From Liolophura sinensis (Eukaryota > Mollusca > Polyplacophora > Chitonida > Chitonidae), in NCBI RefSeq assembly GCF_032854445.1, contig NC_088301.1, forward strand, positions 56,432,512 to 56,496,511: DNA of 64,000 bases. Direction: 5' to 3'. A program made the translations under genes and the position numbers. Within the stretch, counting starts at the first letter, position 1, and the number at the start of each line of letters is the position of its first letter. The notes beneath the pieces were generated by a model. That model saw only the letters and a list, made by a program, of their open reading frames with translations. It was not told the DNA's origin and did no database searches. Shown here piece after piece: positions 1-64,000 of this stretch.

Positions 1-386
1 TTGTCAAGAGAGAGCACTTATTGTGAGAATAAAGTACACAGAGTAAAATATTGGGTTCACCAAAATACTTTTTTTGTCTAGTGAGCATTTAAAATGCCTT
101 CGCCAGGGCGAAATTTGTTCTTTTACTCCTATACGTTACACATAACCATACCACATGTACATGTGTTGATAGATCAAATTGGAGTACAAGTACATGTTAA
201 TGACAGTTATTGCGATCCTGCAGCCTAATTATAATCAAGGCTGAATTTAACATATTTATGATGAAGAAGAATGATAAAGATACTTAAAAATAGATACATC
301 AAGATGCGATTTCGCAGTTCTACATTTTTAGTCAGGTAACTTTATTACTTGGATTAGGAATTAGTTAATATTCATATTACAGTTAC

Positions 387-459
387 CTGTCCCACTGTGT
401 TGGTAGAACGGTTTTCTTTCAATCTTGCTACCTTCAGCCACTGTGGTTCATTTTCATCC
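387..459 (-). CDS. isolated internal coding exon of an unidentified gene
   Basis: Read on the minus strand, an acceptor (ATTCAG) at 460-461 opens an exon that is clean for 24 codons after one phase base. It ends with CAG followed by a GTAACT donor at 386. The peptide begins DENEPQWLKVARLKENR and is basic and hydrophilic. The exon ends in phase 0, so the next exon must lie beyond the left edge. It sits downstream of the stop of the neighbouring minus-strand gene, so it is more likely part of a second gene in the same orientation than an extra exon of that one. I do not recognise the family. No convincing partner exon was found at 460-1048 or 1-386. The call rests on the paired splice sites and open frame only. 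Confidence 0.45.
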
Positions 460-1048
460 CTGAATAATAGAAATTGATTAATATCTAATATATAATTTTT
501 ACCTAAACAGCAAATACAACTGCAGGATACACCTGAGAAATATCAAATCATTCATGAAACAGACATATAGATAGAAATTCAAGGTGGTCTAAGGTACACA
601 TGGCTCCTATAAAAATATCTACTAAAATCTTTGGGGCAGGGAGCAATGAGACAGATTTTACAACATAGATCAAGCAAATGATAATACACAAATCTGTAAG
701 TTTCCAACAGTCCTTTCTCTCTATTGAAAAGCCACTTCTTTTCCTTTCTAAAGCCAAAAGTACATCTGAAGTAATAGATGTACATGTACTTGAATATAGT
801 TGGTATCCTTAAAAACAAAATGATCTATTTCAACAAGGAATAGCTATCATGTAAGGTTACAGCTCTAACTTATACAATTATTAAACCTATCAGTTTCAAC
901 TCAATATAATTAACCATTTTTTTTAAAAAAAGTCAAGATAATTAATTCTCAGATGAAGTGTCAACCTACAACTCTCCTTTCATTACCAGTAGTGGACTAA
1001 TGTCTAACTAAAGAAAAGACACAATAGATTCCATTTACATACTTATCA
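460..1048. other. intergenic stretch, no supported gene
   Basis: AT-rich sequence between the lone exon and the stop of the IHO1-like gene. It probably includes the 3' UTR of that gene. Short open frames exist on the minus strand, but none has paired splice sites or recognisable composition. Confidence 0.4.
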
Positions 1049-4000
1049 TTACCATGCTTTTGCTTTCCTTTTATTTGGATGATTTTTCCTTTCTTGCTGT
1101 TCACCTTCACCCATATCATAACTTCTCTCTAGAGGCCGCTTTTCTTCTTCACACATGGAGTCTTGTTGTCTCTTTGAGGATCTTGTAAGGTAGCGGGATG
1201 TTTGTTCAGGAGGTGTAGTTTTTGAAAATTTCTGCAGGTCTCTGGTTTGCTTCGATGGTCTCTGTGGATAAACAGTTCCTTCCTGTTTTTTCTGATTTTC
1301 TCTTTCTTGCTCCTTATTTGTAGTTGTCCTCATTACAGTACTATGGTTTGACATATTCTTTGATGAAGACTGTTGTGCCATTGGTGCAACTTTGGCCACA
1401 GGGGAAGGCTTAACTGTCCTAGATCTCTGGAAAAGTGTATTTGGATTCCATGGAGAACCTAATAAGTCCTTTTTGGAAGGCTGCACACCTTGCTCTGAGT
1501 AGTTATAGGGGGAAATATGAAATTCTGGTGAGCTGACAGTTATTCTTTCAACATCACATCCATACTCACTGTTTTCTTCATCTTCATCTTCACCTACTTG
1601 TGTGGGTTTAGGGCTGCACAGTGGGAGAGTCATCCATGTTCTTTTGGAGGTGTTCATAACCTTTGATCTTTGTTGCCTAGCTACATTAAGGGCTCCATTT
1701 TCAGACTGGTTTGAAACTACATGTAAGGATTTCACATTTGACACAATCTGCTTTATATTCTTTTCATTCTCAAACATCTGCTTTGTTAGCTCAGACTTTA
1801 TGAATCGCTGAAGCTCTAGTCTATGCCTATTACATGCCAACTCTATCTCCTGCCTCTGTTGAGATAAGAGCGAATTTGTCTCTCTCGAGGCATTTTTTAC
1901 ATTTTCCTCCAATGGTTGTCGCAAACAGCTCTCTACAGTCTTCGTTTGCTGGCGGTTATATTCTTGAAGTTGTTGTCTATAATAGTTCCCCAACTGGCTC
2001 TGTTTCACAGACAACTGATGCTGCACATTTGATAGCTCTGACAACAATCTGCAACACATAATAAACACAATAATGCTTTCTTGTGACAACTTCAAAATAG
2101 GTCTGATTCAATGGAGGCCTACAATTGCTGTAAGTCTATTTTCTTTTTATAAAAACTTTAAGATACAACGCAAATAAAGTTAATACCAAAAAAATGTTTA
2201 ATGAAAAATTATTCAGATGCAGCACCTGCTCCTTGAACTGGTTAGCAAGACAATTTCAGTCTTTCCCTGAACTAATATACAGACCTCTTTCATACCAATC
2301 TGATATAAAACTAATGTCAGGCCAAAGTGGGATTACCTAAAGCAAATCTTTGAACTTTTAAAACAGCAGTGCCCTCTACCTACTTAAATAACAAAATAAG
2401 CATTTTCAATATCAATGTAAATTATCATGAATAATCATAGCTGGCATTGATATTCAAGCAGGTAAAGGGCAATGCTGTTTTATTAGTTATAAGACATATT
2501 TTCCTTTGCAGAAGGCCAAAGAACCTGTCCTGCCAATATTATTTCTTAATTTTGTACAAAACAATAGTACAGATTACAAGCTGTAAGTCTGAAACATAAA
2601 AGTCAAAAATTCAATAATCTTTCTTTGGTAATACAGTATTCAAACTTGTTGGTAAGACACCACTGGACCCTTGCCTGCCAAAGATTTAAAAAATTTTGAA
2701 GTATGAACCTAGCTGGAACTGTAAAGTCCTTGGTATATGTCCAGACGGCAATCAGGAGAAGTTATATGTTGCTATCATACCTGGGATAGAATATGACATA
2801 TTGTGTCTCAGATCATACATACAAATAATACATATACATGTAATTTTAACCTTTTACCAACTTATATAATTTACACTATACGTTTTATGAATATAATAAA
2901 TTATAATATATGTATAAACATACAATATTATATTCAGAAATTCCATGCAAAAATTCCTTTCTTTAAAAACAATACTGAGGAAAGCATATCACGATTAATT
3001 GAACTCATACTTGTCCTCTAGGCCCTTCAGGAGATTCTGCTGTTCATTTAACATCTCTTTCTGAAACTCTGCATGGCCCTTTTCTTGATCAGCTTGCCAA
3101 GAAATTTGTTTGTCGTAGAGTTTCAGTTGTTCTGAGGTAACACTGAGTAGCTTCTGTAGCTTATCTTCTATAATATCCTGTTGTTGCATGTGACTGTTCT
3201 TCACTATCTCCATTATTTTCTCATTGTCCTGTTCCTTATTTTCCTTCAACTGATTTTTAAGTCCATTTATAATGGCATCTTTCTGAAAGGATACACAAGT
3301 GCAATAATGCACAATAATTGGGTGTAACTTCATACTTAAAAATTTCACAGACATATGAAGGCTAAGGAGTCCTTAGAGTGCATGTAGTGTGCCTCCTTGT
3401 TTCTCTCTGGAAGTTTGAAGATGAAATCTCAATATCAGTAAAAAATAAATCATTACCGTATAACCATTCAAATGCTCCTGACAAAACATATCAGCAGCAA
3501 ATTGTCTCAAAAACAATGATTGTGTGTGCAACTGTAAACTACCATCCCTAATTTTAACAAGCAATAACAGCTTTAACAGTTGGATAACAGCTTTAATTCT
3601 TATCTTAAATCTTTTTTGCAGCATGGGTATAAGTTGATGGCAACACGAATGTCTTGGGGTCATATGGTTAAGAAATTGCTACATGATACATGCATTCATT
3701 ACTAACATGAGCAGTAAAAAAAATATCACTCACTTTTGATAATTCTATATTCAATTGGTGGAGTTCTTGCTTTACTTTGTCCTGTTCACAAATTGCGGAA
3801 ATAATTTTTTCAGCATTTCTTTGGACCTCATCTGAAACTGATTAAATAGCCAAAGGTAATCTGTGTGTCAGAAATTACATGGATAAAATGAGACCACATG
3901 CATAAGTTCAGTACTTCAGAAAAAATCACACATGCCACTGGAGAATTAAATCAATAACTACATGGGTACGTATGCTTGACAAGTGATAATGTACATCAAC

Positions 4001-6417
4001 ACAAGTTCTATAATACTTACGTGCTTGTAAAGAAGTTGCTACATTCTCTTCGTTCTTCCCTTGTTTTGTCTCTAGACTATCCCTGAATGATTCTAAAGCA
4101 AATCTGACCTAAGCAAACATAAATCATACAGCTTAATAATGTTTACATTTACATCTGCCATCTAATGTATATTCAATCAAGCCTGAAAATTAATAAATCC
4201 ATACTTCCATAATGGATGCTTTTCTTATCAGTACTCTTCTTCAGCAACACAGCTAGTGTCAAACAGTCACATCATTATGGTATACTAAGCCACACATTAA
4301 TACAAGCCACTGGAATAAGAATACCTAGATTACTGAGTTAACATATGCAGCCAGTTCTCTAACCAATAGATGTAAAATATATGAGTAGTAAGAAGACAGA
4401 AATGTTTAACTTTATTGCTTAAACTTGTATTTACCGCTGACGAAGATTCACTGACGACAGACATCATATTCTGCATAAATTCTCTGAAGACAAAAAAAAA
4501 TAAAAAAATAGAGTACTGCCGAGAAGAGCATTTTCAAAGAGCCAATGAAAGTCTCTAGTACTGAATGTATAAATCTTTCACAGAATTTATACTTGCCTTC
4601 ACAAAAACTGCATGTAACCACTAATAGCCGGATTCCGAGTATAACATACCATTCATTTCACTGACATACATAATATGTTCATGTATCCTCAGGTTGACTT
4701 AATAATAAATAAAGGACAAGGAAAATAGGCAACAATTAGATGCGACAAAAAAAAGGGTATAACAGCAAAAGCATGCTTTGAGGTCAATCCAAGGCTTGCA
4801 CATGTAGATGTAGTACAATAACATGTAAGATACATTTTACTGATATGGCATTCAAATTAAGTAGAACAAGTTCAAATTAAGAATAGCTGCCACATCAGAC
4901 CCAACAAGACTTTGTGTTGTTTAGCACTCAGACCCCCATTCATTACATGAATGGCCCACATCAAAAGATAGGAAGTTTCAATTAGATGTAAAAAATTTTA
5001 TGAACAAACCAACGGGACTGATCTAGATTCTGACATATGCAGTTTACTGTGGCTTCCTACCTAGCTGAGAAACCTGGCCCACAAAGCGATCTTAGACGTA
5101 AGTCAAAATTGTAATCATTACATTTGGTATGTTCCTTTCTGTCATTCTAGCACAATAACTTACCAAGAGTTTACATTGTGAACCAATATTTTGACCTTGT
5201 TACATCAGAAATAACACTTTTAAAGTGATTTTAAGATCACTTCGTGATCCCAGGTACTGAGCTTTCAGGGCCTGGATTCCCCCTAAACCCCCTAAATTGA
5301 GTAAAGAGAGTAGTTGAGGTGCCTCAGCCAGCAAACATTAAGAAGTTTTGGGGGGGGGGGGGAATAAAAAACAAAAGAAAACGTTAGATGAGTGATTTTT
5401 TCCGGCTTTCTCTTATGATTTTAGTCACCAAAAATGCATCTCCACTGGCTGCTATTTGAAATAAAGCTTCCAAGGCCCATGGACTTGCTTAATTGGCTAG
5501 GACAGCAGTTCACCTGTCACAGCCAGAAAAGCTTAACGGCTATGGAAAAAAACCTATGAAAAAAGACTTATAATTTATCTCCTAAAAGTCGCTTAAAATG
5601 TATTCCAGGCTACCTGAACATTCACCTACTGTGGTGGGAAATATGTACATGTAGTAGGTCTGCTGTTTCTACACTGTACCAAAAATCATATAAAGTTCTG
5701 CTGCCCCTGGATATTTGATTTCTTATGAGCCTTATTCTGGGCTCAAAAATAACGGCTTCTTTTCTTTCTGAAAAGTGGACATACTCCCAGCCATCTAGGA
5801 TCTCAGAGCTTCTAAAGCCTAAAGGCTGCCACTGGACTAGGGTTGTAAGCCCTCCCTAAGAAAATTACTGACGTTACCTATGTAACCCATATGTGGTCAT
5901 ACATTTAGTTATAACCTGAATATAGAACAAATGAATTCTTAAACAAAGATAAGTTGTGATTTTCACAAATTAGACTGCACCTACCTATCTTCTCTCTCTC
6001 TTGCTTTTGACCTCTGTAAATCTTGTTGGCTAGAGGGTAAATTTCCCTCTAGCTTGAAGATAGAGCCCCTGGAAGAGTATTTCTGGAACATCCTTCGTCC
6101 AGGTGACTAAAATACAAAGAATATAAATTTACTAAGATCCAAACACTCTACTTTACTTATGAAGTAAATAATCACATCATATCAATGATCACTGACTTTC
6201 ACTTTAGAATTTTTTTCTAACAATGCTTACAGGGTTTATAGAATTGCTTACATTCCAACTGAATTTGAAAAATATCCCACATGTACATAGATTACATACA
6301 TAAATATCTGGCTGCGAGAGTGATCCAATGCATGGCTGAGACTGAGAGTCTTGAAATCCTGATTCACCACGTAAATAATCTGAAGTACCCTGACTGGAAC
6401 TGTCTTGGCTTCCTTGT
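1049..6417 (-). CDS. IHO1: IHO1 (CCDC36)-like meiotic coiled-coil protein, seven visible coding exons, N terminus missing
   Basis: Exons in transcription order: 6417-6300, 6106-5985, 4483-4435, 4108-4021, 3831-3734, 3282-3011, 2048-1049 (stop TAA at 1049-1051). All junctions are GT/AG and all phases agree, giving 581 visible residues; the human protein is about 590. The first visible exon is rich in S, Q and D (SDYLRGESGFQDSQSQP), like the N-terminal Ser/Gln segment of vertebrate IHO1. It is followed by a conserved-looking MFQKY segment, then a long coiled coil (about residues 70-300, with runs such as LNIELSKKDAIINGLKNQL). The tail is low-complexity, basic and acidic, and ends KRKAKAW. IHO1 family proteins (Mer2 and Rec15 in fungi) assemble with REC114-MEI4 on meiotic chromosome axes, bind HORMAD1 and promote SPO11 breaks. 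Identity is inferred from layout, short motifs and the neighbouring CIMIP7 gene. A different coiled-coil protein remains possible. One or more 5' exons lie upstream; the incoming phase requires two bases. Confidence 0.62.
3354..3410 (-). mobile_element. fragment of second tRNA-derived SINE family (intronic)
   Basis: The phrase around GGAGTCCTTAGAGTGCAT followed by TGCCTCCTTGTT recurs at about 58973-59010 inside a fuller copy. This is only the end distal to the tRNA-like head. It lies in the intron between exons 3734-3831 and 3011-3282 of the IHO1-like gene. Confidence 0.5.
5344..5363. repeat. poly-G run in intron
   Basis: A run of about fourteen G residues follows a short TT-rich stretch within the long intron 4484-5984 of the IHO1-like gene. 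Such runs are prone to length error in sequencing. Confidence 0.8.
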
Positions 6418-6432
6418 CTGCAATTAATTGAT

Positions 6433-6490
6433 TGATTTATTGATTGAATCGGATGAATGTTTAACACCTTCGAAGAATATTTAATTACTT
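6433..6490 (-). mobile_element. diverged SINE 3'-end fragment
   Basis: A TGATTGATTTATTGATTG tail is followed by a degenerate GTTTAACACC...GAATATTT block. This matches the 3' end of the common SINE in inverted orientation (consensus GTTTTACGCCGTACTCAAGAATATTTCAC). It lies directly upstream of the first visible IHO1-like exon. Confidence 0.45.
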
Positions 6491-6799
6491 ATAGGGTGGC
6501 AATCAGAACCATGACACAATACTGGAGCACTCTGAGTAAACCACCTGTCTTTGGCAGTAACTCTTTCCCACTTGCATCACAAAAATTTTCACCCACAGAA
6601 CGAGATCAATGTGTATGCCATTTTTCAGTTATGCAAATGATCTCCAATATGTGATAACCCATGAAAAAGGCCCTGATGAGCACAGCTGACCACTTGTTGC
6701 CACCAAGGCCCCAAGAACAGTAAATCAGGGGAATGTCTACACCTCTGATTGAACCAACACATCTAGTGCATCCAAAGTATAACCACCAGCCCAAGACTG

Positions 6800-7190
6800 A
6801 AATTACAAGTCTTACAAATATTATTTATTATAGGTACCTGCCAATGTGGTTATAAATTCAGTCTTCACCCCGAAAATAGATACCTGAAATAGGTATATCT
6901 TTATGTATGTATGTATCTTTATCAGACATTTGACAATCATGATCCTCAGTCAAAGAAAGGAAAATAGCAACCATGTCTTCAGGGAAATTATGTTATATTA
7001 TGGCTTTAATTTGGATAAAATTATCATGGTGACTGAAAACAAAGCCAACTAGTTATCCAAGGCCTTGTACACAAACAAGACACTCTTCTTCCTATGAACA
7101 CAGTCTTACTGCATACAGACCATTAATGATGTGTCCCATTTGGGAAAAGAAAGTTAGTCTTGAGATCTGATACAGTGTAAATTTTTCAAA
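6800..7190. other. non-coding stretch, nothing recognised
   Basis: AT-rich sequence with a short ATGT microsatellite near 6904. No open frame with splice sites is evident. It is probably intronic to, or upstream of, the IHO1-like gene. Confidence 0.4.
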
Positions 7191-7194
7191 TCTG

Positions 7195-7610
7195 AGAAAG
7201 CTCTGATGTTATTACAAAATTTTGTTCGGTAAAGGATGGCCCTAAACCCACATCAGAGGGCATTCCATTTAAAAACATGATGCAGTTATCTAACCTTGTC
7301 AAAAATGTCAAGGCCGTGAGTACAGCCGTTTGCTTTGAGCATCACCCAGGAATTTCTGTCCCACACAGCCCAGGAAATAACAGATTGCCATCGTGCTTAA
7401 GAGAAACCAATAGACGAATATATAAGGGACATAAGCATCTGTAAGCGACTTACGGTCGTGTAAACGTTATTGATAGATGATTTTTGCCTCAAACACCGTG
7501 AAACATCGTCGGCTACGGCATCAGGTTTTTAAATGGAGCATGCTCTGACGCTGGTTTGGGGTCATCCATAGCCCAACAAAATTTTGCCAAACCTAATGTG
7601 AGAGCAATTT
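7195..7610. repeat. inverted repeat pair, arms about 85-95 bp
   Basis: The left arm (about 7200-7275, with CATTCCATTTAAAAACATGATG) is the reverse complement of the right arm (about 7515-7605, with CATCAGGTTTTTAAATGGAGCATG). The spacer is about 240 bp. A related sequence occurs once at 38816-38865, upstream of a SINE 3' end. So the arms are probably copies of an interspersed repeat inserted in opposite orientations, or a small foldback element. Confidence 0.6.
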
Positions 7611-8169
7611 TTAACTAAATTTTCCAGTGATATAAGTAGCATGCTGGGCCCCATTAATTTATTTGTGCACAGTCTTTCTTTTAAATGTTTTATTTATATC
7701 TATGTATTTTTGCAGGCATATTGGTGTTGCTGTGCCATGTGGTCTCGCACCACAGCTAGTTTGCAAACTGTTACAGTATATATAAATCGTACAATTTCAT
7801 AAACAGAATTAAGACCATGCACAAGAATCAACACTTAAAAGACATTGCATGCTAGAATAAATCAAATTTCTCTCATCAACCCATGCACACGCTTTTTACC
7901 ATCAGGAGAGAAAATCTGAACCACTGGCCCCTGTGTCTTTCACATGGGTAACTGACATTCTGGGCTGGCTCATACACACATGCCTATCATCTGACAAAGC
8001 ATGCAGAATAGTCTGGAAGAGCAGCAGAGGTTTATCGGTCAGGTCACATACGAAAGGTTTGACACACTGAACCTACAGAAGCATGTTAAAAGGTCAAAAT
8101 GGTGATTCTTAAGTGTGGCATCTGTGCACAACCCTCCAGGGGTGTAGATGGAAAGTACCCCAAAACAAA

Positions 8170-8900
8170 TTTTATCGGTCACAAACGCGTACCAGGATGA
8201 AAGTCATTTTATACATTCCTCAAGACAACCTGATCACTGAAAGTTCATTCTTAAGTTCCCTGCCCATGCATAAAGCCACTTAAGAACCGTCCAATTCACG
8301 CTAATTATGGTTTTTATCGGTCATGTTGCTAACAAGGAACTTTTTTTTACCAAAAGATATCCTGAGATGTGCTAATTATAAATGGTAATTCTTAAGTTCC
8401 AACTCCATGCTAAAACCATTAAAGAATGGGTCAAAGGTCAATATTTGGGCTAAATTACTTTCAAACAAGGGTATCGCTCACAACTGAGTATGAGGATGAA
8501 ACTTATTTTATACATTCCTCAAGACAACCTGAAAACTAAAACCCAATTCTTAAATTCCTAGGTCATGCCCTCAGCCACTTAAGGAGAGCCCAATCAACGC
8601 TAATTATGGGTTTTATCGGTCATGTTGTGTACAAGAAATTTCCTGTATCAAAAGATACCCTAACATGTGCTACTTATAGAATGGTAATTCTTAAGTTCCA
8701 ACTCCATGCTAAAAACCATTTAAGAACAGGGCAAAGGTCAATATTTTGGCTAAATTACATGAAAACAAAGGCACTGATCATGATTATGAGGATGAAACTT
8801 ATTTTATATATTCCTCATGACAACCCGATTATTAATGACCAATTCTTAACTGTTCAGCTTATGTACTAAACCACCAATTAACGCCAATTATGATTTTACT
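8170..8900 (+). repeat. about 297-bp tandem repeat, roughly 2.5-3 copies
   Basis: The landmark AGGATGA recurs at 8194, 8493 and 8789, giving spacings of 299 and 296 bp. Blocks CGCTAATTATGG...TTTATCGGTCATGTTG and GGTAATTCTTAAGTTCC repeat in register. The array lies in the left arm of the foldback element. Confidence 0.7.
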
Positions 8901-9499
8901 GTTTCATGTCGAATACGTGAATTATTGTTGGACGAAAAATACTATTGAAGTTTCCACATGCACATATACACTTAAGAACACATAAAAAGGTATCTACCAA
9001 CCAAGGCAGCAGGACTGCCGTTCTAAGTTTGCAGCTGATAGACTAGATTTTTAAATTCATGCATTTACATGTAGCTAACTTCTACTTAGTAATACAACAT
9101 AATTCGTGCTGTCTGTGCTCTGGAGGAGTGCTGACGTTCGCCAGGCGCTTGACAAACCGTAGGACTTAAAGCAGCAGCCTAAACAGTGGCATCTTAATGG
9201 AACATGAGTCAACACTTTAATGCAATGAGCCAGTCACTGAAGAACCACCTAATTAACGCTTTTCTAACATAAGTTGGTAATGTCAGGTACGCAGGTGTAC
9301 TTGTGCAACAAGACGCATCAGGATATGGTCATTATAAGAAGGTAATTCTTAATGTCTTCAATCCTTTGATCTGATTGGCTTATAATAATGGATCAGAATA
9401 AATGAAATGGCTGAAATTATTTTCTGAAAAGGGATAATCACAATAACCCAATTGGGTGTACATGATTAAAAGTCGCTTTTTTTTAAAACAAAATCTGAA

Positions 9500-10978
9500 C
9501 AGAAAAAAACAAGAAGACTGCCGTTACTGTTGAATGTCAGATGCACTTGGAATTATTTTTGGACATCATTGCCTGTGTCATTTCTGGGAAATGATAGCTT
9601 GATGTTACTCCTCATAGTTTTCATAGTGTTCTACCTTCTACACAGAAACAAGATCGCGTTCCAACCCTAACATGCAAACACAAGCTACACAGTAACATGT
9701 CATTCTGAAAAATGTATTAACAACAATCGGAAACAATATGACAATAGTTTAATATGACAAAATATTCTCCTGAAGATTCACTTCACTTATTTCAGAGCTA
9801 GGAACAGAAAAATATTTATTATCTGAATGGGACTCAAGCAGAAGATTAGGAAAAACGTCTCGGCCTAGGTTTCCTTCGCTTGACAAGTCTTCTAGGGGGC
9901 ATGTAATTTGCTGCTTTTTATGCATTTATATGAGGAGTTAAAATAAAACTCTAACTTAGATAAACTTAGAAACTTATTTCACCTGTTATGTGTGACTATT
10001 TGCCAGCTATCACTCAGCCGTCACAGCCCTTTTTTTCTCTCTCTGTACCTTTCAATAATATTCCTATTCATCTGATAACCAGACTTCATCTGATGTCTTT
10101 CCTCGTCATGCGAATCATGTTGTTTTCAGTCTGGAACCACTGTGTTCGGGAACCATACTTTATTATTGTTGCCAAGAAATTTTTCAGACATGTTATTGTG
10201 CAGCTTGTTTTTGCATGTTGGAGTTGGAACTGTTCTTGGCAAAGGTAGTGTAAACCCCCAGGTCAGATCTGCCCAAACCTCCAGGCCAGATCTGCTCTGG
10301 GTGTTCACTAGTAAGCTAGTCACATCAGTAACCAAGCCTTACGCTTGTGGGGAAGTGCCCATGGCCTGAGACGGGGTGGAATGTCACATGACCTCCACAC
10401 CCCAGCCTTGCCATGCGGCCCTTTGTTTTAGCCCCACTCCCTCCAAGACAGCTGAGCAGTCAAGACATATTTTGCCAAGATCACAGCCAGTCTTCATTCA
10501 TACATTTCACCCAGGTGCTGTACCATCTTGACTGCCAGACGTTACCCTCTAGGCTGCTTCTCCTTGTGAGTCCCTCAGCGGGAACACTGTCCAAACTCAG
10601 AAGGAAGGAAGGAAGGAAGGAAGGGAAGAAACATATTTACAGATGCTCCTACTTTTATGCTGATTACCTCTGTCTCACATAATAAATTCTCAGGCTGTGG
10701 CACTTGTGAAAACCCACCAGAGCATTTGCGTTCTTCGTCCAGCATATATTTAACACTTGTTCCCCCAAAAGCCAGTCACGTGTCCACCCGACAACGTAAG
10801 ATAGTCTCGCAGGAGATTCAACCGCAGACAAACAGGTCTTACAGTAGGAAGGTAAAACAAATAAATCCACGAGGATTAGCCTTAAGCTCTCCAGAAAAGA
10901 CACATGCAATAATGTCCAAAAACAATTCTAATGTAATGTATGTTACATTCAAAAATCATTGCAGACTTCTCATTTCTT
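9500..10978. other. spacer of the foldback element, no supported gene
   Basis: Non-repetitive sequence between the inverted arms. Open frames of up to 107 codons occur, but they lack splice sites or recognisable motifs. It contains an AAGG microsatellite at about 10600. Confidence 0.4.
10600..10627 (+). repeat. (AAGG)n microsatellite
   Basis: About six consecutive GGAA/AAGG units are visible. Confidence 0.85.
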
Positions 10979-12835
10979 AAGTTCAGATCTTTTTTGTTTT
11001 TTAAAAAGCGACTTTCATGCACGTACCTGATTGGGTCATTCTGAAATGCTCCATCTTTTCCTTTCCAGAAAATAATTTCAGCCATTTCATTTATTCTGAT
11101 CCATTCTTAAGCCATTTATAACAAAGGATTGAAGACATTAAGAATTACCATTTTATAGTGACCATATCCTGATGCATCTTGTTGCACAAGTTCACCTGTG
11201 TAACAGACATTACCTACTTATGACAGAAAAGCGTTAATTAGGTGGTTCTTCAGTGGTTGGCTCATTATATTAAAGTGTTGACTCGTGTTTCAATCAAGGT
11301 CGCACTGTTTAAGCCGCTTTAAGTCCTACAGTTTGTCAGGCACCTGGTGAAGGTCGGCACTCCTCTGGAGCATGAAGAGCACGAAATCGTAATATTAAAT
11401 ACAAGTCAGCTAAATGCATGAATTTAGAAATCTAGTCCTTTAGCTGCAAACTTTAGAATGACAGTCCTGCTTTTTTGGTCGGTAGATAACTTTTGATGTG
11501 TTCTTAAGTGTATAGGTACATGTTGGAACTTCATTAGCATTTTAAAATCAGTCCATGTCAAAGTACCTTTTCGTCCAAAAATCAATCTCTTACTCGACAT
11601 GGGAAAAAATCCCATTCGATGTTAATTATTGTGTATTTCTTTCAGAGAGTTGTCAAAATTCAGCTGTCTGTAGTCATTCTCAGTCATTCTCGCTACCAAA
11701 ATTGGATATCGCTACACATGGATATGTTTGAAGTTCATATTTTTGCTGGGAAATGGAAGTTAGAACACTATTCCTAATTCATAATGTTAAAGTCCATGTG
11801 CTCGGTTCAACTAAAAGAAGCCATTTCCTCGGGTGATGTCACAATTATTTTAAAAAAGTGGCATACTTGGTATTGGGTGGAGTTCATCATGTTTTAAAGG
11901 AGGTTGACACCAGCTACCTAAACTGCTGTCAACTTTAGTGTAAACCTTGTTTCTAACACTACCATACTTGCAGTCGTTCACACATTTTAATATAACTTTA
12001 ATAAATGAATTTTACTTTATTCTATGTAGTATATGATCTCACAGCAACATACTTTTTATAGATGGATATTTGAAAATATCCTAAAAGCAATGAAGTTATT
12101 TGCAGAGACAGTGGTGCAGGCTCAGTTATTGGATGGTGTTTGTTCTAACCATTTGCTAGTGCAGCCATCGTAAAACAAAATACTCTTTGTCCATTGTCCA
12201 GTATTCACCTTGTTTTTGAATATTTATAAGGTCACCCGCGACAATGAGTTCTTGGTGCCAAAACTAAGCTTATGGAGTTTAACATTATGAATTAGAAAAT
12301 GTATTCAAACTGCAATTTCTTTATAATAACATGGACGTCCAACATTTCAATGTGTTGAGCTTGGCTTGTCATATGACACCGACTAAAGACCATCCCTAAA
12401 GAAACAGACATGAGTACTGGCTTAGTACATAAGCTGAACACTCAGGAAATGGTTTATAGTGATCAGGCTGTCTTGACTCGTGCTCAGTTGTGACCGATAC
12501 TCTTGTTTTTCACTTATGATTCTGTACGTTCAATGTGTCAAACCTTTCGTACGCGACCTGACCGATAAACCTCTGCTAGCCCTCGAACTAGGACCTGCAT
12601 CACTACATGTACGCATTAACAACTAGGTCTACATGTACAAACTTTATCAAAATACATGTATAATTTAAATGTCACCTGAGTGGATAGCTGAACAGATCCC
12701 TTGTTGAAATCTGGTTGGAAAGCATGCTTATAACTTGTATGCAGCTTTAGATCTTTTCAAGTCCAGTTAATGCGCTGAAAGTGAAATGTAGAAAACTGAG
12801 AGCCGGTACAAAATGAAAATCTCACGTAAAGTTCA

Positions 12836-13081
12836 TTTCATTTCATTGGTGTTTTACGCCGTACTCAAGAATATTTCACTCATACGACGGCGGCCAGCAT
12901 TATGGTGGGTGGAAACCGGGCACAGTCCGGGGGAAACCCACGACCATCCGCAGGTTGCTGCAAAACCTTCCCACGTACGGCTGGAGAGGAAGCCAGCATG
13001 AGCTCACAGCGACCGCATTGGTGAGAGATTCCTGGGTCATAACGCTGCGCTAGCGCGCTAACCAACTGAGCCACGGAGGCA
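12836..13081 (-). mobile_element. near full-length tRNA-derived SINE (family 1)
   Basis: Read on the minus strand, the tRNA-like head has an A-box region (GTGGCTCAGTTGGTTAGCG). The B-box-like phrase that follows in other copies is partly deleted here. The conserved body (GCTGGCTTCCTCTCC, GTGGGAAGG, GGATGGTCGTGGG) follows. It ends with the typical 3' block GAATATTCTTGAGTACGGCG. The copy lies about 430 bp upstream of the CIMIP7-like start codon. Confidence 0.85.
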
Positions 13082-13379
13082 CCCTCACGTAAAGACAAGA
13101 TCGAGTGCTGATCACTAAAAAGTTTGGTGTTGAAAGTAAAATCACTTGAAAATGAAGTATATATAAATACACCTCTAAATATACAATGACAAACCAATTT
13201 TACGGGGTGTATCTGCATCCTAATGAATGGCGACAATCAAACTTTACCGCTTGCATCGTTGCACTTCCAGACGGAGTTTTGTAGCAGACGACAAGACGTC
13301 GTGTTCGGAGCTCTCCGGAAATATTGCAGACTTCTTTTCATTGGCTGAACAAGAAGGTCACAAAGGTCACACTACCGAT

Positions 13380-13511
13380 CACCATGTCGTTGTTTACGCC
13401 GCCATTCCTGGCAACACACCCATACACTTTCATCATTGTTGAAGCTGAAAGATCGCTTTAGCGGGGTATCAAGGGTACTTTCGTCAACTATCATGTCGTG
13501 ACGGCTAGATT
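13380..13511 (+). promoter_or_regulatory. candidate promoter / 5' UTR of the CIMIP7-like gene
   Basis: This less AT-rich stretch contains CGCCGCCATTCC (YY1-like) at about 13397-13408. It overlaps CCATTCCTGGCAAC at 13402-13415. On the minus strand that reads GTTGCCAGGAATGG, a good RFX half-site with a poor second half. An in-frame TAG at 13506-13508 precedes the ATG. It may be bidirectional, serving the IHO1-like gene on the other strand, but no first exon was located there. Confidence 0.35.
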
Positions 13512-16264
13512 ATGGCAAACACGGGGGTTGTCGGAAGCTGGGTGAGTATGGTAACTAACGATATATTGTGTTACTAAGCCTGATAGTTGTATGCATTTTC
13601 ATTTAACCCTTCACTTCGTCTTTTGGCTTCACTTCATTCCTTGACTTGTTTTTTTTGGTTGTAACTTGTATAGGTTAAAGCATACTGCGAGCATACGATC
13701 TCAGGTCGGTGCCATATGATATCTAATATTAATTTAAGTATTAAGTTGCTTAAATTTCTGTGAAAGACTTCAAGCAGAGAAACTCACATATACAAACAAA
13801 CATCTACCTGTGCCTAATCTTTAGTATAGACTTACAAGTAAATGTAGGTATGCATGCAGCCCACAGTTCATCAGATCATGGAGGTATACATTCCACCATG
13901 ATGAAGGGTATAATTTGGCATTTTAAATGATATTGAAGTATTTTTATGATATTTCATACCACTTTTTATTACCAATACTGATTGTTAGTACGTTTTGTGT
14001 TTGCTAGATAAGTGCATGCACATATCAGTCCACTGTGCAGATAGTTTAAATTTAATGCATCATGGTTGTAAATCTTCTACATTTGACCTTAAACTACAGG
14101 CTTTGATCACCTGACAGCTATGTACAGGTAATCAACAGAAATTATGAGAATACCATTACTCATGATCTTTGTAAATGCATTTGTGTATGGTAGCTATGGA
14201 CAAAGCATAAGGTCTCCAGGAGAAAGGCCAAATATTGGTGGCTTGTGTAGGCCTACAAATACATGTATTCTCAAATATAAGGCTGAATTAATATAATCCT
14301 ATGGCTGATAATGTGGCTAGAGTGATATACATGTCAGTTGACATATATTTGCCAAGGTGTATTTAGGAGTATTGGATTACCCATCTGTACTGGTATAGGA
14401 TACATGTAGAACATATGGCTTACAAAAGAAAGATAACTCATAATAAAACATGAAGAGTGGGAGGGTTATCCTATGCAGAGTTTTATGGCATATAAACTTC
14501 ACATATTATTCCATTTTGATTTGCCATATATTTACATTCTCAGTTTTAACCAAAGTCAGAATGTAAATTAAAGTACTTCTGTGAATTGCAGTTTCCAACA
14601 GGATTCCATGGACATCTCCGAAGTAGACCAAGGAATGACTTTGTCTGTGAGTTCCGAAAACTAGCTCGACCTCAACCACCAAATAAATTTATAGCCAGGT
14701 CACAGGTATGTTTCATACTTCATTATGTAGCAGCTGTTCTTAAAATAAAGAAACTACATTTCCTCCAACAACATACATCTCAAGGCTGCAATAGATTTGT
14801 GCACTTTGTATTGCTGAATAAAAATATGCAAATTTGACCTATACAGGTATTTGTCGCTTCTTCGAAGTTCTTTTTTTGTTTTTTTAACATAACTGAAAAG
14901 TTGAATTTTCCACATCATGTTTTAGAAAACAACTTCCATACGATCAAAAAATTAAATAAGGCACTTACCCAAGGGCTTGTGGGTTACATGTTAAAGTGAA
15001 AAGTGCTTACTTAAATAGCATGAAGTTGATTTATTTATTTGATTGGTGTTTTTATGCCATACTACATGACTTCAATAGAAACAGGTATAATAGATTACGA
15101 GTTGATGGTTGAAATTTAATTTTAATCACTATGATAAACATATAGGTACAACTTTTTGTTATAATGATTGTGTGTGCCAAGATTAGAGAAATCTTACATC
15201 CAAAATGAATGAATATTAAGCAACAAATCTGAGTTTATGTCAACTGTAATGTGGGAATGTATGTTACGTTCTGTCTGTGCATTTCACACAGTTTAGGAAT
15301 ACCTTATTTAAAACACATCTTCATTTGCAATTTTTTTTTGTCTTTTCAGGTTAAGCCAACAGCACATGTGTTTTCTGCACATGACAACAGAAGTGCATTT
15401 TTTGGGGATGCTCTTTATTTTGAACAGGTGTGGAAAAATAAATTGGAAAGTTTTTCTGACATTACACAGGAATAAAATTTTGATTACCGATATACATCAA
15501 CTTCATTATCAATTTAATAATATAAAGATATTTCAACATAATGCCTTAAAGCTGCATTTCTGTATAAGATGTAGCACATCATCTTCCTGACACGAGGAAT
15601 ACGGAATTTCAAGTAATGTAAAAGAAAACATTGAAAGCCAAGAGAAATAAATTGGTAAGTCTGCTTGTATAAACAAGTTTAATAGCAAAAACTGTTGTAC
15701 CTGACAGCTGGAATATTTTTCTCGTTTCAGGGGCTGGGTCGTAGACGTGACCCTAACAAATCTTACAGATATAAACGTGACTTCATATCCTGGGTACCCC
15801 CAGGAAGAGCAGTAGAGGATTACCCTAACTACCCTTTAGCCTCCACCTATAGATTAAACTTTCAGTATGATGAGCCGGGAAAACCTGTGCCTCAAATTAT
15901 TGTAAAGAGGCCGATGACCTCTTTTGAAGGTGTGCCTACAACAACCTACAGGTATTCCCATAGCAACACTAAGCACACCAAAGAGGTGCTTGATGCAATG
16001 ACCAATGCAGCTTTTGTAAATGTAAGTTCACAAAAGCCTCACCGATCACAGAAGCCCCGGCCAGAGAGTGTAGCAAGCTGCATGACATGGCATGTCCCTG
16101 AACCCCCGAAGCGGACACGTGTTCCCTCTGCGACACAGACGACAGATTTCACTCAAGTTCCAGTGTCCACTGGGTCATCTTGTCAGATCAACATATCCCC
16201 ATCAGAGTCAAAGTCTGGAACGATTGCCTGGCCACACCCACCACAAGCTGCAGAGACTGCATGA
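13512..16264 (+). CDS. CIMIP7: CIMIP7 (C3orf84)-like ciliary microtubule inner protein, four exons, complete
   Basis: Exons: 13512-13541, 14592-14705, 15350-15427, 15731-16264 (stop TGA). All junctions are GT/AG and all are phase 0, giving 251 residues. The start is fixed by an in-frame TAG immediately upstream. Three blocks match what I recall of vertebrate C3orf84. They are VGSW...GFHGHLRSR near the N terminus, AHDNRSAF (about residues 56-63) and the start of exon 4, GLGRRRD. The middle is rich in Pro and Tyr (FISWVPPGRAVEDYPNYPL) and lacks membrane segments, as is typical of proteins lying on the inner wall of doublet microtubules. The roughly 75-residue tail beyond the conserved part is low-complexity (Ser/Pro/Thr). 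Human C3orf84 is nearer 200 residues, so the tail may be lineage-specific. The detailed function of the family is poorly known. Confidence 0.68.
15030..15066 (-). mobile_element. SINE family 1, 3'-end fragment
   Basis: TTTATTTATTTGATTGGTG followed by TTTTTATGCCATACT matches only the last 35-40 bases of the family 1 SINE. It lies in the third intron region of the CIMIP7-like gene, before exon 3. Confidence 0.6.
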
Positions 16265-17225
16265 CTCTGACATTTCACGTCCTATTTCAGCAATGACTTT
16301 GAGCTGTTGTGGCATACGTTGATGTATTGAGGAGTTCTGTTGTGACATGAATGAGACCATCATTTTAAGACATAATCCTATATTTTACCCTGTTGGGGGC
16401 AGTGAGTCGCTAATGTATAAACAACTTGTTTCTTTTGGTTTTTTTTTTTTTGACTATAATCATTGATAGATTGCTTAGCCGAGTTTGTCCAGATATGCTC
16501 ACCTAATTTTCTGATTTTGATTTTGTTTTGCATCATTTCTTACTATGGTAGTAAATATAGGCCTGGATTGTTGGTTGTCAAATTACAGAGGCCTTGCATG
16601 TTGATTAGTTCTGGCAATTTTTTGTATACAATTTTCGAGCCAATGAAACAATCAAACATGAAATATTTTTCAAGGCCAGAGTTTCGAGTGATGTTTGGAT
16701 GAAATGTAATTCAGTATTTGGGGCAAGGTGGAGCAGTTTATGTAAAGATTTGTGATGTATAATACATGTTTTGATCCATTTTAAGGAAGGAAAAAAGAAA
16801 GAAGAAAACATTGTTTTAGACTAACTTTGTTGTCTTATGGGTAAATGTGGATTAGGGTTAAGACTATGTGGATCTCCCTTTATTGTAAAATTTGATAGAA
16901 ACTTGGCTACTGCATTTTTGTTGGTCAGGTATAGATATATCTACCTGTATGTATCTTATATATATTATTTTATATTCATAATTCACTACATTTGTATTTA
17001 GTATGTGCATGTCTGCTGGCATTATCTTTCTCTTATAACACCGAGAGGCAGTAATATAGCTTCAAAAGAACAACTATGCAGGCATCAGTGTCTATCTATG
17101 CAGAATTACAGCATCTTCAATCTGGCACAAAAAAGGCCACCGTCTCCAGTTAGATGTTGTAAAAGCTTCTTATGTGAGATTGCAGGCTCAAGCTCTTGTC
17201 AAATAAACTTTTTTCTTTAAATGTA
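16265..17225 (+). other. 3' UTR region of the CIMIP7-like gene
   Basis: AT-rich non-coding sequence after the stop. An AATAAA at 17202-17207 is the most plausible polyadenylation signal. No other feature is seen. Confidence 0.45.
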
Positions 17226-18117
17226 GATGAAAAATTAATGCAGTTTTCCTTTAACTTGTTTGCTAAGAGAGTTTTTGTTCATCAGAAAAATGTTGTATGA
17301 ATGCCAAAGGCTATAATAACTCAGTATTTATTTATTTGATTGTTGTTTAACAGCATACCTAAGAAGTTTTGGCTTCCTTTACAATGCAGCCAGCGCTGTG
17401 CGCGCAGGAAACCAGAGCTTAGACTAAACCACTTGAATCTGGCAAATTTAATACAGGTTTTCCACATTTGACATTGAGTGATATTGATGGATAAACGAAC
17501 GGTTTTCAGTAACTTTCATTCAGGACCGGACAGTTCCACCACAAACTGTATATAGTCACCAAGACTTTGAGAACAATAAAAGCAGCCATAAGTCCTTGAG
17601 GTAGGGGTCTACCCTAAATGACCATAAATTTCGTCCATAACAGACTTGCCCATTTTTCATGATCCTGAGAGTTTTTTTGACTGTAGAAAGGTATTTTGAG
17701 GTTTGCTTGGAACATGGGATGATATTCTACTGGAAAATTGTAAGTTTCAGCACCAAAAATAATATTTTGTGACATTCACTTGCCTCTAAAAATGCACTTT
17801 TGTTTTAGGAATTTTAGGGCAATTTCCCCCCATCTCTCCTTCCCACCCCAAAGAGAGATCTCATGTTTTGTGGGCAAGCACTTTGACCACTTGGCCACAC
17901 CCCAATTTTAGCTTTATCTTCAATTAAGGCTTGGTAAGCATGGTCACTACTGGCCAGGCAATACTACTAACACTTATACAGCCAAAAGGGCAAATCAGAG
18001 CAGGATTTGAACATTTTCAGTCAAGGGCCTGTTGCAGCAATCCAACATTATACTGTTTAAGAACTGCATGCAAATGAGCTATGATGACAATACGGGGTTA
18101 ATCTGCGCTTTTGTTTA
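17226..18117. other. intergenic, no gene seen
   Basis: AT-rich sequence with a short SINE-tail-like TTATTTATTTGATTG at 17328-17345. Nothing else is recognisable. Confidence 0.4.
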
Positions 18118-18262
18118 TGAATTTTTTTGATTGTTATTTTATGCCATACTTCAGGGTATTTCACATGTTATATGACACATATGCCAGCATGATGGAGGGA
18201 GGAAACTAAGCCTAGCCCGGGCGAAACCCAGGACCATCCGTATGTTGCTGGTACACCTTGAA
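18118..18262 (-). mobile_element. truncated SINE family 1 copy
   Basis: The 3' half is present: a TTGATTGTTATTTTATGCC tail, CAGCATGATGG, GGAAAC, and CAGGACCATCCGTATGTTGCTGG. The tRNA-like head is missing. Confidence 0.7.
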
Positions 18263-18934
18263 TCTGCTCATAGCATTTGAAATGATGACTCAGGACATGT
18301 GCTATCTTGAAAAACTAAGTTGCGCTAAAATGTTCACATCCTAAAATTCAATGGAGATCTTGCTTAAATCTAAATACACTTTTGAATAACTTGCCCCAAA
18401 AAACGAGAATCATACTCAATGGCACGGGATACAAACAACATTTTTAGGACTTTATTAGTTAGTCTCCATTCAACACTACAGAATAACCACAGTACCTTTC
18501 ACTCATCAAGCTTATAAATATATGCCAGTTGTGTTCAGTGATATATCAAAAGCACATGAGCCCTTGAGTGCCAGTGTCAGCATTATTATGGCAATATCAT
18601 TCACAAGGTCTCAAATTTTCATCCCAAGCCAAGGGAAAATTGTGAGATCTTTAACAATAAATGTTCACCGTAACACAGCAAATGTTGACGTCTGATGTAC
18701 CAGTCTCTACTGAGTCAGTGATAATGTCTCGTGCCACGACCACAAGTCAATCACCCAAATTCAAATCTATAATCCATCTCTGTCTTTTGGGGGATGTCTT
18801 TTTCTGTATTTCTTTGATGGTCTACAAATAAAAATAAATGATGTCTGCATAAGACAAAGTAAACTTTACAGTAACAATATTTTTGTTCTTGAAAGAAGAG
18901 CATGGCAAAAAATCTATGATCAGCTTCAATGAAT

Positions 18935-19390
18935 AGAGTAATGTATGATGAACTTTATAGAGTAAAGTAATATGCAATGCAAAGTTCTCTTGTGTTATTA
19001 ACTTCACAGGGTAATGCGTAATGATTCTCACAGAGTTCAGTAATGTGTGCTGAACTTCACAGAATAATGTATGATTGAACTTGACGGTAATTTGTGCCGA
19101 AATTCACATAGTAATGTGTGATTAAACTTGACGTGTGCTGAACTTCACAGAATAATGTATGACTGAACTTGACAGTAATGTGCGCCAAACTTCACAAAAT
19201 AATATGTGACTGAACTTAAAAGAAATGTGTGCTGAACTTCACAGAATAATGTATGATTGAACTTGACAGTAATGTGTGCTGAACTTCAAAGAATAATGTA
19301 TGAATGAACTTCACAAAGTAATGTATGCTGAACTTCACAAAGTCATGTGTGCTGAACTTCACAAAGTGATGTGTGCTGAACTTCGTTTTT
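18935..19390 (+). repeat. minisatellite, about 23-bp units pairing as about 47-bp dimers
   Basis: Alternating phrases GTGTGCTGAACTTCACAG and AATAATGTATGATTGAAC recur about ten times with substitutions and small indels. The array decays at both ends. Confidence 0.75.
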
Positions 19391-21144
19391 CATTGCACAT
19401 CCCAAGGAGCCAAACCGAGCATCAAACAGGTCATTGGAAATAATGAATGGCTTATGTTGACAATAATATGTCAAAAACTTGACAATCTGACAGACAGAAA
19501 CACAGCAAATTACAGAGTTGTCTGTGGAGGTCAAATAGATGCTGGTTATTTTGAAAGTGACTTACTTTGGATACCACCTGTGCTTTGTGGTAAAGAACAT
19601 GCCTGAAAGCTCACTGATATTTGGTCCTGTGGGTTTGAATCTATACTTGTCTGATATCCGATGCTGGACTCGCAAAGCAGAATCGCCCTGTAAATTATGA
19701 TCAGTAATATTTCAGATACTGTAATACACAAATAAAAATAGAAAGTAACAGATGGACTGATATTTATGTAACCGTAAAAGTGACCTGGTTATCAAAAAAA
19801 ATCTAAGCAGAAAAAAAATACACCTTTACAAGTGTCAGTTATGTTTTTTTTTATTAATAAGCCGTTCTCACGAAATAAATGACCAAAAGAAATGCACAAT
19901 TATGTTCTGCACATGAGACCTTTGTTAAGTAATGCGCACAACTTAAAGATTTCATGCTCACAACATAATTGTGCATTTCTCCTTGGTCAATTATCTTGTG
20001 AATTCATTTCTAGGCTTTGTTTCAGTTCTGAATATACATTATACATGATACAATGATGTTAAACTCCATTTATACACAAAGCTATCTCTGACATAAGTCA
20101 GGTTTAGTCTAAACTTGTGGTATAATTCCTAAACTTACTTTTAAACCTAAACACAAAGTTCTCAATTTTGTTATGAACATCTAAGATAACTTGTAAGTAT
20201 TAAAATTCCCCAGGTAGGTAACAATTTCAGAGAATTAAACTGTTTTGAAATGATGACTGAGTCAGAATTAAGGCTAAGACATCTTTGTGATTCTGTGTTT
20301 GTTTACTTTAGGTTTAATGTCATTTTCAACATGATGTCAGTAACTTCATAATAGTGTTTCCTTGTAGCAGACCGGCCCTAAGTAGTGCTACCTCACTTAA
20401 ACAACATACCAAGGACACCAGACCAGACACCTTGTCATAATGACAAAAGGCTGACAGATACCTGGGATTCCTCATAAGCTGAGTGCCAAGCCAAGGAAGT
20501 GCAAAGATTACTGATTTTCCGACTCACCCCAAGTGAATGTTTAACCTCTTGGCCACTGCAGTGTAGTAAATCAGATTGTAACTGCATCTAAGCAGATAAA
20601 CTCTGTGTTGCATGACACCCATCAATTTTGAGATTCTCAAAACTTCTCAAAACTTTACAACTAGTTTTGTGAAGGTATTTAAAATTCTGTTTTCAGAAAG
20701 AATATCTTACAGAAAGAGAGTGCATGTAGAAGGAATCATACAGACACATAACACCTCTGAAAATCAACACTATGTCAGTATAGTCTTGAAAAACTGAAAT
20801 TTTCACCAAGGTAGTAACACTGCAATGGCCTTTGTTCCATAAACTTGTCAAAAAGACCAATGATAGTAGGTTCAGTAGAAGGAACATAGCCTACCTCCGC
20901 AAGGTGTAAGTTATCCCTGGGTATTGGCTGAAATATGAGACATTCAAAAGTTATTTCAACAAGGATAAACCTTACAGTAAATCCAAGCCTGTCAAATTAA
21001 TATAAAAGTTAACCTGTCTTTGTCATAAGTAATTGTCAATGTGGACCCAACACTGTTAATCATATTTTTTATTTATACTGTTAACTATTTATTCAACATT
21101 GCATATAGCTGTCATTAGCTATCCTGTTACAAAATGTGGTCTTT
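19391..21144. other. intergenic; one diverged repeat, no gene
   Basis: About 20350-20560 resembles the body of the second SINE family, with GAGTGCCAAGC and a degraded tRNA-like end. The remainder is AT-rich without supported exons. Confidence 0.35.
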
Positions 21145-21320
21145 ATTTATTTATTTATTTGATTGGTGTTTTTACGCCGTACTCAAGAATATTTTACTTA
21201 TACGATGACGGCCAGCATTATGGTGGGTGGAAACCGGGCAGAGCCTGAGGGAATCCCACGACCATCTGCAGGTTGCTGACAGACCTTCCCACTAATGGCC
21301 GGAGAGGAAGCCATCATGAG
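21145..21320 (-). mobile_element. SINE family 1 copy lacking the tRNA-like head
   Basis: (TTTA)n tail, GATTGGTGTTTTTACGCCG, GCCAGCATTATGGTGGGTGG, CCATCTGCAGGTTGCTG and GCCGGAGAGGAAGCCATC are all in order. Homology stops at about 21320. Confidence 0.85.
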
Positions 21321-21359
21321 TGTGGTCTTTTAAAAACATCAAAAAGCCTATATGTAGAT

Positions 21360-22410
21360 GTAACAAGGCATTCAGAGAACACTTGTAGCTCACCTGATCG
21401 TAAAACTGCACGTTCAAATCAAGTGATACGTTCAAATACTGAATCAACCAAACTAAAGCAGAATAGCATTGTCATACACAGACATTATTCTCTGCTTAGA
21501 CAGTGCCAAGATTTTGCCATTAAACCAACAAGAAAGGACAAAATTATTATACTGCCACAGATAGGGCTATAAGCATAAAGACTGCAGAGCAAAGACTTCA
21601 TATCTTCTACAGTTTTAAATAGTTGCAGTGGCAAAAGACAAAAGGCGCAGTAGGCGTTTGGCAATCCATATACTATGGGTAGGAATTGCAATCCTGTGAA
21701 TGACTGAGCAAGTGTTGAGCTATCATAGTAAAAAAGCTTCCTTGTGGGGCTTTCGAGCAACAACTCAACGGTATGGTCTTTTTTAGATGCACATCCCTAC
21801 CCACCATTGGCTACATGTGTATAATAGGTGGCCACTGCAGCCCTCTGAATGGCTGAGGAAATACTCAGCTGACAACAGTCACTGTGTGCGGGGATGCTTT
21901 AAACATTTCATCACAGTATAGGAAGGCACACGCACTGGTCAGTGCCATAAGCTCCTAGAACTAATAAAGATGTACTATAAGAAAGTGTAGCCCTACGTGA
22001 AAGGCTTAGAGAAATCTGTGTTCATTAGAGAATAGAGGAGGTGTTCCACAAAACAGGAACATGATGACAAATCTGGTAAAATCGTCAGAACCTGGTTACC
22101 AATACCTTTCCTGTTTCCCTACATGTAGGTAGGCCTAGGCACAAAATGTGTAGCCCAACACGACCTTTTCTTGATTACTACAGATAACTAATTTCAAGTC
22201 TATAAACCTCGAAAAAAAATAATCACAGAGACCCTGTGTAGAAGAAATTGTAACCCTGTATGGAGGCCTTCTAGAGAAGATTACTACAGAAAATAAAATG
22301 TTTATATCACTGATACATTTTTACACTGAATGTTTATCAATCAAAATGAATAAAACATTCACAAAGCCAATAAAACTAAAACCAATAAAAAATGTTCAAC
22401 CTTTCAAAAG
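21360..22410 (+). repeat. about 1-kb interspersed repeat, copy A
   Basis: Diverged but collinear with 62855-63830. Shared phrases include TGTTGAGCTAT.ATAGTAAAAAA and GGTGGCCAC.GCA.CCCT. Also shared are GACAACAGTC, CTACATGTAGGTAGG/CTATGTAGGTAGG and TTTATCAATCAAAATGA/GTTTCAATCAAAATGA. No coding capacity was found. Confidence 0.6.
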
Positions 22411-22539
22411 TAGGCCCTATGTACATGTAGCTGTGCACATCATACACAGAATCTGGATGTCCAAAATACTCCCTTTCATCCCCAACATTTGAAAAAATTA
22501 AAATGTGTCTTCAGCTTGCACATGCACTCGCATGCATGA

Positions 22540-23330
22540 AAGGCATTATTACGCCAAGTACCTGAATGGGGGTAACTATGAAAATAAAAATGAGAATTAG
22601 ACTGTCATTATTATTAACCATGTAGATGTTTAGATGATATATACATATACGTATGTATTCTTGGGATTTAATGTGGTACGTAACAATTTTTCAGTCATAT
22701 GACGACAAGGAGTCATTAGGTGTGTATACATATATATTGTGTCTTCTTGTGGCAGGGCAAGTCCATGTGATTGAAATATCATGCCGAAGACACCACTCCC
22801 AGTCACATTATACTGACACCGGGACAACCAGCCATGTTTCCTTGCTCTAACCTCTCAGTACTGAGTGCCAAGCGAGGCAGCAACCTGTACCATTTTCAAA
22901 ATCTTTGGTATGACACACCACGGGTTTGATCCTGGGGCTCTCCCGACCTCAAGGTTGACGTTCTAACCATAAATGTCCTTAGATGATATAAACAATATAC
23001 ACAAAGTTTAATGGAAATTGGTGCCATACTATAGCAGGGGATGCATGGACAAAATCTGTGTACATGAAAATCCATTATTGCAGTAAGTACCTAAACGGGA
23101 GTACTTACAATAATAATTACCTGATTAAAATTAAACTTAAACATGCAAAAGTTTAGGTGATAGGGAAGATGTATGTTAAGTTTCATGGAAATAGGTTCAG
23201 TACTACAGGAAGACTTGCATGGACAAAATCTGAATACATGGCACTATCACAAGAGTCCTAAATGGAAGTAATTATGAAAATAATTACCCAACTGCTGTTA
23301 AACATACATGCACAAGTTTGTAATTTTCAT
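22540..23330 (+). repeat. diverged about 174-bp tandem repeat split by a SINE
   Basis: GCATGGACAAAATCTG occurs at about 23044 and 23218. AGTACCTAAACGGGAGTA-like phrases recur at about 22557, 23088 and 23256. A family 2 SINE copy (22690-22970) separates the first unit from the rest. Confidence 0.5.
22690..22970 (-). mobile_element. second tRNA-derived SINE family, near full-length
   Basis: The order of blocks matches 58920-59275: TCATATGACGACAAGGAGTC, ACATTATACTGACACCGGG, CTGAGTGCCAAGCGAGG. The right end is tRNA-like when read on the minus strand, with a B-box-like GGATCAAACCCGT at about 22923-22935. Confidence 0.6.
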
Positions 23331-24435
23331 AAAAATCAGTGTGGTAGTTTAGGTATGTACATTTACACACCATACCTTAGACTATGTAGATAAAAAAAAA
23401 CCCTCAATCCATGCATGAGAACCCATTATACAGGAGCTTGAAAAAAACACACTTAACCGGACACCAACACCAACGCTGACATCGCCATTGTTGTCCCATC
23501 TCACAACATCCTCTCCTTACTTCAAAATGGACAAGCTAAAAAGTATTTCTAAGTTAAAATGCAATGCAAAACCTTTGAATGCTCATATGGGAATTTTTCT
23601 TTTGGATGCCATAGTAGTATTGTTCTTCCATCTTCTGACACACCAACATTCTGTTTTCTGAAATTTCTGATATAGAAAAAAAAAATCAGTGTATAGAAAA
23701 AGTGGCAGAAAAGGTGAAGAGTAACTATGTTTTCACTAAGTAAACAACTACTGTACATAAAGAAAACCCTGCTTCACACAGCTTATTAACATCAACTTAT
23801 TCAGTGTGTTTAGGACATATTTATACACATACACAAGTCATTGGTAAGTCGTTAATTCTGACAAAGATTCATAAAGATCCACTTACAAAATTAGACTAAT
23901 ACATACTTTGAAATACATGTGCACACTTTGAGTCATACCTATGCTGATTGGTTTCTGTTCCAGTCACTTTACACCTTTTCACAGTCTGAATTATAGAGGT
24001 TGTTCCTGTCCAGTGAAAGAGCATACTAATGAGAACTAAAAAAAGATAAGCTAATGAAGTCTAAAAATATATGATGATTGATTACAGGGCTCCACCAAAT
24101 ACCCCAAAGGCACGGATTAAACAAGGCATGAGTAATACCCTTCTTGTCTTGACTAATAGGGCGAGTGCTTTATCATGGTTAAATTGTGTAACATCATTTT
24201 AGTCCAATTACTGCGGTGTCTTTCAACTGGCTCTTTTTGTACTAGTTTCATGTAAATTCACTGAACTATTCAAGACTCTTGCTGGCTTCTGAGTTATGTT
24301 CAGTTAAATAATTTGTAACAAAATGGTATAACAAAGTTCTCCATACAAATATAATTTACATGACTTACATATCAATATTGCTGTGTACAGATGGCAATGT
24401 TTTACGATAAGCAAATTCCAACACATAATTTTCCC

Positions 24436-24490
24436 AATGTTGATTTATTTGATCAGTGTTTTACGACATACTCAAGAATATTTCACAAAG
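24436..24490 (-). mobile_element. SINE family 1 3'-end fragment
   Basis: GTTGATTTATTTGATCAGTG, TTTTACGACATACTC and AAGAATATTTCAC match the terminal 50 bases of the family. Confidence 0.7.
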
Positions 24491-25380
24491 TTTTATCCCA
24501 CCCAACATTCTCTTTAAGAATTGCATGCCTTGCAAACAGATTGATGGGTGGGATAAAATTTTCTCGGCCCATCACTCTGCCTGAAGATGAAAAAAAAAAT
24601 TCAAACCATGGCAGACGTTGATTTAAGTTGTCCAATTAGAAAGTTTAGAGGGCTGGATTACTGTTGAAAGATGGTTCACCAATGCTGGCCTTGACATATT
24701 ACATTTTGGGCGTTGTAACAAATTTGTAGATAGCAAAAGTAAAGGTAAAAGGTATGGTTCAAGCCGTTTTTTTTTTGTCAGTGAAACTGTCCGCGTGGAA
24801 GTCTATATGACTGAAGCTGGGCGTTGCGGTAGGAATGACCAGCTTGACTGTGGGCTAGGTTTGATCCCAGGATTCCCAACTTCGAAGCGAACCACTTGGC
24901 AATCAAAGTTTCACCAGGAGAACAACGGCCAATGAATGGCAAGTAATGAAATAAGCTTTTGTTGAATTCTGCCACGAAAGGTCCGCAAGCTGGATTCCAA
25001 AATTTCTGACAATGTGTCCTTCCTTTTAACATGTTTAAAATTAAAAAATGCAAGGTACAGAAATTAAACGGGAATGGTCTAAAATATGATAACTCGGTAA
25101 ACACTGCTTGAATGTTGAAAAATTACACACCGCTGAATACGGGATTTTGAGTCGATACTCATTGCCGTTTTGTTGGACTGCCCCTTGGACTTAAAAGTTT
25201 ATGGGTATTCCTATGCAACCCCAATGGTGCAGGGTAAATAAACCTACCAGAAATGCAGCAAACATGATTTATGACACTTATAGATCATTTGAAATGTTAA
25301 AAATATTGAATGGATTTGCTTTTTGGCATTACTTAGTAAAGCTTTCATCTGATTTGTCCTTAGCGCCTCTAGCGCACATC
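24491..25380. other. intergenic, no gene seen
   Basis: Includes a weak tRNA-like stretch at about 24860-24910 (GGTTTGATCCCAGGATTCCC) that is probably a decayed SINE end. Otherwise unremarkable. Confidence 0.35.
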
Positions 25381-25384
25381 TCCA

Positions 25385-25741
25385 CATGGGCGCCGCCATT
25401 TTATCTTTACAGTTCAAATGACCTGTAATATATTGAAATCCATGTAGCCTTAGAGTTCAATATTGTTTCATAAAATCTATTTTTTCTTTGTTTCTTTTGG
25501 TATAATAGAAAGTGTTACACGTTATTTACCGAAATGCTAGTCGCTGTCGCGTCAAATATTACAATGCAGAATCTGAACAAAAACTACGCACGGACCGCTC
25601 CCTGCAAGCGTCAACCCGCCCACGTGACAGTTGCTAGGATACAAATGTCAACTTCAATGGAAGTCAGCTGTCAGAATCACCGAAAAGACCAGTGTGCGCG
25701 TAATAGTTGTACCTCGTTTCATTTTCCTGCAGCATTTGAAG
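25385..25741 (+). promoter_or_regulatory. candidate promoter and non-coding first exon of CFAP100
   Basis: GCCGCCATTTTAT at 25392-25404 is a YY1-type site. GTTGCTAGGATAC at 25630-25642 fits the RFX X-box well (GTTGCT, one-base spacer, near-complete second half). A GTAAGT donor starts at 25742 and would splice to the acceptor before 26378. In the spliced frame of the CFAP100 ATG, a TGA at 25737-25739 closes the leader. This supports exon 1 being untranslated and 26409 being the start. Confidence 0.5.
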
Positions 25742-25918
25742 GTAAGTGTTTTAATCTCCGCTGTTTGGACAGTAATTAAGCTGCTAGTTACGCTAGTTAT
25801 ACAGAAGGAAAGAGAAATAGGTAAATAAAATAACTGGCACTTCAATGCTAGTGTGTAGGTTTTGGTTGTTCATTCCACTACGGCACTTCACGCGGTAGGC
25901 CTACGGGTTAATGAGCAA

Positions 25919-25941
25919 TTTTTTTTTTTTTTTTTTTTTTG
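25919..25941 (+). repeat. poly-T run in first intron of CFAP100
   Basis: About 22 consecutive T residues. Confidence 0.9.
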
Positions 25942-26408
25942 CACAGTGGATTATTTAACCTGTGAATAACACGAATAAAACTGAATTGAACACATGTGAG
26001 CGTAAAAGGATGCAAAGTAGCGAAAGTAATAAGAGAAAATGAAACATTTTCTGAATGGATACTGATACTGTGATAGAACTGAGGCGAAAATGATTCAACA
26101 TGCTGTATTCAGTGTATACTTACAGAATATCTGTAGTCGTTTTTTTCTTTTCTCTATTTTATTTTGAAAAACATTTCATTTTATTTGTAGTTACATACCA
26201 TCATTTTTAATTAGTCTTCATCTGTATTGTTTTTGGGATTATGACTTAAGTCACATGTAATGCGGATTAATTTTCTGTATGGGATTGTGTGGCAAACTGT
26301 ATATAGTCCTAGAGTTTACTGTAAGTTGGCTTACATGTCAGCATTAGACTTTTATATGCTGACTTTCACTGTTGCAGATTGGAATCTATCAGCACTAAAC
26401 AACTGACA

Positions 26409-32244
<5,836 letters not shown>

Positions 32245-32915
32245 GCTTTAGAGGAACGCAACACGATTGGATTTAGGATCAGTGGACATCATTTGAAGAC
32301 ACACTAATGGAACTGAATGGGCACCAGATTTTTTCTTCTACCTCCTGAAGTGCCCTTTGTGAATTTGCACAGACCAAATATTGAAAAGCGTTGTTAATGA
32401 ATCGACCTAGCAAGCATCATTTGATTTATCATCTACGGACAGCATTTTAAGATACACAAATGGCACTGCATGGACAATTTTTTTTTTGTTCTACTACTTA
32501 AAGTGCCATTTGCAAATTTGTACAAACAAAATATTTAAAATGTTGTTAATGATTTCACCTAGCACAAGATACATGATTACTCAATATATTATTGCAAATG
32601 TTGACTTTTTAAAAATACATATATATATATGACATCAAATGAGTTAGTGTTTGTCTTGATTATTTACAAACAATGTTGCTGCATGCTTGTCAGAGAAATG
32701 TACAGTTGCACACACACATACATATTATGTAGTTTGAAAAAAAAATTTGGATGAACATTTAGCTAACTGCTTTTTCAGAGCATTTTAATTAAGTTCATGT
32801 ATACATGTTTGTTTATGGGCAATCTATATTTACCTAAAGTATGAAAAAGCCAAATTTGTGCTACCCAGCCCTGAACCTCTTGAAGTAATATAATAGACCC
32901 TAACAATAAATAAAA
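32245..32915 (+). other. 3' UTR region of CFAP100
   Basis: AT-rich. It contains two diverged copies of a phrase around AAGTGCC.TTTG..AATTTG.ACA (32345 and 32500), so an internal duplication of about 150 bp. The first good AATAAA is at 32905-32910. Confidence 0.4.
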
Positions 32916-35480
32916 AAGGAAGTGAATGATAAAACACAATGAATCATGTATACACTGTAGTTTCAAACATCTGGAAGGTGAAATCTGAATAATTCTAACA
33001 TCAATGGTATTATAGGTCATTTTTATGGCCTGCAATCATGATTCTCCTAGAACACAGGAATGAGATTGGAAAGGCGAGAATACAAAATTGTTCAGTTGGA
33101 CCTTAGCATGCCAAGCTAATGAATTTGCGCGAACATTTATAACATGTAATTACACTTTTACACCTACATGGGCTGGTGGAGAATGATCACCCCGTCGTAC
33201 ACCTGGGAGCAGGTGTTGGTTGACGTGAGTTAGTACATTATATTCAGTAATTTGTATTGATATTTCATACATAATTACACACATTTGAGGAAAACAATGA
33301 AAATATTTGCTTTTTTGAAGGCTGATAAATATGACGTAGCCTAGCCGTTAAACTATAGATCTCATGACACTCAAAAACAGGCTTTACCGCTGAGTGGGGT
33401 TAATATGTTATATTAGTCCCAGCTGATACCAAGTTACCAAAGTAGCCGTAATTGTATGTTATAAAATGTTGTAACCTCATCTTTATATATTATCCGTATT
33501 CTTGGAAATTGTGCCCAAAATATAACCTTACGAGAAGTAAAGTGACTGACTTCAAAAACATGAGGATATTCCACGTGTATGGATTTGATTTATTATCTGG
33601 CTGCCTCTGCCAACAGTACCCATCAGTTCACCTCGACGCTACTAGACTCTTGCCTTGCCAGTGTCATGAAGTTCACTTTGCTAAGTTTGCCCTTAACTAC
33701 CATGACGACGTATGTTGTAGAGATATGAAGTGCACTTTGCTGAGGGCTACTTATTAATAAGTATGCTTCGTGAAACCAGTAGGGCCCATCAGTGTACCAA
33801 TACGCAGGGACTGCTCCACACTGAGACTGCTCCACGCTGGGACTCGTCGCCAAGAACATTTTCTTATAATTTTTTTTTTATGTAAAAAAGGTGTTTGTAC
33901 TAGAAAGTGTGCTGTGTAGTTTTTGGTGTATTTAACGCTTATTCTATTTTTTTATGAAGGTTAAGGAAGTCGATGCCTCAACAAGGTGCAAGTCTTCTGG
34001 CAGATGCTAACCTTTGTCTCCAAACTGTGTATATGTAACGTAGGCTTGACGCGCACAATTTGTACACATGCTGGCTGTCGTAGGGCTGAAGCTAAATGAT
34101 AGCCCTCAAACAGGAGTTACATTACAAGTGGACATTCTTAAGAGTTAATGAAATCTTGGAAATATGATAATGTAACCGTGGACTCCAGTATTATGAAAAT
34201 ATAGGTCTGGTAGGCCTGCCTGTGGACGAGATGGTTTAAAGGAAAAGAACTTTTAAAAAACGAAGTAGGCTTCACTACATAGACCACTTAAAACTATGCA
34301 CAAATATACTTTCGTTTATTTTTTTAAATAAAAAAGTGGGCTTCATGTGCCATACGTTTAGGAACTCTGACGTCACAGGAAGGTTTTCCATCTGTAATCT
34401 CAACACTGAATGTTGGAAAAACTCTCTTTGCCCATGAGTGAAAGATTACTGAAATAATGTTCCTAAAAATTCCTTCCATCTGGTGAACATCAGGGGAAAA
34501 AAAGGTGATGTGAGGTCCTAGATACCGTCAGTTTGGCTCATAAAGGCCACCATAGTACAGATATCATAAAAACACATATTCTGACTTTCTTCTAGTTGTG
34601 CCCAAGTTAACCTAGCTATTGCTAGTGTTCAGCTCATTTTTTTTGCACGTATTTCCGAAACACACTTATGGACAGAGCTATAAATTTATTGTATAATTTT
34701 GATTTTCCGTGTTATTTAGTTGATATGTTTCCTAATGGCTGTTGAAAATTGGTGTGCTGTTCCTTTTCAGTGTATAGTTTCAGTATGTTAGGTTGGGTAT
34801 GCATGATATATATGTAGGCTCTAGGCCTACTAAGGTTTCTATGAAATGGTTGATTTTTATTTCTCATTATGCAATTTAGATATAAAAGTACAAAAAAGCG
34901 TCACAGCCTTCGTCTTCAGACGTAAAACTGGCGTTAAACTACAGTTTTCTTAATGGCCCAGTGATTTGTCCAGATATAAAGTAATCTGCAGTGGTAACGT
35001 CAACAATAACTGTCAAACAAATGTGTGTGGAAAAGAGCCCGAATTGAGGGTGGCTGTTGGTGGGTGCAAACAGAGCTGACCTCGCGTTCCTGGTAAGTTC
35101 ATCGATGACGTCATTTCCCAAAATTTCCAGATATTGACGGAAAATATGCAGAAAAGGGTTTAGAGGGGTTATTAAAAGATGTAAAATATACCTCAAAAAA
35201 GATTTTTTAAAAAATTGTTTAGGCATAAATTTTATCTGAAAACCATATTATTCGTTTTGGAACTCTTTTTGTGTATCCTTTAACAATGTGAAATTCGAAA
35301 TATAATAGTAGAGCAGCATATGATGTTTGGTATTTCGTTTCAGTTCATCTTTGTAAAAAGTTAAATATATCCTTAATTGCTTTCGGTAGTTTCAGATTTG
35401 GATTTAAAAATTATTCAGCTTGGGAGGACATCGGTTTTATATCCGTTTATATTCTTCCATGTGTCTATATGTGGGTGACG
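32916..35480. other. intergenic, no gene recognised
   Basis: AT-rich sequence. The longest open frames (about 100 codons) have no splice partners and no recognisable residues. Confidence 0.4.
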
Positions 35481-35483
35481 CAA

Positions 35484-35710
35484 AACTTATTTATGTATTT
35501 ATATGATTGGTGTTTTAAGCCGTACTGAAGAATATTTCACGTATACAATGGTAGCCAGTATTTATATGGTGGAAGGAAACCGCTCCGTGCTCCCCTGAAG
35601 GAGGGGGGGGGGGCAACCCACAACCATCCGGGGTTGGAAGACCTTCATACGTCGCCTACGGCCGGAGAGGAATCCAGCATTAGCTGGGCCATTGCGCCAC
35701 AATGGCGCGC
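35484..35710 (-). mobile_element. SINE family 1 copy, internal poly-G expansion
   Basis: Tail TTATTTATGTATTTATATG, GGTGTTTTAAGCCGTACT, GAATATTTCACGTATAC and GCCGGAGAGGAATCCAGC are in order. A G run sits where other copies read CCCGG. The tRNA-like head is replaced by a short palindromic GCCATTGCGCCACAATGGCGC. Confidence 0.75.
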
Positions 35711-36039
35711 TAATGCATTAAGCATTTGCTCTTGTGATACAATATATGACGCATTGCAGATAAGTCGTATCTATGCATTGTGCCTTGCGCATATGGTCAG
35801 CTAAGCTCTCCGTGGGAAAGACTGCAGTGTGTTCATACAATCACACGAAAGTGTTTTTCAAAGAATTTCCAAACTAAATCGTTGTTTCGAAATTGATGTT
35901 AAGATATAACAATATATTTCTACTGCAACCAGTTATTACTAGGCATCCATCAGACACTCATTGGTCTTGACCAGTTATGTCATTCGCGCTGATTCTAATC
36001 CAACTCTGGATGGTTTAACCTTGGCTTCACGTCGGAAAT

Positions 36040-36855
36040 CTGCCGGTGGTTTCCAAAGAGGGTTCTGTACGAGTTCTATGTCCCAGCGTGGAGGTAGTTC
36101 TCTAGTATTTACAGAAGAAATTAGAATGACCGATCCCCACGTGGAGGTGGTTCTGTAGTATCTACATGTATACGGGTTATAAATATGACTAGTCCCAAAC
36201 CTGGAGGTGATTCGGTAGTATTTACACAAGAAATTAGAATGACGTACCAGTCCTCAGGTGGAGATGATTCTGTAGTAATTTCATAAGAAGTTAGAATGAT
36301 TGGTCCTAACGTGGAGGTGATTCTATAGTATCTATATGGCTATAAATATGACCAGTTCCAGTGTGCAGGTGGTTCTACAGTATATCTATATAGGCGATAA
36401 AAATGAATAGTCCTCCTAGTGGAGGTGATTCTGTAGTATTTACACGAGAAATGAGAATGACCAGTTCCCACGTGGAGGTAGTTCTGTAGTATCTATATGT
36501 GCTATAAAATGACTAGCCTCAGCGTGGAGATGATTCTGTGATATTTACATAAAAAATTAGAATCACCAATCCAGACGTGAAGGGGCTTCTATATAGTACT
36601 TGTACAGGTTATAAAATGGCCAACCCCAGAGTGAAGGTGATTAGAACTGTACGTAGTATTTACATGACCAGTTCTCGCGTGGAGGTGGTTCTGTAGTATC
36701 TATATGGGCTAGATCTCGATGAATGACAAGCATCAACATATGTGGAGGTGATTCTATTCTAATAACTAAGTAGTTAGTTCTCACGCGAAGGTGGGTTCAT
36801 ACTATCTACATAGTCTATAAAAACGAACAGCCCCAGCGTAGGGAGCTACTTTATA
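36040..36855 (+). repeat. minisatellite 1: about 14 units of 50-60 bp in two alternating subtypes
   Basis: Each unit begins near GTGGAGGTGATTCTGTAGTA. One subtype continues TTTACACAAGAAATTAGAATG, the other TCTATATGGGCTATAAATATG, and they largely alternate. Unit starts lie near 36088, 36142, 36201, 36258, 36313, 36366, 36420, 36472, 36524, 36577, 36631, 36679, 36740 and 36785. Confidence 0.85.
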
Positions 36856-37680
36856 CCAGTAGTAAGGTAAAATTAGCCACCGTCCTCCTCGTGGATGTTG
36901 TACCTTATACCTGCAGGAAGGTAAATTAGCCACCGACCCCCTCGTGGATGTTGTACCTTATACCTGCAGGAAGGTAAATTAGCCACCGTTTTCCTCTTGG
37001 ATGTTGTACTTTATACCAGTAGTAAGGTAAAAGTAGCCACCGTCCTCCTCATGGATGTTGTATTTTAAACTTGTAGCAAGGTAAATTAGCCACCGTCCTC
37101 CTTGTGGATGTTGTATTTTATACCTGCAGGAAGGTAAATTAGCCACCGACCCCCTCGTGGATGTTGTACCTTATACCTGCAGAAAGGTAAATTAGCCACC
37201 GTCCTTCTCGTGGATGTTGTACTTGATACCTGCAGGAAGGTAAATTAGCCACCGTTTTCCTCTTGGATGTTGTACTTTATACCTGCAGGAAGGTAAATTA
37301 GCCACCGTCCTCCTCGTGGATGTTGTATTTTATACCTGCAGGAAGGTAAATTAGCCACCATCCTCCTCGCTGATGTTGTACCTTATACCTATAGAAGGTA
37401 AATTAGCCACCGTCCTCCTCGTGGATGTTGTACTTTATATCTGCAGGAAGGTAAATTAGCCACCATCCTCCTCGCTGATGTTGTACCTTATACCTATAGA
37501 AGGTAAATTAGCCACCGTCCTCCTCGTGGATGTTGTACGTTATACTTATTTAGGAAAGTAAATTAGCCACTGTCTTTCTCGTGGATGTTGTACCTTATAC
37601 TTATAGGAAGGTAAATTAGCCATCCTCCTCCTTGTGGGTGTCGTACCTTATACCTATAGGAAGGTAAATTAGGCACATTT
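36856..37680 (+). repeat. minisatellite 2: about 16 units of 53 bp
   Basis: The unit is GGTAAATTAGCCACCGTCC, then TCCTCGTGGATGTTGTACC, then TTATACCTGCAGGAA. Spacing between AAATTAGCC landmarks is 52-55 bp. Units are much more uniform than in the adjoining array. A period of 53 is not a multiple of three, and the units contain stops. Confidence 0.95.
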
Positions 37681-38330
37681 TGTATAGATGTCGGGGTAAA
37701 ACAACCTCCCTGCACCCGATACCAAGTACATGTATAATGTATAGCCCCATAGGCCTATGTAGCCCGTGTCGGGAAAACGGGCCTGGAGAGGCCGTGGGCT
37801 GTTGTATTCTTATTATATAGAATACCTTGTCTTATTTATCATCTATCGCCGATAGTTTGATAATTCGGAGAAGCTCTGTAGTAAATAAAATTGAAGTTAA
37901 TGATATGAGATATACAGTGATATAATCCGTATGTCTTTTTAGTGAACACAAATGTGTAACTATATCCCACTACTTTGCATTTCGCGCCATATGTGTGGTC
38001 ATGCGCTTTACACCGTCCTCCTGATCAGTATGGAATGACCGCAAATTGTTGGACTCAATCAGATTGTGTCTTACAAACAAAGCTTGGCAGGGCGCCATTC
38101 GACCAATCAAATGCCACAATACAAAGCCCAAATTCACTGCACCATAGAAAACGGCAAAACAACAACGACGTGCGTATTATTTACAACATACCTCCAGCAA
38201 TATTAGGTGCCTGTGTGCAGTATTGGTATGGTGCCGAGCATTTGTAGTTTAGTAATAATATAGTTTTATTAATGCATGTACCTTATAGCATGAGAAAATC
38301 ATTTGATCGCATTTGGTTCGCCTTTAAACA
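37681..38330. other. intergenic, possible promoter-like patch, no gene built
   Basis: Contains GACCAATCAAATG (CCAAT-type) at 38101-38113 and a less AT-rich patch at 37975-38200. No coding exon could be supported. Confidence 0.3.
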
Positions 38331-38331
38331 T

Positions 38332-38356
38332 GTGAATTTCAAACTTTGAAATTCAC
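38332..38356. repeat. perfect 12-bp-arm palindrome
   Basis: GTGAATTTCAAA and TTTGAAATTCAC flank a single C. It lies immediately before the TA microsatellite. Confidence 0.9.
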
Positions 38357-38370
38357 ACCGGGGCTCGGCG

Positions 38371-38372
<2 letters not shown>

Positions 38373-38420
<48 letters not shown>
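38373..38420. repeat. (TA)n microsatellite, about 23 units
   Basis: Uninterrupted alternating TA. Confidence 0.95.
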
Positions 38421-38422
<2 letters not shown>

Positions 38423-38811
38423 AGAGTACCCGGTATTCTGGCAATGACCAGTAGGTCATAAATAACATAGAGGTAAATTGACCAAAATGTTGATTTGTCA
38501 TATGTAGCAATTACTTTAGTTCCCCATTTTTCCACTAGGGGGCGGTCTCTGGTAACTCCTGCCCCAATTTTATCAATGTGTGCAGTATTACGATACAAAC
38601 AGTATTGTAAACCCCAGTCGTTGTGTGGCTGAGTTAAATGTCCCCACACAGCTTTGTACAGGGCAGGGCTTGATGCATATATTGGGCCTTCCTGGCTGTA
38701 CGTACATGTAATTCCAAGAGTAAAAATTCATACTTAAATAACTGATACCACTAAAGGTAATACATAACCACATATACTTGTGTCGTGCATCAGATCCCAT
38801 ATTGCTCAGTC

Positions 38812-38935
38812 TTTAGGTTCGGCCACGGATAGCCCAAACCAACGTCAGAGCACCTTCCATTGAAATACCTGATACATTCTTTGGTACGGCATAAAACACC
38901 AATCAAACAAATACAAAAATAAATAAATAAAAACC
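38812..38935 (+). mobile_element. SINE-type 3' fragment with an alternative body
   Basis: A body (GGCCACGGATAGCCCAAACC, CGTCAGAGCACCTTCCATTG) related to the inverted arms at 7.2-7.6 kb is followed by GGTACGGCATAAAACACC, AATCAAACAAA and an (AAAT)n tail. That tail is shared with SINE family 1. Confidence 0.6.
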
Positions 38936-40190
38936 TGACACAGTTGCCATTGCAGTATGTCACGGCCTTTGAGACAAAAATTACCTATCAAATACATCTC
39001 CACGGCCTTTAAGTTTGCAGACACTTATGTTCCTTGTCTATTCAGCTGTTTACAATACAAGCACACATTTGTCATGCACTTTTATGAGAGCCTGGGGTCT
39101 GCTTTTACTTAATATGGAACTAACTAAAACATATTGGATGCATTTGATTTTTTTCATACTTGATTATAAAGGTTTGTACTGTATATTACTATCGCAACAC
39201 TTGAATTGTCATGGTATAGCTGAAATAAGCTGTTAATAGTTCAGTACCATAGTAATTCAATGGGCAGCTGATAGCCTACGGGCTATTCGCTATGCATGCA
39301 CTTTAGGCCTGTCATTGTTGTATATGTGCAGATTCCTAAAGTTCAAAATACTACAGCACACAAAAGTCATCATATTTGAATGCTACACACATTCTCATTA
39401 CTTTTCCATGAAAATTTTATTACCTGAAAGCTATATTTTTCAATTTTCATGATAAATCTTCCTGGCTGGCTCTCTCACTTAGGTTAAATTAGCACTTTGT
39501 TTTCACCTCCAATACATTAGTCATGTTACAAAAGAGTGTGCTTATCATTGGCTCAGAGCAGCCATGACATCATTGAAGAAGAAATCTGTCATTAGGAAAT
39601 ATTTGGTATTCTCAACAGGCCACTGTGCCACCCCTGTCTGTCAAGTACACAAGTAGTACTACAAACTTTTCCATGCATTTAAAGTGGCACCAAACTCCTC
39701 TCCCATCTACTTAACATGCATGGTTTGAGTAAAACTGCATGAAACTTGTCACTGCAGTTTATCATGGGAACGATATGCTATGAGCACAGAATCAAAGTGA
39801 CATATCTCTATGCTCTCCTGTAGTACTAGTCTACTAGTACTAGTATTGTACATTGTGTCTGAGAGTCCAGGACATCCCTTTTCATTACCGGGTCATTACC
39901 ATTACCAATATAATTCATGTACAATGCACAGAGTGTATCCCTGCAATCACTGCCCTACACAACTATGTGTTTACTTCAGTTTCAGTTTTGCTTTCAATAC
40001 GTGTTTACAAACTAAAACACAAATAAATAATATAATCAACACATGTTTAGTACATGTGTATTGGCACGGTAATCTTATAGGTAAGGTTCATTAGTCAGGG
40101 CTGTAGGTCACCAGGCCTTGTTCTGAGTGGCTGTATAAACGAACGTTTTATTGACAACTAGGTTCCACAGCAGTGTATATGTACATGTAA
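38936..40190. other. intergenic, no gene recognised
   Basis: AT-rich. Contains a short TACTAGT/ACTAGTA palindromic run at about 39824-39845. No supported exon. Confidence 0.35.
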
Positions 40191-40483
40191 ACAAATTGTA
40201 CACCCTATTATGGTAATTCTTAAATTGATGTATTGTTATCAAACATTACATCTATGTTTTGTATTATAAGCTCCTTTATATCAAATTCAATCTGTGGTAC
40301 AAGCTTTCTGTAATATTAATATTGACCTCGGTTTTGGTGTGCATGTAGTAGGACCATACAATGTGCACTCTCAACAAATGTGCTGTGAAGTTCAGACTGT
40401 CAGCTCAGAAGTCACGTCGATGCACATTGTCAAAAATTCAGGCTTGTTTGTACACTTTATTTTTTTGTATGTATAATTCAATT

Positions 40484-40747
40484 TTATTTATTTGATTTGA
40501 TTGGTGATTTACACCATACTCAGGAATATTTCACTTATACGATGACGGCCAGTATTAAAGTGTGAGGAAACCGGGCAGAGACTGAGGGAAACCCACGGCC
40601 ATCTGCAGGTTGCTGGAAGACCTTCCCACTTACAACCGGAGAGGAAGCCAGCATGAGCTGGACTTAAACTCACAGCGACCTCATTGGTGAGAGCCTTCTG
40701 GGTCATTACGCTGCGCTAGCGTGCTAACCGACTGAGCCACGGAGGCC
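40484..40747 (-). mobile_element. full-length tRNA-derived SINE (family 1), duplicated partner of 41809-42091
   Basis: On the minus strand the head (GGGCCTCCGTGGCTCAGTCG), a B-box-like GAGTTTAAGTCCAGC, the body and the GGTGTAAATCACCAATC tail are all present. Confidence 0.9.
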
Positions 40748-41002
40748 CACTGTAGAATTTAAGTGTAGTAGTTTAACTGTGTCTAGTAATGTTAAGCATT
40801 TATATATTGTGTATTCTATCACTGTTTTCCTTCCTGGCTGTAACCCAAAGTTTAACTTTATGTACTACTTAAGCTTATAATCAGTTTATCACACACATAT
40901 GTTCTTTTCTACCGTTTCATCAATTGTTTTGTATTCATGTGTAATTTAGCTGAAAAAATCATTTCAAATTCTTGGCTGGCAAAATAGTAACTCTTGTTAC
41001 AG

Positions 41003-41113
41003 GTTATCCCACATGGAGGCAACCAATTCTCTAAGCTGATGTGTCTAACTTCTCAGTATTCACAAGTGGCGGAGCTGTGCAAACATGTCCTTGGAGGGTT
41101 CAACATTGACTGA
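41003..41113 (+). CDS. candidate terminal coding exon, copy 1, 36 codons
   Basis: The acceptor TTGTTACAG is followed by a frame open to TGA at 41111-41113. The peptide starts VIPHGGNQFSKLM and ends HVLGGFNID. The near-identical copy at 43963-44073 keeps the frame with one replacement. I do not recognise the family, and no upstream exons could be joined. Confidence 0.4.
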   Translation, partial: VIPHGGNQFSKLMCLTSQYSQVAELCKHVLGGFNID

Positions 41114-41808
41114 TACAGGGGGTAGTCACTTTATTGTTTTTCACCTATTCATCCATATTGTTTGTGCTTCATTTTTGCTTGTTACTTAGTTTGTAAGGTT
41201 GTTTGCCTTGTAAGAACATCTTATCTTAATCAATACCCATCCTAAAATCGTACACTCTATTGTAGTAATTTTTAAATTGATGTATTGTTGTTATAGATTA
41301 CATCTATATTTTGTTCTGGTCAAACGAAAACTTCCTGTGTATTTCACACTTGTACCTGTAATGTGCTGTCAAATATGTCAATTCACTGGAAACAACCTCA
41401 ACATTCTTGAAATAAGTATTAAGTTATGTTACAAAATTACCACTACACATTGCTTTCAAATTCAGTTGCATAAAGGTCAGAGGTGTGTCAACCACCTGGC
41501 AATAATCACTTGTCATTTCTCACTTTGTAATGTGCTGCCATGAGCAGTTATCTGCTGTAAATTTCAGTCACAAACAATAAAATTTACCCCAAGTTCATTT
41601 ATATCAAATTCAATATGTGGTACAAGCTTTCTGTAACATTGATATTGGCCTCGGTTTTGGTGTGCATGTAGTAGGACCATACATTGTGCACTCTCAACAA
41701 ATGTGCTGTGAAGTTCAGACTGTCAACTCAGAAGTCTCGTCGATGCACATTGTCAAAAATTCAGGCTTGTTTGTACACTATAGTTTTTTTTTTGTATGTA
41801 TAATTCAA

Positions 41809-42091
41809 TTTTATTTATTTATTTGATTGATGTTTTACGCCGTACTCAGGAGTATTTCACTTATACGATGGCGGCCAGCACTATGGAGGGAGGAAACCAG
41901 GCAGAGAACGGGGGAAGCCCACGACCATCTGCAGGTTGCTGGAAGACCTTCCCACTTACAGCCGGAGAGGAAGCCAGCATGAGCTGGACTTGAACTCACA
42001 GCGACCTCATTGGTGAGAGCCTTCTGGGTCATTCCTTCTGGTCATTACGCTGCGTCTAGCGCGCTAACCCAACTGAGCCACGGAGGCCCAC
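41809..42091 (-). mobile_element. full-length SINE (family 1) in the second duplication copy
   Basis: Same position within the duplication unit as 40484-40747, so it was inserted before the duplication. It carries a small internal repeat of CCTTCTGGGTCATT. Confidence 0.9.
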
Positions 42092-42241
42092 TGTATAATT
42101 TAAGCGTAGTAGTTTTAACTGTGTCTATGTAATGTTAAGCATTTATATATTGTGTATTCTATCACTGTTTTCCTTCCTGGCTGTAACCCAAAGTTTAACT
42201 TTACGTACTACTTAAGCTTATAATCAATTATTACACCCATA

Positions 42242-43869
42242 CACTGTTCGCCAAAATGATGAATAAAATATTTTGTATTTTTGTTCCCAGATGTTCCAAA
42301 TTTGCACCAGATTTTCCCCAAGATTTTGGGCTACCAAGAAAATTCTAGACAGATTTACCATCTTAGGTTAAAGGGTGGAACCATTTGCAATGTTCAAACC
42401 GTCCAGAGAATGCAAAATGGTGAAAGGAATACAAAACCAGAAGATTTTTTGCTTCAATTGTTGAGATTTAATGCGACCATAAGATTCAAATGAAAACAGA
42501 TGAATCAATGAACTTGACAAATGTGAATGCACAAATAAAGTCTCAGCAACAGATTAAAAGTCTCTAGCAACGTGTGTGACCACCTCTGGCACGAATGAGG
42601 GCAAGGAGACGCCGCGGCATGCTATCAACAAGGTTGTTGATGTCGTCAACGTTGCATAGCGTCCCACTCTTCCCTCAGAGCCTGTGCCAATTCTTGCAGG
42701 GTTTGAGGTGCATTGTCCCGGACCTTGATCGTATGGCCATGGACATCCCAGGCTATGCTCGATGGGGTTCATGTCAGGCGAACAAGCTGGCCATGGGAGC
42801 TGCTCCACACCCTCATCCCAAAGAAATTGTCTGACGACGGCCCTGTGTGGCCTGGCGTTGTCGTCTTGAAGCCGAAAGTTGTTGCCGTAGGGGGGTTGTC
42901 TTGCATGTGGCAAGCAGTGTTCCTGTAAAATATTCAGATACACGGCGGCGTTGACGTTTCCTTCCATCACGAAAAGCTCTGTTTTGCCACCCCACACCAT
43001 CACTGAACTGCCACCACCTTGACGGGACTCCCGGACACAGTCATCATGGAGGTTCTCGTCACGCAATCTCCGAACCCTTTGTCGTCCATCTTGTCCGTGA
43101 AGGATGTATCTGCTTTCGTCCGTGAAGACGACGTGACGCCAATGGCCCGACCTGTAACACCTGGGTACCTCTAGCCCAAAGGAGTCGTACTACATGATGT
43201 GGAGCAGTCAGACATGGACATGTGACCATCCGTTCTTGCTTGATGCCCTGAATCAATAAGTCGTCGATTCACAGTTTGGCGTGAAACACGAACCCCCATA
43301 GTGTTGCCTCCACAAGAGATGGAGACGGCTGGCTGGCATTCTGCGGTTTGTTCGACACAGGTGTATCAGTATCCTATCCTGTCTTGTGGTCGAACCGTGG
43401 ATGCCCTGTTGACTTTCCTGGCATTAACTGATGTACCTCTCTGACGCGTTTCAGAATCTTAGAGACCGTACTTTGTGATATCCCTGCAAAAGTGGCAATA
43501 TCGGCCTGTTTAAACCCTTCCCGTCTTAGGGCAACCACCCTTCGTCGAATCGCTAGTGACCGTAGGAGTAGGCATGACACTGAACTTGTATGCCAAAATT
43601 TGCGTCCATGAAATAAGGGATGGCCTAAACAGAAGGCGTGTTTATATAGGGGTGAAGCCTTAGAGAAAGTACGAAACTTAAATTGTGTCGCTTTACATGG
43701 CTCTCACCGAAAAGCCCTTCCACGTAACTAAATTTTGGCTTCCACTTACATAAAGGGTCCTTCGTAAATAGTTAGGAAGAGCCAATTGTATTGCAGAGAG
43801 GACCAAATACTAGTATTTTCCAGAAGTGTAACCTGAATTTATTTTATTCCATCATTTTGGGCAACAGTG
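42242..43869 (-). mobile_element. Tc1/mariner-type transposon, 1.63 kb, flanked by TA
   Basis: Inverted ends of about 28 bp: CACTGTTCGCCAAAATGATG at the left, and CACTGTTGCCCAAAATGATG reading in from the right. TA dinucleotides flank at 42240-42241 and 43870-43871. The duplicated copy 1 (CACACATATGTTCTTTTCTACC at about 40892) shows the same site without the insert. The length suits a full Tc1 element. Confidence 0.95.
42554..43580 (-). pseudogene. Tc1-family transposase, frame-broken
   Basis: On the minus strand, 43580-43374 encodes the paired-type helix-turn-helix (SLAIRRRVVALRREGFKQAD, ISQSTVSKIL). Another frame from about 43150 gives the catalytic domain: VVFTDESRYI (first Asp), SSVMVWGG, LQDDNARPHRA (second Asp), CSPDMNPIEH (Glu). 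The second Asp and the Glu are 34 residues apart, as in DD34E Tc1 enzymes. The two segments are out of frame with each other, and stops occur before the expected C terminus, so it is probably inactive although the triad residues survive. A transposase cuts and pastes the element by binding its inverted ends. Confidence 0.9.
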
Positions 43870-43962
43870 TATGTTCTTTTCTACCATTTCATCATTTGTT
43901 TTGTATTCACGTGAAAAAATCATTTCAAATTCTTCCTGACAAAATAGTAACTCTTGTTACAG

Positions 43963-44073
43963 GTTATCCCACATGGAGCCAACCAATTCTCTAAGCTGAT
44001 GTGTCTAACTTCTCAGTATTCACAAGTGGCGGAGCTGTGCAAACATGTCCTTGGAGGGTTCAACATTGACTGA
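43963..44073 (+). CDS. candidate terminal coding exon, copy 2, 36 codons
   Basis: Same acceptor and frame as 41003-41113. One nucleotide difference changes the sixth residue from Gly to Ala. Frame conservation is suggestive but weak evidence, because the duplication is recent. Confidence 0.35.
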   Translation, partial: VIPHGANQFSKLMCLTSQYSQVAELCKHVLGGFNID

Positions 44074-44207
44074 TACAGGGGGTAGTCACTAAACTGTTTT
44101 TCACCTATTCATCCATATTGTTTGTGCTTCATTTTTGCATGTTACTTAGTTTGTAAGGTTGTTTGCATTGTAAGAACATCTTATCTTAATCAATACCCAT
44201 CCTAAAA

Positions 44208-44256
44208 TCGTACACTCTATTGTGGTAATTCTTAAATTGATGTATTGTAATCAATA
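44208..44256 (+). repeat. partial third start of the 1.05-kb duplication unit
   Basis: CGTACACTCTATTGTGGTAA and TTCTTAAATTGATGTATTG match 40197 and 41250. Homology then ends. Confidence 0.75.
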
Positions 44257-45600
44257 CCCATCTCAACAATTTAGGTTTAAAAATGTTTGGCTATCAGTAT
44301 TTGTCATACAGTTGTTCCATTTAATGTATTTGCTTTCAGCTTACATATTAATAACTGGGACATACCTAGTATCTTCCCATTTCTTTGGGGTATTATAATC
44401 CATGTTAATGTTTTTTGCTAATGCTATTTTCTGCTCACACACTCCCTCAAAATTTTCTTAACTGCATCAATGGGGAACTCGTAAATCTCCTTCACACCTG
44501 ATTCAAGACAGTCCAGAACGGTGAACTCATTTGTTCTTTCCTTTATTAAGCCACAGTTATCAGTGTACGTGGGCTCATAAAACATATATGAAATACACAC
44601 GCACTGCAACATCACAGAAGAAAACGGTGCGTTTTACTGTCATTGAGAGCTTGTGTGTAACTGTTCATATATATCAGTGTCAGTCTGTAGCATAAATTTC
44701 CCGACCACTTCCCTGGCCTAGGAACTACATTGACCTTGTCGATGTCAAGACACCATACATCAAACCCAGGTCAGGTCATACCAAACATTTTGCACTTGGT
44801 ACTTGTTGCTGCCTTGTTTGACGCTCAGCACTGACAGGTTACAGAAAACAAACATAAGTGGTTGGACCCAGTGTCAGTCTAATGTCACTGCATGAGGTGT
44901 TTAGTGGCATTATTCTTCAGTGGCAGCATGTACTCACCCTGCCACAACACATACTTTATGAGCACACTATATACTCCTCGTCATCATATGTCTTGTGTCC
45001 CTCATGACAGAATTTCTTACCTGAAATTGCAGCTTATTTAATGTACCTGATATGATAATATGTATTACCTGTAAGCACTTTTGGCTTCTCCCTCTTTTGT
45101 GTGCAGCAGCTTTTGACATGGTATGTATTATCTGTAAGCACTTTTAGCATCTCGCTCTTTTGTACAACAGGCATTGACACTTTTTTTTTTTTTTTTTTGG
45201 TTTGCTGCACACTTTCGGCTGTGAGTTGCTACATTTTACTTTTTCTTTTAAGACATGCTCTATTGTCTCTAAATTGGCTTTTATAAAGTCCATGTGCAGC
45301 TTTTGAATTCTTTGTTATGGGCACTGATGTCAGTTCACATTGTTTTTTAACAGATGTGCCTATTCATTTGCAGCATTCAAGGCAAGTGTGTGTTCTCTCT
45401 TCAAAAGTTTGAGAGAAAAGTTTGTTTTTGGGAACTCATTTGCTGATGAGCAAGTGGCTTGTTTTACTCAGAGCAGATTGTCCAAGGCCACATGTTGCCT
45501 GATTGTATACTCAGTCTCAGGGCTAGCAACAAGTTCAAAATTGTCACTCACAAAACACTGTTTTTAATGCAGTTATTTCCCTTGCTTCCTGCCCACACAT
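44257..45600. other. intergenic, no gene recognised
   Basis: A T-rich tract of about 19 T lies at 45181-45199. A near-duplicate phrase (TGTAAGCACTTTTGGCTTCTC, then TGTAAGCACTTTTAGCATCTC) lies at 45070 and 45133. No supported exon. Confidence 0.35.
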
Positions 45601-45605
45601 ATTAA

Positions 45606-47790
45606 TAATTTAATAATAATAATATCTTTATTTGTTAAGGGTAGCTCGGTCAGTATACAATGAAACTGGTCCTTCCAAGGCCTTCACAGAGAAAACAATA
45701 TGTAGGAAACATGTAGAGTCAAATAAAAAAAAATACATCAGTATATATAAAACAAGAGAAAGCATTGTGTATTTTGAAAAGTGACTTACGTTCATACATA
45801 CAAACAGAGAACAAACCAAATGAGTGGGAGATGACCCCTTTGCCATCCCCTGTTTGTTTTGAACAACGCACATGTGTGCAACAGTGTCACAGGGACCTAG
45901 CCTTACGAAAAGGTTTTCCACAGTAATAATAATAATACATGTAAGTATTTAAACAAAATACAAAAAATAAAATAAATGAATAAAAAAAAAAGCACATGTT
46001 AGGTTTCAACATATTACAATTAGATTGTAAACAAGTAATGTTAAGAGAGAGATGAGATATTATCTAGATGATTGGTACATTGAAGGCATACATGTATATT
46101 CCAGTTGTTGTGTAATTTTAAGTAATGTGATTAAAAACTCGATAGGGAAGGGGCTTCTTTTAAGTGGATTGGGAGGCAGTTCCATAGTTTGATGCCCATA
46201 CGTGTAAAACTTTTTGTCATGTAATTTGTCCTGCCTTTAGGCAAATAGATATTATGTTGTGTTTATCTAATTACAGTATTGTGCAGTTGTTTGTTTGGAG
46301 GGAAATGTTGTTTAATGTAGTCTTGACATTGATTATGTAATGCTTTTTAAATGGTGCAAACAATTTCATAGTTTACAATTTTATTAAAATGCATCCATTT
46401 TAGTCTTGCCAGCAAAGTTTTTTCAGATGTGTGTCTGGTTTCTTGTAGAATTAAACCAGCAGTTCTTTTCTGTAAGTTAACTATCGTCTCTCAACTTTTA
46501 ACTGAACAGTTTCCCCGTAGTGAACAGCAATAATCAAAGTGAGGAAGAACATAACACTAATAGAAAATATCAATACAGTGACGTTTTAGAAGAGCTTTCT
46601 TCCTTCGTAGAATCCCTAACGATTTAGAAACCTTTTTACACACATTTTGATTTGTGTGTTCCAGGAAAGATGTTCATCAATATAAATACCAATACCTTGT
46701 TCGAATTTACTTCCATCAAGTATAACAGAGAAAGGAACATCTTTGATTAACTGCAGCCGTTGCCCGGAGCCCAGTATCATGTATTTAGATTTTTGGGGGT
46801 TAATGAACATGAGGTTTTTGTAGCGCCAGTCCATAATATAATCCATACCGCTGTTAAGATTGCGCTCAGTGTCAGATTTATTGCCTGAGGACCAGTACAT
46901 AGTTGTGTCATCAGCAGAGTTGTCAATAGAATTGCCACTGTCTTTTAGAATTAATGGTTGATCATTTATATATGGATTGAAAAGTGAAGGTCCCAGTATG
47001 AGCCAGCCTTGCGAGACACTGCCTTAATATCCTTAGTATTAGACATTTCTTCTCCAACAACAACCTTTTTTTGTGTGTTAGATAGGTATCACTGGAAGAA
47101 TGTAAGAGCAGCTGAGTGAATTGGTATACTTCAAGTTTTTTAAGTAATATATCGTGATTAACAGTATCAAATGCCTTCTTGAAGTATAAGTTCCAATAAC
47201 TTCAACATTATCTGTTGCCATAAGCAGTGTCCAACCATTTTCACCAATACAGTTTCACAAGAGTGTAAGGAGGGTGAAAACAACATTTATTTTCACTTAG
47301 CAGTATAAAATTTGAAAGATACTCCTATTACCTGTTATGTACATGTCTTTCAATGATTTTTGAAATAATGAGTAGGACAGATATTGGACGACAGTTTTCA
47401 ACTTTGGACCCCCTTGGTGAAGTGAGATAGCTTAAGTAATTTTCCATATCTCTGGAAAAGAACTGGTTATAACACATTTGTTCATGGTAAAAGTTTTTGA
47501 ATAATAGGGGCAACTGAGGTGCATCATTGACATTGCTTAAGCAACTGGCCTTATTTTGATCAAGGCTTAAAAGGTATTGTAAACAGAAACATACAAGATA
47601 TTTGGTATGGACTAAAAGGTATCACAAGGAACTTTTTCCTTGACTTGTTCCCTGAGTTTTTCAAGTCTTTGAACAAAATTATCCTTGTTTATATTATTAA
47701 TATCTATCAAATGCTACATTTGAGAAAAAGGTACATAAGGCAAATTTTAGCTGGATCATTTATTAGATTGCCATCCTCATCAGTCATAGC
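45606..47790 (-). mobile_element. degenerate non-LTR retrotransposon (LINE), 3' part with reverse transcriptase
   Basis: Minus-strand reading with several frame changes. ENCRPISVLLIISKIIERHV (about 47345-47405) is the start of the RT core. Then a GVSQG...LILGPSLFNPYIND-like stretch (about 46950-47020) and ADDTTMYWSSGN (46880-46925), the YADD motif with the leading residue changed. DWRYKNLMFINPQKSKYMIL, GIGIYIDEHLSWN and a thumb/tail ending LWNCLPIHLKEAP (about 46140-46200) follow. The 3' end is AATAAAGATATTATTATT, a short-repeat tail typical of several LINE clades. It is inactive. Confidence 0.88.
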
Positions 47791-48690
47791 AAAATACTGC
47801 TTGCACAAACTGTGATCTCCCTGGTAACAGAGGACGATGGCATCTGTTACAAAAGTCAGGTTTCTAGTGACATCAAGTCACCTAGGCCTCTGTGTGCTCA
47901 CTGTATCACCTAGATGCAAGTTCATCCACTAAGCCAGTTTCCATTTTTCTTTCCCTCTGCTGTCCTTGTGGGGAACACGTCGTCACTGAACGCCATAGCT
48001 TTCACCTTGCTGCGATGGCTTTTTTCCCAAGTGTTCTGTATCCAGGTGGTGCACTGGCTCAGTTGTCGTAATGCCTGCAGCACATTGGTCCATGGCTACT
48101 GCGTATAATGAATTGTCCGCATCGGTTATGTGTTTCACCTCAACCCCTTTGTCAGTCACCTTTGACATGTAGGCGTGGTCATTTCTAGGTTAATTGGATC
48201 AGGTTGTGGTAACGGTATCGCTGATCTCCTGTAAGACCTGTATTATCTTTACCATCGATGCCTGGTTGACTAGACTGTCTCAAACTACATTGCTTGCCCC
48301 CTGCAATGAGCCAACAGAAGGCATGCGTGTTGTGGGTGTTCAGTAACTGACCCATTTCCATTGCTTGTGTAGCTCATTCCAACATGCAGATGACGTTTTC
48401 ATCTTCTTTGCATGATTGTAACTTTATGGTACAACTTTCCGCTTTTAGAAGAGAAGCTGCACTCAGCACAGACAAGCCTCTCTGAGACGCACACACCCCG
48501 AGGCACCTCGCTGTCCAGATCCCCGTTCAGCCCTTTAGGACAGTTTGGAGTAGTGGTCGAGTGGTAGGCAGATGCGGTATTCCACAGCTCGGCGGTCTTT
48601 CCCAGGTGCAGCAGTCTGTAAGTGTTCTGCTCAGCTTTTGAGTTCTGGCTTTTTTTGTCCAATCCATGCAATCTCACACATATGCTGTTG
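47791..48690 (-). pseudogene. Mutator-like transposase remnant
   Basis: On the minus strand, SERLVCAECSFSSKSGKLYH (about 48410-48480) resembles the Cys-rich N-terminal block of Mutator-like transposases common in invertebrate genomes. Further on, KHITDADNSLYAVAMDQ (about 48080-48135) fits the catalytic-domain phrase around a conserved Asp-Gly-Asp/Asn-Ser. DAIVLCYQGDHSLCKQ (about 47790-47840) fits the Cys/His segment near the C terminus. Frames are broken between these pieces. Identification is from recall of motif style, so moderate confidence. Confidence 0.55.
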
Positions 48691-48912
48691 CTCTGAGTCG
48701 TACATATGTTTTTGGCACTTTGCCACCAGCCTCAGTGTTGCTTTGCTGCCACTGATTGAATATTTTTTTTTCCTTTCCTAAACCTTGACACCTGTCTTTT
48801 TCTCTGTCCTTTGGCCATGAAAAATGTCATGTTTTTCAAAAAGTACAAAAATCTCATATCTAATTTGAGCTTCACTGAATAGTTTCAGTCTGCTAGGCAT
48901 GTCCTATTTTAG

Positions 48913-49189
48913 GGGCCTCCGTGGCTCAGTCGGTTAGCGTGCTAGGGCAGCGTAATGACCCAGGAGTCTCTCACCAATGCGGTCGCTGTGAGTTCAAGTC
49001 CAGCTCATGCTGGCTTCCTCTCCGGCCGTATGTGGGAAGGTCTGCCAGCAACCTGAGGATGGTCGTGGTTTTCTCTCGGGCTCTGCCCGGTTTCCTCCCA
49101 CCATAATGTTGGCCGCCGTCGTATACATGTAAGTGAAATATTCTTGAGTACAGCGTAAAACACCAATCAAATAAATAAATCAATAAAAT
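48913..49189 (+). mobile_element. full-length tRNA-derived SINE (family 1), reference copy
   Basis: The head GGCCTCCGTGGCTCAGTCGG contains the A box. GAGTTCAAGTCCAGC is the B box. The body (GCTGGCTTCCTCTCCGGCCG, GGGAAGGTCTGCCAGCAACC, GGCTCTGCCCGGTTTCCTCC) follows. The end is GAATATTCTTGAGTACAGCG with an (AAAT)n tail. RNA polymerase III transcription is inferred from the boxes. The head resembles a tRNA but does not form a clean functional tRNA gene. Confidence 0.93.
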
Positions 49190-49950
49190 GTTCTATTTCA
49201 GGGTTTATATAAGCCTTGCACCAAAAGCACTTATCTGTTATGTAACACAGACAGGCTATGACACCTTCAGAACTTATTAGTTATGCACCACTTAACAGTT
49301 AAACCTCAAGTTTTTGTGTTTGACATCTTTGTTTGATTGGTGCTTTCTTGTGCTAATGCAGCATAAGTTTTCAGCCAAGTCAGTCAGTTCAACCACAAGA
49401 TTAAGGTTCAGTCAAAAAAAAAAAAAAAACAGGAATCTGTGGAGATGTCAAAATGACACATCAATAGTCCTTGCTGTCTGTGGCACTCGTCACACTATAC
49501 AAATTAGCCTCTATTGTGATTACTTGATGTCTCTTAATAATATTGGCTCTTTTTATATATTCCCTAGGATGGGCATTTCTTACATTGTTAAGAAGGGCAA
49601 TGTCTTGAAAGGTTTTGAATATTTATTTGATACCTGAAAAAGTGAGTAAAAAAACCCCAATTTCAATGTAGCGCCTGTCACATGCAATTGACCAATCACA
49701 GGATTGCCAAATGCAGTATGCCATGTGCATACAAATACCACGGTCCACGATGACATCTTTTACAACCACCACGATCAATAACATAGGAAGTCACTGCTCT
49801 GCAATTTTTATGCATATTATGGTTAGTCATATTTAAGACAATGTAATATTTGATGACTTTCTTTTTTGGAAAGATCTTTGAACAACCTAATTAGGGGTTC
49901 AAGTCATTCATGCTCGAATCCCTCTTGTATCCGTTAATATTATTTCTTTT
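49190..49950. other. intergenic, no gene recognised
   Basis: Contains a poly-A run of about 16 at 49415-49430. Nothing else supported. Confidence 0.35.
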
Positions 49951-49959
49951 CATTATTAT

Positions 49960-50170
49960 TATTCTCACCAAAACTGGGACACATTTGTAGTGAAAATGTT
50001 AAGTCGGAAGTTTGTGATATTTTAAAGTGTTTGTATCTGATTTATGCAAAACCGAAAGTGGCATCATAAAAACCAGAAGTGGGTATATCTACTTAAGCAA
50101 TGAAGCTGGAGAAGGCCTAACATCATCCCAAGGCAAGTAGACAAATTTTACAAAAGTGATGTCAGCAACC
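49960..50170 (+). repeat. interspersed repeat, inverted partners at 54.36-54.62 kb
   Basis: AAACCAGAAGTGGGTATATC, CTTAAGCAATGAAGCTGGAG and GGCCTAACATCATCCC are found in reverse complement at 54370-54400 and 54555-54615. Confidence 0.55.
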
Positions 50171-50379
50171 CGTTCGACCTGGCGGCTATATAAGCTTGAT
50201 ATAGAAATGTTTGAGAGTCATTTTCTCCACAACCCTATGTCAGATTGACTTGAAATTTAGCACACATAACAGGCGTTTCCTGGAGACTATTTGGAAGAAA
50301 AATTGCAATGTTTATGCAAAATAGGTTGTACATGGTACAACAGAAGTGATATCGCGTGGTTTTTAATTTTTATTTTTTT

Positions 50380-51240
50380 GAATTTCAGTATTCTGAATAT
50401 GCTATCTGACGTAGCTTGATGTCCTGATAACAAATCTGGTCTTATTTTTTCCCAGTAAGATGTACTTATGTTGCAAATTGCGACCTATTTGTAGGTGACA
50501 GAAAACTGATATGGCTACAAAGTTCAGAATTGCTGAGTGAAAGGGCCTATACATGTACTCTATGTATTGCTGAAAATCTTTGAGCTGTCCTTAATAAATA
50601 GAGGCTGTACAGAGCTTCAAAATTTGACAAAAGACCGATATACTATATTTTGGCACATTTACAAGTACATGTTATACATGTATAATGCATATACAATCCG
50701 TAAGTGTTCTAGGAGAATGTAGAATGTGAATACGGTAAGTATGTCATCTGACATGGTTTGACATTCTGATCACGAATCCAGTCTTATTTTTTTCCTGATG
50801 TGTATACTTTTATATATTTCCACTATTCTACCTGGCGTAGTTTGATCACGAAGCTGGTCTTTTATTCACTTCTGTGCTTCATAGTTTGTTGCAAATCGCG
50901 ACAAAAGTCCGAAAAGTGCAATTGCCCCCATATTTGGAGGTCACGTAAGAGAAATCATTACAGCTGTAAAGGTGAAAATGGCTGTGAAAAGGGCTATTTA
51001 TGTACTGTATGTATGCTGAAAATTGTTGAGCTGTGTTCAAAAAAAAGAGCACATGCACACCTTGAAATATTGCCCAAAAGTCAGTTAACTTCGTTTTGCG
51101 CATCTATATAAGCTGAAAATTGTTGAGCTGTGTTTCCAAAAAAAGAGGACATGCACACCTTGAAATATTGCCCAAAAGTCAGTTAACTTCGTTTGCGCAT
51201 CTATATAAGCATTCTATACAGTGTACTTACAGTGCACTAA
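50380..51240 (+). repeat. diverged tandem repeat ending in a recent about 98-bp duplication
   Basis: GCTGAAAATTGTTGAGCTGT...TTCGTTTTGCGCATCTATATAA at about 51010-51112 is repeated almost exactly at 51113-51212. Older relatives are at 50568-50650. The paired phrases ATCTGACGTAGCTTGATGTC/ATCTGACATGGTTTGACATT lie at 50402 and 50745. Confidence 0.7.
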
Positions 51241-51446
51241 TGGCTATGAAGAATGTAGGCTATCTAATTAAGGTGGTTCTATTAGCCATGCATTGACACT
51301 ATTAAGGTAACCAAAAGCGAGACCGCATAGGCCGGCAATACCGGCTTGAAACGCGGCATCGCTGCTTTAGCAGCAATATTTAGAGAATTTAACATCGGTG
51401 TCATTTTTAATTTGGGTTAGAGAACTGTATTTGAAGGTATCACTTC

Positions 51447-51518
51447 ACTTGTACATTATGTGTAAGTCAGGTATTTTTGAGTATGGCATAATCACTGTTC
51501 AAATAAATAAATAAACCC
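51447..51518 (+). mobile_element. SINE family 1 3' fragment
   Basis: GTAAGTCAGGTATTTTTGAG, TATGGCATAATCACTGTTC and an (AAAT)n tail. Confidence 0.6.
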
Positions 51519-52668
51519 TGATTAATCAGCACAATTGTTAATAACTATTAGCATAGATACATGTAGCAACAAGGCATCCTTTAGTCCTTTGTGCAGACAA
51601 TAAGTACTGGAACATACATATGTCCACTGTATGCCCACATGTGATCATGTTTTACATATTTTATTTTATTTTTTAATTAAAGTCTTGGGTAGCTGCTAAT
51701 ATCCAAACAATGCTTTGATCTCTACATTAATGTTCCTAACACCTGTCCTCAAAACAGGCCCTAGCTTACACCACCAGCACGTGGTAGCAGTATGTATGTG
51801 GTTACTGTAGGGGACTGTTCTGTTGTCATTGTGTGGTCTCAGGTTAAACGCCTTGTTGCATACTGTAATCAATATATCTGCCTGTCCATCTTCCTGTCAT
51901 GTTCCATGTTACTCTTCTAAAGCACTGCGCCAATATTTATCAACATTTCATTACATCTGCATCATTTTCACGTCATTTGCATAGAGGTTGAAAGACGTTA
52001 TGTCTCTCAACATCCTGGATGCTTTGCCATAAATGTTTTGTATCTTTCCTAAACTAAAGGTGCTAATTGGCCTATGTCATACCCCAAGCATTGGCATCTG
52101 TTGTCAGCTGAGTATTTACTCAGCCAAAAATATGATTGCAGTGGCCACCCACAGTACACAGGTAGCCAGTCTTGGGTAGCAATGTATATCAAATACCACT
52201 TCAGCGAGTTGGTGGTTGAACTCACAGGTCTTTTTTTACTACCATAACTCAGCCATTCACAGGGTTGAGATTGCCACCCATGGTGCACGGATTGTTAAAT
52301 TCAGTTTATTTTGGTTTAGAGGACAGGATTTTAACATATCTCTCTGAACATAATACAGTTTTATGAACTGCTCATTCATTCATTCACTCATACATTAATT
52401 TTGATTTGTCATTCTGTCTGCTCAATCATTCCTCTGTCCACCTGTCAGTCACACAGGTCTCATTCTCATAAAATTTTATATGCATGTGTTCATTTTGTGT
52501 AACCTCACATCAAGTTTAATATCCTGCTTACTCCATGAATAGTTACTGGATTTCTAGTGCGTCATACTAATATCAATTTGCCATAATTATGACCTTGCAG
52601 GGTGCTTTACTTTTCACTTGATGCATTCTGTTAACTTTATTTTTAATGTTATATTCGTATCTTTGAAG
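51519..52668. other. intergenic, no gene recognised
   Basis: AT-rich. 52115-52160 (GCCAAAAATATG, GTGGCCACCCACAG) loosely resembles part of the 1-kb repeat at 21.8 kb. Confidence 0.3.
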
Positions 52669-52795
52669 GTGTGCCAGAAAGCGGCAGATGGTCGTGAATT
52701 TTTCCCAAGCTTTGCCCGGTTTAGCACTGGCTGCCATCGTGTAAGTCAAATATTCTGGAGTACAGTGTAAAACTCCAGCTATGTAGATAAATAAT
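52669..52795 (+). mobile_element. truncated SINE family 1 copy
   Basis: GGCAGATGGTCGTGAATTTT, CTTTGCCCGGTTTAGC and TATTCTGGAGTACAGTG are in order. The head is missing. Confidence 0.75.
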
Positions 52796-53316
52796 GGTTA
52801 TGTTATAAATATTCTTTAAAGTCATGCCTAGTTGCTTTTTAAAACCTTTAATGTAGTCAAAAGGTTTTTTCCTTCTCTCACTTGTGGCACATTGGTAACA
52901 GTAAGCATTTGACAACACATTTGTTTTTTTCCAGTTTTCTCCACCCATAAAAGTTACTGCCATCATATCGGTATGTCATTAAACAACAGTTAAGTTAGTA
53001 AAGAAATAAATACGCAACCTAAAATATAAAGTGACGTAATGAAAGGTACACAACACACAAATACTAACAAAGCATGTTCATTTTAAGTAATTTTTTTCAT
53101 TTTCATTTCCTTGTTTGTAGTAGCTGTCTGGTTGAATTACAAATATTCATGAATTTCATCATATTTGGCCACTGTCCTAGCAGGTTTCTTTTATTAATTC
53201 CATTCATATAATATGCCCCTAAAAGGTGCATTTATCGTACATGTACCTCACCCATCCATATATACTCAACAAAGAGTATATTTGTTATATATATTTGTTA
53301 TATATGTTTTACTTCA

Positions 53317-53572
53317 GTGGCCTGGGCCTTCATACCCGAGGGGGTTAGCACGCCAGCACAGCGCTATGAACCCAGGAACCTCTCACCAATGTCGTTGCTG
53401 TGAGTGCAAGTCCAGTTCATGCTGGCTACCTGTTGGTGGAAAGGTCGTGCAGCAACTTGTTGATGGTCGTGAGTTTCCCCTGTTTCTTCCCACCATAATG
53501 CTGACGGTGGTCATTTAAGTGAAACATTCTGGATACGGCATAAAACACCAATCTAAAACCTAAAAAAATACT
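53317..53572 (+). mobile_element. diverged full-length SINE family 1 copy
   Basis: A degraded tRNA-like head (GGCCTGGGCCTTCATACCCG...GGTTAGC), then GAGTGCAAGTCCAGTTCATG, GATGGTCGTGAGTTTCCCC, and a GGATACGGCATAAAACACC tail. Confidence 0.8.
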
Positions 53573-54359
53573 TCAGCACTCTGGTAGTCACCAAAGGTGG
53601 TGTACACAACATCCAAGCAGGGGAATGTGTAAATTCAGCATATTATCTACATTATAAATACCTACACAAGAACTTTGTGTAACTGTCCAGTTAACCTTTA
53701 GGTTTAAGGCCACTTATACTCAGATACTTGCCCCTTTAGTGATAAACATAGTGTGAGTCAAAACATAGCATCCAATGACAGGAATATTGTCAAGTCCACA
53801 TTTCATGCACACCAGTTACTTTAATGAGCAATTTTAATGAAATCTTTATGTAATGAGGGGACAAATTCCACTTTTTTTTCTTATTTCTTGTATTCTTCTT
53901 TTGCTTTTTTTAATCTAGCATACTTACAATTGTTTATAAACAGGTTTATTATAGTTTTTTTTGCTCCAATCTTTGTTAACTACCATTGTATCAACTCTTC
54001 ATTTGCTTAGTTTCAAAGGATCCATTTTCAGTTATTTTCGTTGCATTTTTTTCCAGAAGTCAACTTCTGGTGACTTGCAGTCAGAATCTCAAAATTCATC
54101 AAATAGCATAGTTTTATGTAATATTATCTAATAACTGGTTGCAGAAAACATAAAAACGATTTCTCATTTACCAGAGTTTAGGACATAGACAGCTTCGTTA
54201 TTTGCATACAAATGAAAAATCCGTCAGTAGGATTTTTGGCCTTTGAACACCATGTAAGTTTCAACATGCCCACCAAATCACCTTACCCAATTTGCTCATG
54301 CATACATTGCATTTTTTTTTCAAATAACATAAATTGATGGGATGTTACATGTGCTAAAT
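53573..54359. other. intergenic, no gene recognised
   Basis: T-rich sequence without a supported exon. Confidence 0.35.
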
Positions 54360-54620
54360 ATAGGAGTATAAGAAGATATACCCACTTCTGGTTTCAAGGA
54401 TGTCACTTCAGGCTATATATTTGCATATTTACAATCACTGCCCAGAACTACAACACATTGAACTATTTTGCAGAAAGTGCATTTTTTTTTCTTTTTTCAT
54501 GTCCTGCTTTTGGTTTGCAAAGGTAAAATTTGTGTCTTTGCATTGGCATTATGCTAGGCCTTAATACTATGTCTCTAGCTTCATTGTTAAGGAGAGATAC
54601 CCACCTCCAGCTTTTAGGAT
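54360..54620 (-). repeat. two inverted-orientation relatives of the 50-kb repeat
   Basis: GATATACCCACTTCTGGTTT (about 54377) and GAGATACCCACCTCCAGCTT (about 54595), each followed by GGATGTCACTT, are reverse complements of the phrase near 50080. Confidence 0.55.
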
Positions 54621-54966
54621 GTCACTTTGAGTTTTTTTAAAATTGCAAAAACTACATCAAACAGTGTAGACTTCTGTGGCTCAAAGGCTACACAAAAGGC
54701 AAAACTGTCCGATGTGGCAAAATAGTTACAACACACTAAAATAAAGTGTGGCAATTTATGTACATGCATACCAATTTTAACCTCACCATAGGTTTCTCGT
54801 GTGACTTTGAAGAATAAGAAAAACAGCCATTTTTTGAGTGTTATCTGCTATTTTCTGGGCAACGCACAAAAAAAATGAAACCATGTTCAAGTTCAGCAGG
54901 CAAAACTTCATCTAATAGTGTACTCGTAACTTAATAGTTCAGGTCATTTTTTATGTCACATGACTA

Positions 54967-55160
54967 ATTTATTTAGTTTGTTTATTTGATTGGTGTTTTT
55001 TACACCGAACTCATGAATATTTCAGTTATATGACAGCAGCCAGCATTATGGTGTGAGGAAACTGGGCAGACCCCAGAGGAAACCCACAAGTTGCTGTAGA
55101 CCTTACCACGTACGCATAGATAGAACGCCAGAATGAGCTGGACTTGAACTTATAGCGCAC
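54967..55160 (-). mobile_element. SINE family 1 copy lacking most of the head
   Basis: TTTATTTGATTGGTG, ATATTTCAGTTATATGACAG, CAGCATTATGGTG and GAGCTGGACTTGAACTTA are in order. Confidence 0.8.
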
Positions 55161-55918
55161 ATGACCAATAGCAAACTTCAACAGTATTCATTGCCCTTTG
55201 CAAGCTTTAATGCTCTGTGAGTGCTGTAAGAGCAAACCAAATTTCATCTTGATCTGTGTAGTGGTTTTGGACAACAACATTTATAAAGCTTTTTATTATC
55301 TAACAAAGTAGCGGAAAAAATATCAAACCGCAATATCATTTTGTTTAGCAGTTGTTATATTTTGACTATCCCTTAGCAGTGAGGTTCGGTGTTGAAAAAG
55401 AATTAGTAAAAATTGGGCCCAGAGTACATTTTTTTAATAGCCCTAATTATAACATTTTGTGTCCTAGTCTGCATCATTAAGTTTTACATTTACAAAGTTC
55501 TGCATGTTCTTGCCCGTGTGATTGTCTTGCTAATACCACATAATTAAAAAGGATTTAATTAGTGTATAATCTTGATATAATCTCTATACTCTGTGTTCTC
55601 AAGATTAATTTGATGGGTTGGTTGTTGTGCTGTGTAAAATAGGAACAAAGATACACTCACATATAGATACGTCAGTTCCTGAAGTTTACTATATCTTCAT
55701 CTGAGAATTTTTCTTTTGTACCACCTGCCACATCTTGATAATGTATTAAAAAAAACTCTGGTATGCTGGAAACGAAAGCCTGTAGCCTAGGTCCCTAAAA
55801 ACAATAAGTTTTAATTTTCAGTGGTAAACAAACTACAAGGCTCCCAATATAGAAAAACATGCATATTGGCTGTAGCATTCTAGGGGTAGCCATATGGTCA
55901 AAGTAGATCTGCTGGTCA
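55161..55918. other. intergenic, no gene recognised
   Basis: AT-rich sequence without a supported exon. Confidence 0.35.
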
Positions 55919-56067
55919 TAAGGGGGAAGGTCTGTCACCACCATATGGATGGTGATGGTTCCCCCGAGCTCTGCCTGCATTCTTCCTACCATAGTGTTTG
56001 CATACATAGTATAAGTTCAGTATTCTTAGGTACAGCATGAAACATCAATCAAATAAATAAATTATGC
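55919..56067 (+). mobile_element. truncated SINE family 1 copy
   Basis: GGGGGAAGGTCTGTCACCAC, GAGCTCTGCCTGCATTC and AGTATTCTTAGGTACAGC, with a CAATCAAATAAATAAAT tail. Confidence 0.8.
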
Positions 56068-56636
56068 AAATTAGGGTTCTGTGGCCATATTTAATAGGTC
56101 ATATGACCAGTTTTAAGTGTGGCATTTTTTCTAGAACTCAAAAATGAGGCAAATTACATCATTTCAGATGTAATTCAGTGCACTCAATGTAAATAAGGCA
56201 ATATTTTTACAGCAACTTTCAAGATTTTGCTGGAAGTGAAAACAAAGCGATGAAAATGGTTTGCAAAAAATATCTAACATGAAATAAAAAAAATTGCAGG
56301 AAATCCTGACATTTCATCTCAGAAAATAACTGTATCCTGCAGCTCATGTCATGTGTCTGTTAACTACATCATCTTTTTTTAGCTCGTCTTAGCTGATGTT
56401 GTTCTCTGAGTTGGCAGTAAATAACAAGGAAAGCATGCACGGTTACATGTCTGATTACTCAGAGACAGCATATGGAGATGTAGGGTGTTTGTAACCCTCT
56501 TACCCGTGCTTCATATGTGGGATATTGATGCTTCATGATTAACTCTGTAATTAATAATATTACTTCTTAACCATACTTTTTTTTTTACACTTTTATTTCA
56601 TTTCACAGTTTTATTCTTCATTTTCCTATCGTTCCT

Positions 56637-56745
56637 CTTTATTTATTCATTAGTGTTTTACGTTGTGCTCAAGAATATTTTACTTATATGATGGCAGTCA
56701 GTATTATGATGGGAGGAAACAGTGCCGAGGGAAACCACAACCTTC
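56637..56745 (-). mobile_element. truncated SINE family 1 copy
   Basis: TTTATTTATTCATTAGTG, TTTTACGTTGTGCTCAAG, AATATTTTACTTATATGATG and GGGAGGAAACAG. Confidence 0.75.
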
Positions 56746-57051
56746 TCTGAGGGGCATTACCTGCTGTCAATAGACATGCTTTGGACAATTTTTAACACCA
56801 TGTGTTCAAATTGACATTCCGGTTTGTGTAAACAAGGATTTGCATTCAGTGCATGTATTATTTTCCTTCTGAAGTATTTTCCTTCTGAAGTATTTGATTT
56901 GCTTGATTAAAAATCTTTTCTACATGCAGCTCTGCCAAATATATGTTTTCTCCTTAACATCTGTTATATTTATCAGCAGATTGACAACTACATTTTTTCT
57001 GAAGTGGTGGAACAGTTTACACTGTCGTCATTGTCTTCATGTTAACAGCAG

Positions 57052-57202
57052 GAAGATTCATTTGGGCTCCATACAACATGGAACTTCAAGCAAAATGCAG
57101 GCCAACATTCCAAGACCTCATACAGAAATGCGTCCTACACCTTTCACAGACATAAATGCACTGTGCAGTGATGCTCGAATGACCATGCTCTGGAACGTCT
57201 AA
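57052..57202 (+). CDS. possible terminal coding exon of an unidentified gene
   Basis: The acceptor GTTAACAGCAG is followed by 49 open codons to TAA. The peptide starts KIHLGSIQHGTSSKMQANIP. An AATAAA at 57377-57382 follows. Codon content is less AT-biased than in the flanks. No upstream exon was identified, so this may be chance. Confidence 0.25.
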
Positions 57203-57987
57203 ATATGGAGAAGAGTATCCCTGTGGCTTCTTTGTTTCAATATAAAATTATTTTAAATATTCAGGAAAGTACACATTGTTAGCATGGTGCAAAGTCAGCA
57301 TATTTTGCATTATTACGATCATGTTTGTTGGTTCCTTCATTGAGAAGGAAGAGTGCAAGTATCTTTCCAAAACATTAATAAATTGTAGAACAACATTTTT
57401 GTAATAATCAGCTCATTACATATCAGTCTCGCTGATAGTATGAGTACCATAATGCAGAAATTGCAAAGCTCTTGCACACTTGTTAAAGTGCAGGGAGAAA
57501 GTGATAATATTTAATTTGTGTAATTCATATTACACATAGGTGAACGACTTAAAATTTTACCCAAAAGCTCATTTTTAGAGGCAAATAAACGTTGTCAGAT
57601 ATTATTTTTGGTGTGATAACTTACTTATTCCTTTATGATATCGTCCTACCTTCCAAACAAACCGCCAAGCACCCTTCTAACATTAATATAACTCTCGGAA
57701 ACAACACAATGTACAACTTTTGTGATGGTCCAAATTTTAGGTCATACACCGTAAATTTCAAAAGTACTTTAACTGCCTTATCGGTGTTCAAATGTTCAAA
57801 TAATATTTCTTTGTCCATGTTCATTTGTAATATTTTTGGGTTAAATAAGTATAAATAAATGGTTGAAAGCTTATTTGTGTTGTGATCAAATTAATTTATT
57901 TGTTCATGAGTGTGCATGCTCAATCGATAACAGTGTCCTTTCATCCCTTTCACAATGGTGTCAGAACAGATGAGGTAAACTGATAAG

Positions 57988-58185
57988 GCCTCCTTGGCCG
58001 AGGTGGTTAGCGGCACAATGACCCAGGAGCCTCACACTAATGAGGTCGGTGTGAGTTCAAGTCCAGCTAATGCTTGCATCCTGTCAGGCCGTACGTGGAA
58101 AGGTCTGCCAGCAACCCCCAAAGGCCAATAGGTTTCCACAGGCTCTGCCCGTTTTTCCACCACCAAATAAATAAATAAATATAAA
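57988..58185 (+). mobile_element. SINE family 1 copy with internal deletions
   Basis: Head GGCCTCCTTGGCCGAGGTGG, B-box GAGTTCAAGTCCAGC, and body to GGCTCTGCCCGTTTTTCC. The usual 3' end is replaced by a bare AAATAAATAAAT tail. Confidence 0.85.
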
Positions 58186-58249
58186 CTGCATAAAACATTA
58201 TATAATGTTTATTGTAAGCCTTGTGTTCATTCAGACACTTCTTCCCAGT

Positions 58250-58497
58250 AGGGGGCCTCTGTGGCTCAGTCGGTTAGCGCGCTAGCTCAGCGTAATGACC
58301 CAGGAGCCTCTCACCAATGCGGTCGCTGTGAGTTCAAGTCCAGCTCATGCTGGCTTCCTCTCCGGCCGTAAGTGGGAAAGTCTGCCAGCACTCTGCGGAT
58401 GGTCGTGGGTTTCCACCCACCATGATGCTGGCCGCCGTCGTATAAGTGAAATATTCTTGAGAACGGCGTAAAACACCAATCAAATCAATCAATCAAA
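58250..58497 (+). mobile_element. full-length SINE family 1 copy
   Basis: All landmarks from GGCCTCTGTGGCTCAGTCGG to GAATATTCTTGAGAACGGCG with an (AATC)n tail. Only 65 bp separate it from the preceding copy in the same orientation. Confidence 0.93.
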
Positions 58498-58914
58498 TCT
58501 TCCCAGTAACTACTGTATCTTGTTTGGTGTTATATGTGGGCTATACTACAGCCGAATATATACTGAAACTTAGCATGTTGAATGCATATCATCTTATGTG
58601 TGTAGTTCAATGCCTTCACAATATTTCGACTTGCAAAGTGGCCAATGGAAATGGGACAAATGGGAAAAGGACAAAGGAAGTTGTTTGAATCAAGGTCTAC
58701 CACTTCTAGGTTTCCGGTGGTTAATGTTACGCCATACATATTCTTTGGCCAAAGCAGTCGTTACAACTAACTGTATTTGAATGTGGTTGACTCAAGGTGT
58801 AAAAACCAAAAAAAAAATGGAAATAATTTAGAAGAACTGTCAGGCTGAAGTATGCTGGTGTATTCGCTATTCCTCCATGATTTGGTGTTAAATGTTATAT
58901 ACCCACTGAAGAGT

Positions 58915-59275
58915 GAGTGAGTGAGTGCCTGGGGTTTAAAGTGTACTTAACAATTTTTCATATGATGACGAAGGAGTCCTTAGAGTGCACATAATAGGCC
59001 TTCTTGTTGCAGGACAGATTTCTACCGCTCTTTTATCTAGTGCTGCTTCACTGAGACAATTTACCGAAGGAAAGTAAGCCGACCCGCCCGAGCCATTATA
59101 TTGATACGGGTTAACCAGTCCTTGCACTATTCGCTTCATGCTTAGCGCCAAGTGAGGAAGTCACACTTTCCTCTTTGAAGACCTTAAGTGTGACACGACC
59201 CAAGATTAACCCTGGATCTACAGCCCCGAAGGAGACACTATTGACGCTATTGAGGCCGGTTACCCCAGTGAAGAA
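58915..59275 (-). mobile_element. full-length second-family tRNA-derived SINE
   Basis: The tRNA-like head lies at the right and is read on the minus strand: ACCGGCCTCAATAGCGTC, then GTAGATCCAGGGTTAATCTT near the B box. The body contains TTGGCGCTAAGCATGAAGCG and GGACTCCTTCGTCATCATAT. The distal end has GTTAAGTACACTTTAAACCC, a (CACT)n run and a GGGTATATAACATTT flank. Confidence 0.75.
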
Positions 59276-59422
59276 TCTGTTCAAAAGCTGCCATCTGAAC
59301 CACAAACATGTAACTTAAAATTTACGTCAGGTACACACAGACATGCAGTGTGTAACTACGCCATTCAAGTGTAATAAATAAGTACTGTATCATTAATTAA
59401 TAACTAATCATATGGTTAAAAG

Positions 59423-59682
59423 GGGGGCCTCCGTGGCTCAGCTGGTTAGCATGACAGCGCTGCGTAATGACCTCTCACCAATGCGGTCGCTGTGAGTTCA
59501 AGCACTGTCTATGCGGACCTTCTCTCCGGCTGTACGTGGGAAGGTCTTCCAGCAACCTGCTGATGGTCGTGGGTTTCCCCCCGGGCTCTGCCCGGTTTCC
59601 TCCCACCATAATGCTGGCCGCCGACGTATAAGTGAAATATTCTTGAGTACGGCGTAAAACACCAATCAAATAAATAAATAGT
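59423..59682 (+). mobile_element. full-length SINE family 1 copy
   Basis: GGCCTCCGTGGCTCAGCTGG head, a short internal deletion before CTCTCACC, and a complete 3' end with AAATAAATAAATAG. Confidence 0.93.
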
Positions 59683-60268
59683 GTTAAAAGTTTCAAATTC
59701 AATCAAGTTTTAATCTGGCAAAGAGGGAACTATATCCCCATTTTTTGTGCACACCATAAGCCAGACTTTTCTCTCTGAGTTTTATGCAACCTTTGATCGT
59801 GTGAAATAAAAAAAAATTAAAGAATATCAACAGCAATACATCAAGTTTCATGCAATTTGCTCTACTCACACTGTTGGCTTATATTCTTGTTTTCAATGAA
59901 GAAATGTTTTCATGTCAAAGTAAAGGCTGAAATCATTTACAAGAAACACTGTCCAGCAAAACAGGTCCATGTATTTTTTTAGATTTTTTTTCCCATTCAT
60001 TTTATGGGTTTTAAACATCAAATTCTAAAATTGGATGTAGCACCCAGAGGGTATCCGTCACACAGTATAACTCCAACTATATGTTTATGAATAGTGTTTG
60101 ATGGTCTTTCACCTGACATATACTTCATGTAGATGTTTTCTTTGTCATCAACGGTTCTGTCAAGTGGTGATGTTACGTGTCCAAATTCACTTCAAACCAA
60201 GACATAACCAAATAGATTTTAATTTTGGCAATATGCAGTATTTCTCAAACGCAGGGTCTGATTACATA
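59683..60268. other. intergenic, no gene recognised
   Basis: AT-rich sequence without a supported exon. Confidence 0.35.
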
Positions 60269-60269
60269 A

Positions 60270-60413
60270 TATTTATTTATTTGATTGGGGTTTTACGCCG
60301 CACTCAGGAACATTTCACTTATATGACGGCGGCCAGCATTATGGTGGGAGGAAACGGAGCATAGTCCGGTCGAAACCCACAACCACCCGCAAGTTGCTGC
60401 AGACTTTCCCACG
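60270..60413 (-). mobile_element. truncated SINE family 1 copy
   Basis: ATTTATTTATTTGATTGGGG, TTTTACGCCGCACTCAGG, GCGGCCAGCATTATGGTGGG and AACCACCCGCAAGTTGCTGC. The head is missing. Confidence 0.85.
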
Positions 60414-60544
60414 GGCTATAAAGTATGTTATCTACAGCAAGAAAATGGCCGAAAGTATATGTGTGGTGTTAAATTTGTGCAATTTGAGCCCTGCTTATAA
60501 TATGAGGTAGGACTTAAATATATTCTTGCTTCGCGTTTATACAC

Positions 60545-61385
60545 TGGTTTTCACTCAGATAGCAGTGCACATATGTCTAGGGTTAGGAAAATCTACGTTT
60601 TCCCGTTTCTAAAGCTATATTCTTATAAAATCAAGAAAATACAGATCATATTCTGTTTAGACTACGTACATAAAGAATGGACTCAGGAGCAACTGGGTTT
60701 GTAGAAGTCCGCAGTCCCAGTTCATCACTCAGATAGCAGACGTCTTTGTCCAGGGTTAGGTTAGGGTTAGGTAGGGTAAGGTGAATGCTACCGTTTTTTT
60801 CCTCTTGAAATGTGATATTTATTCAAATTCATAAGAGGCATGACGTATTCAGTCCACATTACGTACATAAAGAATGGATTCACCAGCAACTGGCTTTGTA
60901 GGAGTACGCGGTACCAGTTCATCTCTCAGATAACAGTGCACCCATGGCGTCTCTGTCTAGCGTTGGGTTAGGGTTAGGCTAGGGTTAGGCTAGGGTTAGG
61001 TGAATGCTACCTTTTTCCTCTTGAAACGCGATGTTTTAATCAAATTAAGAAAAGGCGTGACGTATTCTGTCCCCATTACGTATATAAAGAATGAATTCAG
61101 CAGCAACTAGCTTTGTAGGAGTACGCTGTGCCAGTTCTTCACTCAGATAGCAGTGCGCCCGTGGCGTCTCTGTCTAGGGTTGGGTTAGGGTTAGGCTAGG
61201 GTTAGGTGAATGCTACCTTTTTCCTCTTGAAACGCGATGTTTTAATCAAATTAAGAAAAGGCGTGACGTATTCTGTCCACGTTACGTACATAAAGAATGA
61301 ATTCAGCAGCACTAGTATGAGTGAGCAGTGGCACCTCATAACTCAGTTCGCAGTACATATATATGGGTTAGAGTTATATCATTGT
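60545..61385 (+). repeat. about 200-215-bp satellite, four to five units, each with TTAGGG-like tracts
   Basis: CACTCAGATAGCAG-type starts recur at about 60553, 60726, 60924 and 61140. TACGTACATAAAGAATG(G/A)A recurs at about 60665, 60862, 61078 and 61285. Runs of GGGTTAG/GGCTAGGGTTAG lie at 60757-60782, 60964-61000 and 61178-61208. Homogeneity rises to the right. Confidence 0.9.
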
Positions 61386-61494
61386 TAGTTTAATATATTT
61401 GAAATTCGACATGGTGGTGAAATTAATGAAATACACGACATATGCAATATATTAATTGGATAAACAATCCATGTGACTTAGTACCACTGAGCAC

Positions 61495-61772
61495 CGCTAG
61501 CTCATCTGTCGGAATGCCCTGGAGACCGCTAAAGTTAGCTAGTGCAGCATTATTACCCAGGAGTCCTCTCACGAGTATCGATAGCTGTGAGTTCAAGTTC
61601 AGCTTATGCTGGCTTTCCCTCCAACCGTACGTGGGAAGGCCTGGGATCAACCTGCGGACTGTCGTGGGTTTCTCCCAGGCTCTGTCGAGTTACCGTTCAT
61701 CTTAATTCTGGCCGCTGTGATATAGGTGAAATATTCTTGAGTACGACGTAAACCTCCAGTGAGATAAATAGC
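61495..61772 (+). mobile_element. diverged full-length SINE family 1 copy
   Basis: A degraded head, GAGTTCAAGTTCAGCTTATG, CCAACCGTACGTGGGAAGGC, ATATTCTTGAGTACGACG and a GATAAAT tail. Confidence 0.85.
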
Positions 61773-62854
61773 TTTTTATGTATCTATGCTTGGGGTTTAA
61801 CGTCGTACTTAACATTTTTTTTAGATACATAAATAAATAACTAAATTTTCCAACGAAGTGCTATTACATATGAACGTTGTACGTGATGTTTTCCTCAGAA
61901 AATAATAAATGACAAATATTATATATACAATCTGACGCAAATATTTACTTTAACGCATAAAGAATCAGTGTGTACATTTGGTGTCTCGGGTTGCATTGCC
62001 CAGAGTACCTCTTGTTTGGAAATGTAGATCATTAAAACATACGTTTCTGGTATATATTTAGGCCAGTATTCAAACCAATCTCGTTCACTATCATCGTTAG
62101 ATAAGTTTTGATTCTCCTTTCTGAAAGTTCGTGAAGGAAAAAGACCACCAAGTAATGTTTGTAACGTTACAAAAATTCTTAAATATGACCTTAAATAGCA
62201 GTCAGTAAATATAGGGGCCTACTGCTGTATGTCCTGCCATAAGACCCCTGAATTAATATCAACCAACGTTAGTACATTTATCAGATACTCAATCAGATGC
62301 TGCGTTTTCTGTTATAATATTAAACAAAACAAGACATTTTAAAACATCAGAGCAGTCAGTATGTTTAATACACATCAATGACATTACAAATAAATAAATA
62401 TGTATAAAAGGAATACAAAGTCCATGATCAATTTTCTTAACATTGTTGTTCTAGTTCAATGAAAGCCTGCGGTTTTACCATATAGTCACTCTCAATATGC
62501 TGATAAAAGCACAACAGAATAACATAGTGTATATCAAGTATGTCACAGCTATTGCGGGTCGAGTCACAATGAATAATCCACAATAATATGCACCGTGAGA
62601 TGTAAGCAACTTATGTTTCTAAGTAATCTTCATAAATCCAGTATAGCCTTATTGATGGTACAAACATGTTCCCTTATTAAACATTTATCAAACAATATGA
62701 AAATATTGAGTATGAAGGTTTTTGCGTCTATATTCATACAAAGCATAAAAGTGTACAAAATCTAAAAAGGTAACCTTTTCACCTGTATAACTCAGCTGCA
62801 GTCTGGGATACGACACAATTGTGAGCCGCATAAGTTACAGACACTAGAGTTCAA
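61773..62854. other. intergenic, no gene recognised
   Basis: AT-rich sequence without a supported exon. Confidence 0.35.
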
Positions 62855-63830
62855 CAAGACATTCAGATGACATCGACAGCTTGCGTGATTGAACAGTTCG
62901 TTAGAACGCATGGTGTTTAAGTCAGGTGATACAATCAAGTACTGTCCTCCAAACCAATATAAAATAGAATGACATCATCATACACAGATATCATTCCCTA
63001 CATAGATAGTGCTATAAGAGCTTGCCACTGACTCAACAACTTCGTATGTTATAGAGGTCTAAACCATTGGGGCTGAAAAAAAAGATGTCATTGTGGGAAG
63101 TTCGTAGTGGTCTTTGGTATGCAAATGTTGAGCTATGATAGTAAAAAAATACCTTGTGAGTTCAAGCACCGACTCGCTGGAGTAGTCTTTGTTATGCAAA
63201 TCGCTACTCACGACTGGCTATCCGTGTTCTATGGGTGGCCACCGCAACCCTATGATTAGCTGTGCTTGACAACAGTCTCTGACAATGTGTGGATGGTTTC
63301 AACATTCCGTCGAGGTATAGGTATGGGCCAGTCTAACAGGCTCCCAGTACTAATACAGACGAGGAAAGCTTGCACAGAGAAAATGAAGTGCAAAAATTAG
63401 GTAAACTTTGACACTATATAAATGGGGTAAAGTTGCTGTAATCATACATTGATAGTTTATAGAAATATTTGTTTACAGTCCACCAAACAGATAAATGCCA
63501 GGGAAACATGGCTGTCAATATTATTCTTGTTCTCCTATGTAGGTAGGTCAGTGCACAAAAATGGTAGCCATTTGTGAAAGCTTTCTTGATTCGAAGATAT
63601 AGGTAAATTTGTTAATGTTCATAAATCTCACTGGAAAAAAGACATACAAAACCCTCTGTACAAGAAATTCTAACCGTGCATGGAGCCTTTCTAGACAAGA
63701 TGTGTTACCGTACAAAAAGAAATTTAAGTTTCAATCAAAATGACTTAATAAAAAACATCAATAAATTAAAAAAAAAAACAAAAACTAAACTTAAAATCAA
63801 TGAAAAAATTTCAAACTTTAAAGCGGAGGC
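62855..63830 (+). repeat. about 1-kb interspersed repeat, copy B
   Basis: Collinear with 21360-22410 in the same orientation; see that entry for shared phrases. The A-rich 3' part (AAAAAAAAAACAAAAAC at about 63768) is also shared in character. Confidence 0.6.
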
Positions 63831-64000
63831 TATAGCTGATGAACGGTTGACATTTATTTAAAATATGATTGTATGAACATCAATTAAATAAGGAATAAAA
63901 TCCTGTTGCACACTGTGTGTCATTTCAAAACACTACCAGGGGTTTTGCATGGCTACATGTCCATCTGGATGTGGAGCATTTCAAAATTTGCATTTTGAAT

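Follow-up and report, generated by a model that had tools for sequence, protein, structure and literature searches.

A CIMIP7 homologue head to head with a candidate IHO1 gene in a probable lophotrochozoan genome

Proteins of the Mer2/IHO1 family escape detection by sequence searches because of their rapid evolution; CIMIP7 (C3orf84) evolves slowly. At human 3p21.31 C3orf84 and IHO1 (CCDC36) are presumably adjacent and divergent. The two human genes have been placed in one shared interval, for which the order is not given. In the window analysed here, the whole stretch of 64,000 nucleotides, a minus-strand coiled-coil gene and a plus-strand four-exon gene are both present and diverge from one another, as the first-pass annotation had described in proposing that they are the same pair. 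Half of that proposal, the CIMIP7 gene and the divergent arrangement, is confirmed, and the other half, the IHO1 gene, is plausible. The reading that we prefer, with a probability of about 0.58, is that a CIMIP7 orthologue lies beside a probable IHO1 and that the pair would be a linkage handed down from the bilaterian ancestor.

The plus-strand gene spans 13512–16264 and encodes 251 amino acids in four exons, with all three introns in phase 0 and bordered by GT-AG. Exon 1 (13512–13541, MANTGVVGSW) ends at a GT donor in phase 0, exon 2 (14592–14705), with GT-AG borders and also in phase 0, was matched in its own genome, exon 3 (15350–15427), with its splice borders, carries the FSAHDNR motif and the Pfam HDNR match, and exon 4 (15731–16264) contains GLGRRRD, one Mn-type unit (STYRLNF) and the stop. 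The protein matches Pfam HDNR with 47.9 bits against a cut-off of 27 (E=2.5e-12). Against provisional human reference sequences, each of which is recognised by Pfam HDNR, it scores 81.3 bits (E=2e-23) with C3orf84 and 36.6 bits with TEX36. The agreement with C3orf84/CIMIP7 (PF15115) takes in the start of the protein (GSW..GF.GH.RS), the blocks PQPP..F, FS.HDNR..F and QG[LI]GRR.D, a single unit of the form [TS][TS]X4[YF], and the cysteine-tryptophan block at the C-terminal end (SVASCMTW / GVSECLNW). The window protein differs in its length, 251 amino acids against 204 in the human reference, and in an additional C-terminal tail; searching the PDB sequences with it gave no convincing match. On these comparisons with provisional references that Pfam recognises, the gene is a convincing C3orf84/CIMIP7 homologue, and its initial description as CIMIP7-like holds.

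The Pfam match alone does not name the subfamily, since the TEX36 reference scores 296.5 bits with HDNR, far above the 41 bits of the C3orf84 reference. This would favour the plus-strand gene being another HDNR protein, similar to TEX36, with which it shares FS.HDNR and GLGR. However, the N-terminus is unlike that of TEX36, the score is the lower of the two (37 against 81 bits), and there is a separate TEX36-like gene on C6, which prefers TEX36 at 35.8 bits over C3orf84 at 18.9. Given the preference for C3orf84 and the better TEX36 candidate on C6, the TEX36 identity was rejected and is considered very improbable. A PDB sequence search with the C6 HDNR exon returned no convincing match. The search of the whole genome with the HDNR family recovered only the C6 exons, below the cut-off, and missed the window gene itself, so further HDNR genes may be present.

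The syntax [TS][TS]X4[YF] is that given for Mn-type microtubule units in PMC10973386, and STYRLNF is aligned in place with SSYQADF, although so short a motif occurs commonly. The protein has another Mn-like stretch, TTTYRYSH, which departs from that published syntax. As an HDNR protein with an Mn-type microtubule-lumen-binding unit, the lophotrochozoan orthologue of C3orf84/CIMIP7 would be predicted to form part of the lining of doublet microtubules, in sperm or in motile cilia of other kinds. That the host is a probable lophotrochozoan, as had been suggested, is borne out by a Lox5-type homeobox followed by KLTGP in the genome, which we take to be a lophotrochozoan signature; the search query itself contained KLTGP.

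The divergent neighbour is on the minus strand, with splice sites that were picked by eye from the genomic sequence. Its first identified coding exon (6300–6417) encodes a disordered-looking N-terminal part, and an exon upstream of it is missing. It is followed by an exon with RRMFQKYSSRGSIF, at which the alignment to IHO1 starts (5985–6106), by exons at 4435–4483, 4021–4108, 3734–3837, and 3011–3282, and by a large exon that carries the end of the coil and then a low-complexity tail (1053–2048). The gene had been thought to reach its limit at 1049. In-phase splicing from the donor at 1053/1052 instead leads into an overlooked exon at 387–459 and then off the window, through exons at -286 to -421, -687 to -787, and -1180 to -1311, also joined by in-phase splices, on which grounds an end at 1049 was rejected; the gene then runs to about -1311. 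With the leftward exons included, the partial protein is 729 amino acids. Within the 900 nt scanned after each stop, AATAAA or ATTAAA is found at +109, +193, +431, +596, and +655 from the new stop, whereas the stop at 1049 has a single such signal, at +702, which is weak evidence for the gene end because the nearest such signal of the CIMIP7-like gene is itself at +937. All 10 of the genome matches to the coiled-coil protein at E<=0.001 fall at the window locus. The gene looks real and, at the sensitivity of the searches, it and the CIMIP7-like gene each have one locus only.

In common with IHO1/CCDC36 (Mer2 family, PF15771), the coiled-coil protein has, by eye, a disordered N-terminus, a coiled coil, and a disordered basic tail. 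The placing of the coil after a disordered N-terminal part is likewise read by eye and, as the decoy described below indicates, is not specific to IHO1. The provisional IHO1 sequences used for comparison are recognised by PF15771 with 1025 bits (human) and 931 bits (mouse). The best alignment is collinear between residues 45–208 of the window protein and 82–263 of human IHO1, has a score of 93, and begins ahead of the coil, at MFQKYSSRGSIF / IFTKYQTKPQLF. This score was reached by 11 and by 10 of 1000 heptad-preserving shuffles, and window shuffles reached the alignment score in 11/600 cases for human and 11/600 for mouse, which do not count as independent comparisons. When the protein is reversed, its score falls to 54 against human IHO1 and 58 against mouse.

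It may be instead that the plus-strand gene is CIMIP7 and its neighbour an unrelated, lineage-specific coiled coil, the likeness to the human pair arising from coincidence and the coiled-coil background. This alternative, to which we give rather less than an even chance, draws on the decoy, an unrelated CFAP100-like coiled coil of the window, which scores 89 against the coiled-coil gene, compared with 93 for IHO1, and 64 against IHO1 itself; the decoy removes the score of 93 on its own as proof of IHO1. The N-terminal 80 residues show no excess over shuffles against IHO1 1–130 (score 28, reached by 1195/2000; reversed piece 33), and little excess is seen for the C-terminal ends (204/2000). No family match was obtained either: at E<=10 Pfam IHO1 (PF15771) matches none of the five whole or partial versions of the protein that were searched, this vertebrate IHO1 model being possibly too vertebrate-centred and HMMER filters discarding most weak matches. 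The same family searched against the whole genome gave a single match of 16.3 bits, on C3, and did not recover the window locus; the provisional IHO1 1–248 had no match in the genome, in a search that is weak and reads exon by exon. Comparison of profiles gave a probability of 0.6%, with controls at 0.1–0.2%. PDB searches with the N-terminal 251 amino acids, the C-terminal 348 amino acids, and the left-flank exon found no convincing match, the C-terminal piece having none at all and one search giving three weak matches, the best of them (E=0.046) to a bacterial kinase. Against an unrelated coil stand the collinearity of the IHO1 alignment and its start before the coil, at a score that about 1% of shuffles reach, and the presence of the gene at one locus only, on a chromosome with 3p21.31 families. 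In a shuffle test the motif F.KY gave 1/20000, which is not proof, because the motif was defined from the alignment after this had been viewed.

The SSM1 motif of Mer2/IHO1, W..K..L, is universally conserved according to PMC8848140. It was not found in the identified exons, to which the first coding exon does not belong; that exon was not found, a fuzzy search for one resembling FNVWNIKEML giving nothing credible. A phase-compatible candidate with W..K, on the minus strand from 11085, was rejected as it is inside a repeat arm. On the upstream minus strand from 6418 to 26000, W..K..[LMIF] occurs only in WIAKRLL at 21668, rejected for having neither an in-frame ATG nor a good donor, and in WHPKEKF at 23611, which sits in an MRPL42-like exon. 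There are 16 such strings in the six frames of the window, and the upstream ones are at chance level. SSM2 is presented in PMC10997794 as a C-terminal acidic patch with serines; the window protein has an acidic stretch, MESEEDTNRTFDDLLSSP, about 65 amino acids before its end, and no SSM2-like C-terminus is evident. The additional C-terminal exons also look unlike IHO1. A REC114 family match is present in the genome, on C3.

For the IHO1 call the alignment is collinear but weak, at about 1% of shuffles, and not specific; PF15771 gave no match and SSM1 was not found in the identified exons. The sequence does not establish the identity, which is only plausible. We infer this identity, the function that goes with it, and the conservation of the adjacency itself. 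The fast-evolving coiled-coil gene would probably be IHO1, predicted to recruit REC114-MEI4 to the meiotic axis, where it would bind HORMAD1, and so to enable SPO11 breaks.

Of four 3p21.31 families sought in the genome (DAG1, QARS, IMPDH/GMPR, and APEH_N), DAG1 is on C7, the chromosome of the window, at 39.97 Mb, and the QARS N-domain is on C7 at 43.25 Mb. IMPDH/GMPR is at 58.26 Mb on C7 and also on C5 and on a bacterial-looking contig, so that C7 has one of two animal-like loci, and the APEH_N search had no match. As in ancient bilaterian linkages, DAG1 and QARS share the chromosome with the window, but at about 13 and 16.5 Mb from it, which is linkage at the chromosome scale and not local order. 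The neighbours identified in the 184 kb that were read are an MRPL42-like gene, the CFAP100-like DUF4200 gene, NOMO, and a CPT-like gene; simple USP, GPX, and RHO patterns of the 3p21.31 neighbours are absent from the same 184 kb. The local scan consisted of these patterns and of Pfam applied to selected open frames. Of the deep microsynteny that had been proposed, chromosome-scale linkage with human 3p21.31 is supported, through DAG1 and QARS. There is some circularity in calling IHO1 from the neighbourhood and in then treating the pair as a case of conserved synteny.

If the pair is ancient, gene order would offer a way to locate invertebrate IHO1 genes and to test how the control of meiotic breaks evolved, and it would suggest that a gene of the sperm axoneme and one of meiosis are regulated in common. 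Without firmer proof of IHO1, there remain a good CIMIP7 annotation and the chromosome-scale linkage with human 3p21.31.

The distance between the two genes is taken from 6417, because the first coding exon of the coiled-coil gene was not found, and the gap from there to 13512 is about 7.1 kb. It is possible, at a little under even odds, that CIMIP7 and IHO1 have been head to head since before the protostome-deuterostome split, held by putative shared male germ-line regulation, and that in this lineage a palindromic transposon of 4.5 kb entered the gap and left the pair unbroken. The gap does contain a long, transposon-like palindromic repeat of 4.5 kb (8023–12577), with outer arms at 8023–8084 and 12516–12577. 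A 301-base piece of this repeat matches 30 further places in the genome, its own other arm among them.

The plus-strand gene (exons 13512-13541, 14592-14705, 15350-15427 and 15731-16264) has four exons that encode 251 aa, and each of its three introns is in phase 0. Its product scores 47.9 bits against the Pfam HDNR model (PF15115), and against human references it scores 81.3 bits with C3orf84 (CIMIP7; 48/156 identities) versus 36.6 bits with TEX36, another HDNR relative, which bears out the CIMIP7 call of the first-pass annotation. The HDNR model appears to have been built round TEX36, since human TEX36 reaches 296.5 bits with it and human C3orf84 41 bits. The C3orf84 alignment retains blocks at the N-terminus, at HDNR and at the C-terminus, together with one Mn-type unit; passages of PMC10973386 place C3ORF84 among the Mn-repeat proteins, with the Mn syntax [TS][TS]X4[YF]. 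From its sequence, the plus-strand gene can for practical purposes be regarded as CIMIP7, and a microtubule-lumen role in cilia may be carried over from the family. An HDNR-like gene on contig C6 is nearer TEX36 (35.8 bits versus 18.9 bits for C3orf84, human references); it was picked up below the family cut-off, in a genome search that missed the plus-strand gene.

The minus-strand coiled-coil gene, with its first identified coding exon at 6417-6300, had seven exons as initially joined. An end at 1049 was rejected; the stop there is in frame just beyond a donor, splicing at this donor keeps the phase into 459-387 and then into three further exons left of the window, which reach -1311. The first-pass gene is present, but does not end where proposed. 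The chosen junction phases of the extension (2, 0, 1, 0) are all consistent, and the evidence for it is good, if below transcript level because the splice sites were picked by eye. All 10 genome matches of the protein at E<=0.001 fall on its own locus, and there is no convincing family match in Pfam.

The odds that this gene is IHO1 (CCDC36, Mer2 family), as first proposed, are somewhat better than even, an estimate that leans on the neighbourhood. The human and mouse IHO1 references score 1025 and 930.9 bits with Pfam IHO1 (PF15771). The best local alignment with the human protein is collinear and begins upstream of the coil (MFQKYSSRGSIF / IFTKYQTKPQLF), and its score of 93 is reached by 11/1000 and 10/1000 heptad-preserving shuffles, about 1%, and by 11/600 window shuffles; for residues 45-210, 3/1000 heptad-preserving shuffles reach the score. 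Mouse IHO1 gives the same picture (11/600 window shuffles) and is not independent of human. Against the proposal, PF15771 has no match to the protein at E<=10, and a decoy, the CFAP100-like coil of the same window, scores 89 with the minus-strand protein and just 64 with IHO1, so that scores near 93 arise between unrelated coils. The N-terminal 80 residues alone are at chance level against IHO1 1-130 (score 28, reached by 1195/2000 shuffles), where the reversed N-terminal piece scores 33, and for the ends of a shorter model against the IHO1 C-terminus 204/2000 shuffles reach the score. The comparison with hhalign gives a probability of 0.6%, versus 0.1-0.2% for control sequences (one reversed, five shuffled), and BLASTP against IHO1 gives E=0.075.

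Two motifs are described for IHO1/Mer2, in passages of the respective papers: SSM1, the universally conserved W58/K61/L64 (PMC8848140), and SSM2, which lies at the C-terminus and carries an acidic serine patch (PMC10997794). SSM1 is absent from the minus-strand exons found, the gene's first coding exon being missing from the model, and SSM2 has no clear counterpart in the protein. The minus strand farther upstream (6418-26000) has two strings that preserve W..K..[LMIF], which is chance level because 16 occur across the six frames of the window. WIAKRLL at 21668 (minus) lies past CIMIP7 and has neither an in-frame ATG nor a good donor; the other sits in an MRPL42-like exon at about 23611 (minus; PF10210, MRP-S32, E=1.5e-8).

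We take human C3orf84 and CCDC36/IHO1 to be adjacent and divergent. Published gene lists group both with DAG1 and APEH in a single interval of chromosome 3 (PMC8016853), and with QARS1 and IMPDH2 in a single locus (PMC12964191); both lists are alphabetical, so that they give neither adjacency nor orientation. The 609 Mb genome (632 contigs), in which the window lies at C7:56432512-56496511, was searched for four families of human 3p21.31. DAG1 has a single locus, on C7 (60.36 Mb), as do the three exon matches to the QARS N-domain; IMPDH/GMPR has a locus each on C7, C5 and a bacterial-looking contig, and APEH_N has no match in the genome. The location of DAG1 and QARS on C7, while REC114 (C3), the TEX36-like gene (C6) and the homeobox matches (0/22 on C7) lie elsewhere, supports chromosome-scale conservation with human 3p21.31. 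Within the 184 kb read around the window, of which selected open frames were scanned with Pfam, the neighbours identified are MRPL42-like, CFAP100-like, NOMO and CPT-like genes, and simple USP, GPX and RHO patterns are absent from that read (KLHDC8B, CCDC71, C3orf62 and LAMB2 lay outside the search). It therefore seems that, if the pair is ancient, few other local genes stayed with CIMIP7 and the IHO1 candidate. Titles, abstract openings and passages on CIMIP7/C3orf84 contain nothing on gene order, no relevant title is among the matches listed for CCDC36/IHO1 with synteny, bidirectional promoter and molluscs, and within this literature search no publication that presents the pair as conserved was found.

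The gap between 6417 and the CIMIP7 start codon at 13512 is about 7.1 kb and contains a palindromic repeat (8023-12577; outer arms 8023-8084 and 12516-12577), which is probably a non-coding transposon. An internal piece has 30 other genome matches, one being its own other arm; diverged relatives occur at many places in the genome. The CpG ratio is raised (0.82-1.15) over about 12.8-13.6 kb, part of which is SINE-like on visual inspection, and a putative promoter shared by both genes could possibly lie in this region.

The lophotrochozoan origin thought probable at first agrees with a Lox5-type homeobox at C1:74024237, directly followed by KLTGP as read from the genome (the query itself contained KLTGP), which we take to be a lophotrochozoan signature. 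At C536:12213-13576, on a small contig, a strong IMPDH match is largely a single open stretch, and this contig appears to be contaminating bacterial sequence in the assembly.

A multi-exon gene with a DUF4200 exon (27037-31891, plus strand), resembling CFAP100, is a probable second ciliary gene near CIMIP7. In the right flank on C7, a NOMO gene (plus) precedes a CPT-like carnitine acyltransferase gene (minus). A DDE-type transposase remnant and weak reverse-transcriptase fragments lie at 42557-43189 and 46619-47201, both minus. To the left, a coding-like stretch is duplicated on the plus strand (-11385 to -10843 and -9600 to -8842); neither copy matches Pfam, the two are nearly identical (436/438 bases), and the duplicated stretch and the coiled-coil gene face each other tail to tail.
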